Below are positions 1 to 64,000 of a stretch of DNA of 64,000 bases, piece by piece. The DNA is from Eubacterium sp. (GTDB taxonomy: Bacteria; Bacillota; Clostridia; Lachnospirales; Lachnospiraceae), in NCBI GenBank assembly GCA_024698585.1, contig JAILRB010000064.1:62001-126000 (forward strand), in the 5' to 3' direction. Under the pieces are notes generated by a model. The model ran no database searches. It was given only the letters and a program-made list of their open reading frames with translations, and was not told where the DNA came from. Made by a program: the position numbers and the translations under genes. The first letter of the stretch is position 1; each line of letters begins with the position of its first letter.

Positions 1-1
1 C

Positions 2-3000
2 GGAGAAGCAGACAATCAGTGGTTGACTGTGGATTTGGGAAGAAACTATACCATTGGACGAGTTATCATTGATTGGGCGTCTGATGCAGGAAAGATGTAT
101 GATATTCAGGTTTCTACAAACGGAAATGATTGGACAACATTGTATCGTGAAACAAAAGGATCAGGATTCCATGTTGCAAATGTTGAACTATATGCCAATG
201 CCCGTTATGTAAGAATGTATGGATTTACAAGAGTTGAAAGTGGTAGCGGATTTAGCATATATGAAATGAAGGTTTACGAATATAAGAACGGTGACCCACA
301 CGTTACCCATAATATTCCGGAACTTCCACAGTCTAGAGTCGTATCAGATGGTAAGGGAACCTATCTTGCAAACTCTATGTACAATGAAAAAGCAAAATTA
401 CCAATTTATAAGACTGATGACATCAATACACCTGTTGCAAGTAATGACTGGTGGCAGTCTATGTTAATCAATAAATTTGGAAATACACTTTGCATGTTAC
501 CATTTAAGGCAAGATATTCCACAAAGGGTCTTGGAATTTTAACAGCAACAGAAGGATGGCTTCCTGATATGGGACCAACGGATGTGAATGTATCTGTTAA
601 TTCTGAAACAGAAAATGACTTTTACATTCAGCCGGAAAACTTTGATACAACAACCGCTTGTGATAAAGTATCCGGATATAGTGATTTTGCAGTATCAGCT
701 CAGCTTTGTGATGATAATCACGTGGCAATGACAAGTACTTTTGTAAAAGGTTCGCCATACATCTTCACAGAATATGGTGATACACAGACAATCACTTTAG
801 TTTCAGCAAATATTTCTTCTATCTTTGATGGCAATGGAAATGAAATCTTAACAACAAACTTATCTTCATTGACAGCAGATCACATCGGAATCGAAGTAAC
901 TGACAATGATAATAAGGACAGAACAAAGACAGCTAAGAGCTATTACTGTTTAACAGTTCCTGCAAACACAGTATTCAAGAAAATCGGAAAGAACATCAGA
1001 ATTACTTTCCCTGGAAACAATGGATATATGTCTATTGGTACTATGAACAGCAAATCTCAGATTGATACATTCTTCCATCATGGATATGCATTTGTTACAA
1101 ACACAGCAGTAACTTATGATTACAATGATGGTAATGCAAAAATCACATCAAATTACACTGCTACAACAACATTAAAGAGAGCAGGATTTGATAACAACAC
1201 ATTCATGTGCATGTTACCTCATCAGTGGAAGAACTCTAATGATGATAACAATGCATTCACTACATACACATCTGTACGTGGTGACTTAAAGACAGTAAAT
1301 TCTAACTCCTTTGCAACAGTATCTGATTTTGCAGGACTTCTTCCAACCTTTGCACTTCCTAGAAATGCAGAATTCGATGGAGAAGCAGTTCTCGGATACT
1401 TATCACAGTTAGAAGATGCTACTAAGAACTTAAACCCAGCAGGCGATGCTTATTGGGAAGGAAAGAACCTTCATCCATTAGGAATGGGCGTACTGATGGC
1501 TGATCAGTTAGGAGAAACAGAATTAAGAGATGTATTCTTAAAGAGAATTAAGAAGATTCTTGTAAACTGGTTCACATATGATGGACAGAATGACATCAGC
1601 TATTTCATTTACAACCAGAACTGGGGAACATTGTTCTATGAACAGAGTGAATTCGGTGCGAATGCAGCAATCTGTGACCACCACTTCACATATGGTTACT
1701 TCATGTTTGCAGCAACTGTTCTGGCAACTTATGATGAACAGTTCTACAACGATTACAAGGGAATGATTGAACTGATGATTCGTGACTATGCGAACCCATC
1801 AGACAATGATAGTGAATATTGCAGATTCAGGGCTTATGATATGTACGAAGGACATTCATGGGCAGGTGGATATGCAGACAATGATTCCGGAAATAACCAG
1901 GAATCAGCCAGTGAATCCTTATTCAGCTGGGTAAGTATGTACCTTTGGGGCGTTCTTACAGAAAACGATACTTATCGTGATGCCGGAGTTTTTGGATTTA
2001 CAAACGAAATGGAAGCAGTAGAACAGTACTGGTTCGACTATGATAAAGATAACTGGATTGATGCATGGCCATACGATGTTGTAGGTCAGGTATACGGTGG
2101 AATTAACTTCTATGGAACATTCTTCGGTGGACAGCCACTTTACGTATATGGAATCCAGTGGTTACCAATCTCAGAATACTTAACATACTACGGTATGAAT
2201 CAGACCAGAGCTGCTGAAATTTATGCAGGCTTGGAAAATGATACGGATGTTGCCCTTGCAAAAGCAATTCAGGTGGCACAGAACGAAGGAAAGACACAGG
2301 CAGAAATTGATAAGATGGTCAATGAATATCCACATCAGGATACCGGTTGGCAGCATATCACATGGCCGTTCCTTTCACAGACAAATCCAACACTTGCAAT
2401 GCAGAAGTTCCTTGCAAATGACACAAAGGTTCAGAGAACTGATACAGCCAACACTTATTGGTTCATCAGTGCCATGAAGGAATTAGGTGTGAAGACCACA
2501 GAAATTGTGGCGACAGGTGACTGCTCCGCAGCAGTTTACTACAACAAGGATACTCGTAAGTATACTGCAACTGTTTGGAACCCAACCAATGAAACAAAGG
2601 TTGTTGGATTCAAAGTAAACGGTACACAGAAGGGTACTGCAACAATTGGTGCAAAGGCACTGGTAAGCTTCGAAGTTTACAAAGATAGAAACTTTAACAT
2701 TCAGCAGGCAGAAACACCGGAAATCTCAGTTCCAACAGGAACTTATGATGATACACAGTACGTAACATTATCATCATCTACACCGGGAGCAACCATCCAT
2801 TACACAACAGATGGTTCTATGCCAAACACATCATCACCTGTTTATGATGGAAGCACATTTGCAGTTTCTTCCACAGCAACTGTTAAGGCAATCGCTGTGA
2901 AGGATCAGTATATTACTTCAGCAATGGCATCCAGCACAATCACAGTAGATGGTTCTGATGTATCTAAGGATACAAACATTGCATTAGGAAAGAACGTAAC

Positions 3001-4459
3001 AGTTACATCAGCAGAAAATGCCTCTGTAGGTGGCGATAAATTAGTAGATAACAATAAGACAACTCGTTGGTCATCACAGTTTAATGATAACGAGTCAGCA
3101 GTAATTGACTTAGGTCAGAATTACACAATCAACAAAGTAACACTTGCGTGGGAAGCTTCTTATGCAAAAGAATATAAGATTCAGGTTTCTACAAATGGAA
3201 CAAACTACACAACCGTTTATGAAAACAACAACGGTAAGGGTGGCGACGAAGAAATCGTATTTAATGCCACAGACGCAAGATATGTAAAGATTCAGGGTGT
3301 GAAGCGTGCATTAGCATACGGATATTCTCTTTGGGAAGTAGGCGTTTATGAAGCAGCAAAGGTTGCACAGCCAACATTCAGCAAGGCTTCAGGAACTTAT
3401 TCCGGAACACAGAATATTTCTATCAGCAGTGCAACAAAGGGTGTTGAAATCCGTTATACAACAGATGGTTCTACACCAAACCAAAATTCAAAACTTTACG
3501 TACCAACTGTAAAAATCAGTAATACAACAACATTAAAGGCAGTTGCATACCGCAAGGGCATGATTGCTTCAGATGTTGCAACAGCAACTTATACTATTGA
3601 CGGAAGCGGCCAGCCGGAACCTCCGGTACAGCCACCTGTAGAAGGCAACCTTGCAGAAGGCAAGACAACAACATCTTCCGGTGACGAAAACGGAGCAATG
3701 GCTTCTGCCAATGCAGTAGATGGAAATGCCGGAACACGTTGGTCATCCAACTTCTCAGATGATGCTTGGGTAACTGTAGACCTTGGAGCAACATATTCTA
3801 TCAGCAGAGTTGTTCTTACATGGGAAGCAGCTTACGGAAAAGCATACAAGATTCAGGTATCAACCAATGGAAATGACTGGACAACAGTTAAGACATTGAA
3901 CAACCAGAATGGTGGAACCGATGAAATCGACTTTACAGCAACCGATGCAAGATATGTAAGAATGCAGGGTGTTGAAAGAGCATTACCATACGGATATTCT
4001 CTTTGGGAAATGGAAGTTTATGGAGAAGGAAATGGTTCCGGCGGTTCAGGTTCCGGCGGATCAACAAATGGGGCAAATGTAGCTTTAAATAAAACAGTTA
4101 CAGCAACCGGCGCCGAAAATGATGCAATGGCAGCTGCTAATGCGGTAGATGGAAATTCCGGAACACGTTGGTCATCTAACTTTGCAGATGATGCATCAAT
4201 GACAGTAGATCTTGGACAGGTATATTCCATCAATCGAGTTGTAATTCTTTGGGAAGCAGCTTATGGAAAGGCATATAAGATTCAGGTTTCTACCAATGGA
4301 AGTGATTGGACTACCGTAGCAAATATGTCAAATCAGGATGGTGGAACAGATCCTGTGACATTTAACACAGTAAACGCAAGATATGTAAAAATGCAGGGTG
4401 TTGAACGTGCATTACCATATGGATATTCTATTTGGGAATTCGGCGTTTATGGTGAATAA
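2..4459 (+). CDS. GH81 endo-beta-1,3-glucanase, multimodular, secreted (5' end outside window)
   Basis: The reading frame is open from base 2, so the gene starts upstream and the signal peptide is not visible; a TTG at 23 is only an internal codon. Modules in order: the end of an F5/8-type C (CBM32-like) domain (to about 290), a GH81 catalytic domain (about 300-2650), a chitobiase-C-type beta-sandwich (about 2700-2950), F5/8-C (2970-3360), a second chitobiase-C module (3366-3600), and two more F5/8-C domains (3640-4025, 4070-4456). GH81 hallmarks are DHHFTYGYF (about 1677-1703, with the presumed acid Asp) and GNNQESASES (about 1888-1917, with the presumed base Glu). GH81 enzymes cut beta-1,3-glucan such as laminarin, curdlan and fungal or oat glucan outside the cell. 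There is no LPXTG anchor; the protein ends in the last CBM. It holds about 30 N-X-S/T sequons in about 1480 residues, useful as a comparison for the island protein. The family call is firm; the substrate is inferred. Confidence 0.9.
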   Translation, partial: GEADNQWLTVDLGRNYTIGRVIIDWASDAGKMYDIQVSTNGNDWTTLYRETKGSGFHVANVELYANARYVRMYGFTRVESGSGFSIYEMKVYEYKNGDPHVTHNIPELPQSRVVSDGKGTYLANSMYNEKAKLPIYKTDDINTPVASNDWWQSMLINKFGNTLCMLPFKARYSTKGLGILTATEGWLPDMGPTDVNVSVNSETENDFYIQPENFDTTTACDKVSGYSDFAVSAQLCDDNHVAMTSTFVKGSPYIFTEYGDTQTITLVSANISSIFDGNGNEILTTNLSSLTADHIGIEVTDNDNKDRTKTAKSYYCLTVPANTVFKKIGKNIRITFPGNNGYMSIGTMNSKSQIDTFFHHGYAFVTNTAVTYDYNDGNAKITSNYTATTTLKRAGFDNNTFMCMLPHQWKNSNDDNNAFTTYTSVRGDLKTVNSNSFATVSDFAGLLPTFALPRNAEFDGEAVLGYLSQLEDATKNLNPAGDAYWEGKNLHPLGMGVLMADQLGETELRDVFLKRIKKILVNWFTYDGQNDISYFIYNQNWGTLFYEQSEFGANAAICDHHFTYGYFMFAATVLATYDEQFYNDYKGMIELMIRDYANPSDNDSEYCRFRAYDMYEGHSWAGGYADNDSGNNQESASESLFSWVSMYLWGVLTENDTYRDAGVFGFTNEMEAVEQYWFDYDKDNWIDAWPYDVVGQVYGGINFYGTFFGGQPLYVYGIQWLPISEYLTYYGMNQTRAAEIYAGLENDTDVALAKAIQVAQNEGKTQAEIDKMVNEYPHQDTGWQHITWPFLSQTNPTLAMQKFLANDTKVQRTDTANTYWFISAMKELGVKTTEIVATGDCSAAVYYNKDTRKYTATVWNPTNETKVVGFKVNGTQKGTATIGAKALVSFEVYKDRNFNIQQAETPEISVPTGTYDDTQYVTLSSSTPGATIHYTTDGSMPNTSSPVYDGSTFAVSSTATVKAIAVKDQYITSAMASSTITVDGSDVSKDTNIALGKNVTVTSAENASVGGDKLVDNNKTTRWSSQFNDNESAVIDLGQNYTINKVTLAWEASYAKEYKIQVSTNGTNYTTVYENNNGKGGDEEIVFNATDARYVKIQGVKRALAYGYSLWEVGVYEAAKVAQPTFSKASGTYSGTQNISISSATKGVEIRYTTDGSTPNQNSKLYVPTVKISNTTTLKAVAYRKGMIASDVATATYTIDGSGQPEPPVQPPVEGNLAEGKTTTSSGDENGAMASANAVDGNAGTRWSSNFSDDAWVTVDLGATYSISRVVLTWEAAYGKAYKIQVSTNGNDWTTVKTLNNQNGGTDEIDFTATDARYVRMQGVERALPYGYSLWEMEVYGEGNGSGGSGSGGSTNGANVALNKTVTATGAENDAMAAANAVDGNSGTRWSSNFADDASMTVDLGQVYSINRVVILWEAAYGKAYKIQVSTNGSDWTTVANMSNQDGGTDPVTFNTVNARYVKMQGVERALPYGYSIWEFGVYGE

Positions 4460-4524
4460 TTAAATAGTCGTTATACAGCGAAAATCCTTTTGATTTTTGA
4501 CCGCTGATGACAATCATACTTTGG

Positions 4525-4556
4525 GGAAGAGTCACCTAGGTGGCTCTTCCTTTTTT
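4525..4556 (+). terminator. Rho-independent terminator after the GH81 gene
   Basis: A GGAAGAGTCACC / GGTGGCTCTTCC inverted repeat with one T-G wobble is followed directly by TTTTTT. It lies 66 bases after the glucanase stop. Confidence 0.85.
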
Positions 4557-4754
4557 ATATGGAGATTTCTTTCTTATGCGAGGTGGATTTTCGAGGAATC
4601 TATGGGGAATTTCACCTAATTAGCAGGAAACGCTCAGATAGGTGAAAAAGGGAGGAGGTTGATGAAAGATTCAATAGAAAAGAGCCTTTGAAAGTGATAA
4701 AATGAATATAGCGATGAAACAGGAAGAAAGCCAGCGCATAGAGGGAGAAATTAT
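4557..4754 (+). other. Intergenic region with a 9-bp inverted repeat
   Basis: TTTCACCTA (4610-4618) and TAGGTGAAA (4639-4647) form a perfect 9-bp inverted repeat around a 20-base loop. No U-run follows, so it is not an obvious terminator; it could be an operator or a leader hairpin for the MFS operon. A purine-rich GGAGGAGG at 4651 precedes a ten-codon reading frame (4662-4691) that I do not call as a gene. No clear sigma-A promoter was recognised here. Confidence 0.4.
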
Positions 4755-5918
4755 TTGAATCGGAAAGCTATTTTTTTACTGATTATTATATATTTAGCAT
4801 TTATCAGTCTGGGACTGCCGGATCCGATGCTTGGAAGTGCGTGGCCGACGATGTATATGGAAATGGGAGTTCCGGTTTCTTATGCGGGGATTCTTTCTAT
4901 GATTATTTCCGTGGGAACGGTGGTATCCAGTCTGTTGAGCGACCGGATTACAAGGAGAATGGGAACCGGAATGGTGACTGCGATGAGTGTGCTGATGACT
5001 GCAGTAGCATTGTTCGGGTTTTCCATCAGCCATAATTTCTTGTTGTTAATCTTATGGGCAATTCCGTATGGGTTGGGAGCCGGAGGTGTGGATGCGGCAC
5101 TGAATAATTATGTGGCAACCCATTATGCCAGCAGGCACATGAGTTGGCTACATTGTATGTGGGGGGTCGGAACGATTATCGGTCCTTACGTTATGGGGTA
5201 TGTATTGGCTTCCGGAAAAACATGGAATAACGGTTATCAAGTGGTAGCGATTGCTCAGTGTGGTCTGGCGTTTCTTATGATGGCAACATTGTTTTTATGG
5301 AAGGGAAATCAAACGCAGGAGCGTGTGGGAAGAACAGCACCGATTTCACTGAAACATATTTTGAAATTGCCGGGAGTTAAAGAAGTCATGGTGACGTTCT
5401 TTTGTTACTGTGCGTTGGAACAGACAGCAATGCTTTGGGCCAGCAGTTATATGGTGCTTCATAAAGGCGTTGCGGTGGAAGTGGCTGCAAGATATGCGGG
5501 AATGTTCTTTATAGGAATTACCGTAGGAAGAGCGGTGAGCGGATTCATGACACTGAAGCTAAAGGATACCGCGATGATTCGATTGGGACAAGGAGTGATT
5601 CTTTTGGGAATTGCGATGTTGCTTCTTCCATTGGGAAAGACTGTTACGTTGATTGGACTGATTATGGTTGGTTTGGGATGTGCGCCGATTTATCCATCGG
5701 TAATTCATTCCACACCGTTTCGCTTTGGGGCGGAACGGTCACAGGCGATTATTGGCGTACAGATGGCAAGTGCCTATGTGGGAACCAGCTTGATGCCACC
5801 GCTGTTTGGAATGATTACAGAACGGATTGGAGTGGCATGGTTACCGGTATATTTATTATTGATTCTGGTAATGATGGTACTCATGCATGAACGGTTATTA
5901 AAGAAGACAGGGAGGTAG
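4755..5918 (+). CDS. Major facilitator superfamily transporter
   Basis: 387 residues with about 12 hydrophobic membrane segments, the usual MFS size. The loop after segment 2 holds a degenerate MFS motif A (SDRITRRMGTG). The start is TTG at 4755, supported by GAGGGAG seven bases upstream; no ATG is better placed. The substrate cannot be read from the sequence. It is first in a tight run of same-strand genes: the next gene starts four bases after its stop, and gaps through the GNAT gene at 8980 are 4-16 bases or overlaps. Co-transcription is therefore likely, although the products share no obvious pathway. Confidence 0.85.
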   Translation: MNRKAIFLLIIIYLAFISLGLPDPMLGSAWPTMYMEMGVPVSYAGILSMIISVGTVVSSLLSDRITRRMGTGMVTAMSVLMTAVALFGFSISHNFLLLILWAIPYGLGAGGVDAALNNYVATHYASRHMSWLHCMWGVGTIIGPYVMGYVLASGKTWNNGYQVVAIAQCGLAFLMMATLFLWKGNQTQERVGRTAPISLKHILKLPGVKEVMVTFFCYCALEQTAMLWASSYMVLHKGVAVEVAARYAGMFFIGITVGRAVSGFMTLKLKDTAMIRLGQGVILLGIAMLLLPLGKTVTLIGLIMVGLGCAPIYPSVIHSTPFRFGAERSQAIIGVQMASAYVGTSLMPPLFGMITERIGVAWLPVYLLLILVMMVLMHERLLKKTGR

Positions 5919-5922
5919 CGAG

Positions 5923-6444
5923 ATGTATTTGGTATCAGCGTATTTTGATAAAGAAACCAATAAGAAATTGCATGGTTATATAAAGGCGATTGCAAAGGAA
6001 ACGGGAAATACATTCATGACGGAAAATAAGGTTCCGCCACATATGACGATTTCCGCCATTGAAGCAAAAAACATCGAGGTGCTGGCTCCGAAATTTGAAA
6101 CGCTGAAGGGAAAAATCTGGACAGGAAAGATTAAGATTGTTTCGATGGGACAATTACTTCCATACGTATTTTATGCCACACCGGTGCTGAATCAATATCT
6201 GGAAGAATTGTCGGGAGAAGTGTACAATGCTTTTTCCGGTATTGACGAAACACGAATCAGCAAATATTATCAGCCTCATTCCTGGCTGCCCCATATTACC
6301 TTGGGGAAAACACTGACCCCGGAACAGATGGTGGCAGCGTTTGATGTGATGCAGAAGCAGTTTGCACCGATGGAAGCAACGATTGTGGAACTTGGATTGG
6401 CAAAAGTAAATCCCCATGAGGATTATGCAAGAATTGTATTGTAA
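5923..6444 (+). CDS. 2H phosphoesterase / 2'-5' RNA ligase family protein
   Basis: 173 residues with the paired H-x-T-x motifs of the LigT/2H superfamily: HMTI near residue 40 and HITL near residue 125. These histidines form the active site of enzymes that open cyclic phosphodiesters on RNA or nucleotides. The length fits a single compact 2H domain. The start is ATG at 5923, four bases after the MFS stop, with GGGAGG upstream. Members of this family have varied substrates (2',3'-cyclic phosphate RNA, ADP-ribose 1'',2''-cyclic phosphate), and the physiological one cannot be deduced. Confidence 0.8.
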   Translation: MYLVSAYFDKETNKKLHGYIKAIAKETGNTFMTENKVPPHMTISAIEAKNIEVLAPKFETLKGKIWTGKIKIVSMGQLLPYVFYATPVLNQYLEELSGEVYNAFSGIDETRISKYYQPHSWLPHITLGKTLTPEQMVAAFDVMQKQFAPMEATIVELGLAKVNPHEDYARIVL

Positions 6445-6455
6445 AAGGAAAAGAG

Positions 6456-7568
6456 ATGAACAATAAAAAAGAATTGATGCGAAGAAAAAAACAAAAATCA
6501 CATAAACATCAGAAAAGGGTTGCTTCGAAGAAAAAAGCAGAACTGGTACTACGGAACACAAAAGAAGTGGCTCCGTCTGTGACACCGGAATTTGACGAAC
6601 GGGAATATACTACAGCCTTTGGGTTGATGGCAGAGCTGGTTCAGTATATTGAAATGGCAGATGTCTTAAATCGGATTGACCCGGATAAGAAGTACGTGGT
6701 GGAGATTCCGGCAATGCTAAAAGATAAATTCAGTGCAGGAGATTTGTTCTTCAATGAGAGCTCCAAGACGGGAAATATTTTTCCGACGTTGATGGAAATG
6801 GCAGAGGATGGACGAAAGAAGTTTGTAGGAAACATGCCGATGAAAGATGAACTGCAGATGTCCGGAAAACCAATGCAGGAAGTGGCAATGGCATATCATA
6901 ACATTTACACGCAAAGAGAACTGACTTACATTGCAAATACGGTGGAAAAGACATATCGTCAGGTAGAACAGATTGAGCATGGACAGATGGATGACCGAAT
7001 TGCAAAACTGCAAAGTGGTAGGGAGCAGATTCTATTGGCAATGAGCCTGAAGGATCCGGAAGAAAAGAAACAGTCCATTCGTTTGGGGCGAAGGGACATG
7101 ATTGAAGCAAAGAATCAGATTGGAAAAACTTTGGAACGAAGAGTCCGGGAATTTGAGCCGGTGCCGAAAGAACCGATGAAACGTTTAATGAAGCAGGTCA
7201 GGGATTCGGGGTATCTTAGCAGTAAGGACGATGAAGTGGAAGAAATCCAGGATTATTACAATCTATATTTAGAAGCAACAAAATTGATTACCGCTTCCTA
7301 TATCTATAGTGGGGAGGAAGAGGCTGCCAGGCAGGTGGCTGGGGAAAGCAAACGGTTTATGAAGGGAATTGATTTTGACAATGTGAAGTCCATCGGACTG
7401 ATTCATCAGGAAAACGAGACAGAGGACATGTTCTTTAACGCTCCGGTAGAATATCTGGAAATCGAGGAAAAAGAAGTGTTGGAAAATAACAATGAAGAAA
7501 CCCTCTTCATTGAAGTGGACGGAAGTCAGTTATTGGAGGTGCTGAAAGATGACACAGAAGAAATATAA
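6456..7568 (+). CDS. Unknown 370-residue soluble protein, basic N-terminus and acidic C-terminus
   Basis: I do not recognise a family. The first 30 residues are very rich in Lys, Arg and His (KKELMRRKKQKSHKHQKR), which would suit nucleic acid or ribosome contact. The middle is predicted helical with many Glu, Lys and Gln, and the last 40 residues are strongly acidic. There is no signal peptide, no membrane segment and no cysteine. It sits 11 bases after the 2H phosphoesterase stop, and its 3' end overlaps the next small gene by 20 bases, so the three genes are probably co-translated. An RNA-related role would match the 2H neighbour, but this is speculation. Confidence 0.6.
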   Translation: MNNKKELMRRKKQKSHKHQKRVASKKKAELVLRNTKEVAPSVTPEFDEREYTTAFGLMAELVQYIEMADVLNRIDPDKKYVVEIPAMLKDKFSAGDLFFNESSKTGNIFPTLMEMAEDGRKKFVGNMPMKDELQMSGKPMQEVAMAYHNIYTQRELTYIANTVEKTYRQVEQIEHGQMDDRIAKLQSGREQILLAMSLKDPEEKKQSIRLGRRDMIEAKNQIGKTLERRVREFEPVPKEPMKRLMKQVRDSGYLSSKDDEVEEIQDYYNLYLEATKLITASYIYSGEEEAARQVAGESKRFMKGIDFDNVKSIGLIHQENETEDMFFNAPVEYLEIEEKEVLENNNEETLFIEVDGSQLLEVLKDDTEEI

Positions 7569-7701
7569 AAGAAAAAGTTTGAACAGGGCTGCTCATAAAA
7601 AAGAGGAACGAATTGCAAAAGCAGTTCAGATTGGTAGTGCTGTGGCAACGACTACGGCAGTGTTTGCAGCCAGTGTTTTGTGGAAGAAAAGAAAAGGTTA
7701 A
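7549..7701 (+). CDS. Small 50-residue basic single-span membrane protein
   Basis: An ATG at 7549 has GGAGG nine bases upstream and opens a 50-codon frame that overlaps the end of the preceding gene and stops nine bases before the lipoprotein start. The product has a highly basic N-terminal half (KKYKRKS, HKKEER), one hydrophobic stretch (about residues 27-44, Ala/Val/Thr rich) and a basic tail (KKRKG). This layout suggests a single-span membrane microprotein with its N-terminus inside. It lies in a dense operon with a good ribosome site, which supports it being real. Function unknown. Confidence 0.6.
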   Translation: MTQKKYKRKSLNRAAHKKEERIAKAVQIGSAVATTTAVFAASVLWKKRKG

Positions 7702-7710
7702 AGGAGAAGA

Positions 7711-8262
7711 ATGGTGAGAAAAATAGTAATTGTAGGAATGATTGGGATGACAATGTTGTTTACGGCATGTGGTAACCAGGAAACGGGAATGAAGGAAACG
7801 AAAAGTCCTGAAACGAAAACAACTGTTGAAGTGACAACGGTAGAACAGGAGACAGAAGCGGCAGCGACAGAGGGAACACTATCGGATTATCTGGCGGATT
7901 ACCGAAATAGTGCCACATATCATTTACTCAATGACATTGCTCTGAATGAAGAAGCAGTGACCGAAGAAGATGGGGTAACTTATGCTTTTGAAACCGGTAA
8001 AGACGGAAAACGTGTATTAGGAATTGCCTCTGCACACTATTCAAAAGTTTTGGGGGATACCACCTATCCGATGTCATTTTGCAGAAGCTTCATCCAGATG
8101 GAATATCCGGAATTATCCGATGCATATACGAATGTGGAAATTCACGAGGGACAGGGAGAATATTCTCAGGTGATGACATTTAAGGACTATAAAATCACTC
8201 TCCTTCCAAGTGAGGAGTTAACAGAAATGACCATAAAGATTGAACCGGTTGAAGAAAAGTGA
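7711..8262 (+). CDS. Predicted lipoprotein, function unknown
   Basis: 183 residues. The N-terminus is a type II signal peptide: positively charged MVRK, a hydrophobic core, and lipobox FTAC with the modified Cys at residue 20. A Thr/Glu-rich linker follows (about 21-55), then a globular domain of about 120 residues that I do not recognise. The mature protein should be tethered to the outer face of the membrane. Start ATG 7711 is preceded by AAAGGAG. It is part of the MFS-to-GNAT gene run, 16 bases before the acetyltransferase start. Confidence 0.7.
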   Translation: MVRKIVIVGMIGMTMLFTACGNQETGMKETKSPETKTTVEVTTVEQETEAAATEGTLSDYLADYRNSATYHLLNDIALNEEAVTEEDGVTYAFETGKDGKRVLGIASAHYSKVLGDTTYPMSFCRSFIQMEYPELSDAYTNVEIHEGQGEYSQVMTFKDYKITLLPSEELTEMTIKIEPVEEK

Positions 8263-8278
8263 GAAAGGTTGGAACGGG

Positions 8279-8980
8279 ATGAAATTATACAGAATTAAAA
8301 GGATTACAGAAGCCGATTTTGGATGTGAGGGAACACCGGAAAACAGGAACACGCAAGTGGCGGTGTTGTTGGAAGGAAGTCTTGGCAGTGAGAAATGGAT
8401 TCATCAGGACGATGCATATTTATATGAAAAGGGAATTGATGAAAATGATATTGTTTCGATTTCAGAAGAAGGAATCCTGGAAAGATATTTTAGTTTACGA
8501 AAGGTTTCTGATGACGATGAGAATGCGGTGATAGAAATCGAACAGATTTGTTTTCCACCCAACGAAGCCTGTTCGCCAAAAAGTATGAAGGAACGTGTGG
8601 AAAATGCGGCACAGTATTTTCAGGTTCTGGTGGATGTAAAAGAAAATCGGATCGCGGGATTCATCAATGGCGTAGCCACTGAAGAAGATAAGTTTCAGGA
8701 TAAATTCTTTACGGACATCTCGGAACATAATTCGAAAGGAAAGCATGTGATGATTTGCGGTGTGGATGTATTGCCGCAATACGAAGGACAGGGACTGGCA
8801 GGCTTAATGATGAATGGATATAAAGAAAGCATGAAGCGTTTGGGAAAACGAAAACTGATTCTGACCAACTTGCATCGACTGACTCATTTTTATGAGAAAA
8901 TGGGATTTGTGGATTTAGGAATCGCAGATTCCAGTTGGGGTGGGGAAGAATGGCATGAAATGGAATATGAAATCAAATAA
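8279..8980 (+). CDS. GNAT-family N-acetyltransferase
   Basis: 233 residues. The C-terminal two thirds carry the GNAT fold: a core ending in the acetyl-CoA pyrophosphate-binding segment QYEGQGLAGLMM (about residues 161-172) and the late FYEKMGF motif. The first 75 residues form an extra beta-rich domain that I do not recognise. The frame is open from a TTG at 8240, but that would overlap the lipoprotein gene and lacks a ribosome site; ATG 8279 with AAAGG about ten bases upstream is preferred. The acceptor substrate is unknown. It is the last gene of the operon and is followed by a strong terminator. Confidence 0.8.
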   Translation: MKLYRIKRITEADFGCEGTPENRNTQVAVLLEGSLGSEKWIHQDDAYLYEKGIDENDIVSISEEGILERYFSLRKVSDDDENAVIEIEQICFPPNEACSPKSMKERVENAAQYFQVLVDVKENRIAGFINGVATEEDKFQDKFFTDISEHNSKGKHVMICGVDVLPQYEGQGLAGLMMNGYKESMKRLGKRKLILTNLHRLTHFYEKMGFVDLGIADSSWGGEEWHEMEYEIK

Positions 8981-9055
8981 AAAACGGTAGTTTTGAGTGC
9001 TCCTCTCGTTCTTGGGTTCGCCCGGTGGGAGAGGAATCGCAAAGCTACCGTTTTT
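8980..9055. terminator. Bidirectional terminator between convergent GNAT and MATE genes
   Basis: AAAAACGGTAG (8980-8990) pairs with CTACCGTTTTT (9045-9055), giving a U-run on both strands. Inside it a second stem, TCCTCTC / GAGAGGA, encloses GGG-TTCG-CCC, so the whole element can fold into a long branched hairpin. It ends the plus-strand operon and the minus-strand MATE gene. Confidence 0.85.
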
Positions 9056-9061
9056 GTGTTT

Positions 9062-10453
9062 TTATTGAATGATGGTATTCATCCAGATTCCCTTTCGAAT
9101 GAGTGCGCCACCAATAAATGCCTTGCAGGCTTCTGAACAGTTTACAATTAAGAAAATCGTAACAATCGGAAGCGATGTATAATGGCATAAAATCATTGAT
9201 AGTGGAACATTGACAACCCAGATGAAACAACTGTCAAATAAGAAGGTGACAATTGTCTTTCCGCCACTTCGTAATGTAAAGTATGCTGCATTGGTGTATG
9301 CGTTAAATGGAGTAACCAATGCGAATACCAAAATGAATTGGGATGCCAGATGGCGAATTTCCCCGGTGGTGTTGTAGATATGTGGGAAGAACGGTGCCAG
9401 AATCGCCAACACAATGGATGTGCTTATGGCAATCAGTACGGAAAGCACGCTGAGTTTCCGGTTGGCGTCACGGGCTTCTTCCAGCTTTTCAGCTCCTAAC
9501 AACTGACCGATGATAATAGCAATCGTGGTTCCCATGGTTACGAAAACAATGTTAAATACATTGCTGATGGTATTATTGATGTTAATAGCACCGATTGCAG
9601 CTAGTCCCCGGGTGGAAAGGGCCTGGGCCTGAAAGGTAAGACCTAAAGACCATAAAAATTCATTGGCCAGAATCGGAGAACCTTTCAGAACAATATTGCG
9701 AACCAGTGAAACAGGTACTTTGAAACTGCGATATGCCCTGTGGATAAACGGGAATTTTTTCTTATGCATATGGGTATAAATTACTACGATGAAAAATTCC
9801 ACATAACGGGACATTCCTGTGGCAATGGCTGCACCGGAAACACCAAGTTCCGGAAAACCGAATTTACCAAAAATCAATAAGTAATTAAATACTAAGTCAA
9901 TAATGACAGAAGAAACACTGGCAACCATCGGAATGAAGGTTTCCCCACCCTCCTTTAAGGTGGTGCTGTATGCATTGGAAATCACAATCGGTGGAATGCC
10001 AATCAGGATAATGAATAAATAACTTTTGGCATAGTCGAAGGTGGCATTAATATTCCCGGACTGACTGCCTTCGTGTAAAAAAGAATGAATCAAAGTGTGA
10101 TTCATTGTCAGGAAAATGAAGGTTACCAGAAGAATGGTAAACAATCCAAAGAGAATTTTGATGCGAAAGGTATTGCGAACACCCTCGTGATTTTCCTGAC
10201 CAAAGTATTGGACACTAAAAATTCCGGCGGCAGACATTCCACCGAAGACCAGCAGATAAAATACAAAGAATAGCTGATTCACCACAGAAACGCCAGTCAT
10301 TTGATCGGTTCCCAGTCTTCCTACCATGACATTGTCCAAAAGTCCCACTAAGTTTGTCATTAATGTCTGAATGATAATAGGAAAGGCTATGAAGAAAACT
10401 TTCCTATAAAATGCTTTATTTCCAAAATATTTTTTCCCTATTGTTGTATTCAT
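9062..10453 (-). CDS. MATE-family multidrug/cation antiporter
   Basis: 463 residues with about 12 membrane segments in two homologous halves, as expected of the NorM/DinF-type MATE family. Recognisable pieces are an N-terminal FPIIIQTLMTNLVGLLDNVMVG helix pair and the second-half FNIVFVTMGTTIAIIIGQ segment. These proteins export cationic drugs or metabolites using Na+ or H+ gradients. Start ATG at 10453 (read leftwards) has a GAGG ribosome site just upstream. It is a single-gene unit facing the upstream operon. Substrate unknown. Confidence 0.9.
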   Translation of the reverse strand: MNTTIGKKYFGNKAFYRKVFFIAFPIIIQTLMTNLVGLLDNVMVGRLGTDQMTGVSVVNQLFFVFYLLVFGGMSAAGIFSVQYFGQENHEGVRNTFRIKILFGLFTILLVTFIFLTMNHTLIHSFLHEGSQSGNINATFDYAKSYLFIILIGIPPIVISNAYSTTLKEGGETFIPMVASVSSVIIDLVFNYLLIFGKFGFPELGVSGAAIATGMSRYVEFFIVVIYTHMHKKKFPFIHRAYRSFKVPVSLVRNIVLKGSPILANEFLWSLGLTFQAQALSTRGLAAIGAININNTISNVFNIVFVTMGTTIAIIIGQLLGAEKLEEARDANRKLSVLSVLIAISTSIVLAILAPFFPHIYNTTGEIRHLASQFILVFALVTPFNAYTNAAYFTLRSGGKTIVTFLFDSCFIWVVNVPLSMILCHYTSLPIVTIFLIVNCSEACKAFIGGALIRKGIWMNTIIQ

Positions 10454-10611
10454 AAAAACCTCATCTCAGCTATTTCTTTCTTTCAGTAATATCTAGAATA
10501 ACATATCTCATTGCATTTTCAATATGAAGAGAAAAATGTCGCCCGAAAAGTGAAATGATAAAATTCATCAAAAAATCCAGACGAAAAATCACATAAATAA
10601 AGAAATAACTG

Positions 10612-10640
10612 TTGACAATTCTTCCCAAGGGGGCTATATT
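10612..10640 (+). promoter_or_regulatory. Sigma-A promoter of the hrcA-dnaK operon
   Basis: TTGACA (10612-10617), a 17-base spacer, and TATATT (10635-10640). The CIRCE operator begins 15 bases downstream, overlapping the expected transcript start region. Confidence 0.9.
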
Positions 10641-10654
10641 AAGGACAGAAACAA

Positions 10655-10681
10655 TTAGCACTCGAAAAAAGTGAGTGCTAA
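10655..10681 (+). promoter_or_regulatory. CIRCE operator (HrcA binding site)
   Basis: A perfect TTAGCACTC-N9-GAGTGCTAA inverted repeat, identical to the consensus. HrcA, encoded by the first gene, binds this site and represses the operon until heat shock titrates GroE away from it. Confidence 0.97.
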
Positions 10682-10702
10682 TAAAACGATAAGGAGGTAG
10701 TT

Positions 10703-11746
10703 ATGGAACTGAATGAAAGAAAAGAAAAAATTCTAAATGCAGTCATTAAGAACTACTTAGAAACCGGGGAACCGGTAGGCTCCAGAACTATTTCTAAATT
10801 TACCGATTTGAATTTAAGTTCTGCGACTATTCGAAATGAAATGTCTGATTTGGAAGAAATGGGCTACATTGTTCAGCCGCATACTTCAGCAGGACGAATT
10901 CCTACGGATAAAGGTTATCGCTTTTATGTGGATAACATGCTGAAAGAAAAACTTTCTGAACTGGATGACAGGGAACGGAAAGTTACAGAAAAGGAAGATC
11001 TTTTGTTAGAGAAAGTGGATAAGGTGGAAACCTTATTGCAGAACATGGCAAAGGTACTGGCTACGAATACGAATTACGCTACCATGGTTTCGGCACCGAA
11101 GTCTCAGGGAAATAAAATAAAATTTATCCAGTTATCCATGCTGGAAGAAAAACAGCTTCTCTGTACCGTGGTATCTGATAAGAACCATGTAGTGAATAAG
11201 ATTCTTACCGTTGAGCAGGATGTGAATCAGGAAATGATTGTTCGCCTGAATGTGGCGCTGAATACCGCATTGGCCGGATTGGCACTGGAAGAGATTAACC
11301 TGGGTGTGATTTCCGCATTGACGTCTCAGGCGGGAGAACTGGAAGGACTGGTAAATGATGTGCTGAAGGCAATTACAGAAGCCATTGCCACAGAATCCCA
11401 GTTAAAGATTTACACATCCGGAGCTACGAATATTTTTAAATATCCGGAACTGAGTGATAAGGAAAGAGCCAGTCAGTTATTGACCACTCTGGAAGAAAAA
11501 TCTCAGTTAACAGAACTCATTAACGAAGGGGATGAGGAAACAGGAATTCAGGTTTATATCGGAAGTGAGAGTCCGGTGCAGTCCATGAAAGATTGTAGTG
11601 TTGTTACGGCAACCTATGAATTGGAGGATGGTTTTAAAGGAACCATCGGAATTATTGGTCCGAAGCGAATGGATTATGACAAGGTTGTAGAAACATTGAG
11701 AACTGTGAAAGAGCAGCTCAGTGATAACTATAAAAAGAAAGATTAG
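10703..11746 (+). CDS. hrcA: Heat-inducible transcriptional repressor HrcA
   Basis: 347 residues, the usual length. The N-terminus is a winged helix (about 1-75) with the family's conserved ETGEPVGSRTISK and SSATIRNEM segments and a QPHTSAGRIPTDKGYRFYVD wing. The rest is a GAF-like dimerisation and effector domain. HrcA represses its own operon through the CIRCE site just upstream. Start ATG 10703 follows AAGGAGG. First gene of hrcA-grpE-dnaK-dnaJ. Confidence 0.97.
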   Translation: MELNERKEKILNAVIKNYLETGEPVGSRTISKFTDLNLSSATIRNEMSDLEEMGYIVQPHTSAGRIPTDKGYRFYVDNMLKEKLSELDDRERKVTEKEDLLLEKVDKVETLLQNMAKVLATNTNYATMVSAPKSQGNKIKFIQLSMLEEKQLLCTVVSDKNHVVNKILTVEQDVNQEMIVRLNVALNTALAGLALEEINLGVISALTSQAGELEGLVNDVLKAITEAIATESQLKIYTSGATNIFKYPELSDKERASQLLTTLEEKSQLTELINEGDEETGIQVYIGSESPVQSMKDCSVVTATYELEDGFKGTIGIIGPKRMDYDKVVETLRTVKEQLSDNYKKKD

Positions 11747-11779
11747 CATTGCCTTGGCAATGTGTGAAAGGTTTTAGGA

Positions 11780-12409
11780 ATGAAGGATAAGAAGATGGAA
11801 AAAGATGTTTTGAAGGACGTGGAAGAAACAGTGGAAACAGAAGCGACTGAAGAAACAGCTGAAACAACAGAGGAATCTGCGGCAGAAGAAACGGCTGATG
11901 TATGTTCTGAAGAAGAACAGGGAGAGGAAAAAGAAGCCGATTCGGAAGAGGATGCAGAGGAAAAGAAAGACCCTAAGGATGCAAAGTTTGAGGAACTGAA
12001 TGATAAATATCAGAGACTCTTTGCAGAATTCCAGAATTTCAGAAACAGAAGTGAAAAAGAAAAAGCTTCAATGTTTGATATGGGGGCAAGAAACATTATC
12101 GAAAAGATTCTCCCGGTAGTGGACAATTTCGAACGAGGAATTGCCACCTTAAAGGAAGAAGATTTAGAATCCCCTGTGGGTCAGGGAATGGATATGATTT
12201 ATAAGCAGTTATCAAAAACACTGGAAGAACTTGGCGTGGAAGCCATTGAGGCAGAAGGAAAGGAATTCGATCCGGAACTTCACAACGCAGTGATGCAGGT
12301 GGAAAATGAGGAATTGGATGAAAACACCGTTGCTCAGGAATTGCAGAAAGGTTATATCTATAAAGGCACAGTTATTCGTCACAGCATGGTTTCTGTGGTA
12401 ACAAAATAA
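11780..12409 (+). CDS. grpE: Nucleotide exchange factor GrpE
   Basis: 209 residues. The first 75 are an unusually long, almost purely Glu/Ala/Thr/Asp acidic tail. Then comes the GrpE coiled coil (about 76-135, with RLFAEFQNFRNRSEKEK) and the C-terminal beta domain. GrpE releases ADP from DnaK and acts as the thermosensor of the chaperone cycle. It lies 33 bases after hrcA and is under the same CIRCE-controlled promoter. Confidence 0.96.
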   Translation: MKDKKMEKDVLKDVEETVETEATEETAETTEESAAEETADVCSEEEQGEEKEADSEEDAEEKKDPKDAKFEELNDKYQRLFAEFQNFRNRSEKEKASMFDMGARNIIEKILPVVDNFERGIATLKEEDLESPVGQGMDMIYKQLSKTLEELGVEAIEAEGKEFDPELHNAVMQVENEELDENTVAQELQKGYIYKGTVIRHSMVSVVTK

Positions 12410-12488
12410 AAAGGAATCGCATCGGCGAGAGCCGGCGGTTTGAAATAAATAAAAAATAATTATCATTTGATTATAGGAGGAATAAATC

Positions 12489-14360
12489 ATGGGAAAGATT
12501 ATTGGTATTGATTTAGGTACAACAAACTCTTGTGTAGCAGTTATGGAAGGTGGAGAACCTACTGTTATCACAAACGCAGACGGTGGAAGAACTACTCCAT
12601 CCGTTGTAGGTTTTAAGAAAGACGGTGAAAGACTTGTAGGAGATTTAGCAAAACGTCAGGCAGTTACAAATGCTGACAGAACAATCTCATCTATCAAGAG
12701 ACATATGGGAACAGACTATAAGGTAACAATTGATGATAAGAGCTATACACCACAGGCTATCTCAGCAATGATTCTTCAGAAATTAAAAGCTGATGCAGAA
12801 GCTTACCTTGGTGAAAAGGTAACAGAAGCTGTTATTACAGTTCCTGCTTACTTCAATGATGCTCAGAGACAGGCTACCAAAGATGCAGGTAAGATTGCCG
12901 GATTGGAAGTTAAGAGAATTATTAACGAACCAACAGCAGCCGCTTTAGCATATGGTCTTGACAATGAAGGCGAACAGAAAATTATGGTATACGATTTAGG
13001 TGGTGGTACATTCGACGTATCTGTTATCGAAATCGGTGATGGCGTTATCGAAGTATTAGCAACATCCGGTGATAATAAGCTTGGTGGTGATGACTTTGAT
13101 AAGAAAATCATGGACTACATGGTTGCAGATTTTAAGACTCAGACAGGTGTTGACCTTTCTAACGATAAGATGGCAATGGAACGAGTAAAAGCAGAAGCAG
13201 AAGATGCAAAGAAGAAACTTTCTTCCGCAACACAGGTAGAAATCAGCATTCCATTCATCACTGCCACAGCAGAAGGCCCACAGCATTTGAACATGACATT
13301 AACAAAGGCTAAATTTGATGAATTAACAAGAGACTTAGTAGAAAGAACAGCAATCCCTGTTCAGAACGCATTAAAGGATGCAGGAATTACAGCATCAGAA
13401 CTTTCTAAGGTATTATTAGTAGGTGGTTCTACAAGAATCCCAGCTGTACAGGATAAGGTAAAACAGTTAACAGGACATGAACCTTCTAAGAAGATGAATC
13501 CTGATGAATGTGTAGCTGTTGGTGCTTCCATCCAGGGTGGTAAGCTTGCAGGTGATGAAGGTGCAGGAGAAATCCTTCTTCTTGACGTAACACCACTTTC
13601 ATTATCTATTGAAACTATGGGTGGAATTGCAACAAGATTAATTGAAAGAAATACTACAATTCCTACAAAGAAGAGCCAGATCTTCTCGACAGCAGCAGAT
13701 AACCAGACTGCAGTAGATATTAACGTAGTACAGGGTGAAAGACAGTTCGCAAGAGACAACAAGAGTCTTGGACAGTTCAGACTTGATGGTATTCCACCAG
13801 CAAAGAGAGGTGTTCCACAGATTGAAGTTACTTTCGATATTGATGCAAACGGTATCGTAAATGTATCTGCAAAGGATTTAGGAACAGGTAAGGAACAGCA
13901 CATTACAATTACAGCAGGATCTAACATGTCTGATGAAGACATCGATAAGGCTGTTAAGGAAGCTGCAGAATATGAAGCAGCTGATAAGAAGCGTAAGGAA
14001 GCAATTGATGCTAAGAACGAAGCTGATTCTATCGTAAACCAGACAGAACAGGCTATGAACGAAGCAGGAGATAAGCTTTCTGATGCTGACAAGCAGGCAG
14101 TTCAGGCTGACATTGATGCATTGAAGGCTACCATTGCAGGATGTGCAGAAGGTGCTGAAATTACAGATGCACAGGTTGAAGAATTAAAGGCCGGTAAAGA
14201 AAAATTAATGAACTCTGCTCAGCAGTTATTTGCTCAGATGTATCAGCAGGCTCAGGGCGCAACAGGTGCTCAGGGTGCAGGCCCTGATATGAGCGGATTC
14301 ACAGGTGGCAATACAAATCCTGATGATGACGTGGTAGATGGAGAATTTACTGAAGTTTAA
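12489..14360 (+). CDS. dnaK: Molecular chaperone DnaK (Hsp70)
   Basis: 623 residues, typical for Firmicutes. N-terminal ATPase with [13 protein letters not shown], the phosphate-2 loop [11 protein letters not shown] and the adenosine loop [11 protein letters not shown]. The substrate domain runs from about residue 360, and a helical lid ends in a Gly/Gln-rich tail with an acidic terminus ([12 protein letters not shown]). ATG 12489 follows AGGAGG. Codon use is strongly biased to AAG, GGT and GTT-type codons, as in other highly expressed genes here (rpsB, tsf). Confidence 0.98.
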
Positions 14361-14384
14361 ATAACAGGCAATAACCATTTTCAG

Positions 14385-14485
14385 TCCCCTGAAATAGCAG
14401 GGGAGATAAATAATAAACAAGGGAACCCGTCGGACATTTGTCTGACGGGCGTTCCTGCAATAATGGAAACCCTGTGAATCAGGGT
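14385..14485 (+). promoter_or_regulatory. Three consecutive hairpins in the dnaK-dnaJ intergenic region
   Basis: CCCCTG/CAGGGG (14386-14403), then a 10-bp CCCGTCGGAC/GTCTGACGGG stem (14426-14449) extended by GGAA/TTCC, then ACCCTG/CAGGGT (14469-14485). None is followed by a U-run. They more likely stabilise or process the dnaK mRNA and lower dnaJ output than end transcription. Confidence 0.55.
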
Positions 14486-14509
14486 GAAATGAAAAAAGGA
14501 TAGAGAAAA

Positions 14510-15664
14510 ATGGCAGAGAAAAGAGATTATTATGAAGTGCTAGGCGTTGACAGAAACGCCGATGAAGCAACAATCAAAAAAGCATACAGACAGCTGGCAA
14601 AGAAATATCATCCGGATGCAAACCCAGGAGAAGAAGCTGCAGCAAAATTTAAAGAAGCCTCCGAAGCTTATGCAGTATTAAGTGATGCGGAAAAGAGACG
14701 TCAGTATGATCAGTTCGGTCATGCAGCTTTCGAAGGTGGAGCCGGTGGGGCCGGTGGATTTGACTTCAGCAACTTTGACTTCGGTGATATTTTCGGCGGT
14801 GGCTTCGGCGATATCTTCGGTGATATCTTCGGTGGTGGCAGAAGCAGACGAAACAATAATGGTCCGATGCGCGGAGCAGATGTTCGTGTAGGAGTTACCA
14901 TTACTTTTGAAGAATCCGTGAAAGGTTGTCAGAAAAATGTCTCCATTAATTTTAAGGAGATTTGTAAGACATGTAACGGAACCGGTGCAAAGCCGGGAAC
15001 AACACCGGAAACTTGTACCCAGTGTAATGGTACTGGACAGTATGTGACAAAACGTCAGACCTTATTTGGAATGATGCAGTCCGTAGATACTTGTCCAAAC
15101 TGTCACGGGGAAGGGAAAATTGTTAAAGAGAAATGTACTGACTGTTATGGTGCAGGATATAAACAGATTCGTAAGACTATTCCGGTGGATATTCCGGCAG
15201 GAATTGATGATATGAACAGAATTCGTGTTAATGGCGAAGGAGAACCTGGAAAGAACGGTGGACCACGTGGAGATTTATTAGTGGATGTTCGTGTCATCCC
15301 AAGCAGAGAATTTAGACGTGAAGGAATGGATATCTACAATACGACATATATTTCTTATGCTCAGGCAGCGTTAGGTGGTGATGTCCGTGTGAACACTGTT
15401 TACGGTGATGTGAAGACTACCATTAAGCCTGGTACCCAGACAGGAACCCGTGTGAGACTAAAAGGAAAAGGAATGCCTCATGTTCACAATATGCAGGCCT
15501 TGGGAAATCAGTACACCACATTGGTTGTTCAGGTTCCAACTCATTTAAACAGCGAGCAGAAGGAATTGCTTAGAAAGTTTGATGAGATTTCAGGAAATAC
15601 CTTAAAAGAATTTTCTGATGAACCGGAACAGGAAAAGCCAAAGAAAAAGTTTTTCAAAAAATAA
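14510..15664 (+). CDS. dnaJ: Co-chaperone DnaJ (Hsp40)
   Basis: 384 residues with the full type I layout: J domain (1-70, HPD motif in KKYHPDA), a Gly/Phe-rich linker (about 75-125), a zinc domain with four CxxCxGxG repeats ([32 protein letters not shown]) and two C-terminal beta domains. It delivers clients to DnaK and stimulates its ATPase. The end is Lys-rich (KPKKKFFKK). It follows dnaK after 149 bases that hold three hairpins. In Bacillus prmA would come next; here the accessory island intervenes. Confidence 0.98.
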
Positions 15665-15699
15665 TATGACTTTAGCAAGGACATACTAAAGGGGGCATC

Positions 15700-16431
15700 A
15701 TGCAGGATACGCAGAAGAAAATGGACGTAAATGTTTTTATTGATGAATCCGGGAGTATCACAAAAACCAAGATTTCCCAAAATCAATATTTTGTGATGGC
15801 AATTTTATTTACCCGGGATTCCACAAAAATAAAGAGACAGTTTCGTAAGGGAATTGCCTCTTTGTTAAAGAAGCCTAAATTTCAACACTTGATGGATAAG
15901 GAAAATGAAATCAAGGGTTCTGAAGTATCTGAAAATCGAAAGAAGGCGATTTATGACCGAATTCTTCGTACTTGTGGAGATGATTTTGAATTGGGAATCA
16001 TTGTCATTAATAATGAACACACCACAGATGATTTTATCCGCAATCATGCCCGAACCTTTAATTATGTCCTTCAATTATTTTTGGACACATCGTTTCGAAA
16101 GAAAAGTACATATGCATCTAATGTGAATGCCATGAATCTGAGGATTGATGAGCAAAATATTGCAACAGATACCCGATATACGTTAGATGATTATCTGGAA
16201 CAGCAGTTTACGGTGTATCATCCATTATGTGATCATTTTAATGTAGAATATGTGGATTCTAAACAACATTCTATGATTCAGTTGGTAGACTTTATCGCCA
16301 ACACCTTTTACAGAAATCTGGAAAAGCATGATGAAATTAGCAAAGAGACCGTTGCAATGTTAAAAGACAAGTTAATTGGAGGAAACATTTTTCTGTTTCC
16401 CAACACATATGATACGAAATTATTCTTGTAA
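15700..16431 (+). CDS. DUF3800 domain protein
   Basis: 243 residues. The N-terminal FIDESGS (about 13-19) and the later SMIQLVDFIANTFYRN helix with its conserved Asp are the signature of DUF3800, a family with an RNase H-like fold prediction that is often found in accessory or defence-linked DNA. Function is unproven. ATG 15700 follows AAAGGGGG. It lies 35 bases after dnaJ, may partly be read from that operon, and ends in its own terminator. It is the first gene of the island that separates dnaJ from prmA. Confidence 0.75.
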   Translation: MQDTQKKMDVNVFIDESGSITKTKISQNQYFVMAILFTRDSTKIKRQFRKGIASLLKKPKFQHLMDKENEIKGSEVSENRKKAIYDRILRTCGDDFELGIIVINNEHTTDDFIRNHARTFNYVLQLFLDTSFRKKSTYASNVNAMNLRIDEQNIATDTRYTLDDYLEQQFTVYHPLCDHFNVEYVDSKQHSMIQLVDFIANTFYRNLEKHDEISKETVAMLKDKLIGGNIFLFPNTYDTKLFL

Positions 16432-16436
16432 ATAGA

Positions 16437-16469
16437 AAAACATTTATCCGAACGGGTAAGTGTTTTTTT
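16437..16469 (+). terminator. Terminator after the DUF3800 gene
   Basis: AAACATTTATCC / GGGTAAGTGTTT stem around GAAC, continuing into a run of seven T. Confidence 0.8.
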
Positions 16470-16470
16470 A

Positions 16471-16500
16471 TTGACGGTTAGCTATCCTTCGCGTTACAAT
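16471..16500 (+). promoter_or_regulatory. Promoter of the sequon-rich surface protein gene
   Basis: TTGACG (16471-16476), an 18-base spacer and TACAAT (16495-16500), placed between the preceding terminator and the ribosome site of the surface protein gene. Confidence 0.65.
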
Positions 16501-16562
16501 AGACATATGTATGAGATTTAATAGAAAACAAAGTGATTTATAGATTTTTTGGAGGTGAAAAA

Positions 16563-19451
16563 ATGAAAAAGACGATTTCGGTTATGCTGTCTTGCATATT
16601 AACCTTCGCATTGGTATTATCAATATTTCCGGTAAATACTTATGCCACGACAGAGGGGATTTCTACCTGGGAACAGTTGAAGGAAGCTTTGGAAAGCGGA
16701 GAGACGGAAATATACCTTGACGAAGAGGAAACGATTGTGGCAACGTCGGATATCGAAGTGACGTTGAAAAAAGGGCAGAATGTAAGAGTGTATTCAGCAG
16801 ATGGAAAAGATATCATTAGTATGGATTACACAAACTATGGGATTCACGTATATGGAGAAGGTCAAATTACATTTGAAAACATTCCGTTTGTAAATTACGC
16901 GAATCCATGTATTGTAAATGAAGAAAGCGATTCCGTGGATATCTTTTTAAAAAATTGTGTATTCTTTGATGGCGACGGCGAACAGGTTAAAGGAAATTAC
17001 ACAGTTCAAACTGTTGAACCCCCTAAAAAAGAAATTCAAAGCGTATCAAAGAATCGCGTTTTAGCTCCCGTCCCAATGGGAATTTCTAATGTTTCTGAAT
17101 ATCATTATCCTGATGATTTTCTTTACTGCAATGTAACAGACCATAGAATACCAACATTTCTTTCTGTGGAACACGATTCTAGCCTTCTCTTCGGTGATGA
17201 TGTTGTGTTGAATATTACAATGGATGATTGTAATATGTCCGGCAGTGTCGATATGGAAATCTATTCTATAAAAGATAGTGTATTATTTGAAGAAACAATA
17301 GAAATGTTAGCGGAAGAAGCACTTGCAAACGTAATGTACAATGAAATACCAACAATTTCATTGGATGAGGGGAACCTCAGTTATGAAGAGATGGGAATCG
17401 ATAGTTTGATAGAACGGTACAATGTGCCACTGACAGATGGAAAAGGAAATGTCACGGTTCCGGGAGTATTAGGAGGAAACTATTGTGCGATAGCTACTTA
17501 CGCAGGGGATGAGAGCCATGCTCCGTCACAGAGTTTTTCGTTTTTGGAAATTGAGAAATATCAAACAAATATCGCGCTGGAGATGGAGGATTTTTATTAT
17601 GGTGAGCCGGGAGTGATTGATGTTACTGTGAACTCAGAAAATGTGACCGGGAACGTCACTATAGAAGTTTATGACGTTGACGATTTTTACTATGATGAAG
17701 AGCAGCATAAGGTTTATAATGGTACTATGGAAGAATCCTATGAAGGAGAGTTGGTCGATGGAGTTAGTCATGTTGAAATCGAAGGACTTTCTCTTGGAGA
17801 CCATTTTATTCGTGCTGTTTATCTCGGAGATGATTTACATTGGGGTAGTGATTTTGTAACAAATCTTACTGTTAATAAAGGCAATACTACAATCATTATT
17901 GATCAGCCGGATGGATATTTAGGTACAGAAGAAGATGGTTTCAATGTGATAGCAACCACTGCTGATAATGCTACCGGAAACTTCACACTTAAAATGGGGG
18001 GCGATATTATAGATACGACTGAAATTAAGGATGGAAAGGCTAAGATTTCTGTTATTGGTTTCCCAGAGGGAATTTATAATGCATCAATTATATATAATGG
18101 GGATGACAATTATAATTCGGCAAGCATAGAATTTCCGGTGCAGATTATTCGGAAAATATTTAAAGGGTTAGCTGTTGATGCAAAAGAATGTCTGGAGTAT
18201 GGAGAAAATCAAACAATAGGGATCAACTTAACGAATCTAAACGTTAGTTATGGTGGTTATATGTATGATGTCGATGGGAATGCCAATGTTGCAGTGAACA
18301 TTAAAAACGCGACTACAAATGATACAGTATTTCAGCAGAGTGTACGTCCAATTGATGGAAGGGCATATGTTGAAATATCGGAGTTACCTGTGGGTAATTA
18401 TTTCTTAGATGTTGATTATTCAGGAAATAAATATAATCACAATGCAAGTGTTTCAAATGCTTTAACAATTGTTAAAGCAAAACCGGTACTGAATATTACA
18501 GCAGATTCTATTCCGGAAGAAAGTATGGTTTTAATTAACATTGACGCCGCTGATAAGCGTGGTAAGTTGATAGATGGGAATGTTTCTGTGGAAGTATTAA
18601 ATAGTAATGGAAATACTTGTGTGAATGACACCTTTGATGTGATTCAGGGATTGGCACAGGTTCCATTGGAGAATTTGTCGGCAGACAATTATACGGTTCA
18701 GGCTCAGTTTATTGAAGATGCTCGGTATACAGAAAGTAATGTGGTTCAGGCCAATTTCACAGTTACAGGTGGAGAGGAATCTTCTACTGAACCAACTACG
18801 GAAGAAAATACAACAACGCCTGTTACAGAAGAACCTACCACACAGAAGAACGTTGAAACATCAACGGCTCAAGTGATTGACAATGAGAAAGATGTCAAGG
18901 GTTCAAAATATCATGTTCTTCAGTTAAAACAGAAAAAAGTCGGGAAGAAATCCATTAAAATCCGATGGAAGAAGCTGAAAGGTGCTAAGAAGTACGTAGT
19001 TTATTATAGTAAGTGTGGACGTACTAGAAAATGCAAGAAGTTGGCAGAAACGAAGAAGACTGCGTATACACTTAAAAAACTGAAAAAGGGAACTTATTAT
19101 AAGTTTGTTGTTATAGCACTGAACAAGAAAGGAAAGGTTCTTTCCATTTCAAAGATGGCGCATATTGCTACATTAGGCGGAAAGAATGGAAATGCTAACA
19201 AGGTTACTGTGAACAAGAATAAAGTAACCCTGACAAAAGGCAAAAAAATCAAATTGAAAGGCAAAGCAATATCTGCATCTAAAAAGATACGTATTAAAGA
19301 ACATAGGACAGTTCGATACGAAAGCGATAATAAAAAGATTGCAACTGTAACGAAGAAAGGTGTTATTCGAGGAAAAGCGAAGGGAACATGTCATATCTAT
19401 GTTTACGTACAGAATGGCTTTAGCAAAAAAGTTAAGGTTACTGTAAAATAG
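16563..19451 (+). CDS. Secreted Ig-repeat surface protein with very dense N-X-S/T sequons
   Basis: 962 residues. ATG 16563 with GGAGGTG six bases upstream starts a clear signal peptide (KK, hydrophobic core, cleavage near TYA-TT around residue 29); an upstream GTG at 16533 has no such support. After about 110 residues come five Ig-like repeats of about 100 residues, each closing with a Y-x-G-D/N-x-x-Y-type strand (near residues 313, 420, 510, 619, 716), similar to bacterial Ig-like domain 3. A Thr/Glu linker (about 740-770) leads to an FN3 domain (about 785-865) and a Big_2 domain (about 880-960), modules common on Lachnospiraceae surface proteins. I count 28 N-X-S/T sequons (20 Thr, 8 Ser) from N145 to N749 and none elsewhere, although Asn also occurs outside. 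There is no sortase motif. A glycan-carrying adhesin or scaffold is inferred. Confidence 0.8.
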   Translation: MKKTISVMLSCILTFALVLSIFPVNTYATTEGISTWEQLKEALESGETEIYLDEEETIVATSDIEVTLKKGQNVRVYSADGKDIISMDYTNYGIHVYGEGQITFENIPFVNYANPCIVNEESDSVDIFLKNCVFFDGDGEQVKGNYTVQTVEPPKKEIQSVSKNRVLAPVPMGISNVSEYHYPDDFLYCNVTDHRIPTFLSVEHDSSLLFGDDVVLNITMDDCNMSGSVDMEIYSIKDSVLFEETIEMLAEEALANVMYNEIPTISLDEGNLSYEEMGIDSLIERYNVPLTDGKGNVTVPGVLGGNYCAIATYAGDESHAPSQSFSFLEIEKYQTNIALEMEDFYYGEPGVIDVTVNSENVTGNVTIEVYDVDDFYYDEEQHKVYNGTMEESYEGELVDGVSHVEIEGLSLGDHFIRAVYLGDDLHWGSDFVTNLTVNKGNTTIIIDQPDGYLGTEEDGFNVIATTADNATGNFTLKMGGDIIDTTEIKDGKAKISVIGFPEGIYNASIIYNGDDNYNSASIEFPVQIIRKIFKGLAVDAKECLEYGENQTIGINLTNLNVSYGGYMYDVDGNANVAVNIKNATTNDTVFQQSVRPIDGRAYVEISELPVGNYFLDVDYSGNKYNHNASVSNALTIVKAKPVLNITADSIPEESMVLINIDAADKRGKLIDGNVSVEVLNSNGNTCVNDTFDVIQGLAQVPLENLSADNYTVQAQFIEDARYTESNVVQANFTVTGGEESSTEPTTEENTTTPVTEEPTTQKNVETSTAQVIDNEKDVKGSKYHVLQLKQKKVGKKSIKIRWKKLKGAKKYVVYYSKCGRTRKCKKLAETKKTAYTLKKLKKGTYYKFVVIALNKKGKVLSISKMAHIATLGGKNGNANKVTVNKNKVTLTKGKKIKLKGKAISASKKIRIKEHRTVRYESDNKKIATVTKKGVIRGKAKGTCHIYVYVQNGFSKKVKVTVK

Positions 19452-19465
19452 GTTTAAGATTTATG

Positions 19466-19503
19466 AGGGTTTTACATTTCAAAGGTGATGTAAAACCCTT
19501 ATT
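19466..19503 (+). terminator. Terminator-like hairpin after the surface protein gene
   Basis: AGGGTTTTACAT (19466-19477) pairs perfectly with ATGTAAAACCCT (19488-19499), followed by only a short U-rich tail. It may allow partial read-through into the glycosylation operon, for which I see no separate strong promoter. Confidence 0.6.
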
Positions 19504-19533
19504 GATAGAGAGAGTTAGGAACGAAACAGCAAG

Positions 19534-20976
19534 ATGTCAAAAATCAGAGTAGTTTTTAAAAACATAAGTTGGTTGGCAGTTGCGCAGATGATTAACAGCA
19601 TTTGTGCGTTTTTTTGGACCATTGTTATTGCTAATTATCTCGGAGTGACAAAGTATGGGATAATCTCTTTCTCCACTTCATTCATTGGAATTGCAATTCT
19701 ATTGATTGATTTGGGAATTACAACTTATGTAACAAGAGAAGTGGCGCGAAACAGAAAGCGCTTGGATGAATATATTAATCTGACACTTCCCTTAAAGCTG
19801 ATTTTATCGTTTGCTGTTTTTTTTCTCGGATTGTTTTTTCTCATTGTATCAGGCTGTGGAAAAACGACCATTGTTGTGACACTCATCTATATGGTCGAGA
19901 TGATATTGATGACTTTCACGCAGTTAATCAATGGAATTTTTCAAGCATACGAGGAATTGAAATATCAGTCAATCGGAGCGTTGATTAATTGTGGACTTCT
20001 CATTGGTGGGATTCTGATTACAATTCTTAGCGATTGGGGAATCTATGGAATCGCATTATCTTATGTCGTTGGGTATAGTGGATTTTTCGGATTTATGGCG
20101 TGGAGGTATGTTAAACAGTTTGGGTGGCCAAGCCCTAAAATAAACTGTTCGAAAAGCCTCTTAATTATCAAGAAGTCGTTGCCTTTTGGAATCACTACGT
20201 TATTTAATACAATTTATTTTGGAATTAATACGGTCATGTTGTCCGGAATGAAGGGAGACTACGAGGCAGGAATCTATAAAGCAGTCTTTAATATTCTTCT
20301 AGTATTTACAACATTATTTTCCGTATATCAGCTTGTGCTATTTCCTGTAGTAAGCAATTTTTTTGTGAATCAAAAAGGACTAATTCAGAAAAGCTACGAG
20401 AAATCTGTAAAGTATTTAATGGCAGTAATCTTACCGATTTGTGCGGGAATATTTTTTTATGCAAAACAAATTCTTATGTTGATTTATAATCAGTCTTATG
20501 GAGAAGCCATTTTGCCATTAAAGATTTCTATATGGACGGTTATAGTTTTGTTTCTCAATGGAGCAACTATTCTTGTACTTAACGCAATTAATATGGAACG
20601 ACGGGTGACAATGATTTACCTGCTTGGAGCGGTAGTAAATGTTTTAATAAATCTATTATTGGTTCCGGGGTATTCTTATAACGGATCGGCAGTGGCGACT
20701 TTGACCAGCTGTTCATTTATTTTTTTGATTTTACTAACGCAAATATCTAAAACAGAGTTCCAACCGGGAATACATTTGTTGATGGATGTTGTGAAAATTG
20801 CTATCGCAACAATGGGAATGTTTCTTGTTCTATGTGTGTTACATCCATCGCTGTGGGTGGGCATCTTTGTAGGAGTACTTGTATACGGAGCATTATTTAT
20901 AGGACTACGACTTGTGGACGAAACGGATTGTACGTTGTTGAAACTTTTGATACATAAGGAAAAAGAGGAACAATGA
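19534..20976 (+). CDS. Wzx/PST-family polysaccharide or lipid-linked oligosaccharide flippase
   Basis: 480 residues with about 14 membrane segments and the N-terminal layout of the polysaccharide transport (RfbX/Wzx) branch of the MOP superfamily: a helix with GVTKYGIISFS and LGITTYVTREVARNRKR. Such proteins move undecaprenyl-linked glycans from the inner to the outer face of the membrane. Here it heads an operon that ends in an STT3 oligosaccharyltransferase, so its cargo is most simply the lipid-linked donor glycan. It overlaps the LicD gene by four bases, a sign of translational coupling. The ribosome site (AGGAAC) is weak and rather far from ATG 19534. Confidence 0.85.
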   Translation: MSKIRVVFKNISWLAVAQMINSICAFFWTIVIANYLGVTKYGIISFSTSFIGIAILLIDLGITTYVTREVARNRKRLDEYINLTLPLKLILSFAVFFLGLFFLIVSGCGKTTIVVTLIYMVEMILMTFTQLINGIFQAYEELKYQSIGALINCGLLIGGILITILSDWGIYGIALSYVVGYSGFFGFMAWRYVKQFGWPSPKINCSKSLLIIKKSLPFGITTLFNTIYFGINTVMLSGMKGDYEAGIYKAVFNILLVFTTLFSVYQLVLFPVVSNFFVNQKGLIQKSYEKSVKYLMAVILPICAGIFFYAKQILMLIYNQSYGEAILPLKISIWTVIVLFLNGATILVLNAINMERRVTMIYLLGAVVNVLINLLLVPGYSYNGSAVATLTSCSFIFLILLTQISKTEFQPGIHLLMDVVKIAIATMGMFLVLCVLHPSLWVGIFVGVLVYGALFIGLRLVDETDCTLLKLLIHKEKEEQ

Positions 20977-21815
20977 ATTATACTGATTATCAGAAGGAAA
21001 CGTTGAAAAAATTACAAAAAACGGAACGGGAAATTTTTCGTTATTTTGTTCAGCTTTGTGAAAAACATCAGATTACTTATTATATGTTTGGTGGATCATT
21101 GCTTGGGACTGTCCGTCATCAGGGATTTATTCCGTGGGACGACGATATTGATGTGGCAATGTTTCGCAAAGATTTTGAGATATTTGAAAAAATATTGGAA
21201 GAGGAAAAATCAGAACAGTACTATCTGGTTTCTACCCAAAATGAAAAAGACTATTTTTTATACTTTCCAAAGCTAATGCTGAGAGGCACAAAGTTTAAGG
21301 AATGGTGGGCTGAACAGGTTCACTTTGAAACGGGAATCTTCATTGATATTTTTATTATAGATGGCTTGCCTGAGAATTGTATTCGACAAAAACTGCATAT
21401 TTTGAAAACGAGATTTTTGTCTCGTATGCTTGCCATTGCAACATTGAAGTTTCAGGGATACCCCAAAAGAATACAGCTTCCGGTGAATATATTGCACACC
21501 CTGTTTGGTTGGACGCATCTTTCAAAGGAGTTTTTGAAAAGAAAAACAATCAATGCTTTGGGGAAGTATGATGCAAAGGAAAGCGGAGAATGTTTTTGCG
21601 TGGCAACAGTGCCGTACCCACCGGTTTGGAAAATTGAAGATTTTATTCCGGGAAGGGAAGGTGTTTTTGAAGGAATGACGGTGCAGATTCCGAATCATTC
21701 GAATCAATTGCTTAAAAATTTCTATGGGGATTATATGAAACTGCCACCGGAAAATGAGCGATATAATCATCGAACCAATGAAATTGATTTTGGAAATTGT
21801 GGTGAAAAGAAATGA
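20973..21815 (+). CDS. LicD-family transferase
   Basis: 280 residues. The hallmark GGSLLGTVRHQGFIPWDDDID (about residues 38-58) is the LicD/nucleotidyltransferase-fold motif, with the DDDID metal-binding acids. LicD proteins move phosphocholine or similar phospho-groups from CDP donors onto sugars, and eukaryotic fukutin relatives act on glycoprotein glycans. In this operon it probably decorates the lipid-linked glycan with a phospho-substituent. No CDP-choline synthesis genes are nearby, so the donor is unknown. It overlaps both neighbours by four bases. Confidence 0.88.
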   Translation: MNYTDYQKETLKKLQKTEREIFRYFVQLCEKHQITYYMFGGSLLGTVRHQGFIPWDDDIDVAMFRKDFEIFEKILEEEKSEQYYLVSTQNEKDYFLYFPKLMLRGTKFKEWWAEQVHFETGIFIDIFIIDGLPENCIRQKLHILKTRFLSRMLAIATLKFQGYPKRIQLPVNILHTLFGWTHLSKEFLKRKTINALGKYDAKESGECFCVATVPYPPVWKIEDFIPGREGVFEGMTVQIPNHSNQLLKNFYGDYMKLPPENERYNHRTNEIDFGNCGEKK

Positions 21816-22552
21816 GAGATTTATTAGTAATAATACCGGCATACAACGAGGAAAAATCAATTGCCGAAACGGTAGAAGGGCTAAAAGAACAAACGGATTT
21901 TGATTATCTGGTTATTGATGACGGCTCAACTGATCAAACCTGGCAGGTGTGTTTAAAAAACGAGTACCGAGTAATACATTTCGATGAAAACAGAGGATTG
22001 GGATGTGTTTTTAGAGAAGTGATTCCATATGCTTTAGAACATGGGTATCATGCAATTGCTCAGTTTGATGCAGATGGACAGCATCGGTGTGTGGATTTGT
22101 TGAAATTGGCAAAACTCTATGAGGAAGAGCAGCCGGATGTTTATATCGGTGTGAGAAACTTAAAAGGATTAAAAAAATTTTCACCAAGAGCAATAGGCAG
22201 TAAACTGATTCGAATCAGTATATACCTAAAGACCGGGGTGAAGTTAAAGGATCCTACTTCAGGATTGAGAATCTTTGGAGAGAAGGCTATGCGCAGGTAT
22301 CTTCAGGGAGAATTCAAGAGACCGGAACCGGATATGCTGACTAAATTGTTGTTAGAAGGGTATTCGTTTCAGGAGACCCCTATTATTGTTGAAAAAAGAA
22401 AATACGGCGAGTCTTTTTTAAAGGGATTCAAAGGAGTTCGATTTGTACTTGATATCTGTACAACAATTTTAAAAATGCCAAAAGGAAAGCAGACAGAAAG
22501 TGAATTTAAGAATGGAAAAAATAAAAGTAAGTTTGATTCTTCCGGTCTATAA
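21812..22552 (+). CDS. GT2 glycosyltransferase, dolichyl-phosphate-mannose synthase-like
   Basis: 246 residues, one GT-A domain without membrane anchors. The nucleotide-sugar motifs are VIDDGSTDQT (about 34-43) and the metal-binding FDADGQH (about 85-91); the acceptor-site region TSGLRIFG follows. This resembles DPM1 and the archaeal AglJ/AglD group, which load single sugars onto a polyprenyl phosphate. If the similarity holds, the enzyme would make a polyprenyl-monophosphate sugar, either as the first step of the donor glycan or as a luminal sugar donor. It overlaps LicD by four bases and the next GT by 41. Confidence 0.85.
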   Translation: MRDLLVIIPAYNEEKSIAETVEGLKEQTDFDYLVIDDGSTDQTWQVCLKNEYRVIHFDENRGLGCVFREVIPYALEHGYHAIAQFDADGQHRCVDLLKLAKLYEEEQPDVYIGVRNLKGLKKFSPRAIGSKLIRISIYLKTGVKLKDPTSGLRIFGEKAMRRYLQGEFKRPEPDMLTKLLLEGYSFQETPIIVEKRKYGESFLKGFKGVRFVLDICTTILKMPKGKQTESEFKNGKNKSKFDSSGL

Positions 22553-23546
22553 TGTTGAAAAATATCTTGCCAGATGTTTGGAATCGTTGGTAAGACAGAC
22601 CCTCAAAGGGGTGGAAATCATATGTGTTAATGACGGTTCCAAAGATGGAAGTCTTGCACTGTTAAGAAAGTATGAGGAAGCTTACCCTTGCATTCGAGTA
22701 ATTGATAAGGAAAATGAAGGGGTTTTCAAAGCAAGGGGAGAAGGACTCAAGTATGCCACTGGGGAGTACATTGGTTTTGTTGATCCGGATGATTATGTGG
22801 CTGAAAATTACGTAGAGAAATTGTATCAAAAAGCCAAAGGAAGTAATGCTGATATTGTTTGCTGTGGATATGAACGAATTGACGAGACTACAGGAAAAGT
22901 CTATTCCAAGGAAATGAATCGTTATGGAACAAAAACAATTACCTTCGATTCCAATCCGGAAGGAATTTTATCTGTAAATACAGCTTTATGGAATAAAATA
23001 TTTAAGGCGGAATTGTTGCAGGACATTGATGGCTTTGACTGCATTCAACCAAGGATTATGGAAGACTTCAGCTTATTGTTGTTAGTCTATAGAAACGTGA
23101 AAAGAATCTCTTTTATTGATGATATTTTATATTTTTATATTGTTCGTCAAAGTGGAATCATCATGTCGATTGATAAGAAAAAAATAGCCGGTGCAGAAAA
23201 AACTACGCTTCAGATTAGAAAGTTGTATGAAAATCAAGGTGAGAATGACCGTATGGAAATTATTGACTTGATGGCTTTTTTACATTTGGGGATTAACCTA
23301 ATGTATTTTGTATCGGCGACTGACTCTGATTTTAAAGAAACACTGAAAAAGAATCGAGAATTTTTGGAACAAAATTTTCCGTTGTGGAAAAACAGTAACT
23401 ATTTAAAGTTATCCTATACATTAAAACATGGTTTCAATAGGAAAATAGCTGTGGTAAGACTCCTTGACAAACTCCATTTGTTCCGGCTTTTTTTAGCAAT
23501 GTATCGCTTTATGATTCGGAGACTGCACATTGATATTAAGTGGTAA
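22512..23546 (+). CDS. GT2 family glycosyltransferase
   Basis: 344 residues. N-terminal GT-A domain: VSLILPVYNVEKYLARCLES, CVNDGSKDGS and the metal motif FVDPDDYV. The C-terminal 120 residues are helical and typical of GT2 enzymes from capsule and surface-glycan clusters. The frame is open from a GTG at 22500; ATG 22512 is chosen because the conserved fold begins directly after it, though no strong ribosome site marks either. It overlaps the preceding GT gene, so it is probably translated by coupling. It would extend the lipid-linked glycan; sugar specificity cannot be read. Confidence 0.85.
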   Translation: MEKIKVSLILPVYNVEKYLARCLESLVRQTLKGVEIICVNDGSKDGSLALLRKYEEAYPCIRVIDKENEGVFKARGEGLKYATGEYIGFVDPDDYVAENYVEKLYQKAKGSNADIVCCGYERIDETTGKVYSKEMNRYGTKTITFDSNPEGILSVNTALWNKIFKAELLQDIDGFDCIQPRIMEDFSLLLLVYRNVKRISFIDDILYFYIVRQSGIIMSIDKKKIAGAEKTTLQIRKLYENQGENDRMEIIDLMAFLHLGINLMYFVSATDSDFKETLKKNREFLEQNFPLWKNSNYLKLSYTLKHGFNRKIAVVRLLDKLHLFRLFLAMYRFMIRRLHIDIKW

Positions 23547-23561
23547 AGGATAGAGGTTCAT

Positions 23562-26048
23562 ATGAAAGAAAAGAAAATGTTGAACATCAAAAAATATAAA
23601 ATGGATATCCTGTGGATTGTATTAATCCTGTTATTAACCTTTGGAATTCGATTTAGTCCTCTTGTATTGAAAGACTATTCCCAAAGTTATAATAAGGTAT
23701 TTGCGGATGCAAATTATGTTCCCTATACCAATGACCCGGGAGACTCTTATTATTATGCAAGAAGAATACAGGATTTTGCAGACGGAAAAAATCCGCTACA
23801 GCCCTTAAGTAGAGCGGGTGTGGATTCCAAAATGATAACATTAAGTCAGCAACGAGATGAGGCGTGGACAAGAAATCTTTTTCCAATGATTGGTGCATTT
23901 TTTGCAAAAGTGTTTGGAATTTTTGGAATAACTGATTTACTTTTGATTGGTACGATATATGTGTCATTCCTTATAGGGGTTTCATCAGTGATTCTATACC
24001 TTTTTGTCAAGAATCGGACGAATCGATTTGGAGGTGTGGTGGCTGCTGTGTTGCTTTCCTGTGGAACTCCGGTACTTGCAAATACAAACTGGGGACATTG
24101 TGATACAGACGGAATTCTCATATTATTACCACTTGCAATGATATTTTCTTTCTATAAAAGTTTGGAAGAAGAAAATCGAAAAGGGCGAGTACTTTGGAGT
24201 GCTGTCTCCTGTTTGTCCTATGCGATGATTTGCTTTTCTTGGTCTTCTTATAATGTTTACTATATTTTATTTCTTGGTGTTGCATGTGCAACACTTTTCG
24301 GCACACTGATTTTTAAAGGCGTATTCCCGAAAGGAATTCGACCGGTCATTTTAATACAGTTATTGGTAAACACATTATTCAGTCTGATTATAGACGGGAA
24401 AAGATTTGTCCAGGGATTGCTTAATCTATTCATATCCACTTCCGATGGAATAGGAAATGGTGCGGAGGGGTATCCCTCTGCTTCAAAATACATTGGAGAA
24501 CTGTTAAAACTGTCTTGGGTGTCCACTGAGATAGAACAGATTTTTGATACAACGGTTGGAACAAACATTAATATGTTAGGAGGAGCGGCGGTAATTCTTC
24601 TTGGACTATTTACCGCTATAGTTCTGATTATAATTTGTTTTAAAAATCGCAAGACAGAAGAAGAAAAGTTTCGCACTATGGGACTACAGGCAATGATTTT
24701 TATTCCATGGCTTATTGCAACGGTTGTCATGTTGTTTCAGGGAAGAAGATTTTTGGAATATATCTTGATGCCGCTATCGGTATTACTTGGATTTGGACTA
24801 GGATATATTGTTAATTACATTCGCGAGAACGAGTTGAACTTTGCCTTTTCCACCATGATTTATGTCATTTGCTTGATTGTTGTAGTAGGAACTTTTATGT
24901 CTTCGGAGTTAATCTTGGGAGTGAGTTCTTTTGTGGTAATCATTTTATGTGCCGGAATTGGAAGAAATAGGAATAAAAGGATAATGATGTTTCTTCTGGC
25001 GGGGGCGCTGGTTATTACACCGATAAACGGAGCATATAAATTAAGCAAGTCCTATCAGCCGGGAATTACATCTATTTACTATGATACAGCTGATTGGATT
25101 CAAAAGAATACAACGGAAGATTCCATGATTGCCAGTTGGTGGGACTATGGCTATTTTTATCAGTGCTACGGAGAACGGGCAACCATTGGTCATGGAGGTG
25201 TTTTCGACGGTCAGTATTTCTATTGGTTGGGTCGAGGTTTGTTAACATCGGATTATAAATTATCTGCCGGGATTTTCCGAATGCTTGGAAATGGGGGATT
25301 AACAGCCCAGAACATTTTGACGGAAATCATGAATGATCCGGAAAAAGAATGTGAGGCATTAGGAAAAATCCTACCGGCTTCAAAGGAGGAGGCAGAAAGT
25401 ATTCTAATCAGTCAGTACAATATTCCAAAAGAACGAGCTGAGGAAGTCATAAGTAAGACACATCCTTCTGATGGAAAACCAATTTATTTGGCTATAACTC
25501 AGGATATGTTTGCAAAAATGAAAGTTATAGCATACTACGGAACATGGGATTTCAAAGGGCATGATCCAGAGTATTATTATGTAACCTCTACGATTTCCCG
25601 TCATGTGGAAAAAGGCGAGACTGCACCGGTAAATGTGATGGGGAATGGAACAAACATCAGTAAGGTTGCCTATACAATTGACATGGAGGGTGCTGTAACA
25701 CCGCACGTTTATAGTAGGGAGAATAAGGAAATCAGTATGGACCGATATGTACTGATTGAGAATGGAGAAATCGTAAAAGATGTGAAAAAGCAGGATGCAA
25801 AAAATGCGATTGTTGTTTTTAAAGAAAATGATTATTATTCCTCTATTTGTTGTAACTCGGATTTTTGCGACAGTGTGATGTTCAGGTTGTTCTACACAGA
25901 TGCGGCAGAACAGAAAACCTACGAAAAAGTATTTACCACAGAAATATCAAACGATATCTTTGGTGACCACAGTATGATACAACATAGAATATGCTGTCCG
26001 GGACTAAGAACTTATCTTGGTTCTGCAGGAGTATACCAAATCAAGTAA
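23562..26048 (+). CDS. STT3-family oligosaccharyltransferase (PglB/AglB type)
   Basis: 828 residues: about 13 membrane segments up to about residue 490, then a soluble extracellular domain. Family landmarks are all present. The first acidic motif is NDPGDSYYYAR (57-67). The second is DTD at 181-183. The external-loop-5 Glu lies in STEIE (321-325). The WWDYG sequon-binding motif (526-530) is followed by GERATIGHGG and a later SAGIFRML segment, where PglB has its Met/Ile element. The family transfers a lipid-linked glycan to Asn in N-X-S/T on proteins crossing the membrane. It is longer than Campylobacter PglB (about 713). It is the last gene of the flippase-LicD-GT-GT operon and is followed by a terminator. 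The fold and motifs are seen; activity and glycan are inferred. Confidence 0.9.
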   Translation: MKEKKMLNIKKYKMDILWIVLILLLTFGIRFSPLVLKDYSQSYNKVFADANYVPYTNDPGDSYYYARRIQDFADGKNPLQPLSRAGVDSKMITLSQQRDEAWTRNLFPMIGAFFAKVFGIFGITDLLLIGTIYVSFLIGVSSVILYLFVKNRTNRFGGVVAAVLLSCGTPVLANTNWGHCDTDGILILLPLAMIFSFYKSLEEENRKGRVLWSAVSCLSYAMICFSWSSYNVYYILFLGVACATLFGTLIFKGVFPKGIRPVILIQLLVNTLFSLIIDGKRFVQGLLNLFISTSDGIGNGAEGYPSASKYIGELLKLSWVSTEIEQIFDTTVGTNINMLGGAAVILLGLFTAIVLIIICFKNRKTEEEKFRTMGLQAMIFIPWLIATVVMLFQGRRFLEYILMPLSVLLGFGLGYIVNYIRENELNFAFSTMIYVICLIVVVGTFMSSELILGVSSFVVIILCAGIGRNRNKRIMMFLLAGALVITPINGAYKLSKSYQPGITSIYYDTADWIQKNTTEDSMIASWWDYGYFYQCYGERATIGHGGVFDGQYFYWLGRGLLTSDYKLSAGIFRMLGNGGLTAQNILTEIMNDPEKECEALGKILPASKEEAESILISQYNIPKERAEEVISKTHPSDGKPIYLAITQDMFAKMKVIAYYGTWDFKGHDPEYYYVTSTISRHVEKGETAPVNVMGNGTNISKVAYTIDMEGAVTPHVYSRENKEISMDRYVLIENGEIVKDVKKQDAKNAIVVFKENDYYSSICCNSDFCDSVMFRLFYTDAAEQKTYEKVFTTEISNDIFGDHSMIQHRICCPGLRTYLGSAGVYQIK

Positions 26049-26051
26049 AAG

Positions 26052-26083
26052 AATGCCGTCAACAAAAGTTGGCGGCATTTTAA
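26052..26083 (+). terminator. Terminator after the oligosaccharyltransferase gene
   Basis: A 12-bp stem AATGCCGTCAAC / GTTGGCGGCATT (one T-G pair) around an AAAA loop, followed by TT and an A-rich tract. It closes the glycosylation operon. Confidence 0.75.
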
Positions 26084-26113
26084 AAAAGATAACAAAAGAA
26101 TCAAAGCAGAAGT

Positions 26114-26142
26114 TTGACACTGCCAAAATTAAGTGATATATT
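26114..26142 (+). promoter_or_regulatory. Strong sigma-A promoter of a candidate small RNA
   Basis: TTGACA (26114-26119), a 17-base spacer and TATATT (26137-26142). No open reading frame with a ribosome site follows before the next terminator. Confidence 0.75.
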
Positions 26143-26148
26143 AAAAGT

Positions 26149-26316
26149 ACCAAGTAATTCGTTTTGAAAGTGCATGAGGATGTAAGGCAGCTATAGCGTT
26201 GTCCGCTACGACGTGTTGGTAGAAAGGCATTCCAGATATGGGGTGACTTTCGATTTATGAATCAGTTAAAAGAAAGAGGATTTTTCCCGTCTACGAGGAA
26301 AAATCCTCTTTCTTTT
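26149..26316 (+). ncRNA. Candidate structured small RNA, about 168 nt, family not recognised
   Basis: The unit is framed by a near-consensus promoter and an exceptionally strong intrinsic terminator, and has no coding frame. Predicted pairing: ATTCG...GAAAGT (about 26157-26171) with ACTTTC...ATGAAT (about 26246-26262) as an outer irregular stem, and an inner TAGCG-TTGTC-CGCTA hairpin (about 26194-26208), separated by purine-rich unpaired stretches. The long irregular rod with a central bubble recalls 6S RNA in outline, and large Clostridia-specific RNAs such as raiA are alternatives, but I cannot match a known consensus. It could also be a leader of prmA, although the terminator and a second promoter argue for a separate transcript. 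Confidence 0.6.
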
Positions 26317-26317
26317 A
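26269..26317 (+). terminator. Strong terminator of the candidate small RNA
   Basis: AAAGAAAGAGGATTTTTCC (26269-26287) pairs without mismatch with the complementary run at 26297-26315, ending in a U-rich tail. The A-rich left arm means that it could also work on the other strand. Confidence 0.85.
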
Positions 26318-26347
26318 TGTGACGACTGCTGGCAAAAATCTGGGAGG

Positions 26348-26377
26348 TTGCCAAATAAACCGTGAATATGCTATGAT
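26348..26377 (+). promoter_or_regulatory. Promoter of the prmA gene cluster
   Basis: TTGCCA (26348-26353), an 18-base spacer and TATGAT (26372-26377), 36 bases before the prmA start. Confidence 0.65.
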
Positions 26378-26413
26378 TGTAAATTGATATGCAATTTTGA
26401 AAAGGATAGAATT

Positions 26414-27370
26414 ATGAAGTGGAATAAATACAGATTAAAGACGACAACCCAGGCGACAGATTTTGTCTGCGGTCTTTTGATAGAATTAGGAATTAACGGA
26501 ATGGAAGTGGAAGATAATGTTCAGCTTTCCGAAGAAGAAAAGAAAGTACAGTTCATTGATTATCTGGCAGACCTGCCGGAGGATGACGGAACGGCATATA
26601 TCAACTTTTATACAGAAGAAAATGATGATGCAGAAGCATTGCTGGAGCAGTTGAGAGAAAAATTGAAAGAAGCCAATTCTTTCCTGGATGTGGGAGAAGG
26701 AAGTATTGAAAAGAGTATCACGGAAGATGTGGATTGGGTAAATAACTGGAAGCAGTATTTCAAATCCTTCACAGTAGATAACTTCTTTATTAAGCCGACC
26801 TGGGAAGAACCGGATGAAGCACATAAGGATATGCAGATGATTGAAATTGATCCGGGAACTGCCTTTGGAACCGGAAAGCATGATACGACACAGCTTTGTA
26901 TCAAGCAATTGATTCGATATCTGAAAGCCGGAGATACTGTTTTGGATTTAGGATGTGGCAGTGGAATTCTTTCTATTGTGGCTAAGAAACTTGGAGCCGG
27001 TGCAGTGTCCATGACGGATATTGATGAAGCAGCAATCGTGGCTTCCAAAGAAAATTTTGAAGTGAATCATATTGCCACGGATGATGTGGAAATGTTTGAC
27101 GGAAATGTTTTGGAAGATGAGGCAATGCAGCAGCACTTTGAAGAAAAGCAGTTTGATGTGGTTGTGGCAAACATTTTGGCAGACGTCATTATTCCGATTG
27201 CAGGAATTGTGGATCGTTTCTTAAAGCCGGGAGGAATCTTTATTTCTTCGGGAATTATATATATGAAAGAAGACGATGTGGTAAAGGCCATTGAAGAGAA
27301 TGATGCGTTAATTCTTGAGGCAATTGAAAAACAGGGAGATTGGCGTGCCATTATGGCAATTAAGAAATAG
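26414..27370 (+). CDS. prmA: Ribosomal protein L11 methyltransferase
   Basis: 318 residues. The C-terminal Rossmann methyltransferase domain has the PrmA-specific EIDPGTAFGTGKHDTT followed by the SAM loop DLGCGSGILSI and the N-A-N-I-L catalytic-site segment (VVANILADV). The N-terminal 150 residues form the L11-recognition domain and linker. PrmA trimethylates residues of ribosomal protein L11. ATG 26414 with AAAGGA eight bases upstream is chosen over a TTG at 26384. It opens the prmA-rsmE-nifS-thiI cluster (gaps of 9-13 bases). Confidence 0.95.
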   Translation: MKWNKYRLKTTTQATDFVCGLLIELGINGMEVEDNVQLSEEEKKVQFIDYLADLPEDDGTAYINFYTEENDDAEALLEQLREKLKEANSFLDVGEGSIEKSITEDVDWVNNWKQYFKSFTVDNFFIKPTWEEPDEAHKDMQMIEIDPGTAFGTGKHDTTQLCIKQLIRYLKAGDTVLDLGCGSGILSIVAKKLGAGAVSMTDIDEAAIVASKENFEVNHIATDDVEMFDGNVLEDEAMQQHFEEKQFDVVVANILADVIIPIAGIVDRFLKPGGIFISSGIIYMKEDDVVKAIEENDALILEAIEKQGDWRAIMAIKK

Positions 27371-27381
27371 AAGGAAAACAA

Positions 27382-28119
27382 ATGTATAGATTTTTTGTGG
27401 AAAACAGTCAGATTGGTGAAGAGAGCATTTCCATCACGGGAAACGATGTGAATCATATTAAAAATGTGCTTCGAATGCGAATTGGTGAAACGGTACTGAT
27501 TAGTGATGGAAAGGATAGAGAATATACATGCAGTATTTCTGAATTATCTGATGAAGAAGTTGTTGCAAAAATTGAAGATGTAAACGGACCGGAGCGGGAG
27601 CTGCCGGTGAAGGTGACGTTATTCCAGGCATTGCCGAAAGGTGATAAGATGGAAACCATCATCCAGAAGATGGTGGAACTGGGAGCAGAGAGAATCGTGC
27701 CGGTGAGTACGAAACGCTGTGTGGTAAAACTGGATGCAAAGAAGGCGGAAAAGAAGACCGAGCGTTGGCAGAACATTTCTCTCAGTGCGGCAAAACAGTC
27801 CAAGCGTGGAATTGTCCCGCAGGTGGAAAGTCCGATGACCTTTGGATTGGCGTTACAGGAAGCACAGAAAATGGATCTGATTTTGATTCCTTATGAAAAT
27901 GCCGAGAATATGAAATATACCCGGGAAGTCATTGGGACAATTAAACCGGGAATGAACGTTGGAATCTTTATTGGACCGGAAGGCGGCTTCGCAGAAGAAG
28001 AGGTGGAAGCAGCCAGAAAGGCAGGTGCCAGAGAGATTACATTAGGAAAAAGAATTCTTCGGACAGAAACCGCAGGAATGGCGGTGATGTCAGTTATCAT
28101 GTTTTTGAACGAAGAATAA
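27382..28119 (+). CDS. rsmE: 16S rRNA m3U1498 methyltransferase RsmE
   Basis: 245 residues. An N-terminal PUA-like domain (MYRFFVE...NHIKNVLRMRIGE) is followed by a SPOUT knot domain with the SAM-binding GPEGGF and LGKRILRTETAGMA segments. It methylates U1498 in the decoding centre of 16S rRNA. It lies 11 bases after prmA; the prmA-rsmE pair is widely conserved in Firmicutes. Confidence 0.96.
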   Translation: MYRFFVENSQIGEESISITGNDVNHIKNVLRMRIGETVLISDGKDREYTCSISELSDEEVVAKIEDVNGPERELPVKVTLFQALPKGDKMETIIQKMVELGAERIVPVSTKRCVVKLDAKKAEKKTERWQNISLSAAKQSKRGIVPQVESPMTFGLALQEAQKMDLILIPYENAENMKYTREVIGTIKPGMNVGIFIGPEGGFAEEEVEAARKAGAREITLGKRILRTETAGMAVMSVIMFLNEE

Positions 28120-28132
28120 AAGAGGAAGAACA

Positions 28133-29287
28133 ATGGAAGTTTATTTTGATAATTCAGCCACAACGAAAGTAAGCCCTTCGGTGCAGGAACTGGTAGTGAA
28201 GGTAATGACCGAGGATTTTGGAAATCCTTCCTCCATGCATCTGGTGGGTGTGGAAGCAGAAAAATATATTAAAACGGCACAGGAAAATATTGCGAAGACT
28301 TTAAAGGTGGATCCTAAGGAAATTTATTTTACTTCCGGAGGAACTGAGTCTAATAATATGGCAATCATCGGCAGTGCCAGAGCAAACCAAAGAAGTGGAA
28401 AACGAATTCTTACCACAGCGGTGGAACATTCCTCCGTAGGAGCTACCATGAAATATCTGGAGGAAGAAGGGTTTGAAGTAATCTACCTTCCGGTGGATTC
28501 CTTTGGTGTGGTGAAGATGGAGGCATTGCAGGAGGCAATGACGGAAGAGACGATTCTCGTTTCTATCATCCATGTAAACAATGAAGTGGGAGCCATTCAG
28601 CCGATTGAAGAAATCGGAACGTATATCAAGAAGGTGAACCCGAAGGTTGTTTTCCATGTGGATGCCATTCAGTCCTATGGGAAAATGGAAATCCGACCGA
28701 AAAACTGTAAGATTGACTTGTTATCCGTAAGTGGTCATAAGATTCATGGACCAAAGGGAAGCGGATTTATCTATATAAAGAAGAACACGAAGATCAATCC
28801 GATTATTTTCGGTGGTGGACAGCAGATGGGACTGCGTTCCGGTACGGAAAATGTTCCGGGAATTGCAGGGATTGGTCAGGCGGCAAAGGATTGCTATGAC
28901 CATCTGGAAGAAAATGTACAGCACATTACGGAAGTAAAGGATTATATGATAGATGCCCTGAACACGCTGGAAGGTGTTACCGTCAATAGTCGTAAAGGGG
29001 AAGCAGGAGCACCACACATTGTCAGTGCCAGCTTTTCCGGTGTACGAAGTGAAGTATTGCTTCATGCATTAGAAGATAAAGGGGTTTATATTTCTGCGGG
29101 AAGTGCATGTTCTTCCAATAAACCGGCAATCAGTTCCACCTTGAAAGCTATGGGTGTGGAAAAGGAATTATTGGATTCCACAGTGCGATTTAGTTTCTGT
29201 GAATGGAACACTAAGGAAGAAGTGGATTATGCAGTGGAACAGTTACAGCAGCTTTTACCAATGCTTAGAAAATATGTAAGAAGATAG
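28133..29287 (+). CDS. Cysteine desulfurase (NifS/IscS-like)
   Basis: 384 residues, PLP-dependent class V aminotransferase fold. Visible sites: N-terminal YFDNSATTK, the cofactor-pocket segments TSGGTESNN and EHSSV, the PLP lysine in SVSGHKIHGPKGSGF (about residue 203), and the catalytic cysteine in SAGSACSSN (about residue 325). It takes sulfur from cysteine as an enzyme-bound persulfide. It lies nine bases before thiI, the arrangement of the dedicated desulfurase (NifZ in Bacillus) that feeds ThiI for 4-thiouridine. It could also serve Fe-S assembly. Confidence 0.94.
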   Translation: MEVYFDNSATTKVSPSVQELVVKVMTEDFGNPSSMHLVGVEAEKYIKTAQENIAKTLKVDPKEIYFTSGGTESNNMAIIGSARANQRSGKRILTTAVEHSSVGATMKYLEEEGFEVIYLPVDSFGVVKMEALQEAMTEETILVSIIHVNNEVGAIQPIEEIGTYIKKVNPKVVFHVDAIQSYGKMEIRPKNCKIDLLSVSGHKIHGPKGSGFIYIKKNTKINPIIFGGGQQMGLRSGTENVPGIAGIGQAAKDCYDHLEENVQHITEVKDYMIDALNTLEGVTVNSRKGEAGAPHIVSASFSGVRSEVLLHALEDKGVYISAGSACSSNKPAISSTLKAMGVEKELLDSTVRFSFCEWNTKEEVDYAVEQLQQLLPMLRKYVRR

Positions 29288-29296
29288 GAGAAAACA

Positions 29297-30478
29297 ATGA
29301 AAAGTTCTTTTTTGATTAAATATGCTGAAATTGGCGTAAAGGGAAAAAACAGATTTTTATTTGAGGACGCCCTGGTAAACAATGCCCAGAAGGCTTTGGA
29401 TCGTGTGGATGGAAAGTTTACCGTAACGAAAGAATATGGTCGTATTTATGCAACACCGGAAGAAGAATATGATTTCGAGGAAGCGGTGGATGCATTACAG
29501 CATGTTTTTGGTATTGTGGGAATTTGTCCGATGGTTCAGATTGAAGACAATGGATTTGAAGACCTGGCAGAACAGGTTGTGAAATATATTGATGAAAATT
29601 ATGAAGATAAGAATTTTAGCTTCAAGGTAATGGCAAGACGTGCCAGAAAGAATTATCCGTTAGATTCCATGGAATTAAATCGCGAATTAGGCGGAAAAAT
29701 CTTGGATGCATTTCCGGAAACCCATGTGGATGTTCATAATCCGGATGTGATCTTAAATGTGGAAATCAGAAATCATATTAACATCTATTCTAAAATCCTT
29801 CCGGGACCCGCAGGAATGCCGGTGGGAACCGCAGGAAAGGCCATGCTTCTGTTATCCGGAGGAATTGACAGCCCGGTTGCCGGATGGATGACCGCAAAAC
29901 GAGGTGTGGTAGTGGATGCAGTATATTTCCATGCACCACCATACACTTCCGAAAGAGCAAAGCAGAAGGTAGTGGACCTTGCAAAACTGGTGGCAAAGTA
30001 TTCCGGACCAATGAAGCTTCATGTGGTGAACTTTACAGATATTCAGATGTATATTTATGATCAGTGTCCTCATGACGAATTAACGATTATCATGAGACGT
30101 TATATGATGAGAATTGCAGAACATTTTGCAAAACAGGAAAATGCACAGGCATTGATTACAGGAGAGTCCATTGGACAGGTGGCAAGCCAGACCATGCAGA
30201 GTCTTGCAGCAACCAATGAAGTGTGTACTATCCCGGTATTCCGACCGGTCATTGCTTTTGATAAACAGGAAATCGTAGATATTTCCTTAAAGATTAATAC
30301 TTATGAAACATCAATCCTTCCATATGAAGATTGTTGTACCACTTTCGTGGCAAAGCATCCGGTAACAAAGCCGAACATTAATGTCATTAAGGGATCGGAA
30401 ACGCATCTTGCAGAGAAAATCGATGAGATGATGAAGGAAGCCATTGAAAGTGTGGAAATTATTGAAATTGGTCAGTAA
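29297..30478 (+). CDS. thiI: tRNA 4-thiouridine synthase ThiI
   Basis: 393 residues: N-terminal ferredoxin-like and THUMP RNA-binding domains (about 1-170), then a PP-loop ATPase with LLLSGGIDSPVAGW (about residues 182-195). There is no C-terminal rhodanese domain, as in Bacillus, so sulfur must come from the neighbouring cysteine desulfurase. A Cys pair (ILPYEDCCTTF) near residue 344 may take part in sulfur relay. It makes s4U8 in tRNA, a near-UV sensor. It ends the cluster and is followed by a terminator. Confidence 0.95.
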   Translation: MKSSFLIKYAEIGVKGKNRFLFEDALVNNAQKALDRVDGKFTVTKEYGRIYATPEEEYDFEEAVDALQHVFGIVGICPMVQIEDNGFEDLAEQVVKYIDENYEDKNFSFKVMARRARKNYPLDSMELNRELGGKILDAFPETHVDVHNPDVILNVEIRNHINIYSKILPGPAGMPVGTAGKAMLLLSGGIDSPVAGWMTAKRGVVVDAVYFHAPPYTSERAKQKVVDLAKLVAKYSGPMKLHVVNFTDIQMYIYDQCPHDELTIIMRRYMMRIAEHFAKQENAQALITGESIGQVASQTMQSLAATNEVCTIPVFRPVIAFDKQEIVDISLKINTYETSILPYEDCCTTFVAKHPVTKPNINVIKGSETHLAEKIDEMMKEAIESVEIIEIGQ

Positions 30479-30497
30479 AGAAAAAAGATTTATATAA

Positions 30498-30530
30498 CAT
30501 AAAAACCACTGCTTCTTAGCAGTGGTTTTT
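30498..30530. terminator. Terminator between convergent thiI and HPr-like genes
   Basis: AAAAACCACTGC / GCAGTGGTTTTT around a TTCTTA loop. The symmetric A and T arms make it effective on both strands. Confidence 0.85.
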
Positions 30531-30550
30531 ATGGAAACAATTTTCAGTGA

Positions 30551-30781
30551 TTAAGCTTCGTACTTCTTTAATACTTCGAGAATTGCGTCGATTTCTTTTT
30601 CACCATGGATGTTTAAATCGATTGGCTTAGAAAGGTCTAAGCTGAAAATACCCATAATAGATTTTGCATCGATTACGTAACGTCCTGAAACTAAATCGAA
30701 ATCACTGTCAAATTTTGTAATGTCATTAACAAAGGACTTTACCTTATCAATGGAACTTAAATTAATTGTAACTGTTTTCAT
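30551..30781 (-). CDS. HPr-like protein without the phospho-accepting histidine (Crh-like)
   Basis: 76 residues, one HPr fold. The regulatory serine region is well kept (VIDAKSIMGIFSLDLSKP, matching the HPr segment around Ser46), but the start of the protein has no GxHARPA motif: residues 9-20 read SSIDKVKSFVND. The protein therefore cannot carry phosphate from EI to EII but could still be phosphorylated on Ser by HPr kinase, as with Bacillus Crh. ATG at 30781 (read leftwards) has AGAGGTG upstream; a longer frame to 30823 lacks support. A regulatory role is inferred from the family. Confidence 0.8.
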   Translation of the reverse strand: MKTVTINLSSIDKVKSFVNDITKFDSDFDLVSGRYVIDAKSIMGIFSLDLSKPIDLNIHGEKEIDAILEVLKKYEA

Positions 30782-30884
30782 TCTGTCAACACCTCTCTTT
30801 AATTGATGGTATAATGATAGCACGGAAACGCGGTTTCTTCAAGGTAAAGAAGCGTAAAAAATGGAAAAACATAAGGAGAAATCA

Positions 30885-32183
30885 ATGAGAAAAGCAGCAC
30901 TCCATAATTTGGGATGTAAAGTGAACGCTTATGAAACGGAGGCAATGACCCAGTTGCTGTCGGAATCGGGTTATGAAATCGTTCCGTTTTCAGAAAAAGC
31001 GGATGTATATATTGTAAATACCTGCTCTGTTACGAATATTGCAGACCGAAAATCCAGACAGATGCTTCACCGGGCAAGAAAGCTGAATCCGGATGCAGTT
31101 GTGGTAGCCACAGGATGTTATGCCCAGACAGCTACGGAAAAAATTGCAGAGGATGCATCGATTGACCTGATTGTGGGAAATAATAAGAAGAAGGACATTG
31201 TGAATCTGTTAGCGGATTTCTTTGAAGAAAAAGCTGAGAAAACCAATATCATTGATATTAATCATACAGATGAATACGAAGAATTGGAAATTTCCACAGT
31301 AACAGAACACACCAGAGCGCATCTGAAAATTCAGGATGGGTGTAACAGTTTTTGTACTTATTGTATCATTCCTTATGCCAGAGGAAGAATTCGCAGCAGA
31401 AAAGTGGTTCATATTATCGAAGAGGTGGAGCGCCTTGCTAAGAAAGGTTTTCAGGAAGTTGTGTTGACCGGGATTAACTTAAGCTGTTATGAGGATGAAG
31501 GAAAAAAACTGATTGATGTCATTGAGGCGATTAATGAGATTGATGGAATCGCCCGAATCCGCCTGGGGTCTCTCGATCCGGAGGTGATTACGGAAGAATT
31601 CACAAAAAGACTAGCAAAAGTTGAAAAAATTTGTCCACATTTTCACTTGTCAATGCAGAGCGGATGTGATAAAACTTTGATGGCAATGAATCGTCACTAT
31701 ACTTCACAGGAGTTTTATGAGATTTGTGAACGACTTCGAAGATACTTTAAACAGCCGGCATTAACTACGGATGTAATTGTTGGATTCCCACAGGAAACAG
31801 AGGAAGATTTTGAGACGACAAAGAGATTTGTGGAAAAGGTGGGCTTTGCGGAACTGCATGTATTCAAATATTCCAGAAGAGACGGAACAGTGGCTGCAAA
31901 GATGCAGGGACAGGTAGACGAACAGGTGAAGAATCGTCGGAGTGAGATTCTGATTGAAACCGGAAAGAAACTGACCAAAGAATTTCATGAACGGATCAAG
32001 GGGACGGCTGTGGAAGTTCTTTTTGAAGAAAACGTGGAAATACAAGGGAAACGTTATGCTGTGGGTCATACAAAAGATTATGTAAAAATCGCTGTGGAGA
32101 CCCTGGAAACCCTGGACGGTAAAATTCGACAGGTAACGGTAACTGATGGGTTAAACGACGAAATAATGCTTGCAACCCTGTAA
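30885..32183 (+). CDS. mtaB: tRNA t6A37 methylthiotransferase MtaB
   Basis: 432 residues. N-terminal UPF0004 domain with LGCKVNAYETEAM and further cluster cysteines (NTCSVTN, ATGCYAQ), a radical SAM domain with CNSFCTYCIIP (Cys-x3-Cys-x2-Cys), and a C-terminal TRAM domain. It adds a methylthio group to t6A37 of tRNA. ATG 30885 with AAGGAG seven bases upstream is preferred over an in-frame ATG at 30861. In Bacillus mtaB directly follows rsmE; here nifS, thiI and the HPr-like gene come between. Confidence 0.95.
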   Translation: MRKAALHNLGCKVNAYETEAMTQLLSESGYEIVPFSEKADVYIVNTCSVTNIADRKSRQMLHRARKLNPDAVVVATGCYAQTATEKIAEDASIDLIVGNNKKKDIVNLLADFFEEKAEKTNIIDINHTDEYEELEISTVTEHTRAHLKIQDGCNSFCTYCIIPYARGRIRSRKVVHIIEEVERLAKKGFQEVVLTGINLSCYEDEGKKLIDVIEAINEIDGIARIRLGSLDPEVITEEFTKRLAKVEKICPHFHLSMQSGCDKTLMAMNRHYTSQEFYEICERLRRYFKQPALTTDVIVGFPQETEEDFETTKRFVEKVGFAELHVFKYSRRDGTVAAKMQGQVDEQVKNRRSEILIETGKKLTKEFHERIKGTAVEVLFEENVEIQGKRYAVGHTKDYVKIAVETLETLDGKIRQVTVTDGLNDEIMLATL

Positions 32184-32243
32184 AATTTATATTAAACTAA
32201 GAACACATATTGCCATATTGGTTAAAATAAAGGACGTGATAAG

Positions 32244-32504
32244 ATGAGCGATTTACGTAGTACACAGTTTTTTAAGGTTCCAGAGGAACAGACTATTGGA
32301 GTTGAAGAAATTTTAGAAAAGGTTTATGCTGCATTGGCAGAAAAAGGATATAATCCGGTAAACCAGATTGTTGGTTATGTTATGTCAGGAGATCCGACAT
32401 ACATTACCAGTCACAATAATGCCAGAAGTCTGATTATGAAAGTGGAACGTGACGAACTGATTGAAGAGACAGTAAAATACTATATCAATAACAAACTTCG
32501 CTAA
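32244..32504 (+). CDS. ireB: IreB-family regulatory protein (UPF0297)
   Basis: 86 residues, matching the UPF0297/IreB family along its whole length ([40 protein letters not shown]). In Enterococcus the homologue is a Thr-phosphorylated target of the PASTA kinase IreK and controls cephalosporin tolerance. It begins the conserved ireB-ruvX-DUF1292 set. ATG 32244 is preceded by AAGGACGTG. Confidence 0.93.
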
Positions 32505-32525
32505 AGGCAGTTATTGTAGTTCGAG

Positions 32526-32546
32526 AAAGGTCTTAGGGCCTTTTTT
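32526..32546 (+). terminator. Short attenuator-like hairpin between ireB and ruvX
   Basis: AAAGGTC-TTAG-GGCCTTT followed by TTT, a 7-bp stem with a U-run. It probably reduces read-through from ireB. Confidence 0.55.
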
Positions 32547-32564
32547 GACGTGCATAGAGGTAAG

Positions 32565-32993
32565 ATGAGAATTTTAGGTTTAGATTATGGGTCGAAGACA
32601 GTTGGGGTAGCAGTGACCGACGAATTAGGACTGACTGCCCAGGGGGTGGAAATCATCAGAAGGGATTCTCCGAAAAAACTTCGCAGAACCCTTGCGCGTA
32701 TTCAGGAGTTAGTGGAACAGTATCAGGTGGAAAAGATTGTATTGGGATATCCGGTGATGCTGAGCGGTGATGAAGGAATCCGAGTGGAAAAAACCAAGGA
32801 ATTTGCTTTGCTGTTAGAGAAGAGGACTGGAAAAGAGGTTGTCTTTCAGGATGAGAGGCTGACCACGGTGGAAGCCTATGAAATCATGGATGAAGTGGGC
32901 ATTAAAAAGGAAGAACGCTATAAGTATGTGGATCAGATTGCTGCCACCATTATTCTGGAAGATTATATGAATCAAAGCGAAATGAATAAATAG
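32565..32993 (+). CDS. ruvX: YqgF/RuvX-family Holliday junction resolvase-like nuclease
   Basis: 142 residues with an RNase H-like fold: GLDYGSKTVGVAVTD (metal Asp), VLGYPVMLSG and the acidic DERLTTVEA. The family acts in 16S rRNA 5'-end maturation and possibly on recombination intermediates. ATG 32565 is chosen over a GTG at 32550 because it follows AGAGG and the fold starts directly after it. It lies between ireB and a DUF1292 gene, as in Bacillus. Confidence 0.93.
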   Translation: MRILGLDYGSKTVGVAVTDELGLTAQGVEIIRRDSPKKLRRTLARIQELVEQYQVEKIVLGYPVMLSGDEGIRVEKTKEFALLLEKRTGKEVVFQDERLTTVEAYEIMDEVGIKKEERYKYVDQIAATIILEDYMNQSEMNK

Positions 32994-33012
32994 GGTTTGC
33001 TTAGGAGAAAAA

Positions 33013-33270
33013 ATGGAAGAGAAAATTATATTGTTGGATGACGAAGGCAATGAAATTGAAATGTTCATTGTAGAAGAAACACGAATTAATAATGTGAATT
33101 ACATTCTCGTTACAGAGGATGATAGTGAGGAAGCGGAAGCTTATATATTTAAAGATGTATCTGATGACAAAGATGAAGATGCTATTTATGAACCTGTTGA
33201 GGATGAAGAAGAAATCAGTTATATCGGAAAGATTTTTTCAGAATTACTGGAAGATACAGATTTTGTTTAG
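33013..33270 (+). CDS. DUF1292 family protein (YrzB-like)
   Basis: 85 residues, very acidic, with the DUF1292 pattern: I-x-L-x-D-E-x-G-N-E at the N-terminus, then NYILVTEDD and EAYIFKD strands. Function unknown. It is always found near ireB and ruvX in Firmicutes. ATG 33013 follows AGGAG. Confidence 0.88.
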   Translation: MEEKIILLDDEGNEIEMFIVEETRINNVNYILVTEDDSEEAEAYIFKDVSDDKDEDAIYEPVEDEEEISYIGKIFSELLEDTDFV

Positions 33271-33346
33271 TACCTTGATTTTTGGGCGTTAGTACATAAG
33301 TTTTATGTTGTTCGGAAATAAAGGAAAAGAGGAGGAGAAAGATTAT

Positions 33347-35008
33347 ATGGATGATAATTCAAGAATAAAGATTATTCCACTGGGAGGTTTGGAACAGATT
33401 GGAATGAATATGACTGCCTTTGAATACAATGACAGTATTGTTGTTGTGGATTGCGGTTTGTCATTCCCGGATGATGATATGTTGGGAATCGACTGCGTTA
33501 TTCCTGATATCACATTCTTAAGAGAAAACAAAGATAAGATTAAAGGGTTTGTCATTACCCATGGACATGAAGATCATATCGGCGCGTTACCATATGTGCT
33601 TCAGGAAATCAATGTTCCTGTCTATGGAACAAAACTGACCATCGGTATCATTGAAGGAAAACTGGAAGAGCATGAATTACTTGGAACTGTAAAGAGAAAA
33701 GTGATGCGCTTTGGTCAGAGCATTCACCTGGGTGATTTTCGAATTGAATTCATTCGAACGAATCACAGTATCGCAGACGCAGCAGCCCTTGCGATTCATA
33801 CACCGCTTGGAATTATTGTCCATACCGGTGACTTTAAGGTGGATTACACACCTGTTTTCGGTGATGCAATTAACCTGACACGTTTCAGTGAATTAGGAAA
33901 AAAAGGTGTATTGGCATTGATGTGTGACAGTACCAATGTATTGAGACCGGGATTTACTCCGTCCGAAAGTACCGTTGGTGCAACTTTTGATAACATTTTT
34001 GCTTCACACCAGAAGAACAGAATTATTATTGCAACCTTTGCTTCTAATGTAGACCGTGTACAGCAGATTATTAACACGGCCTGCAAGTATAACCGTAAGG
34101 TTGTTGTGGAAGGTCGAAGCATGGTAAATATCATTTCGGTTGCAAGAGAGATGGAATATTTGGATATTCCGGATAACACCTTGATTTCCGTGGAAGAAAT
34201 GAAGAATTACACGGATGAGCAGTTGGTACTTATTACAACAGGTAGCCAGGGAGAATCCATGGCGGCATTATCCCGTATGGCGGCGTCGCTGCATCGTAAG
34301 GTTACGATTCAGCCGAGCGATACGATTGTATTCAGTTCCACTCCGATTCCGGGAAATGAAAAAGCAGTATCTAAGGTAATCAATGAATTATACATGAAGG
34401 GTGCAGAAGTAATTATGCACGAAACCCATGTTTCAGGACATGCTTGCCAGGAAGAAATTAAATTGATTTATTCTTTGGTAAAACCGAAATATTCCATTCC
34501 GGTGCACGGTGAGTTCAGACACCTGAAGGCTCAGGGAGAATTAGCCATGAGCATGGGGGTTCCAAAGGAAAATGTATTCCTGATGGAATCTGGTGATGTA
34601 CTGGGAATTGGCGAAGAAGATGCAAAGATTGTGGGAAAGGTTCCGGCAGGTTCCGTTTTAGTTGACGGTCTGGGTGTCGGCGATGTTGGTAATATTGTAT
34701 TACGAGACCGTCAGAATTTGGCAGAAAACGGAATTATCATTGTCGTTTTAACATTAGAAAAATACACCAATCAGGTTCTTGCAGGACCGGACATTGTAAC
34801 AAGAGGTTTTGTTTATGTTCGTGAAGCAGAACATTTGATTGATGATGCAAGAGATGTGGTTGCCACAGCGTTAGATGACTGTTTCAGACAGGGATCTGCT
34901 GATTGGGGAAAAATTAAGATGGTTGTAAAAGACAGTTTGGGAGAATATCTCTGGAAGAAGATGAGAAGAAGCCCAATGATCTTGCCGATTATTATGGAGG
35001 TTGACTAA
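33347..35008 (+). CDS. Ribonuclease J
   Basis: 553 residues, the normal RNase J size. Metallo-beta-lactamase and beta-CASP domains with the zinc motif HGHEDHIG (about residues 73-80), HTGDFK, a beta-CASP SGHACQEE, and the conserved PVHGEFRHLKAQ; the C-terminal domain follows. It has 5'-3' exonuclease and endonuclease activity on mRNA and rRNA. ATG 33347 follows GAGGAGGAG and gives the family's usual N-terminus (NSRIKIIPLGGLEQIGMN); an ATG at 33305 would add 14 residues that include the ribosome site. It sits inside the Bacillus-type yrzB-mltG-trmR order, where that genome has no rnj gene. Confidence 0.94.
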   Translation: MDDNSRIKIIPLGGLEQIGMNMTAFEYNDSIVVVDCGLSFPDDDMLGIDCVIPDITFLRENKDKIKGFVITHGHEDHIGALPYVLQEINVPVYGTKLTIGIIEGKLEEHELLGTVKRKVMRFGQSIHLGDFRIEFIRTNHSIADAAALAIHTPLGIIVHTGDFKVDYTPVFGDAINLTRFSELGKKGVLALMCDSTNVLRPGFTPSESTVGATFDNIFASHQKNRIIIATFASNVDRVQQIINTACKYNRKVVVEGRSMVNIISVAREMEYLDIPDNTLISVEEMKNYTDEQLVLITTGSQGESMAALSRMAASLHRKVTIQPSDTIVFSSTPIPGNEKAVSKVINELYMKGAEVIMHETHVSGHACQEEIKLIYSLVKPKYSIPVHGEFRHLKAQGELAMSMGVPKENVFLMESGDVLGIGEEDAKIVGKVPAGSVLVDGLGVGDVGNIVLRDRQNLAENGIIIVVLTLEKYTNQVLAGPDIVTRGFVYVREAEHLIDDARDVVATALDDCFRQGSADWGKIKMVVKDSLGEYLWKKMRRSPMILPIIMEVD

Positions 35009-35013
35009 AATCA

Positions 35014-35415
35014 ATGGAACAGAATAAATCCTCGCAAAGTTTTGCAAAAGTATCCTTGAAAATATTGAAATACGTGATTTTGGCGGCAATTGCCATTGCC
35101 TGTGCCACTTCATCCTATCATTTTGGAAAACAGATCTTCAGTGATGCCGGCGTGGAAAAAGCACCGGGAACGGATATGCCTTACACGGTAAGTGAAGGAA
35201 CATCCATTGATGAACTGGGAAATGAACTGGAAGAATTAGGGGTAATTAACAGTGCCAATGTCTTTAAGGTGCAGTCGTATATTTACAAGGTGCGCAGTGT
35301 AAAACCGGGAACCTATCAGTTTAATACATCATATGGAGCAGAGGAAATCTTCAGAATCATTAGTCAGGGTCCTGAAGAAGTGAAAGCAGAAGAAACAACG
35401 GAGGAAGCAGAATGA
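35014..35415 (+). CDS. Short MltG/YceG-like membrane protein lacking the catalytic domain
   Basis: 133 residues: a cytoplasmic basic start, one membrane span (about 18-35) and then a LysM-like subdomain with YTVSEGTSIDELGNELEELGVINSANVF and KPGTYQFNTSYGAEEIFRIIS. This matches only the N-terminal third of the endolytic transglycosylase MltG. The catalytic YceG domain with its active Glu is missing, and the protein ends in an acidic tail. The position between a DUF1292/RNase J block and trmR is that of mltG (yrrL) in Bacillus, so this is probably a reduced remnant or a regulatory form. It overlaps trmR by four bases. Confidence 0.75.
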   Translation: MEQNKSSQSFAKVSLKILKYVILAAIAIACATSSYHFGKQIFSDAGVEKAPGTDMPYTVSEGTSIDELGNELEELGVINSANVFKVQSYIYKVRSVKPGTYQFNTSYGAEEIFRIISQGPEEVKAEETTEEAE

Positions 35416-36053
35416 TTGTCGATGAAAGAATCGCCACATACATTCGCTCATTGGAAACGCCCAACAGTCCGTTACTGGAGGCAATAGAAGAAGAGGCACA
35501 TATCGATAAGGTACCTATCATAAGAAAAGAGATGGAGAGCTTTCTTAAGGTCATACTTATGATGCAAAAGCCGAAGAAAATATTAGAGCTGGGGACCGCT
35601 ATCGGTTACTCAGCCCTTTTTATGAGTGAGTGTGTTGCATTGGATGAACTGATTACAATTGAAAACTACGAAAAAAGAATTCCCATTGCCAAGGAAAATT
35701 TCAAGAAGGCAGGGAAGGAAAATGTCATTAAGCTTTTAGAAGGAGACGCCATGGAACTCATGCCGACTCTGGAAGCACAACAGTTTGATTTCGTCTTTAT
35801 GGATGCAGCAAAGGCTCAGTATATTTACTTTCTTCCGGAAGTGTTGCGTCTGATGAAACCGGGAGCGGTCCTGGTGACAGACAATATTCTTCAGGAAGGG
35901 GATTTGATTGAATCCCGATTCACAGTGAAACGACGGGACCGAACCATTCATAAGAGAATGAGGGAATATTTGGAAGTGGTGAAGAATCATCCGGAATTGG
36001 AAACCAGCATTGTTCCGATTGGGGATGGAATCACCATCAGTGTTAAGAAATAG
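35412..36053 (+). CDS. trmR: tRNA 5-hydroxyuridine O-methyltransferase TrmR (class I SAM)
   Basis: 213 residues with an O-methyltransferase family 3 fold: SAM loop LELGTAIGYSALFM (about 56-69), ITIENYEKR, and metal-binding VFMDAAKAQY / VTDNILQ. In Bacillus the YrrM homologue methylates ho5U34 to mo5U34 in tRNA. The next gene is the matching U32 protein that makes ho5U, which supports this assignment over a catechol methyltransferase. It overlaps the upstream gene by four bases. Confidence 0.85.
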   Translation: MIVDERIATYIRSLETPNSPLLEAIEEEAHIDKVPIIRKEMESFLKVILMMQKPKKILELGTAIGYSALFMSECVALDELITIENYEKRIPIAKENFKKAGKENVIKLLEGDAMELMPTLEAQQFDFVFMDAAKAQYIYFLPEVLRLMKPGAVLVTDNILQEGDLIESRFTVKRRDRTIHKRMREYLEVVKNHPELETSIVPIGDGITISVKK

Positions 36054-36069
36054 AGGGTAGGAGAAAGAA

Positions 36070-37299
36070 ATGAGAAAACCTGAATTATTGATTCCGGCAA
36101 GTAGTCTGGAAGTTTTAAAAACTGCAGTACGCTTTGGTGCGGATGCAGTGTATATTGGTGGAGAAGTGTTTGGTTTGCGTGCTAAAGCAAAGAATTTCTC
36201 ACTGGAGGAAATGAAGGAAGGCGTTTTGTATGCCCATGAATATGGTGTAAAGGTATACGTTACAGCCAATATTTTGGCCCATAATGCGGATATTGAACCG
36301 GTGAAGGCATATTTCCTCGACTTAAAGGAAGTAAAGCCGGATGCGCTGATTATTTCTGACCCTGCCGTTTTTACCATTGCAAAGGAAATGTTGCCGGATA
36401 TGGAACTACATATCAGCACCCAGGCCAATAACACGAATTACGGAACTTATAATTTCTGGTATGGCTTAGGCGCAAAGCGTGTGGTATCAGCCAGAGAATT
36501 GTCCATGGCTGAAATCAAGGAAATCAGAAATCACATTCCGGAAGATATGGAAATTGAAACATTCATTCATGGAGCCATGTGTATTTCTTATTCCGGACGT
36601 TGCCTGTTAAGCAGTTTTATGGCAGGAAGAGATGCCAATAAAGGTGCATGCACTCATCCATGCCGTTGGAAATATGCAGTTATGGAAGAATCCAGACCGG
36701 GAGAATATATGCCGGTAGAGGAAAATGAGCGTGGAACATATATCTTTAACTCCAAGGATTTATGTATGATTGAACACATTCCGGAACTGGTGGATGCAGG
36801 AATTGACAGTTTTAAGATTGAAGGACGTATGAAGACAGCCCTTTATGTGGCAACGGTTGCAAGAACTTATCGTATGGCAATTGATGACTTCTTCGAAAGT
36901 CCGGAAAAATATCAGCAGAATCTGCCGAAATACAAGGAATTGATTTCTCAGTGCACATACCGTCAGTACACCACGGGATTCTTTTTCGGAAAACCGGATG
37001 AGACCGCTCAGATTTATGACAGCAATGTCTATGAACGAGATTACACTTATCTGGGAATTGTGGACGAGGTGATTGGAGAAAAGACATATCAGCTGGAACA
37101 GAAAAATAAGTTCTGTGTCAATGACGAAATCGAAATCATGAAGGCAGATGGAAAGGACATTAAGACCACCGTGATTTCCATTCAGGATGAGGAAGGCAAT
37201 GAAATGGATAGTTGTCCTCATCCAAAGCAAATCATTCGTGTAACCTTAAGTGAGGTAGCAAAAAAAGGTGATTTGTTACGTGTTAAGAGCGAGAATTAA
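36070..37299 (+). CDS. trhP: U32-family protein TrhP, tRNA U34 hydroxylation
   Basis: 409 residues. The U32 signature ETFIHGAMCISYSGRCLLSS (about residues 162-181) with its conserved cysteines is intact, together with GACTHPCRWKY and IEGRMKTALYVA. Although named collagenase-like peptidases, members of this group (YrrN/YrrO, TrhP) are needed for prephenate-dependent hydroxylation of U34 in tRNA. It is 16 bases after trmR, so the two steps of mo5U formation are encoded side by side. A single U32 protein is present here, whereas Bacillus has two. Confidence 0.85.
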   Translation: MRKPELLIPASSLEVLKTAVRFGADAVYIGGEVFGLRAKAKNFSLEEMKEGVLYAHEYGVKVYVTANILAHNADIEPVKAYFLDLKEVKPDALIISDPAVFTIAKEMLPDMELHISTQANNTNYGTYNFWYGLGAKRVVSARELSMAEIKEIRNHIPEDMEIETFIHGAMCISYSGRCLLSSFMAGRDANKGACTHPCRWKYAVMEESRPGEYMPVEENERGTYIFNSKDLCMIEHIPELVDAGIDSFKIEGRMKTALYVATVARTYRMAIDDFFESPEKYQQNLPKYKELISQCTYRQYTTGFFFGKPDETAQIYDSNVYERDYTYLGIVDEVIGEKTYQLEQKNKFCVNDEIEIMKADGKDIKTTVISIQDEEGNEMDSCPHPKQIIRVTLSEVAKKGDLLRVKSEN

Positions 37300-37314
37300 A
37301 TAAGAGATAGACAG

Positions 37315-37367
37315 GCACCCCATTGCAGGCTTACGCATAAAATGTGATAAGCAGGTAATGGGGTGTT
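37315..37367 (+). terminator. Long hairpin between trhP and sigK, overlapping the sigK ribosome site
   Basis: CACCCCATT pairs with AATGGGGTG (37356-37364), and inside GCTTACGCAT pairs with ATGTGATAAGC; TTTTC follows and sigK starts at 37371. The right arm includes the only plausible ribosome site (GGGGTG), so the element could both end trhP transcripts and hold down sigK translation. Confidence 0.55.
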
Positions 37368-37370
37368 TTC

Positions 37371-38006
37371 ATGATCAGTTTTCCGAAACCTCTTACATTA
37401 GAGGAAGAGCAAGAATATCTTCAGAAAATGAAAGCAGGAGATAAGGAGGCAACGGATATTTTGATTGAAAGGAATCAGAGGCTGGTTGCCCATATTGCAA
37501 AAAAGTATTACAGCGAGAACCGGGATCACGAAGATTTAATATCCATTGGAACCATTGGTTTGATTAAGGCAGTACAGACGTATAATCCTGACAAGGGAAA
37601 CCGATTGGTTACCTATGCGTCCAAGTGTATTGAGAATGAACTGTTAATGATGCTTCGGGGAGAAAAGAAACGAAGCCGGGATGTCTATCTGGAAGAGCCG
37701 ATTGGAACGGATAAGGAGGGGAATTCCATTAACCTGATTGATGTGATTGTCACGGATGAAATGGATGCCCTGGAACAGTTGGAACACGCAGAGGATCTGG
37801 TCCGTGTGAAACAATATGTTAAAACGGAATTATCCGGGAGAGAACGGGAAGTGATTGAATCACGATTCGGACTTAATGGTAGAAAGCCAATGACACAGAT
37901 GATGGTGGGCGAACAGCTTGGAATCTCCAGAAGTTATATTAGCCGGATTGAAAAAAGTGCCTTGGAAAAGTTGAAAAAAGCCTTTGACAACACATATAAA
38001 AAGTGA
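37371..38006 (+). CDS. sigK: Sporulation sigma factor K
   Basis: 211 residues, sigma-70 regions 2-4. Region 2 reads DLISIGTIGLIKAVQTY and the SigK-type KGNRLVTYASKCIENELLMMLR; EPIGTDKEGN and the C-terminal helix-turn-helix ISRSYISRIEKSALEKL complete the match. The protein begins at the point (SFPKPL) where mature Bacillus SigK begins, so the 20-residue inhibitory pro-sequence is absent, and the gene is not split by a skin element. It should drive late mother-cell sporulation genes. The host is therefore probably a spore former or derived from one. Confidence 0.9.
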   Translation: MISFPKPLTLEEEQEYLQKMKAGDKEATDILIERNQRLVAHIAKKYYSENRDHEDLISIGTIGLIKAVQTYNPDKGNRLVTYASKCIENELLMMLRGEKKRSRDVYLEEPIGTDKEGNSINLIDVIVTDEMDALEQLEHAEDLVRVKQYVKTELSGREREVIESRFGLNGRKPMTQMMVGEQLGISRSYISRIEKSALEKLKKAFDNTYKK

Positions 38007-38054
38007 TATATAAAATGTGAGAATAATGAACGGGAGTATGAAGAGGGGAAAAAC

Positions 38055-39545
38055 GTGGTAAGTAAAATAAACTGTATGACTGTTACGGGGATCGATGTGG
38101 TTCCGGTAATGGTAGAAACAGATATTAGTAGTGGCCTGCCTGCATTTGATATGGTGGGCCTTTTGGCGTCGGATATTAAGGAATCCAGACAACGGGTCCG
38201 AACCGCGCTGAAAAATTCCGGATATGTGATTCCGCCGAAAAAAATCACCATTAATTTTGCACCGGGAAACATTCATAAAAACGGAACCTATTTTGATGTG
38301 GCGGTGGCAATTTCCATTCTGAAGGCACTGGAGATTGTGGAAGGAGAAATGGAGGACAAGCTGTTTCTGGGTGAATTGAGCCTGAATGGAGCAGTGTTAA
38401 AAGTTCCGGGGGCATTGCCCATTGTGCTGGAGGCGGCCAAGAGAGGGTGTAAGCAATGTTTTGTCCCGTGGGATAATTTGGAAGAGTGCGACTTCATCCA
38501 GCAGATCCAGGTCATTGGAGTAAAAAAATTAAATGACATTGTGAGAATTCTTGCCGGTGGAAGCGTGGAAGCGCGAAAGGGTGTAACGGAAAAAAGAATG
38601 GAACCCTTATATGATTTTAAAGCTATCCGGGGACAGACAATGGCACGAAAGGCTGCGGAGATTGCGGCGGCGGGGATGCATAATCTGTTGATGATTGGAC
38701 CTCCGGGAACGGGAAAAACAAGAATTGCAAAGACAATGCCTTCCATCTTGCCGGATCTTAGCGAAGAGGAACGAATTGAGATATCCGGGATTCAGAGTAT
38801 TGCGGGATTGTTAGAAGGGGGACTGGTTCAAGAGCGTCCCTTTCGAAGTCCACACCATACCTCCACGGTATCTGCCATGATTGGAGGACGGACTTACCCG
38901 AAGCCGGGAGAAGTGACACTGGCAAATCTTGGGGTATTGTATCTGGATGAGTTTCCGGAGTTTTCCAGAAATGTAGTGGAGACCCTGCGTCAGCCGATGG
39001 AGGATGGTGTGGTACGGATTGCGCGCAGCGGAGGGGTATATCAGTTTCCGGCTGACTTTATGTTAGTGGCGTCCATGAATCCCTGCAGGTGTGGGTACTA
39101 TCCCGACCGTAAACGATGTCAATGCACAGAACGGGATGTGAAAAAATATTTGGAAAAAATCAGTGGGCCAATCCTTGACCGGATTGATCTTTCTGTTCGT
39201 ATGAACCCGGTTTCTTTTTGGGAACTGCGGGGGGATGTGGTGGAGGAAGATTCCGCCACCATAAAGAGACGAGTGAATCGGGCATTGGAGTGCCAGCGGG
39301 AGCGGTATCAGAAGGAAACCATCCGATTTAACAGTCAGCTTACCGGAGAACAGATAACGGTGTATTGTCCCCTGGGAAAGAAGGAAGAGGAATTGGCACG
39401 GGAAATCTATGAAAGCATGGAATTGAGTGTCCGTGGGTATGAAAAACTGTTAAAGGTAGCCCGAACCATTTCTGATTTAAATGGAAAGGAAGAAATCGGC
39501 TGCGAAGAATTAATGAAGGCTTTGGCTTTTAGGACTGCAAGCTAA
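38055..39545 (+). CDS. YifB/ComM-family Mg-chelatase-like AAA+ ATPase
   Basis: 496 residues. The N-terminal Lon-protease-like domain starts with SKINCMTVTGID and has the GLPAFDMVG core. The Mg-chelatase AAA+ domain follows, with Walker A GPPGTGKTR (about 216-224), Walker B VLYLDEFPEF and a zinc-type Cys cluster (CRCGYYPDRKRCQC). ComM relatives act as branch-migration helicases in natural transformation. The start is GTG 38055 with GAGGGG upstream. It is 12 bases before dprA, as is usual. Confidence 0.92.
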   Translation: MVSKINCMTVTGIDVVPVMVETDISSGLPAFDMVGLLASDIKESRQRVRTALKNSGYVIPPKKITINFAPGNIHKNGTYFDVAVAISILKALEIVEGEMEDKLFLGELSLNGAVLKVPGALPIVLEAAKRGCKQCFVPWDNLEECDFIQQIQVIGVKKLNDIVRILAGGSVEARKGVTEKRMEPLYDFKAIRGQTMARKAAEIAAAGMHNLLMIGPPGTGKTRIAKTMPSILPDLSEEERIEISGIQSIAGLLEGGLVQERPFRSPHHTSTVSAMIGGRTYPKPGEVTLANLGVLYLDEFPEFSRNVVETLRQPMEDGVVRIARSGGVYQFPADFMLVASMNPCRCGYYPDRKRCQCTERDVKKYLEKISGPILDRIDLSVRMNPVSFWELRGDVVEEDSATIKRRVNRALECQRERYQKETIRFNSQLTGEQITVYCPLGKKEEELAREIYESMELSVRGYEKLLKVARTISDLNGKEEIGCEELMKALAFRTAS

Positions 39546-39557
39546 GGGGGGAGAGGA

Positions 39558-40412
39558 ATGGAAATTCAGTGTGTAAAAGTGGGGGATTCCCGTTATCCAA
39601 AGAAGTTATTGAATATTTCAGAGAAACCGAAGGAACTCTATTATCTTGGAAATCTTCCCAGGGAAGACGTTCCGTCGGTGGCGATGATTGGTGCGCGAGG
39701 ATGTTCTGCCTATGGGAAACGTTTTGCGGGAAAGATTGCGAAGGAACTTTCCGATGCGGGAGTACAGATCATTAGTGGCATGGCAAGGGGAATTGATACC
39801 CGATGTCAGGAGGGGGCTCTGGAAGGAAAGAGTCCTACATTTGCGGTTTTGGGATGTGGCGTGGATCTTTGTTATCCGGAAGAAAATCAGGGACTATATG
39901 AAAAGATTTTAGAACGGGGGGGAGGGATTCTGTCAGAATATCCGCCGGGGGACAAGCCTCTTGCCTGGCATTTTCCCCAGAGAAACCGTATCATCAGCGG
40001 CCTGTCAGAGCTTGTGGTTGTTATTGAGGCAAGGGTTAAGAGTGGAAGCCTGATTACAGTGGAATGGGCATTGGAACAGGGAAAGGATATTATGGCACTT
40101 CCCGGTCGAGTGGATGACCCGTTAAGTGAGGGCTGTAACAGACTGATTAAGTCCGGTGCCGGCATCGTGATGGAACCCGGGGATATTCTGGAAGCATTAC
40201 ACTGGGAATGGAATGAAAAAAGTGAACTCCGGATGAATGGATCCGGACAGGCAGCATTGATCCTGGAAGCACTGGGGAGTGAAATGAAAAATCTGGAGGA
40301 ACTTATGGAACAAACAAAACTGAATTACAAAGAGGTCATGAGCGCATTGTTCCAATTGCAAAAGAATGGTTTTGTGGAACAACCCATGGAAGGTTATTTC
40401 CTTCAAAAATAA
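39558..40412 (+). CDS. dprA: DNA-processing protein DprA
   Basis: 284 residues, shorter than many DprA proteins. Rossmann core with MIGARGCSAYGKRF (about 42-55), ISGMARGIDTRCQEGAL, VLGCGVDLCYPEEN and the SGSLITVEWALEQGK segment, then a C-terminal winged helix. It lacks the N-terminal SAM domain. DprA loads RecA onto incoming single-stranded DNA in transformation. ATG 39558 follows GGGGAGAGG. Confidence 0.95.
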   Translation: MEIQCVKVGDSRYPKKLLNISEKPKELYYLGNLPREDVPSVAMIGARGCSAYGKRFAGKIAKELSDAGVQIISGMARGIDTRCQEGALEGKSPTFAVLGCGVDLCYPEENQGLYEKILERGGGILSEYPPGDKPLAWHFPQRNRIISGLSELVVVIEARVKSGSLITVEWALEQGKDIMALPGRVDDPLSEGCNRLIKSGAGIVMEPGDILEALHWEWNEKSELRMNGSGQAALILEALGSEMKNLEELMEQTKLNYKEVMSALFQLQKNGFVEQPMEGYFLQK

Positions 40413-40476
40413 TTTTCAGGGGTTATATACTACGTATATAAAGAATATGATGGAAAAATGAATGTAAAAATATCTC

Positions 40477-40505
40477 TTGAAAAAGGTTTTTTCTTGGTGT
40501 ATAGT
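40477..40505 (+). promoter_or_regulatory. Promoter of topA
   Basis: TTGAAA (40477-40482), a 17-base spacer and TATAGT (40500-40505), about 75 bases before the topA ATG in an AT-rich stretch. Confidence 0.6.
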
Positions 40506-40578
40506 GTGGTGTGTTTGAAAAAAATTGAAAAGTTTCTACTATATACAGAAAATGAAAATAGGTGTTAAGGAGTATTTC

Positions 40579-42657
40579 ATGGCAAAATATCTTGTTATTG
40601 TGGAGTCCCCAGCTAAGGTGAAAACCATTAAGAAGTTTTTAGGGGCCAATTATGAAGTAGTTGCATCCAATGGTCATGTAAGAGATCTTCCTAAGAGTAC
40701 TATGGGGATTGATTTTGAAAATGACTATGAACCAAAATATATTACAATTCGTGGAAAAGGAGAAAAACTTGCAGAACTTCGCCGTCAGGTGAAGAATGCT
40801 GACAAGGTGTATCTCGCAACTGACCCGGACCGCGAGGGAGAAGCGATTTCGTGGCATCTGGTTTTCTCGTTAAAATTGGATCCAAAGAAAACCGCAAGAA
40901 TCAGTTTTAATGAAATTACAAAACCGGCAGTCCGTGAAGCGTTGAAGAACCCTAGAGAAATTGATATGGGATTAGTAGATGCGCAGCAGGCACGAAGAGT
41001 TTTAGACCGTATGGTGGGATATAGCATCAGTCCGCTGTTATGGATGAAAATTAAACGAGGGCTCAGCGCCGGAAGAGTACAGTCCGTGGCATTGAGAATG
41101 CTTTGTGACAGAGAAGAAGAAATCAATGCATTCATCCCGAAGGAATACTGGGATATGGATGCAGTGTTGAAGCATAAGAATAAAGAGGTTACCGTAAGCT
41201 TTTATGGTGATAAGAACGGTAAGATTGAAATCAACGGAAAACAGCAGCTGGATGATATCATCAAGGAAATCAAAGGAAGTCAGTTTGAAGTTGCCAGCGT
41301 GAAAAAGGGAAGTCGAAGCAGAAAAGCACCGATTCCTTTTACCACCAGTACCATGCAGCAGGAAGCTTCCAAGGCTTTGAACTTCTCCACACAGAAGACC
41401 ATGAGAGTTGCTCAGCAGTTATACGAAGGTGTGGATATCAAAGGTAGAGGAAGTATTGGTCTGATTACTTACTTAAGAACTGATTCTACCCGTGTATCTG
41501 ATACAGCAGAAGCGCAGGTAAAAGATTATATTGAAGAAAATTACGGAAATGATTACTATACTACTTCCGTAAGTGCGAAAAAGACAGGCAAAAAGATTCA
41601 GGATGCTCATGAAGCAATTCGTCCGACAGACGTGACCCTGACACCGGAAAAGGTTAAGGATCAGCTTCCGAGAGATTTATTCCGTCTGTATCAGTTAATC
41701 TGGAAAAGATTTGTTGCCAGCAGAATGGGTACGGCTGTATATGAAACAACGACGGTAAAGATTGCATCCGGAAAGTATTTATTCAATGCGTCAACTTCAA
41801 AATTGGAATTCGACGGATTCATGAAGGTTTACACGGAAGCAGACAACGAAAAGGTTGTTACAAACAATACCATCACAAAATTAGAAAAAGGGGAGCCCCT
41901 TGATTTTGTGAAGTTTGAAGAAAACCAGCATTTCACACAGCCACCGGCACACTTTACTGAAGCAGCGTTGGTTAAGGCGATGGAAGAACAGGGAATTGGA
42001 CGACCAAGTACCTATGCTCCGACCATCACAACGATTATCGGTAGAAGATATGTTACCAAGGAAAAGAAAAATCTTTATGTAACTGAGTTAGGAGAAGCAG
42101 TAAACAATGTAATGAAGACCGCATTCAGCGTAATTGTGGACACGGCATTTACTGCTAACATGGAATCCCTTTTGGATGCTGTAGAAGAAGGAAGCATTGA
42201 GTGGAAGACTGTTATCAGAAACTTCTATCCGGATCTGGAAGCCTCAGTAAAAGATGCAGAACAGAAACTGGAAAAGATTCACATTGCCGATGAAGAATCG
42301 GATGAAATCTGTGAAGAGTGCGGAAGACGAATGGTAATTAAGTATGGACCGCATGGAAGATTTCTGGCTTGTCCGGGATTTCCGGAATGTCGAAACACAA
42401 AACCTTATCTGGAAAAGGTTGGAGTTCCTTGTCCACTTTGTGGCGGCGAAGTTGTTTATCGAATGACCCGAAAGGGAAGAAGATATTATGGCTGTATGAA
42501 TGGTCCGGAATGTGAATTTATGTCATGGCAGAAACCATCTGTGGAAAAATGTCCACAGTGTGGAGGTTACATGGTGGAAAAAGGAAATAAACTGGTATGC
42601 GCGGATCAGAATTGCGGATATGTTTGTGAACTTCCGAAAAAGGAAAATGCAAAATAA
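40579..42657 (+). CDS. topA: DNA topoisomerase I
   Basis: 692 residues, type IA. TOPRIM domain with LVIVESPAKVKTIKKFLG and the acidic DPDREGEAISWH, the active tyrosine in IGLITYLRTDSTR (about residue 302), and a PTTYAPTI-like strand-gate segment (GRPSTYAPTI). The C-terminus has three zinc ribbons (CEECGRR..., CPLCGG..., CPQCGG...). It relaxes negative supercoils behind polymerases. ATG 40579 with AAGGAG seven bases upstream is chosen over an ATG at 40525. In many Firmicutes codY follows; here rpsB does. Confidence 0.97.
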   Translation: MAKYLVIVESPAKVKTIKKFLGANYEVVASNGHVRDLPKSTMGIDFENDYEPKYITIRGKGEKLAELRRQVKNADKVYLATDPDREGEAISWHLVFSLKLDPKKTARISFNEITKPAVREALKNPREIDMGLVDAQQARRVLDRMVGYSISPLLWMKIKRGLSAGRVQSVALRMLCDREEEINAFIPKEYWDMDAVLKHKNKEVTVSFYGDKNGKIEINGKQQLDDIIKEIKGSQFEVASVKKGSRSRKAPIPFTTSTMQQEASKALNFSTQKTMRVAQQLYEGVDIKGRGSIGLITYLRTDSTRVSDTAEAQVKDYIEENYGNDYYTTSVSAKKTGKKIQDAHEAIRPTDVTLTPEKVKDQLPRDLFRLYQLIWKRFVASRMGTAVYETTTVKIASGKYLFNASTSKLEFDGFMKVYTEADNEKVVTNNTITKLEKGEPLDFVKFEENQHFTQPPAHFTEAALVKAMEEQGIGRPSTYAPTITTIIGRRYVTKEKKNLYVTELGEAVNNVMKTAFSVIVDTAFTANMESLLDAVEEGSIEWKTVIRNFYPDLEASVKDAEQKLEKIHIADEESDEICEECGRRMVIKYGPHGRFLACPGFPECRNTKPYLEKVGVPCPLCGGEVVYRMTRKGRRYYGCMNGPECEFMSWQKPSVEKCPQCGGYMVEKGNKLVCADQNCGYVCELPKKENAK

Positions 42658-42664
42658 AAAAATG

Positions 42665-42693
42665 TTGCACAGGAAAAATATCTGTGTTATGAT
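42665..42693 (+). promoter_or_regulatory. Promoter of rpsB-tsf
   Basis: TTGCAC (42665-42670), a 17-base spacer and TATGAT (42688-42693), beginning just eight bases after the topA stop. Confidence 0.75.
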
Positions 42694-42699
42694 ATTTGA

Positions 42700-42830
42700 G
42701 TTGCACTAAGCACACCTGTGGAGTTTTGGGATGGTGCCCTTGCTCGGGGTTTCCTAAAGCAGTGAAGCAGGTGGAAGGACACACGTAATTGCAGAAGCAA
42801 AAGCGTGAAAAATAATGATAAAAACCAGGA
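42700..42830 (+). promoter_or_regulatory. Structured rpsB mRNA leader, probable S2 autoregulatory element
   Basis: About 140 bases separate the promoter from the rpsB start. CACCTG (42713-42718) pairs with CAGGTG (42768-42773), enclosing a GTGCCC-TTGCTC-GGGG(T)TT hairpin; A-rich single strand and AGGAGG then precede ATG. Ribosomal protein S2 commonly represses its own mRNA, so a protein-binding leader is the likely role. The exact family was not confirmed. Confidence 0.5.
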
Positions 42831-42839
42831 GGTAGAAAA

Positions 42840-43580
42840 ATGAGCGTTATTTCAATGAAACAGTTATTAGAAGCAGGTGTTCATTTCGGACATCAGACAA
42901 GAAGATGGAACCCTAAAATGGCAGAGTACATCTACACAGAAAGAAATGGTATCTACATCATCGACTTACAGAAGTCTGTAGGAAAAGTTGATGAAGCTTA
43001 TAAGGCAGTATCTGATATTGCTGCTGAAGGTGGTACAATTCTTTTCGTTGGTACAAAGAAGCAGGCTCAGGAAGCTGTTCAGACAGAAGCTGAAAGATGT
43101 GGAATGTACTACGTAAACGAAAGATGGTTAGGTGGTATGCTTACAAACTTCAAGACAATTCAGTCAAGAATCAAGAGATTAAAAGATATTGAAAGAATGG
43201 CTGAAGATGGAACATTTGATGTTCTTCCAAAGAAAGAAGTTGTAAACCTTAAGAAAGAATGGGATAAGCTTGAAAAGAACCTTGGTGGTATCAAGGATAT
43301 GAAGAGAATCCCAGATGCTGTTTTCGTAGTAGATCCTAAGAAGGAAAAAATCTGTGTTCAGGAAGCACATGCTTTAGGAATCACATTAATCGGTATTGCA
43401 GATACAAACTGTGATCCGGAAGAATTAGATTATGTTATCCCAGGTAACGATGATGCAATCAGAGCTGTTAAGTTAATCGTTTCTAAGATGGCTGATGCAG
43501 TTATTGAAGCAAACCAGGGTGAAGAATTTGTGGCTGAAACAGCAGAAGCAGAAGCTGTTGAAGAAGCAACAGAAGAATAA
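42840..43580 (+). CDS. rpsB: 30S ribosomal protein S2
   Basis: 246 residues with the S2 signatures [22 protein letters not shown] at the N-terminus and [21 protein letters not shown] near the end. The tail is acidic, rich in Glu and Ala. S2 binds late on the small subunit and is needed with S1 for initiation. ATG 42840 follows AGGAGG. Codon use is strongly biased. It is 32 bases before tsf. Confidence 0.98.
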
Positions 43581-43612
43581 TTCAGAACAGAGATTTAGGA
43601 GGAATAAATATT

Positions 43613-44713
43613 ATGCAGATTACAGCAGCAATGGTAAAAGAGTTAAGAGAATTAACAGGTGCCGGCGTTATGGCTTGTAAGAAAGCCTTAGTTGAAACAG
43701 ATGGAAATCAGGAAGCAGCGATTGAAATCTTAAGAAAAAAAGGTGAAGCTACAGCTGTAAAGAAATCAGGAAGAATCGCCGCTGAAGGTGTTGTATATAC
43801 AGCAGTAAAAGATGGTAAGGCTGCCATCGTAGAAGTAAACTCAGAAACTGACTTCGTTGCTAAGAATGAAAAATTCCAGACATTCGTAGGTCAGGTTGCT
43901 GATCAGCTTTTAACAACAAGCGCTACAGATGTTGATGCATTCTTAGCAGAAAGCTGGGCATTAGATACAGCAAAGACTGTAAAAGATGAATTAGTATCTC
44001 AGATTGCAGTAATCGGAGAAAACATGAATATCAGAAGATTTGCAAAGATTGAATCTGATGGCGTTATTTCTTCATATATCCACGCTGGTGGAAAGATTGG
44101 TGTATTAGTTGAAGCTGATGCGCCTAAGACAGATGCAGTGGAAGCAGCAATTAAGACAATTGCAATGCAGATTGCAGCAATGAACCCACAGTACGTTTCC
44201 AGAAATGATATTTCTGCAGACGAACTTGCAAAAATCAAGGAAATTACAATTGACAGTGCTTTAAACGAGCCTGAAACACTTCCTAAGCCAGTTTTAATGA
44301 ACTTACTTACAAAGGCTGTTGAAACAAAGGCTTGGAGCGATGAAGATGTTGCTGTTTATGAAGAAAAGAAGAGCAACTTAAACTACCTTTTCAACTTCCT
44401 TTCTAAGGAAGCTAAGGCAGCTGTTGTAGAAATCGCTTTAAATGATAAGGCTGAAATCTTAGAAAACAAGATCTTCAACGGTTTAGTAGAAGGACGTATT
44501 TCTAAGCAGTTAAAGGATATCTGTTTGTTAGACCAGACTTATGTTATGGCAGCAGACGGAAAGCAGTCTGTAGCTAAGTACTTAGAAGAAGTTTCTAAGG
44601 AAGCTGGTGCAACTGTTGCATTGAAGCAGTTCGTTCGTTTCGAGACTGGTGAAGGTCTTGAAAAGAAAGAAGATGACTTTGCAGCAGAAGTTGCAGCTCA
44701 GGCTGGAATGTAA
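43613..44713 (+). CDS. tsf: Elongation factor Ts
   Basis: 366 residues, longer than the usual 280-300. The N-terminal UBA-like domain (VKELRELTGAGVMACKKALVE) and the core (TDFVAKNEKFQTFV, ALNEP, KQLKDICLLDQTYV) are intact. The extra length is an insertion of about 65 residues (roughly 220-284) between the ALNEP segment and GLVEGRISKQL, rich in Lys, Glu and Leu and probably helical. EF-Ts recycles EF-Tu-GDP. The insertion looks like a lineage trait and not a fusion. It is co-transcribed with rpsB. Confidence 0.97.
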   Translation: MQITAAMVKELRELTGAGVMACKKALVETDGNQEAAIEILRKKGEATAVKKSGRIAAEGVVYTAVKDGKAAIVEVNSETDFVAKNEKFQTFVGQVADQLLTTSATDVDAFLAESWALDTAKTVKDELVSQIAVIGENMNIRRFAKIESDGVISSYIHAGGKIGVLVEADAPKTDAVEAAIKTIAMQIAAMNPQYVSRNDISADELAKIKEITIDSALNEPETLPKPVLMNLLTKAVETKAWSDEDVAVYEEKKSNLNYLFNFLSKEAKAAVVEIALNDKAEILENKIFNGLVEGRISKQLKDICLLDQTYVMAADGKQSVAKYLEEVSKEAGATVALKQFVRFETGEGLEKKEDDFAAEVAAQAGM

Positions 44714-44734
44714 TTTGACTTAAAAAGAGATTTG

Positions 44735-44766
44735 AAGGCAAGAGCAATTTTGCTCTTGCCTTTTTA
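44735..44766 (+). terminator. Terminator of rpsB-tsf
   Basis: AAGGCAAGAGCA / TGCTCTTGCCTT stem with a small loop, followed by TTTT. Confidence 0.9.
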
Positions 44767-44781
44767 TATGTGGAGGATGAA

Positions 44782-45321
44782 ATGGAAAATAATGGATTAA
44801 ATACGAATGAATTTGGACAAGATGGAATGATGGGAGAAATGAATCAATATCAGATTCCCCAGCAGGAAAATGTGTATATGTCTGATGTTAAGGAAAAAGG
44901 AAATGTTCTGATGGGAGCCATTGGTGCATTGGTTGGCTCCTTAATCGGTGTTGTAATTTGGATGTTGATTTATCACCTTGGATTTATTGCGGCCATTGGA
45001 GGCATTGCTATTGTATTCTTTGCAATGAAAGGATACGAAATGATGGGTGGAAATATTACCACGAAAGGCGCTGCTGTTGTTCTGATTATTTGTGTTATCA
45101 TGGTTTATGTGGCAAATTACCTTTCCTGGAGTATGGAAATCTATTTTGAATTAGAGAGAGTAGGCAGTGTTTCTTTTGGAGAAGTGATTCGGTATACACG
45201 GGATATCGTAAAGGAAGCTGATTTATATGGTGATTATTTGAAGGATTTGATTCTGGGATTTGTATTATCAGCCCTGGGAGTAAGCGGTATGATTAAGAAT
45301 ATGTTTTATGCAGCAAAATAG
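44782..45321 (+). CDS. Membrane protein of unknown function
   Basis: 179 residues. A polar, Asn/Gln/Met-rich start of about 40 residues is followed by three hydrophobic spans (about 48-70, 71-88, 94-116) and a last span near 155-175, joined by a charged segment (RVGSVSFGEVIRYTRDIVKEADLYGDYLKD). ATG 44782 with GGAGG five bases upstream is used; a GTG at 44770 lacks support. The family was not recognised. It stands between the tsf terminator and the Flp pilin promoter. Confidence 0.7.
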   Translation: MENNGLNTNEFGQDGMMGEMNQYQIPQQENVYMSDVKEKGNVLMGAIGALVGSLIGVVIWMLIYHLGFIAAIGGIAIVFFAMKGYEMMGGNITTKGAAVVLIICVIMVYVANYLSWSMEIYFELERVGSVSFGEVIRYTRDIVKEADLYGDYLKDLILGFVLSALGVSGMIKNMFYAAK

Positions 45322-45418
45322 TCTTTGGTAAAAATGACCTTCGTATAGTAAAAAAATGTTTTAGAAAATAGGAAACATAGTAAATGTTAACAAAAAGTTA
45401 AAAATCTTTTAAAAAAGA

Positions 45419-45447
45419 TTGCGTGTTTTATTAAAATGGTATATCAT
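45419..45447 (+). promoter_or_regulatory. Promoter of the Flp pilin gene
   Basis: TTGCGT (45419-45424), a 17-base spacer and TATCAT (45442-45447) downstream of a very A/T-rich stretch, which could act as an UP element. Confidence 0.55.
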
Positions 45448-45487
45448 AGAGATAGAAGTTTTGGACGTGTACGGAGGAGGGAAAATT

Positions 45488-45649
45488 ATGAGAGAATTCA
45501 ATGGTTTTTTTATAGATGAGAGCGGTCAGGGAATGGTTGAGTATTCATTGATTATTGGATTGATTGCAGTTGCATTGATTGCAGCAGTAGTTCTTTTGAA
45601 AAACAAACTGTTTTCATCATTTACTAATAGCGCAAATAATTTACCATAA
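45488..45649 (+). CDS. Flp/Fap-type IVb pilin, solitary
   Basis: 53 residues. After a 13-residue leader the prepilin peptidase site reads SG/QGMVEYS with Glu+5 and Tyr+6, the Flp signature; a single hydrophobic helix (SLIIGLIAVALIAAVVLL) and a short polar tail follow. Flp pilins polymerise into tight-adherence pili. ATG 45488 has a GGAGGAGGG ribosome site. The gene has its own promoter and terminator, and no tad assembly or peptidase gene is visible nearby, so those would have to be elsewhere. Confidence 0.85.
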   Translation: MREFNGFFIDESGQGMVEYSLIIGLIAVALIAAVVLLKNKLFSSFTNSANNLP

Positions 45650-45670
45650 AATATATGGCGAATAAAATAA

Positions 45671-45705
45671 GCCCCACGGTAGTTGAAACTACTGTGGGGT
45701 TTTTG
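45671..45705 (+). terminator. Terminator of the Flp pilin gene
   Basis: CCCCACGGTAGT / ACTACTGTGGGG around TGAA, followed by TTTTT. Confidence 0.88.
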
Positions 45706-45728
45706 TATGCTTTCGGTTAGAACCGTCG

Positions 45729-46091
45729 CTAAGGATTGATGATATGGTCGGTAAATATTTTTGGTTCATTCAATCGATCGTAATAAGTGTACATTTTTTG
45801 GACGCTACGTTCCAAAAAGAAATAGTGACGAATATAAAACAAAAGAAAAATCAGAGTGCCGGTAGAAAAAACGGCCACGACAATACTGATGATAAAATAA
45901 TTCAGCAATAATGAGATGATGCCGATCAGGGCAAAGGTCAGGGTTACTAATAAGTGAATTAACCGTTCATGCTGATAAAATTGTAATTGTACTAAAAAAT
46001 GCTCCAGAAATGTTTCTCTTTCTTCGTCGGTCATTTCTTTTTCTAACATTGTTTCCACGTATTTCATATAATTTTCAATTCGTCTTCGCAT
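45729..46091 (-). CDS. Small two-span membrane protein of unknown function
   Basis: 120 residues. A helical charged N-terminus (RRRIENYMKYVETMLEKEMTDEERETFLEHFLVQLQFYQHERLIH) precedes two hydrophobic spans (about 46-65 and 70-90) and a polar tail. Both ends are probably cytoplasmic. ATG at 46091 (read leftwards) has AAAGGAG upstream; an open frame to 46157 lacks a ribosome site. It is divergent from the DUF4037 gene. The family was not recognised. Confidence 0.65.
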   Translation of the reverse strand: MRRRIENYMKYVETMLEKEMTDEERETFLEHFLVQLQFYQHERLIHLLVTLTFALIGIISLLLNYFIISIVVAVFSTGTLIFLLFYIRHYFFLERSVQKMYTYYDRLNEPKIFTDHIINP

Positions 46092-46172
46092 GGTTGTTTC
46101 TCCTTTCGGTCTGTTGGTTCCATTGTAACAGAGAATATCATAAAAAGAAACTGTCATACGAACGGAAAATGG

Positions 46173-46201
46173 TTTACATAGGATGCTCAGAAAGATATAA
46201 T
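46173..46201 (+). promoter_or_regulatory. Promoter of the DUF4037 gene
   Basis: TTTACA (46173-46178), a 17-base spacer and a consensus TATAAT (46196-46201), about 43 bases before the chosen start. Confidence 0.75.
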
Positions 46202-46243
46202 TATCTTATAGGTGAGATGAGCGGATGTTGGGAGGAAATGACT

Positions 46244-47170
46244 ATGAATGGTATGGAATTATCCCGGGATTTTTTCGAAAAAAACAGGACGGGTTTCATG
46301 GAAAAATTTCCGGAAGTTTATGAACGAATGGCGGTAGGTCTGGTCGGCGAAGGATCGGAATGTTTTGGATACGATGATGATATTTCCAAGGATCATGATT
46401 ATGAACCGTCTTTTTGTATCTGGTTGAACGAGAGTGATTATGGACGGTTCTCAGATGCAATACAGGAATATTATTTGAGCTTGAAGAATCCTGAAGAAGA
46501 TGTGTTTTTCAGTGCTTACGGAAAGGATCGAAGAGGTGTCTTTGGTATTGACAGTTTTTATAAGAGTAAAACCGGAGGAAGCAAGGGACCGGAAAAACTG
46601 GTAGACTGGCTGTTTGTTCCGGAACACTCTCTGGCAGAGGCGGTAAACGGAGAAGTGTTTTATGACGGATTGGGAGTGTTTTCGGATATTCGAAGTAAAT
46701 TGTTGCAGGGCTATCCGGAAGATGTCAGAAAAAAGAAAATTGCAGCCAGAGCGGCATTGATGGCACAATCAGGACAGTACAATTATCGCAGGTGTCTGCT
46801 CCATGGAGAAGAAGGGGCTGCCAGGCTGGCTTTGGATGAATTTGTCAGACACAGTATTCATATGGTGTATCTGCTAAATAATGAGTATTGCCCATATTAT
46901 AAATGGATGCTTCGCAAAATGGGACAATTGGAAGTGTTAGGAGAGCTGGAAAATGGATTGACGGCGTTGTTGTGTGCGCCGGATACGGAAGAAAATATTC
47001 AGGTGAAACAAAATATCATCGAACAGGTTTCGGCACAGATTGCCATGGAAATGAAAGTTCAGAAACTGACAGATGCGGAAAGCGATTATTTGGAGTCCCA
47101 TGCTTTTTCCGTAATGGAACATATTGAAGATGAGAAACTACGCAATCTGCATGTCATGGCAGGTGTGTAA
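46244..47170 (+). CDS. DUF4037 protein with nucleotidyltransferase-like N-terminus
   Basis: 308 residues. The N-terminal segment VGLVGEGSECFGYDDDISKDHDYEPSFCIWL has the Gly-Ser plus Asp-Asp pattern of nucleotidyltransferase folds, as in DUF4037; the rest is helical. Several in-frame starts exist; ATG 46244 is chosen because GGAGG lies eight bases upstream, while the ATG at 46238 is too close and the TTG/ATG options further up fall in the promoter. Substrate unknown; relatives are seen near antibiotic-modifying and regulatory genes. It is 30 bases before the flavoprotein-rubredoxin gene. Confidence 0.75.
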   Translation: MNGMELSRDFFEKNRTGFMEKFPEVYERMAVGLVGEGSECFGYDDDISKDHDYEPSFCIWLNESDYGRFSDAIQEYYLSLKNPEEDVFFSAYGKDRRGVFGIDSFYKSKTGGSKGPEKLVDWLFVPEHSLAEAVNGEVFYDGLGVFSDIRSKLLQGYPEDVRKKKIAARAALMAQSGQYNYRRCLLHGEEGAARLALDEFVRHSIHMVYLLNNEYCPYYKWMLRKMGQLEVLGELENGLTALLCAPDTEENIQVKQNIIEQVSAQIAMEMKVQKLTDAESDYLESHAFSVMEHIEDEKLRNLHVMAGV

Positions 47171-47200
47171 AATAAAAGAAGCTAAGAAAGGAGAGACAGT

Positions 47201-47824
47201 ATGGATAAAAAAGCAATGTACCGGTTGTCCTATGGACTGTTTGTAATTACGGCAAAAGAAGGGGAGAAGGACAATGGATGTATCACGAATACAGCGATTC
47301 AGGTAACATCCGAACCCAATCGGATTTCAGTGGCGATTAACAAATCGAATTATACTCACGACATGATTATGAACACGAAGAAGTTCACCGTTTCGGTTTT
47401 GAGTGAAAAAGCATCCTTTGATTTGTTTAAGCATTTTGGATTTCAGTCGGGAAGGGACGTGGATAAGTTTGATGGGTTTACGGCTTGTAGACGAAGCAGT
47501 AATGATACCATGGTCGTTACCGAAGGAACCAATGCGTATATTTCTGCCACAGTGATTCAGGCCATTGACTTGGGTAGTCATACCTTGTTTATTGCAGATG
47601 TGACAGATGGAGCGGTGCTGTCAGAAGATTCTTCTGCCACCTATGAATTCTATCAGGAACACATTAAACCGAAACCGGAACAGACAGAGAAGCCGAAGGA
47701 CGGAAAGAAGCGCTGGCGCTGTAAGGTTTGCGGATATGTTTATGAAGGGGATGAATTACCGAAGGACTTTACCTGTCCACTTTGTAAGCATCCGGCATCC
47801 GATTTCGAATTGATTGAGGAATAA
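47201..47824 (+). CDS. High-molecular-weight rubredoxin: flavin reductase domain fused to rubredoxin
   Basis: 207 residues. Residues 1-155 form an FMN-binding split-barrel flavin reductase domain (MYRLSYGLFVITAKEG, NTAIQVTSEPNRISVAINK). Residues 165-207 are a rubredoxin with CKVCGYVY and CPLCKHP, giving the four Fe ligands. The fusion is known in Moorella and other anaerobes (Hrb), where it passes electrons from NAD(P)H to flavodiiron proteins or rubrerythrins that remove oxygen and NO. ATG 47201 follows AAGGAGAG. It is the only oxidative-stress gene in this stretch. Confidence 0.9.
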   Translation: MDKKAMYRLSYGLFVITAKEGEKDNGCITNTAIQVTSEPNRISVAINKSNYTHDMIMNTKKFTVSVLSEKASFDLFKHFGFQSGRDVDKFDGFTACRRSSNDTMVVTEGTNAYISATVIQAIDLGSHTLFIADVTDGAVLSEDSSATYEFYQEHIKPKPEQTEKPKDGKKRWRCKVCGYVYEGDELPKDFTCPLCKHPASDFELIEE

Positions 47825-47828
47825 AAAA

Positions 47829-47862
47829 GAAAGGAACATCCTGAGGGGTGTTCCTTTCTTAA
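47829..47862. terminator. Terminator between convergent rubredoxin and pyk genes
   Basis: AAGAAAGGAACATCC / GGGTGTTCCTTTCTT around TGAG. The A and T arms serve both directions. Confidence 0.88.
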
Positions 47863-47864
47863 TG

Positions 47865-49277
47865 TTAAATGGTTTCGATTTTAATGATGTTGGTATTTCC
47901 TGAAACGCCATTGGTCAAACCACCGGTAATAACAAGTTTATCATCTTTCTTAAGATTTAAGGCATCCTTTGCTAACATTTTTGCATTGTAGAAAAGGACG
48001 TCTGTGGAGTTGAACTTTTCGCACATGAGAGGTGTGACACCCCAGGACAGTGCAAGCTTTCTCCAGGTCTTTTCATCTGTTGTAATTCCTAAAATATCCG
48101 CTGGGCTTCGGAAACGTGAAATCATGCGGGCAGTCATTCCGGAAAGGGTACATACGGCAATGCATTTTGCGTCTAAGTCAATTGCCATACCACAGGTGGA
48201 ATGGGAAACCGCATCCACGGTGTTTCTGATTTCGAAATCTGCATTTCTGAAACGCTTGGAATAGTGAATGCTCTTTTCGGTATGCTCTGTAATCATGGAC
48301 ATAACCTCCAAAGCTTTCACCGGATATTTTCCGGCAGCAGTTTCTCCGGAAAGCATTACAGCACTCGTGCCATCATATACGGCATTGGCAACGTCGGAAA
48401 TCTCTGCTCTGGTCGGACGAACATTGGTAATCATGGATTCCAACATTTCCGTGGCAGTGATAACACGTTTTCCAAGCATTCTACATTTTGTGATGAGTTT
48501 CTTCTGGATAGCCGGTAACTGTTCAAATGGAATTTCCACACCCATGTCACCTCGACCAATCATGATTCCGTCAGATTCCTCACAGATGGATTCGATGTTA
48601 TCGATTCCTGGCTGATTTTCAATCTTGGCAATCAGGTCAATGTTATTCGCACCGTTTTCCTTTAAGAATTTCTTCACGTCTAACATATCCTGTTTCTGGG
48701 ATACGAAAGAGCAGGCGATGAATTCCACATCATTCTTGATTCCGAACAGTAAATCAGCTTTATCCTGTTCGCTGAGATAATCCTGTTTTAAAACCTTATT
48801 TGGGAAACTCATGCTCTTTCTGTCGGATAAGACACCCCCGACGGTAACTTCGGTAATAATCTTTGAACCGCTGATTTCCTTAATCACGAATTCCATTAAT
48901 CCGTTATTTAACAGAATACGGTCGCCGACATTCAGGTCTTTGTGCAAATTCTTGTAGGAAACGGAAACCTGAGTTTCATCGCCTTCCACATCTTCTGTAT
49001 TAAATGTAAAGATATCGCCTTCGCTTAACTGAACCTTACCCTCTTTAAAGGTTTTAATTCGATATTCAGGACCCTTTGTATCAAGCATGATTGAAATAGG
49101 GACACCTAATTCCGAACGTACCTTTTTAATTAAATCAATTTTTTCCTGTTTTTCTTCATGGGTACCATGGGAGAAGTTGAGTCGTGCAACATTCATTCCT
49201 GCGAGACACATTTCACGCAATGTCTTTTCGTTCCCACTGGATGGACCGATGGTACATACAATCTTTGTTTTTCTCAT
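47865..49277 (-). CDS. pyk: Pyruvate kinase
   Basis: 470 residues. The barrel has MRKTKIVCTIGPSSGNEKTLREM, MLDTKGPEYR, the active-site IAKIENQPGIDNI and MIGRGDMGVEIPFEQLP signatures, the B domain, and a C-terminal effector domain. The extra PEP-utiliser-like domain of Bacillus pyruvate kinase is absent. It makes pyruvate and ATP from PEP. ATG at 49277 (read leftwards) with GGAG seven bases upstream is used. Monocistronic on the minus strand with its own promoter. Confidence 0.97.
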   Translation of the reverse strand: MRKTKIVCTIGPSSGNEKTLREMCLAGMNVARLNFSHGTHEEKQEKIDLIKKVRSELGVPISIMLDTKGPEYRIKTFKEGKVQLSEGDIFTFNTEDVEGDETQVSVSYKNLHKDLNVGDRILLNNGLMEFVIKEISGSKIITEVTVGGVLSDRKSMSFPNKVLKQDYLSEQDKADLLFGIKNDVEFIACSFVSQKQDMLDVKKFLKENGANNIDLIAKIENQPGIDNIESICEESDGIMIGRGDMGVEIPFEQLPAIQKKLITKCRMLGKRVITATEMLESMITNVRPTRAEISDVANAVYDGTSAVMLSGETAAGKYPVKALEVMSMITEHTEKSIHYSKRFRNADFEIRNTVDAVSHSTCGMAIDLDAKCIAVCTLSGMTARMISRFRSPADILGITTDEKTWRKLALSWGVTPLMCEKFNSTDVLFYNAKMLAKDALNLKKDDKLVITGGLTNGVSGNTNIIKIETI

Positions 49278-49323
49278 AATTTCTCCATTCTGCTGTAAAA
49301 TCATAAAAATTTTCGCCTATTAC

Positions 49324-49351
49324 ATCTTACATCAAAAAAAAATTAAAGCAA
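49324..49351 (-). promoter_or_regulatory. Promoter of pyk
   Basis: Read on the minus strand: TTGCTT (49351-49346), a 16-base A/T-rich spacer and TAAGAT (49329-49324). Confidence 0.55.
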
Positions 49352-49463
49352 GTAAAAAATGAAAAAAACAGGGAGGAGTCTGTCTTTATTTTTCCGGAAA
49401 GATATGGTATTCTATTCCTAGCGCAAAAAATCAAAGAGGAAAGGCTCTTTATAGAGAAGGTAC

Positions 49464-50168
49464 ATGAAGATGAATCGTGTTTTACTGAAACTGAGTGGAG
49501 AAGCTCTTGCAGGAGATAAGAAGACCGGGTTCGATGAGGAGACTTGTGTAGCGGTAGCAAAGCAGGTTAAGAAAATCGTGGATCAGGGTGTTCAGGTTGC
49601 CATCGTAATTGGTGGAGGAAATTTCTGGAGAGGTCGAACCAGTAATAAGATAGATCGTCCTAAGGCTGACGGAATCGGAATGCTTGCTACGATTATGAAT
49701 TGTATGTATGTGTCCGAAATTTTCAGAACGGAAGGAATGGATACGAATATTTATACCCCGTTCTTATGCGGTACATGGACGAAGTTATTTTCAAAGGATG
49801 AAGCAGTGTCTGACTTACAGGCCGGAAAGGTGATTTTCTTTGCCGGAGGAACAGGACATCCGTATTTTTCAACAGATATGTCTATGGTGCTTCGTGCCAT
49901 TGAAATCGAAGCAGATTGCATCCTGGGTGCAAAAGCAGTGGATGGAGTTTATGACAGTGATCCGGCAACGAATCCGGACGCGAAGAAATATGATGAACTT
50001 CCTATTTCTAAAATTGTGGATGAAAGATTGGGAGTCATTGATTTGGCAGCCAGTGTCCTGGCAATGGAAAATAAGATGCCGATGCTTCTTTTCGGGTTGA
50101 ATGAAGAAAACAGTATTGAACGTGCAGCCTGCGGAGAAAAGATTGGAACAAAGATCACAGTGGAATAA
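49464..50168 (+). CDS. pyrH: UMP kinase
   Basis: 234 residues, amino acid kinase family: VLLKLSGEALAG, VIGGGNFWRGR, and the DGVYDSDPATNPDAKKYDEL segment shared by bacterial UMP kinases. It makes UDP and is allosterically controlled by GTP and UTP. ATG 49464 or ATG 49470 are both possible; AGAAGG lies six bases before the first. It begins the conserved pyrH-frr-uppS-cdsA-dxr-rseP-ispG-polC run. Confidence 0.97.
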   Translation: MKMNRVLLKLSGEALAGDKKTGFDEETCVAVAKQVKKIVDQGVQVAIVIGGGNFWRGRTSNKIDRPKADGIGMLATIMNCMYVSEIFRTEGMDTNIYTPFLCGTWTKLFSKDEAVSDLQAGKVIFFAGGTGHPYFSTDMSMVLRAIEIEADCILGAKAVDGVYDSDPATNPDAKKYDELPISKIVDERLGVIDLAASVLAMENKMPMLLFGLNEENSIERAACGEKIGTKITVE

Positions 50169-50195
50169 AGAAAAGAGAGATAAAGGAGTAGAATA

Positions 50196-50750
50196 ATGGA
50201 AGAATTAATGATGGTATATGATGAAAAAATGGAAAAATCCTTAAATAACTTACAGGAAGAATTTTCGACAATCCGAGCAGGAAGAGCAAATCCTCATGTA
50301 TTAGATAAAATCAAGGTAGATTATTATGGTTCTCCGACACCATTGCAGCAGGTGGGAAATATTTCCGTTCCGGAAGCCAGAATGATTTGTATTCAGCCTT
50401 GGGATGCTTCCTTATTAAAAGAAATTGAAAAAGCAATTAACCTTTCTGATGTGGGAATCAATCCGACCAACGACGGTAAAGTAATTCGTTTGGTATTTCC
50501 TGAATTAACAGAAGAACGCAGAAAAGAATTGGTAAAAGATATTAAGAAGAGAGGCGAAAGCGCTAAGGTAGCCATTCGTAACATCAGAAGAGATGCAAAC
50601 GATGCCATTAAGAAAAAAGGAAAAGAAGATGGTATCTCAGAAGATGAAATTAAAGAGTATCAGGATGATGTACAGAAAAAGACAGATGCATTCATCAAGA
50701 AAATCGATGATGCGGTTGCTGCAAAGTCAGACGAAATCATGACAGTATAA
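50196..50750 (+). CDS. frr: Ribosome recycling factor
   Basis: 184 residues, the standard length. Conserved segments are LQEEFSTIRAGRANPHVLDKI, YGSPTPLQQVGNISVPEARM and LTEERRKELVKDIKKRGESAKVAIRNIRRDA. It splits post-termination ribosomes together with EF-G. It is 27 bases after pyrH, and AAGGAG lies upstream of the ATG. Confidence 0.98.
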   Translation: MEELMMVYDEKMEKSLNNLQEEFSTIRAGRANPHVLDKIKVDYYGSPTPLQQVGNISVPEARMICIQPWDASLLKEIEKAINLSDVGINPTNDGKVIRLVFPELTEERRKELVKDIKKRGESAKVAIRNIRRDANDAIKKKGKEDGISEDEIKEYQDDVQKKTDAFIKKIDDAVAAKSDEIMTV

Positions 50751-50763
50751 TTTACGTTAGAAA

Positions 50764-50799
50764 AGAGGAAACAATTTGTTTCCTCTATTTTCGCTTTTT
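50764..50799 (+). terminator. Terminator-like hairpin between frr and uppS
   Basis: AGAGGAAAC / GTTTCCTCT (9 bp) followed by ATTTTCGCTTTTTT. As the downstream genes have no clear promoter of their own, it is probably a partial terminator. Confidence 0.6.
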
Positions 50800-50829
50800 T
50801 ACTATTAGCAAAAAAACGGGAGGAACACC

Positions 50830-51561
50830 ATGGCAAAGAAAATTGATATGACGGGATTGAACATTCCGAATCATGTTGCAATTATTTTAGATGGAAACGG
50901 CAGATGGGCGAAGAAGAGACATTTGCCAAGAAATGCAGGACATAGAGCCGGTGCAAAAACAGTAGAGAAAATCATTGAAGATGCACATCATATGGGGGTA
51001 AAGTATCTGACGATGTACGCTTTCTCCACAGAAAACTGGAATCGTCCGGAAGACGAAGTAAAGGCATTGATGAAGTTACTTCGTAATTACTTACAGGATT
51101 GTATTAATCAGGCGAATAAGAATGAAATGCGTGTTCGCGTCATTGGAGATAAGAGCCGACTAGATGCTGACATTGTGGAAAAAATCAAAGAATTGGAAGA
51201 AAAGTCCAAGGATAATCCGGGAATCAACTTTACGTTGGCCTTGAATTATGGAAGCCGTGATGAAATCAGACGTGCGGTTCAGGGAATTGCAGAGGATGTG
51301 AAAAACGGAAGTCTGGCACCGGAAGATATTTCCGAAAAGACCATTAGTGAATATCTGGACACGGCAGGAATTCCAGATCCGGATTTGTTAATCCGTACTA
51401 GCGGAGAAATCAGATTGTCTAATTACCTGTTGTGGCAGCTGGCCTATACAGAATTCTATTTTACCGATGTTTTATGGCCGGACTTTAATGCAGAGGAATT
51501 AAAGAAAGCAATCGAACAATATAATCGCAGAGACCGAAGATACGGAGGAGTGAAATCATGA
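50830..51561 (+). CDS. uppS: Undecaprenyl diphosphate synthase (isoprenyl transferase)
   Basis: 243 residues, cis-prenyltransferase: HVAIILDGNGRWAKKR (active Asp), the LTMYAFSTENWNRP segment, and the C-terminal LIRTSGEIRLSNYLLWQLAYTEFYF. It makes the C55 lipid carrier for wall and surface glycans, including, if real, the lipid-linked donor of the N-glycosylation island. ATG 50830 follows GGGAGG. It overlaps cdsA by four bases. Confidence 0.97.
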   Translation: MAKKIDMTGLNIPNHVAIILDGNGRWAKKRHLPRNAGHRAGAKTVEKIIEDAHHMGVKYLTMYAFSTENWNRPEDEVKALMKLLRNYLQDCINQANKNEMRVRVIGDKSRLDADIVEKIKELEEKSKDNPGINFTLALNYGSRDEIRRAVQGIAEDVKNGSLAPEDISEKTISEYLDTAGIPDPDLLIRTSGEIRLSNYLLWQLAYTEFYFTDVLWPDFNAEELKKAIEQYNRRDRRYGGVKS

Positions 51562-52400
51562 TCAGTAAATTTGCAAATAAATCCTTTTTCCTGAGACTGG
51601 GAAGTGGAATCTGTCTGATTGCCCTGATTTTGGGAGCCATTATTCCGGGTGGATGTATTTTACTGGCGGCCAGTCTTTTAGTATCTTTGATTGGTGTCTT
51701 TGAATTATATCGAGTGCTGGGCATTGAAAAGCGAAGCCTTGGATTTACCGGATACCTGTTTACACTTTTGTATTATCTGGCAATTTATTACAGCTCTCGC
51801 AACTTTTACATTATGATGCCTTTATTAGTTCTGTTCTTAATCTGCTTACTGGCGCAATATGTGTTTACATTCCCGAATTTTAAGACGCAGGATGTTTCCA
51901 ATGCATTCATGGGGATGATTTATGCAGGAGTAATGTTGTCATTTATCTATTTTCTTCGTGAGCAGGTAAGTGGACAGTATTTCGTATGGCTCATTTTCCT
52001 GAGTTCCTGGGGGAGTGATACCTGTGCTTATGTGGCAGGGGTTGCTTTCGGAAAGCATAAAATGGCACCGGTTCTCAGCCCGAAAAAATCTATTGAAGGT
52101 GCAGTAGGTGGTGTCATTGGTGCAGCGACTTTAGGGGCGATTTACGGAGCTGTTTTTTCGGAAAAGATTTCATTACCTGTAAAACCGGCCATTGCTTTTG
52201 CTGTCATTTGTGCTGTTGGAGCATTGGTTTCCATGGTGGGAGATTTAGCGGCATCGGCGATTAAGCGAGACCATGAGATTAAGGATTACAGTAATCTCAT
52301 TCCGGGACATGGTGGAATTATGGATCGATTTGACAGTGTTATCTATGTAGCACCAATTATCTGGATGCTTTTAGGATTGGTACAGGAATTCATTAGTTAA
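51558..52400 (+). CDS. cdsA: Phosphatidate cytidylyltransferase
   Basis: 280 residues with about eight membrane spans. The active region SDTCAYVAGVAFGKHKMAPVLSPKKSIEGAVGG and the C-terminal signature KRDHEIKDYSNLIPGHGGIMDRFDS are complete. It makes CDP-diacylglycerol for phospholipid synthesis. It overlaps uppS by four bases. Confidence 0.97.
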   Translation: MISKFANKSFFLRLGSGICLIALILGAIIPGGCILLAASLLVSLIGVFELYRVLGIEKRSLGFTGYLFTLLYYLAIYYSSRNFYIMMPLLVLFLICLLAQYVFTFPNFKTQDVSNAFMGMIYAGVMLSFIYFLREQVSGQYFVWLIFLSSWGSDTCAYVAGVAFGKHKMAPVLSPKKSIEGAVGGVIGAATLGAIYGAVFSEKISLPVKPAIAFAVICAVGALVSMVGDLAASAIKRDHEIKDYSNLIPGHGGIMDRFDSVIYVAPIIWMLLGLVQEFIS

Positions 52401-52422
52401 TATGGAGTGAAAGAAATATACA

Positions 52423-53568
52423 ATGAAGAATATAGCAATTTTAGGTTCCACGGGTTCCATTGGAACACAGACCTTGGAAATTGTCCGTGGAAATGATGAC
52501 CTGAATGTGGTATCCATTGCCGCAGGGTCCAATATAATAAAATTAGAGGAACAGATTCGGGAATTTCAGCCGAAGCTGGTTTGTGTTTTTGATGAAAAAG
52601 CTGCCGCACAGTTAAAAGTGGCTGTGGCAGATTGTAACGTGAAGGTTGTGTCCGGAATGGACGGATTGATTGAGGCGGCAACGATTTCAGAAGCGGAAAT
52701 TGTTGTAACTGCTTTTGTTGGAATGATTGGAATCAGACCAACCCTGGAAGCAATTCGCGCAGGAAAGGATATTGCACTGGCTAATAAGGAAACTCTGGTG
52801 ACTGCAGGTCATTTAGTGATGCAGGCAGCAAAAGAGCAGGGAGTGAAAATATTACCTGTGGACAGTGAACACAGTGCAATTTTCCAGTCATTAAACGGAG
52901 AAAACCCGAAAGAAATCGATAAGATTTTATTGACTGCTTCCGGTGGACCATTCCGTGGATGGACCAGAGAGCAGATGAAAAAGGTTCAGGTGGAAGATGC
53001 ATTAAAGCATCCGAACTGGGCGATGGGACAAAAAATTACCATCGATTCGTCTACAATGGTAAACAAAGGGTTAGAAGTAATTGAAGCGAAGTGGTTGTTT
53101 GATACGGAATTATCCGACATTCAGGTAGTTGTACAGCCGCAAAGCCTGATTCACTCCATGGTACAGTTTAAAGATGGAGGGATTATTGCTCAGCTGGGAA
53201 CGCCGGATATGAAACTGCCGATTCAGTATGCGTTATATTATCCGGAACGAAGATTCCTTCCGGGAGAACGAGTGGATTTCGCGAAGATTGGACAGATTAC
53301 CTTTGAAGCACCGGATTTGGAAAACTTTCCGGGATTGGCACTGGCTTATAAAGCCGGCAAGCTGGGGGGCTCTATGCCGACTGTATTTAATGCGGCAAAT
53401 GAACGTGCTGTTGCACTTTTCTTAGGAAGAAAGATTCCTTATTTGGAAATCATCGACTTAATTCAGGAATGTATGGAAAATCATACGATTATAGAACATC
53501 CGTCTGTTGCGCAGATTCTGGAAACAGAACAGAGTGTTTATGAGATGATTGACAGAAAACATCGATAA
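52423..53568 (+). CDS. dxr: 1-deoxy-D-xylulose 5-phosphate reductoisomerase
   Basis: 381 residues. N-terminal NADPH site ILGSTGSIGTQTLEIV, substrate-site LANKETLVTAG, the metal-binding PVDSEHSAIFQ and the SGGPF flap. It commits DXP to the MEP isoprenoid pathway, which also contains ispG two genes downstream, so the operon feeds UppS. Confidence 0.97.
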   Translation: MKNIAILGSTGSIGTQTLEIVRGNDDLNVVSIAAGSNIIKLEEQIREFQPKLVCVFDEKAAAQLKVAVADCNVKVVSGMDGLIEAATISEAEIVVTAFVGMIGIRPTLEAIRAGKDIALANKETLVTAGHLVMQAAKEQGVKILPVDSEHSAIFQSLNGENPKEIDKILLTASGGPFRGWTREQMKKVQVEDALKHPNWAMGQKITIDSSTMVNKGLEVIEAKWLFDTELSDIQVVVQPQSLIHSMVQFKDGGIIAQLGTPDMKLPIQYALYYPERRFLPGERVDFAKIGQITFEAPDLENFPGLALAYKAGKLGGSMPTVFNAANERAVALFLGRKIPYLEIIDLIQECMENHTIIEHPSVAQILETEQSVYEMIDRKHR

Positions 53569-53597
53569 AAATTGTGGCTGTCTAAGGCGGCGAAGAA

Positions 53598-54926
53598 ATG
53601 GAGAGTAGTATGCAGACTTTTATTAGTATTGTCATTGCGCTGATTATTTTCAGTTTGTTAGTTATATTTCACGAATTTGGTCATTTTATTGTGGCCAGAA
53701 AATGTGGAGTAACCGTAAATGAATTTTCTGTGGGAATGGGACCAAGAATTGTAAGCCACGTGGCGAAAAGCGGAACCAGATATTCCCTGAAAGCTTTACC
53801 TTTTGGTGGCTCCTGCGCCATGCTGGGAGAAGACGAGGATAATGCAGAGGAGGGATCCTTTAATTCGAAACCTTTATGGGCGAGAATGGCGATTGTTTTT
53901 GCAGGACCGTTCTTTAACTTTATTCTTGCATTTTTAATGGCACTTCTTTTTGTAGGATTTAATGGAACTGATCCGGCTTATGTTGTACAGGTGAAAGAAG
54001 GAAGTGCTGCCGAAAAGGCCGGATTGCAGAAGGGGGATCGGATTACCGGATTTAATGGAGAAAGTATTTCCATCGGTCGAGAAATTTATTTGGAAGAATT
54101 TATAAATCCAATCGGCGAAAAAGACACCGTTCAGTTAACGGTTAAGCGAAATGGAAAAACGAAAAAGTTTACCTATAAACCGGATTCGGAAAAGAAACCG
54201 ATGCTTGGAATCACCTACTCCGGTGGAGAAAATCCTGTGATGATTCAGAGTGTCGTTGAAAATTCGGCGATGAAGAAAGCTGGAGCTTTGCCGGGAGATA
54301 CCATAGTGGAAATGAATGGCGAAGAAATTAAGACTGGAAAGCAGTTTATGGAAACCATGGCTTCTTATCAGGGAAAAGACTTTGAAACGACAGATTTTGA
54401 AATCGTATTAGACCGAAACGGAAAAAAGATTCCGGTAAAGGTAAAACCAGAAGTATCACGCATTTATGATATTGGATTCTATTATAATATGCACGGGGAA
54501 AAACAGTCTGCGGCAGGCGTTGTGAAATATAGTCTCGTGGAAACGAAATATGTGATTAAGGTTGTCGTTAAGGGTCTGAAAAAATTAGTTACGGGTCAGG
54601 TGTCGGCGGATGAAATCTCCGGACCGGTTGGAATCGTTGACTCCATTGGGGACACATATACCAGTACCAAGAAAATGGGAGCATCTGTGACGTTCTTCTC
54701 CCTTTTAAGTCTTGCAATTATGTTAAGTGCAAACTTAGGGGTTATGAATCTGTTGCCGATTCCGGCATTGGATGGTGGAAGATTGTTATTGTATCTGGTG
54801 GAACTGGTAATCAGAAAGCCGATTCCAAAGGATAAAGAAGGAATGATTCATTTTGTTGGGTTTATTCTTTTAATGGGATTAATGGTATTTTTAATCTTTA
54901 ATGACGTTCGTAAGATATTCTTCTAA
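53598..54926 (+). CDS. rseP: Site-2 membrane protease RseP/RasP
   Basis: 442 residues. Zinc motif HEFGH (about residues 26-30) in the first membrane helix, FGGSCAMLGEDE, two PDZ domains (VKEGSAAEKAGLQKGDRI and VVENSAMKKAGALPGDTI), and the third metal ligand in NLLPIPALDGGR near the C-terminus. It cleaves anti-sigma factors and leftover signal peptides in the membrane. ATG 53598 or 53610 are both possible; GGCGGCGAAG lies before the first. Confidence 0.95.
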   Translation: MESSMQTFISIVIALIIFSLLVIFHEFGHFIVARKCGVTVNEFSVGMGPRIVSHVAKSGTRYSLKALPFGGSCAMLGEDEDNAEEGSFNSKPLWARMAIVFAGPFFNFILAFLMALLFVGFNGTDPAYVVQVKEGSAAEKAGLQKGDRITGFNGESISIGREIYLEEFINPIGEKDTVQLTVKRNGKTKKFTYKPDSEKKPMLGITYSGGENPVMIQSVVENSAMKKAGALPGDTIVEMNGEEIKTGKQFMETMASYQGKDFETTDFEIVLDRNGKKIPVKVKPEVSRIYDIGFYYNMHGEKQSAAGVVKYSLVETKYVIKVVVKGLKKLVTGQVSADEISGPVGIVDSIGDTYTSTKKMGASVTFFSLLSLAIMLSANLGVMNLLPIPALDGGRLLLYLVELVIRKPIPKDKEGMIHFVGFILLMGLMVFLIFNDVRKIFF

Positions 54927-54952
54927 GAATGAATAGAAGTAAGAGGTGGAAG

Positions 54953-56011
54953 ATGTTTAGAGAGCATACAAAGGAAATAAAAATTGGAAATAAAGTCATT
55001 GGTGGTGGAAATCCGATTATGATTCAGTCCATGACTAATACAAAAACTGAAGATGTGGAAGCGACAGTTGCACAGATTTTGGAACTGGAAGCAGCCGGAT
55101 GTGACATTATCCGTTGTGCGGTTCCGACCATGGAAGCGGCGGAAGCATTAAAGGAAATTAAAAAGCAGATTCACATTCCATTGGTGGCAGATATTCACTT
55201 TGATTACAGACTTGCTATTGCTGCTATGGAAAACGGCGCAGATAAGATTAGAATCAATCCGGGAAACATTGGAAGTCTTGACCGCGTAAAAGCGGTAGTG
55301 GATGTTGCGAAAGAAAAAAATATTCCGATTCGTGTGGGCGTAAACAGCGGTTCTTTGGAAAAGCATATTTTGGAAAAATACGGAAAAGTAACTGCAGAAG
55401 GAATTGTGGAAAGTGCACTGGATAAAGTAAAAATCATCGAAGATTTGGGATATGATAATCTGGTAATCAGTATTAAATCCTCAGATGTCATGATGTGCGT
55501 GAAAGCCCATGAACTGATTGCAGAAAAGACGAAATATCCACTTCATGTTGGAATTACGGAATCCGGAACTATTATTTCCGGAAACATTAAATCTTCCATT
55601 GGACTGGGACTGATTTTAAATCAGGGAATCGGAGATACCATTCGTGTTTCGTTGACTGGAAATCCTGTGGAAGAAATAAAGAGTGCGAAATTGATTTTAA
55701 AAACATTAGGACTTCGAACCGGAGGGATTTCGGTTGTGTCCTGTCCGACTTGCGGAAGAACACAGATTGACTTAATTGATTTGGCAAATCGTGTAGAAAC
55801 CATGGTCACAAAGTATGACCATTTGAATATTAAAGTCGCAGTGATGGGCTGCGTGGTAAATGGTCCGGGCGAAGCCAGAGAAGCAGATATTGGAATTGCC
55901 GGAGGAAAAGGCGAAGGTCTTTTAATTAAAGCAGGAGAAGTAGTAAAGAAAGTTCCGGAAGAGAACCTGTTAGAGGTTTTGGAAGAAGAATTAAAAAACT
56001 GGGGTAGATAA
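54953..56011 (+). CDS. ispG: 4-hydroxy-3-methylbut-2-enyl diphosphate synthase IspG (GcpE)
   Basis: 352 residues: TIM barrel beginning IGGGNPIMIQSMTNT, then the C-terminal Fe-S domain with CPTCGRT and GCVVNGPGEA, which hold the three cluster cysteines and the Glu. It reduces MEcPP to HMBPP in the MEP pathway. ATG 54953 with GAGGTGG just upstream fits the family start better than ATG 54929. It takes the place held by proS between rasP and polC in Bacillus. Confidence 0.95.
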   Translation: MFREHTKEIKIGNKVIGGGNPIMIQSMTNTKTEDVEATVAQILELEAAGCDIIRCAVPTMEAAEALKEIKKQIHIPLVADIHFDYRLAIAAMENGADKIRINPGNIGSLDRVKAVVDVAKEKNIPIRVGVNSGSLEKHILEKYGKVTAEGIVESALDKVKIIEDLGYDNLVISIKSSDVMMCVKAHELIAEKTKYPLHVGITESGTIISGNIKSSIGLGLILNQGIGDTIRVSLTGNPVEEIKSAKLILKTLGLRTGGISVVSCPTCGRTQIDLIDLANRVETMVTKYDHLNIKVAVMGCVVNGPGEAREADIGIAGGKGEGLLIKAGEVVKKVPEENLLEVLEEELKNWGR

Positions 56012-56012
56012 A

Positions 56013-59000
56013 TTGGAAAGTAAGAGTTTTTATGATGTATTTCCTATGGCAGATTTATATGGAGATATTGCAGACATTTTTGAACATGTGCGTGTAACGA
56101 AGATTACGTCGAATGCGAAACATGACAAAATGCGCATCTATATCGAAAGCAGCAGACTTATTGATAAGTCTGCTATTTTGACTGTCCAAAATCATCTTGC
56201 AAAGGCATTAAAGACCGGCAAGAGAATCCATATTGAATTCATTGAAAAATACCATCTGTCAGAACAGTACACCTTAGAAAATCTTATGGATATTTATAAA
56301 GAAAGTTTAATCACTGAGCTGAATCTGAAAAGTCCTATTGTTGCCGCAATGTTTAAAAAGGCACCCATGTCCTTTGAAGGAAATAAGTTAATGATTGATT
56401 TGGCTGCAAATATTATTTCGGAATCCAGAATGAAAATCCTGAAAGAAACGTTGGAAGAAATCTTTGCCAATCGTTTTGAGATGCCGATTGAAGTGCAGAT
56501 TAAAAAGCGCCGTGAAGTGGGAAGACGTTTTTCGGAAATGAATGCGAAACGTCTGAGAAATGAAGTGGACGTATTACTCAGTAAGAGCCAGCCGGATAAA
56601 GAAGAAGATAAAGAAGAGGCAAAGGAAGAGCAGCGCCCGAAGAGACCTGCACAGACGAAAGCCAGTCGTTCCGATAATCCGGATGTGGTTTATGGAAAAG
56701 ACTTTAAGTTTGAGGAAGAAACAAAGCTTTCAGATGTTTTTGAAGGCACTGGGGAATGTGTAGTAAAAGGACAAATCATGACCATGGAAGAGCGGGAAAC
56801 CAGAACAGGAAAGTTCATCATCTCCATGGACATTACAGACTTCACCGACAGTATTGCCGTGAAAATGTTCCTTGCCAATGAAAACGTTCTGGCAGATTTT
56901 AAGGGAAAAGTGCGAAAAGGCTCCTTTGTACGAATCAAGGGTGTAGCGCTTTATGATACCTATGATAAACAGGTAGAAATCAGCCGTGTGGACGGAATGA
57001 AACTGATTGATAAATTTTCTACGGAAAAGAGAAAAGATACCGCAGTTGAAAAGCGTGTGGAACTTCATTGTCACACGAAGATGAGTGATATGGATGGTGT
57101 CAGTGACTGTGGAAAAATTGTTCGTCGTGCCTATGAATGGGGACATAAGGCCATTGCCATTACAGACCATGGTGTGGTACAGGCATTCCCGGACGCATGG
57201 CACACTTACTGTGACATTAAGAAGGAATGTAAAAAGGCCGGCAAGGAAATGGACTTTAAAGTGATTTACGGTGTGGAAGCATATCTGGTAGATGACTTAA
57301 AGGATATGATTGTGAATCCGAAAGGACAGAGCCTGAATGATACCTATGTGGTTTTCGATTTAGAAACCACTGGTTTTAGTGCCAGAGCAGACCGCATTAT
57401 TGAAATCGGTGCCGTAAAAGTGGTGAATGGAGGAATCGTGGATCGATTCAGTACTTTTGTCAATCCGGAAAGACCGATTCCATATCGAATTGAAAAGTTA
57501 ACCAGCATTAATGACAGTATGGTTATTAATGAACCGAAAATAGAAGAAGTATTACCGAAATTCATGGAATTTTGTGAAGGGGCCGTTATGGTTGCCCACA
57601 ATGCAGAATTTGATATGAGTTTTATTCGTGAGAACTGTATGCGCCAGAATCTTCCGTGCGATTTTACCATTGTTGATACAGTGGCAATGTCCCGATATCT
57701 GGTAATCGGACTTAGTAAATACAGATTAAACAATGTTGCCAAGGCATTAGGAATTCCACTGGATCATCATCACAGAGCCGTGGATGATGCGGAATGTACC
57801 GCCCTTATTTTCCAGAAACTCTGCAAGATGTTGGAAAACAAGGGGATTACCAATCTGGATGAGTTGAATACGGAAGGAAAGCAGTCTTCCAACCTGATTA
57901 GTAAGTTGCCTGCACACCATGCCATTATTCTTTGTAAGGATTTGGTGGGACGTGTGAATCTGTATAAACTGATTTCTATTTCCCATATTGATACCTTCTC
58001 AGGAAAGAAACCGAGAATCTTAAAGAGTGATTACCTGAAGCATAAAGAAGGATTGATGATTGGAAGTGCCTGTGAGGCAGGGGAATTGTATCAGGCGATT
58101 CTTCATGGAAAACCGGAGCAGGAAATTGCAAGACTGGCAGAATTCTATGATTATTTTGAGGTGCAGCCGTTAGGAAATAATGCCTTCATGTTAAAGACCG
58201 GAAATCCGGAGATTGATGAGCGAAAGAAATTCCTGGTTGATTCCGTGGAAGAATTACAGAATATTAATAAAAAGATTATCGATTTAGGAAAGAAATTCGA
58301 TAAGATGACTGTGGCAACCTGTGACGTACATTTTCTGGATCCGGAGGATGAAATTTACCGCCGAATCATTCAGTGCGGACAGGGATTTAAAGATGCGGAT
58401 AATCAGCCACCGCTTTATTTGAGAACCACGGAGGAAATGTTAAAAGAGTTCGACTATCTGGACAGTGACCTGGCAGAGGAAATTGTCATCAAGAATCCAC
58501 AGAAAATTGCAGACATGATTGATGATATTTCTCCGATTCATCCGGATAAGTGTCCACCGGTATTGGAAAACTCAGAAGAAAATCTCAGAAAAATCTGTTT
58601 TGATAAAGCGCATAACATGTATGGGGAAAAAATTCCGAAAATTGTAGAAGACCGATTGGAAATCGAATTGGATTCCATCATTGGTAACGGCTACGCGGTA
58701 ATGTATATCATGGCTCAGCGTCTTGTATGGAAATCCAATGAAGACGGATATCTGGTAGGATCCAGAGGTTCCGTAGGTTCCTCCTTTGCTGCAACCATGT
58801 CCGGTATCACGGAATGTAATCCATTACAACCACATTATTACTGTGAGCATTGTAAGAGTTCCATTTTCCAGGATGAATACTCCATGACGAAAGATGGAGC
58901 AGATATGGAACTGGTTCAGAAGATGCAGAAGGATATTCGTGAAGTCCGTGAAGAGTGTGGTGTAGGATTTGACCTTCCGGATGGAATCTGTCCATGCTGC

Positions 59001-60548
59001 GGAGAAAAGATGAAAAAGGATGGGTTGGAAATTCCGTTCGAGACTTTCCTTGGTTTTGGCGGAACGAAGGAACCGGATATTGACTTGAACTTCTCCGGGG
59101 AATATCAGGCCAACGCCCATGCATATACAGAAGTCATGTTTGGTAAAGGGCACACTTTCCGTGCGGGAACTATTACTGGTGTGGCAGAAAAAACTGCCTT
59201 TGGTTATGTGAAGAATTATTTCGAAGAACATAATATCAATAAAAGAACTGCGGAAATTGATCGTATTTCCCGAGGATGTACCGGAATTCGTCGAAGTACG
59301 GGACAGCATCCCGGTGGTATCGTTATTGTTCCAAGAGACAAGGAAATCTATGATTTTACACCAATTCAGAAACCGGCTAACGATATGACCACGGATATCA
59401 TTACCACACATTTCGAATATCATGCCATTGATGCGAACCTGTTAAAACTTGATATTCTGGGACACGACGATCCGACCATGATTCGTCGACTGGAAAGTCT
59501 TACCGGGGTTCATGTGGCGGAAGAAGTACCCTTTGATGATAAGAACGTAATGTCCTTATTCTTAAGTCCGGAAGCTTTGGGAATTACCTCTGATGATATT
59601 GATGGTTGTCCAACGGGGTCTTTGGGATTACCAGAACTTGGAACCGACTTCGTAATTCAAATGCTTGTGGATACGAAGCCGACGAAGTTTGCCGATTTGG
59701 TGCGATTGGCTGGATTGTCTCATGGAACAGACGTATGGCTGGGAAATGCCCAGACATTGATTCAGGAAGGACAGTGCACCATTTCCTCTGCAATCTGTAC
59801 CCGAGACGATATTATGGTTTACCTGATGGGAAAAGGAATTGACCCACAGATCAGTTTCCAGATCATGGAGCATGTTCGTAAGGGAAAAGGATTACAGGAA
59901 TACACGGACAAGCAGGGCAATGAAATCAATGAAGAAAAAGTTATGGTGGAACATGGTGTTCCGGATTGGTACATTTGGTCTTGTAAGAAGATTAAATATA
60001 TGTTCCCGAAAGCCCATGCGGCAGCTTATGTTATGATGGCGCTTCGTGTGGCATGGTTTAAGGTTTATAAGCCGTTAGCTTACTATGCGGCATACTTTGG
60101 AATTCGTGCCAAGGCGTTTGACTACGAAAAGATGTGTCAGGGTAGGGATAAACTGGATTACTTCATGAGTGAACTGAAACGAAGAAAAGCTGAAAACACT
60201 GCCTCTCCGAAGGATGAAGCATCCTTAGGGGATATGAAAATCGTGCAGGAAATGTATGCCCGAGGTTTCGAGTTCCTTCCGATTGACATTTATAAGGCTA
60301 AAGCCCATGACTTCCAGATTATTGACGGAAAACTGATGCCGGCACTGGATACTATTGAAGGACTGGGAGAAAAAGCGGCAGATGCTTTCGTGGAAGCGGT
60401 AGAAGCTCAGAATGGTCAGCCTTTTGTATCCAAGAATGAAATGCGTGAAAAAACAAAAATTACAAAGACGGTCATTGAAACCATGGCAGATTTACATCTT
60501 CTGGAAGGAATGCCGGAAGACAGCCAGTTATCTATTTTTGATTTTTAA
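56013..60548 (+). CDS. polC: DNA polymerase III alpha subunit, PolC type
   Basis: 1511 residues. N-terminal domains, then an OB fold (about 230-330), a PHP domain with ELHCHTKMSDMDG, an inserted DEDD 3'-5' exonuclease (VVFDLETTGFSARADRIIEIGAV; HNAEFDMSFIRENC; HRAVDDAECT), and the C-family polymerase palm with GSRGSVGSSF and DIDLNFSGEYQ. There is a zinc-type Cys cluster (CEHCKSS, CPCCGEK). It is the main replicative polymerase of low-GC Gram-positives. It starts at TTG 56013, one base after ispG, with GGGG nearby. Last gene of the pyrH operon. Confidence 0.97.
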   Translation: MESKSFYDVFPMADLYGDIADIFEHVRVTKITSNAKHDKMRIYIESSRLIDKSAILTVQNHLAKALKTGKRIHIEFIEKYHLSEQYTLENLMDIYKESLITELNLKSPIVAAMFKKAPMSFEGNKLMIDLAANIISESRMKILKETLEEIFANRFEMPIEVQIKKRREVGRRFSEMNAKRLRNEVDVLLSKSQPDKEEDKEEAKEEQRPKRPAQTKASRSDNPDVVYGKDFKFEEETKLSDVFEGTGECVVKGQIMTMEERETRTGKFIISMDITDFTDSIAVKMFLANENVLADFKGKVRKGSFVRIKGVALYDTYDKQVEISRVDGMKLIDKFSTEKRKDTAVEKRVELHCHTKMSDMDGVSDCGKIVRRAYEWGHKAIAITDHGVVQAFPDAWHTYCDIKKECKKAGKEMDFKVIYGVEAYLVDDLKDMIVNPKGQSLNDTYVVFDLETTGFSARADRIIEIGAVKVVNGGIVDRFSTFVNPERPIPYRIEKLTSINDSMVINEPKIEEVLPKFMEFCEGAVMVAHNAEFDMSFIRENCMRQNLPCDFTIVDTVAMSRYLVIGLSKYRLNNVAKALGIPLDHHHRAVDDAECTALIFQKLCKMLENKGITNLDELNTEGKQSSNLISKLPAHHAIILCKDLVGRVNLYKLISISHIDTFSGKKPRILKSDYLKHKEGLMIGSACEAGELYQAILHGKPEQEIARLAEFYDYFEVQPLGNNAFMLKTGNPEIDERKKFLVDSVEELQNINKKIIDLGKKFDKMTVATCDVHFLDPEDEIYRRIIQCGQGFKDADNQPPLYLRTTEEMLKEFDYLDSDLAEEIVIKNPQKIADMIDDISPIHPDKCPPVLENSEENLRKICFDKAHNMYGEKIPKIVEDRLEIELDSIIGNGYAVMYIMAQRLVWKSNEDGYLVGSRGSVGSSFAATMSGITECNPLQPHYYCEHCKSSIFQDEYSMTKDGADMELVQKMQKDIREVREECGVGFDLPDGICPCCGEKMKKDGLEIPFETFLGFGGTKEPDIDLNFSGEYQANAHAYTEVMFGKGHTFRAGTITGVAEKTAFGYVKNYFEEHNINKRTAEIDRISRGCTGIRRSTGQHPGGIVIVPRDKEIYDFTPIQKPANDMTTDIITTHFEYHAIDANLLKLDILGHDDPTMIRRLESLTGVHVAEEVPFDDKNVMSLFLSPEALGITSDDIDGCPTGSLGLPELGTDFVIQMLVDTKPTKFADLVRLAGLSHGTDVWLGNAQTLIQEGQCTISSAICTRDDIMVYLMGKGIDPQISFQIMEHVRKGKGLQEYTDKQGNEINEEKVMVEHGVPDWYIWSCKKIKYMFPKAHAAAYVMMALRVAWFKVYKPLAYYAAYFGIRAKAFDYEKMCQGRDKLDYFMSELKRRKAENTASPKDEASLGDMKIVQEMYARGFEFLPIDIYKAKAHDFQIIDGKLMPALDTIEGLGEKAADAFVEAVEAQNGQPFVSKNEMREKTKITKTVIETMADLHLLEGMPEDSQLSIFDF

Positions 60549-60556
60549 AAAAAGTG

Positions 60557-60585
60557 TTGATTTTTGGTGAGAAAAGGATTATGAT
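60557..60585 (+). promoter_or_regulatory. Promoter of the membrane protein gene after polC
   Basis: TTGATT (60557-60562), a 17-base spacer and TATGAT (60580-60585), starting nine bases after the polC stop. Confidence 0.7.
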
Positions 60586-60644
60586 ATGCGAAAATTAATA
60601 TATCGGATTTTCTTGGAAACTGATATTTTAAGGAGGGGATGAAT

Positions 60645-61220
60645 ATGGCAAACGTAGAATTGAGAGATGTGGAATTTCGTACAGTAAAGGAAACGGATAA
60701 GAAACAGTTTTTGAAACAACAACGCTCCTATCGAGTGATGTGTTTTTTTAAACGAATGCTGGTTTTTCTTGTTTTGTGTGGAATCTTTGTAGGATTTCAG
60801 TTGATGGCAAGAAAAACGGTTCCAAATCAGTTTGGAGAAAATGAAACGGCAGAAAAGATGCTACTCATTACAACATGCGTATTTCTTGCGATGAATATCA
60901 TTTCTTATTTAGAATTGTTATTCCAGACGAAAGATTTTTTTGATATTAATAGCACGCCGGTTTTAAAGGTTCGAGTTAAGAAAAAAATGGTGGATGATCG
61001 ACATATGTATCGACCAACCCTATATTTTTCAGGACAAAAAGCGGTGGTACCTAACATGAAGACACGATTTGTCATGTGTGAACTGGATGGAGACTTTGTT
61101 CTGAATCGAATTAATGTCCGGGGACGAATTCCATTTTCGAACATTAAAACAGGTTCGGAAATATACGTGAGTTATCGGGAAAAAGTGAGTGGTGGAATAG
61201 AATATTATTTTTTAGCATAA
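60645..61220 (+). CDS. Membrane protein of unknown function
   Basis: 191 residues. A charged 35-residue N-terminus is followed by two hydrophobic spans (about 37-55 and 70-95) and a C-terminal beta-rich domain of about 90 residues (KVRVKKKMVDDRHMYRPTLYFSG...). ATG 60645 lies eight bases after AGGAGG; ATG 60639 is too close to it. I do not recognise the family. Monocistronic with a near-consensus promoter. Confidence 0.7.
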   Translation: MANVELRDVEFRTVKETDKKQFLKQQRSYRVMCFFKRMLVFLVLCGIFVGFQLMARKTVPNQFGENETAEKMLLITTCVFLAMNIISYLELLFQTKDFFDINSTPVLKVRVKKKMVDDRHMYRPTLYFSGQKAVVPNMKTRFVMCELDGDFVLNRINVRGRIPFSNIKTGSEIYVSYREKVSGGIEYYFLA

Positions 61221-61249
61221 TTGTAAAGTGTGATGTATAATGGATTTAA

Positions 61250-61284
61250 GGAATCCCCGGTAAGTTGGTTGCCGGGGATTTTGT
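61250..61284 (+). terminator. Terminator-like hairpin between the membrane protein and hydrolase genes
   Basis: AATCCCCGG / CCGGGGATT around a TAAGTTGGTTG loop, followed by TTGTG. The stem is strong and the U-run short. Confidence 0.6.
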
Positions 61285-61300
61285 GAATCAGGAGGTAGGA

Positions 61301-62194
61301 ATGGCAACAGAAGCAGAAAGAATCAGAGAAGAATTTGGGAATGGAGACGCCCAGAGAGACCGGGGATTGTTTTCTCCGGAAACTGTAGAGCGTTTTGATG
61401 ATATTGTTTACGGGATAAAACACCCGTTGCAGGTTTTGGATGTTTATCGGCCGAAGAATCGGGCTGGGGAAAAACTTCCGGTGATTGTCAGTGTTCATGG
61501 CGGTGCATGGGTTTACGGTACGAAGGAAACCTATCAGTATTATTGTATGAGTCTCGCTGAGCGTGGGTTTGCTGTTATTAACTTTTCCTATCGATTGGCA
61601 CCGGAAAATAAGTTTCCGGCGGCATTGGAAGATGTGACGGTCGTATTTCGTTGGATGCTGGAACATCAGGAAACTTACGGATTTGATTGTGAAAAAGTAT
61701 TCGGTGTGGGCGATTCTGCCGGAGCACATCTGCTTAGCCTGTTCATTGCCATGGGAATTAATGAGCGTTATGCACAACAGTTTTCTTTTCGGGCACCGGA
61801 AAAGTTTCGCTTTCGGGCTGTAGCATTAAACTGCGGAGTGTATGAGTTAGAAAAGAACGCCACTGATGAATTGACTATGTTGCTATTAAAAGAAGTTTTG
61901 CCAAAGGGAGGGACGGAAGAAGAAATGAATTGGATTAATCCCCTTCCATTCTTGACGAAAGACTTTCCTCCAAGTTTTGTGATGACTTGTAATGAAGATT
62001 TTCTAAGAGAACAGGCACCGCTAATGGTGGCACGGTTGGAAGCTTTAAAGGTTCCGGTACAGTATCATTGTTATGGAACGGATGCAGTGCGTTTGTATCA
62101 TGTATTTCACTGTAATGTAAAATTGAAAGAGGCAACACAGTGCAATGATGATGAGTGTGATTTCTTTCGAAACTATATGGAAGAAATTCAATGA
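61301..62194 (+). CDS. Alpha/beta hydrolase, acetylesterase-lipase (HSL-like) family
   Basis: 297 residues. Oxyanion motif VHGGAWVYG (about 67-75), nucleophile elbow GVGDSAGAHLLS (Ser near residue 144), an acid in CNEDFLREQ and the His in RLYHVFH. The pattern is that of the HSL branch, including carbohydrate acetylesterases. It has no signal peptide, so it is cytoplasmic. ATG 61301 with AGGAGG upstream is used, not the earlier GTG/TTG frame start. The substrate is not known. Confidence 0.88.
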   Translation: MATEAERIREEFGNGDAQRDRGLFSPETVERFDDIVYGIKHPLQVLDVYRPKNRAGEKLPVIVSVHGGAWVYGTKETYQYYCMSLAERGFAVINFSYRLAPENKFPAALEDVTVVFRWMLEHQETYGFDCEKVFGVGDSAGAHLLSLFIAMGINERYAQQFSFRAPEKFRFRAVALNCGVYELEKNATDELTMLLLKEVLPKGGTEEEMNWINPLPFLTKDFPPSFVMTCNEDFLREQAPLMVARLEALKVPVQYHCYGTDAVRLYHVFHCNVKLKEATQCNDDECDFFRNYMEEIQ

Positions 62195-62208
62195 TTTAAG
62201 GAGGCCAA

Positions 62209-62892
62209 ATGGAAATAATTGAAAAGAAATTATTGGAACTTCAGGATTTGCAGTACCGGGAATTTCACGCAAAGCTGATGCCGAATGTTGATCCGGAACG
62301 AATCATTGGAGTTCGGACACCGGAGCTTCGAAAATTAGCAAAAGAGATTGCAGGAGAAGACTATATTGATGAGTTCTTGCAGGAACTGCCACATCAGTAC
62401 TATGAAGAAAACAATCTTCACGCAGCATTGGTGAATCTGAAGTTTCTGGAAATTCATGAATTGCTGGAACAGGTGGAACGCTTTTTGCCGTATGTGGATA
62501 ACTGGGCTACCTGCGATATGATGTCGCCGAAAGGGTTTCGTAAGGATCTGGGACTGGTCTACGAAAAAATCAAGCAGTGGCTTCAGGCTGAGGAGACCTA
62601 CACGGTGCGGTTTGGCATTGTGACACTGTTGGGATTTTATCTGGACGAGCAGTTTCAGGAAGAAATGTTGGGACTGGTGGCAGGAATCAAATCCGAAGAA
62701 TACTATATCAATATGGCGATTGCCTGGTACTTTAGTATCGCCTTGGTGAAGCAGTATGAAACAACGATTTCCTACATTCAGGAACAGCGGTTAGAAAAGT
62801 GGACCCATAATAAGGCAATTCAGAAAGCCATTGAAAGTAGAAGAGTTCCAGAGGAGAGGAAAGAATATTTACGGACGTTAAAGGTAAAATAA
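62209..62892 (+). CDS. DNA alkylation repair protein (AlkD-like, HEAT-type)
   Basis: 227 residues, all helical, with the AlkD family start (VDPERIIGVRTPELRKLAKEI) and the WATCDMMSPKGF segment containing the conserved Trp and Asp of the base-excision site. AlkD-type glycosylases remove bulky or positively charged alkylated bases without base flipping. AAGGAGG lies eight bases before ATG 62209. It is 14 bases after the hydrolase gene, so they are probably co-transcribed. Confidence 0.88.
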   Translation: MEIIEKKLLELQDLQYREFHAKLMPNVDPERIIGVRTPELRKLAKEIAGEDYIDEFLQELPHQYYEENNLHAALVNLKFLEIHELLEQVERFLPYVDNWATCDMMSPKGFRKDLGLVYEKIKQWLQAEETYTVRFGIVTLLGFYLDEQFQEEMLGLVAGIKSEEYYINMAIAWYFSIALVKQYETTISYIQEQRLEKWTHNKAIQKAIESRRVPEERKEYLRTLKVK

Positions 62893-63026
62893 TAGAAAGA
62901 ATGGGTTTATTATTTTGTAAAAAAATGTTAAAATAATGTTAACACTTAAATGGTTTTTATGAACGGATGAAAAAATAAAAACGATAGATAGGTTATGAAA
63001 AACAAAATAATAAAGGAGGGAGTAGG

Positions 63027-63617
63027 ATGAAAATTTCTGACGTATTATCACTGGATGCCATTGAACTTGATGTTACATTAAATAGTCAGGAAGAAGCGAT
63101 AGAACGACTGGTGGCTTTACAGCATGCAGCAGGAAACATTGATGATGTGGATGCATTTAAACAGGCTGTAATTGATAGGGAGGCGAAAGCTACCACGGCA
63201 GTGGGTGGCGGTCTGGCTGTTCCCCATGCCCAGTGTTCTGCGGTAGTGAAGCCTGGATTATCCGTTGTGACGGTTCCAAAGGGTGTGGAATACCACGCAC
63301 CGGATCAGCAGCCGGTAAAGCTGTTTTTTATGATTGCAGCGCAGGACTATGGACCACTACATTTTGAATTGTTGGCACGATTAGTAACGTTGTTGATTGA
63401 TGCGAATATTGTGAACTCTTTATTGGAGGCAAAGAGTAAGGAAGAGTTTATTGATATTATCATTCAATCTGATAAGAAGAAGTTTCCGGGAGAAACATAT
63501 GTGTATGAACCTTTTGATGAGGAAGAACTAAAAGCGATCACGCAAGAGAGAAAAGGAATCGTACATCGAACCTTTAAAGCGTTTAGAAAGAGAATGGCAA
63601 ATATGAGGAAAAAGTAA
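63027..63617 (+). CDS. PTS fructose/mannitol-type EIIA domain protein
   Basis: 196 residues. Residues 1-148 form an EIIA-Fru domain with the phospho-accepting His in AVPHAQC (about residue 71) and the DYGPLHFELLARLVTLL helix. About 45 extra residues with a very basic end (FKAFRKRMANMRKK) follow. No EIIB/EIIC gene is beside it, so it may be a regulatory (PtsN-like) or shared EIIA. AAGGAGGG precedes ATG 63027. The 134 bases upstream are A/T rich and I see no clear promoter in them. Confidence 0.88.
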   Translation: MKISDVLSLDAIELDVTLNSQEEAIERLVALQHAAGNIDDVDAFKQAVIDREAKATTAVGGGLAVPHAQCSAVVKPGLSVVTVPKGVEYHAPDQQPVKLFFMIAAQDYGPLHFELLARLVTLLIDANIVNSLLEAKSKEEFIDIIIQSDKKKFPGETYVYEPFDEEELKAITQERKGIVHRTFKAFRKRMANMRKK

Positions 63618-63631
63618 ATATTGTTAGAATG

Positions 63632-63657
63632 AAAGAGCTGCGGGAGTGGCTCTTTTA
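63632..63657 (+). terminator. Terminator of the EIIA gene
   Basis: AAAGAGC / GCTCTTT stem around TGCGGGAGTG, followed by a short U-rich tail. Confidence 0.6.
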
Positions 63658-63664
63658 TGTTACA

Positions 63665-63694
63665 ACAAAAAAGGACTGCGCATATCGCAATCCT
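63665..63694 (-). terminator. Terminator of the tRNA-Glu gene (minus strand)
   Basis: Read on the minus strand, AAGGATTGCG pairs with CGCAGTCCTT around ATATG and is followed by a run of T. Confidence 0.75.
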
Positions 63695-63705
63695 TAAAAA
63701 ACGAG

Positions 63706-63777
63706 CAGCTCGTACGGGAATTGAACCCGTGATTCCGCCTTGAGAGGGCGGCGTCTTAACCACTTGACCAACGAGCC
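63706..63777 (-). tRNA. tRNA-Glu (anticodon CTC)
   Basis: 72 bases on the minus strand fold as a cloverleaf: acceptor GGCTCGT / ACGAGCT, anticodon stem CCGCC / GGCGG with loop CTCTCAA (anticodon CTC, reading GAG), and T arm CGGG-TTCAATT-CCCG. The discriminator is G, and the CCA end is not encoded. The first acceptor pair is G-T, not G-C. The body resembles Firmicute tRNA-Glu. Confidence 0.93.
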
Positions 63778-63788
63778 ATACTTGTATT

Positions 63789-63816
63789 ATTATATCAGCA
63801 AAATGAAAATTTGCAA
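63789..63816 (-). promoter_or_regulatory. Promoter of tRNA-Glu
   Basis: On the minus strand: TTGCAA (63816-63811), a 16-base spacer and consensus TATAAT (63794-63789), 11 bases before the mature 5' end. Confidence 0.75.
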
Positions 63817-63851
63817 GCAGATTTTAGAGGGAAAGCAGTAGGAGAAAAGCA

Positions 63852-64000
63852 ATGGAATGGATATACGGAAAAACGGTGGTGGTCACCGGTGCGTCTTCCG
63901 GGATTGGAAGATCATTGACCTGCAAATTGATTAAAGAACATAGCTGTCGTGTCATCGGAATTGGGCAGTCCGAGGGGAAAATGAGAAGCCTGATTGATGA
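63852..64000 (+). CDS. Short-chain dehydrogenase/reductase (3' end outside window)
   Basis: The first 49 codons are present. The N-terminus shows the Rossmann nucleotide-binding motif VVVTGASSGIG (about residues 8-18) of classical SDR enzymes. ATG 63852 has AGGAG eight bases upstream. Substrate and catalytic triad lie beyond the window edge. Confidence 0.85.
   Translation, partial: MEWIYGKTVVVTGASSGIGRSLTCKLIKEHSCRVIGIGQSEGKMRSLID

Follow-up and report, generated by a model that had tools for sequence, protein, structure and literature searches.

A six-gene unit with an STT3-family oligosaccharyltransferase and a sequon-dense surface protein in a Gram-positive Eubacterium

Genes of the locus and the oligosaccharyltransferase

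The window, the 64-kb stretch of DNA analyzed here, comes from a rumen-type Gram-positive bacterium of a group that is major in gut and rumen, and carries a run of six genes on the + strand. The first (16533–19451) encodes a 972-aa secreted surface protein, a putative glycan acceptor by virtue of its Pfam domains, sequon count, and co-presence with the cassette downstream. An intercistronic hairpin with a 16-bp stem and an 8-nt loop (19463–19502, + strand) lies between this gene and that of a 480-aa Wzx/MOP-type flippase (19534–20976; Polysacc_synt, 118 bits). There follow genes for a 280-aa LicD family phosphotransferase (20973–21815; LicD, 145 bits), a glycosyltransferase, GT2a, resembling polyprenyl-phosphate sugar transferases of the PpgS, AglJ, and DPM type (21812–22552; Glycos_transf_2, 82 bits), a second glycosyltransferase, GT2b (GTG 22500 or ATG 22512 to 23546; Glycos_transf_2, 131 bits), and an 828-aa STT3-family oligosaccharyltransferase (OST), recognized by Pfam, motifs, and fold (23562–26048). 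Re-checking reproduced the coordinates and strand of the last five ORFs as given in a preliminary description of this DNA, together with the 4-base overlaps and 15-base gap between them; the 41-base GT2a/GT2b overlap holds with ATG 22512 as the GT2b start. That description drew the unit too short, at five genes, and overlooked the sequon-dense secreted Ig-domain protein encoded just upstream (16533–19451). The six genes are absent together or present together across species, and the mobile unit therefore comprises six genes, acceptor included. The hairpin folds in all four cassettes (stem 15–16 bp, z −4.7 to −5.2). Promoter-like matches are at chance level (41 versus 38.9 expected), and RNA family searches recovered one tRNA in the 64-kb window and none inside the cassette.

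Description of the cassette as complete-looking was an overstatement, because it contains no phosphoglycosyltransferase: Pfam detects no initiating enzyme of this kind among the six genes, and the genome encodes elsewhere one PF00953 protein, which reads as MraY, and four PF02397 proteins. No polymerase was recognized in the cassette by Pfam. GT2b is 45% identical to a GT2 of an OST locus in another genome, G160, where LicD is fused to the flippase (locus L211). GT2a scores 64 bits against the NCBIfam PpgS model and 49 bits against the AglJ equivalog (cut-off 325), and the AglG equivalog is matched at 56 bits (cut-off 440), all far below threshold; the matched transferases may nonetheless function like AglJ and AglG.

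An HMM search with STT3 (PF02516), proposed earlier as a check, places the 828-residue protein above the cut-off (64.8 bits versus 24.5 for the N-terminal domain), and the STT3-PglB_core family (PF21436) is also matched (34.0 bits, cut-off 23). The WWDYG motif at residues 526–530 (25137–25151) and the D181-T182-D183 motif (24102–24110), both correctly located in the preliminary description, are unchanged in 12/12 aligned STT3 proteins, as are the N-terminal acid D61 (23742–23744) and the candidate loop-5 Glu, E313 (24498–24500), all encoded on the + strand. The N-terminal acidic motif had been placed more broadly, at 57–63, where an acid is indeed present and D61 is the invariant one; assignment of the loop-5 Glu to 321–325 looks wrong because E313 is the only invariant Glu of that stretch. 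We take WWDxG, DxD, the N-terminal Asp, and the loop-5 Glu to have the catalytic roles customarily given them in STT3. The predicted structure, of moderate confidence (pLDDT 70), contains a GT-C membrane part and a C-terminal globular domain, and structure comparison of this model assigns it to the PglB/Stt3/AglB fold type. PglB is the best match in both Foldseek and profile searches, at only 14–16% identity in structure alignments, and OSTs outrank DPY19 in both structure comparisons. The stt3 gene is under purifying selection (dN/dS 0.07–0.10). Family, fold, and motifs together provide good support for the last gene of the window as a true STT3-family OST, which would transfer glycan to the Asn of N-X-S/T sites.

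The putative acceptor and its sequons

The acceptor has a signal-type N-terminus, with a likely true start at ATG 16563, and its Pfam domains are Big_3_5 Ig repeats followed by C-terminal fn3 and Big_2. Its 972 residues contain 28 N-X-S/T sequons, compared with 9.8 ± 2.9 (maximum 20) in 2000 shuffles, the highest sequon z among 530 sampled ORFs of its own genome, and the reversed motif is at expectation (10). All 28 sites fall within a stalk spanning residues 155–761 (16995–18815, + strand). Tandem repeats were rejected as the source of the excess, as the gene contains no repeat array and the 28 sites occur in 28 distinct sequence contexts. The C-terminal region (18813–19448, + strand), common to many secreted proteins of the family, presumably fixes the protein to the cell surface. 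One of the four cassette acceptors, at L014 in G403, is not enriched (9 sequons versus 6.9), and sequon positions are poorly conserved between distant acceptors (9/27 and 3/19). Acidic residues at −2 occur at 8/62 putative sites (8.3 expected) and 15/140 sites of the clade that includes strain MC2017 (18.5 expected); the acidic −2 preference of the Campylobacter type is thus not seen at these putative, rather than mapped, sites.

Three control sets were drawn from genomes without an STT3 match (OST−). Proteins with the same C-terminal region contain 160 sequons versus 165 expected (n = 29; two at z 2.3–2.5), beta-helix proteins 222 versus 184 (n = 23; highest z 3.8, at L221), and PF16640 Ig proteins, in which ORFs cut by locus ends were counted over the part present, 309 versus 275 (n = 27; 0/27 enriched, none over z 1.8). 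A family habit was accordingly rejected as the origin of the excess, the controls being mostly at expectation and the beta-helix set mildly above it. The latter set was reduced from 30 to 23 by removal of two ORF-less loci and of five others labeled OST+ (L217, L219, L222, L244, and L240 of G160). Among those left out, L217 is the same protein as the L021 acceptor; L219 (G252) has 36 sequons versus 20.7, but its reversed motif occurs 32 times; L222 (G194) has 15 versus 7.0, under an OST+ label that is generous because its STT3 match is below cut-off; and L244 (G000) is not enriched (7 versus 9.6).

Distribution and transfer

On a 140-kb contig, dnaJ and prmA flank the genes, which occupy the same place in three genomes; a close sister species lacks all six at this site, and a third species has the six together at another. 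The enzyme was found in 4/23 genus members. The low dS of the genes for acceptor, flippase, and LicD fits a recent transfer of these three together, but it is not shared by gt2b (0.66) or stt3 (0.40). In unit-encoded acceptors dN/dS is 0.51. STT3 matches at E 1e-3 occur in 12/397 genomes of a Lachnospiraceae sample, eight of them above cut-off; seven of these eight loci encode a WWD[YFQ]G protein (the exception is G281), and none was found at the examined loci of the four matches below cut-off. A Bacillota sample gave matches in 12/398, two above cut-off, and 0/9 examined loci, from the 11 matches other than G000, encode a WWD[YFQ]G protein. In a more distant clade of OSTs, to which that of MC2017 belongs, the neighbors are unrelated sequon-dense secreted proteins; MC2017 encodes a 1267-residue protein near its OST. 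Of all OST loci, 13/19 have no neighbor over z 4, two of the 13 being on short contigs. No plasmid copies were found in 72,556 records.

Most of the genomes with names are metagenome assemblies, which might suggest an assembly or binning artefact, such as archaeal DNA in a metagenome bin. This explanation is scarcely credible: shared synteny in the dnaJ–prmA place of three genomes, on a 140-kb contig, contradicts it, as do the presence of the enzyme in 4/23 genus members and an MC2017 record not titled as a metagenome assembly. Archaeal contamination is ruled out by the shared synteny, the empty site in the sister species, and recurrence in several genomes.

Proposed function and relation to known systems

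The six genes likely form a mobile unit that N-glycosylates a surface protein of its own: they probably build a short sugar chain and attach it to asparagines of that protein. The data are best read as N-glycosylation with a single target, or a small number of targets, at the cell surface. Synthesis of a short, polyprenyl-linked glycan would begin with GT2a and continue with GT2b, the sugars, carrier, and number of phosphates being presumed. LicD would add a phospho-group, and the flippase would turn the lipid-linked glycan in the presumed outward direction. The STT3 enzyme would then transfer the glycan to the exported 972-residue protein, at N-X-T/S sequons of its Ig stalk; the C-terminal region presumably holds this protein on the cell surface. 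Weighing against this reading are the unenriched L014 acceptor, the 13 OST loci with no neighbor over z 4, the poor conservation of sequon positions, the missing phosphoglycosyltransferase, the dS of gt2b and stt3, the mild excess in OST− beta-helix proteins, and the moderate confidence of the structural model.

It is rather unlikely that the neighbor is just one target of a general pathway modifying many exported proteins. Known bacterial OSTs act in trans, and such breadth would accommodate a sequon-dense G052 protein encoded on a contig other than that of the OST (27 versus 10) and a second, mildly enriched secreted protein of G000 (14 versus 5.3, z 3.7); glycosylation of ordinary sequons would also be compatible with a lack of enrichment. 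The unit, however, brings its own acceptor, and the six genes are absent together. Observed/expected sequon ratios of secreted-like proteins overlap between OST+ genomes (G000, 1.21; G398, 1.15) and OST− relatives (G282, 0.92; G409, 0.95; G404, 1.32), and sequon excess does not separate these two secretomes from the other three. From the N-linked system of a Gram-positive bacterium put forward earlier, the STT3-type OST in a Lachnospiraceae-type bacterium stands, with a general pathway neither supported nor excluded. Less probable again is that the many sequons simply follow from Ig or beta-strand composition or from repeat expansion, or serve some other role, with STT3 acting elsewhere. The mild excess in OST− beta-helix proteins, the unenriched L014 acceptor, and the inflation of the G052 count by repeats (L258; 27 sites, 18 distinct contexts) are in keeping with such an origin, but the near-expected PF16640 and C-terminal-region controls argue against it, as do the distinct contexts, the lack of a tandem array, and the unremarkable reversed motif in the window acceptor. 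Transfer to a non-Asn target, such as a cell-wall glycan or a different amino acid, within an exopolysaccharide-type cluster is very improbable given the conservation of WWDYG, DTD, and the loop-5 Glu in all 12 aligned proteins, the ranking of OSTs above DPY19, and sequon-dense neighbors in two distant clades.

If the self-targeted unit works as proposed, it would provide N-glycosylation in compact form together with a native 28-site acceptor, and a related OST locus exists in a named strain, MC2017. The unit opens to direct testing whether Gram-positive bacteria N-glycosylate proteins. Engineers may also gain an OST requiring no acidic residue at −2. A broader and more tentative picture, which may well not hold, is that of a mobile, fast-changing N-glycan coat of Gram-positive gut bacteria: acceptors diversify (dN/dS 0.51) but largely retain their sequon density, the enzyme travels with its acceptor from species to species, and acceptors of the distant OST clade, in cis and in trans, have an N-terminal export-type motif in common. 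On this view, N-glycosylated surface stalks beside STT3 would have evolved on no fewer than two occasions within Lachnospiraceae; their glycan may bear a phospho-group, and protection from phage, antibody, or protease is a conceivable role.

N-linked sugar-coating of proteins occurs in eukaryotes, in archaea, and in a small number of Gram-negative bacteria. OST-based bacterial systems have been described for epsilon- and deltaproteobacteria and Aquificae (PMC4894442). Searches of open-access papers yielded no recognizable report of an STT3 enzyme from Lachnospiraceae or other Bacillota, although an earlier one may exist. Like Campylobacter PglB and its Desulfovibrio homologues, the window enzyme is a single-protein bacterial OST of the STT3 family, and the missing acidic −2 preference at its putative sites resembles the relaxed −2 requirement of some Desulfovibrio OSTs (PMC4894442). 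The locus differs from Campylobacter Pgl in its Bacillota host, in encoding an acceptor within the unit, and in a cassette devoid of genes for pgl-type sugar synthesis. Its flippase is of the MOP type, whereas PglK of Campylobacter is an ABC-type flippase. Relative to the Haloferax Agl system (AglJ, AglG, AglB), the host is bacterial, LicD and Wzx are present, and both glycosyltransferase matches are far below the curated cut-offs (325 and 440 bits). A MOP flippase beside LicD, fused to it in G160, resembles the Wzx-LicD pairing of phosphocholine teichoic acid export in pneumococcus, where the flippase TacF reportedly monitors phosphocholine content; the window cassette, unlike that system, ends in an STT3 enzyme, with no polymerase recognized. 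Serine-rich repeat adhesins are likewise surface proteins encoded with their own glycosylation genes, but their O-linked glycans are added by soluble cytoplasmic enzymes, whereas here an extracytoplasmic OST would act on N-X-S/T sites.

Cassette genes and the putative acceptor

The window (G000:C41:62001-126000) derives from a 2.51-Mb draft genome that is 93% complete. All five ORFs of the preliminary description were found as it had given them, each with Pfam support: a flippase (wzx; Polysacc_synt, 118 bits), LicD (145 bits), two GT2 enzymes, GT2a (82 bits) and GT2b (131 bits), and the oligosaccharyltransferase (OST; 23562..26048), whose proposed STT3 identity was borne out at 64.8 bits against a cut-off of 24.5. 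The same protein matches the STT3/PglB/AglB core domain (34 bits, cut-off 23). The window enzyme has those OST-family features that were tested. The five genes stood, and the extent of the cassette required revision: the gene just upstream of wzx (16533-19451), encoding a putative acceptor, belongs to it as well, giving a unit of six. The acceptor is a secreted protein in which Pfam recognizes Big_3_5 Ig repeats and, in the C-terminal part, fn3/Big_2. A strong intercistronic hairpin (19463-19502) with a stem of 15-16 bp occupies the acceptor-wzx gap in 4/4 cassettes, with no clear T-run after it, and may control how much acceptor is made relative to enzyme.

Sequon density in the putative acceptor and other proteins

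The acceptor carries 28 N-X-S/T sequons, 20 of them N-X-T, against 9.8 ± 2.9 in shuffles (0/2000 above 20); the reversed motif is found 10 times. Every one of the 28 falls within residues 155-759, with none in residues 1-146 or the C-terminal region; their sequence contexts are all distinct, and the gene contains no tandem array. Of the 530 ORFs that are 150 residues or longer (window plus 0.67 Mb of further G000 stretches), the acceptor ranks first in sequon enrichment, at z 5.85 versus 3.75 for the runner-up, and its orthologue in G398, another cassette-bearing genome of the genus, is first of 218 ORFs sampled there. The acceptor of a third, G403 (locus L014), is not enriched (9 sequons, 6.9 expected). 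Only 9/27 sequon positions are conserved between distant acceptors, indicating that density persists, not place.

Second in enrichment in the sampled G000 genome is a secreted-like protein of 739 residues (L194 9422-11641, G000:C33) with 14 sequons against 5.3 and two reversed motifs, which may be a further OST target. A large protein at window positions 23-4459, combining F5/8 type C domains with a GH81 C-terminal-type domain, has 30 sequons against 20.1 expected, yet 28 reversed motifs.

The Ig family PF16640 was searched in 338 family genomes, and 30 fetched loci were read. Two of these proteins are strongly enriched, each from an OST-encoding genome: the window acceptor, known before the search, and a G052 protein (27 sequons, 10 expected) on a different contig from its OST. 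The third from such a genome, G160, reaches z 1.7 overall, with 7/10 sequons within residues 64-170 (post hoc scan test, 2/1000 shuffles). None of the 27 PF16640 proteins from genomes without an STT3 match exceeds z 1.8 (309 versus 275 in total), and 29 proteins with the acceptor-type C-terminal region, likewise from genomes without a match, show no excess (160 versus 165).

A neighbour above z 4 occurs at 6/19 OST loci inspected (the window, L013, L129, L020, L021, L022); at the remaining 13, including the short contigs L016 and L023, every ORF is at or below z 2.5. Near the OST in L020 (strain MC2017), L021 and L022 (a locus cut by a contig end), secreted proteins contain 54, 45, 41 and 30 sequons (expected 18.9, 13.9, 14.3 and 10.9) and differ from the acceptor in domain make-up (beta-helix, Big_2); the window and MC2017 clades lie far apart in an unrooted, long-branched tree of 18 OSTs. 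MC2017-type acceptors, the G052 protein and a G160 neighbour have in common an unusual N-terminal export-type motif, which may mark OST clients. Clear matches number three in G052, these being its three sequon-dense proteins, and one in G160. The motif is long, with several Cys and Tyr/Met residues (L020, L021, L022, L258 (G052:C31), L211 (G160)), and the proteins sharing it are sequon-dense, vary in domain make-up and come from OST-encoding genomes.

Distribution and divergence of the six-gene unit

The OST is present in 4/23 genomes of the genus. The dnaJ-prmA interval (window 15664-26417) carries the cassette in G000, G398 and G403. In G404, whose DnaK, DnaJ, DUF3800 and PrmA proteins share 97-99% identity with those of the window, dnaJ-DUF3800-prmA are consecutive on a single contig, the acceptor and cassette are missing from that site, and no STT3 was found anywhere in the genome. 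G405 has all six genes in unchanged order; the contig that carries them lacks dnaJ and prmA, and prmA of this genome lies on a different contig. The interval varies within the genus (L122-L125 and L130-L132 compared): G414 and G416 have nothing there, G404 and G417 have DUF3800 alone, G282 carries a MATE-like gene, G409 encodes a CN_hydrolase/fn3 protein, and G407 has three ORFs, one a polysaccharide deacetylase.

Between G000 and G398, dS is low for the acceptor (0.057), wzx (0.028) and licD (0.031), as recent joint transfer of these three would leave, and higher for gt2a (0.16), gt2b (0.66) and stt3 (0.40); five flanking genes range from 0.32 to 1.3. From these divergences, gt2b and stt3 apparently lay outside the latest transfer event. 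Among the genes measured in this pair, dN/dS is highest for the acceptor (0.51).

The preliminary description had proposed a working N-linked system. Across predicted secreted proteins at large, identified by a simple hydropathy rule, observed/expected sequon ratios are 1.21 and 1.15 in OST-encoding genomes and 0.92, 0.95 and 1.32 in genomes lacking the OST, an overlap that neither supports nor excludes a general pathway. The interpretation should move from such a pathway to a mobile system in which one unit encodes both enzyme and acceptor, with a chemistry that we infer.

Proposed glycan assembly and known systems

GT2a scores far under the curated cut-offs for the polyprenyl-phosphate sugar transferases that it resembles (PpgS, AglJ, dolichyl-phosphate hexose transferase). 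In both the MC2017 clade and G160, relatives of 35-39% identity are encoded close to the OST; GT2b shares 45% identity with a GT2 from the G160 locus. In the window licD is a separate gene, whereas in G160 a LicD domain is fused to the MOP flippase beside the OST (L211 4761-7115, one protein of 784 residues), a natural fusion that ties the phospho-group to glycan export. The G000 genome has one PF00953 gene, its product read as MraY, and four PF02397 genes. The carrier may be a monophosphate, with GT2a starting the glycan, or a diphosphate, with one of the four PF02397 products doing so.

No earlier report of STT3 in Bacillota was found in the open-access literature. The available part of one article assigns bacterial OSTs to epsilon- and deltaproteobacteria and Aquificae, and mentions neither Firmicutes nor Gram-positive (PMC4894442); that of another mentions neither N-linked nor oligosaccharyl (PMC12355684). 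Excerpts elsewhere describe an STT3 tree with a few bacterial sequences inside its euryarchaeal part (PMC4973528) and an STT3B-like protein from M. smithii, an archaeon of the gut (PMC10939349). At -2 an acidic residue occurs in 8/62 putative sites (8.3 expected), so there is no preference for one. As characterized in the available text of PMC4894442, such a preference is a feature of Campylobacter PglB, from which these sites differ; in lacking it they agree with the relaxed Desulfovibrio enzymes.
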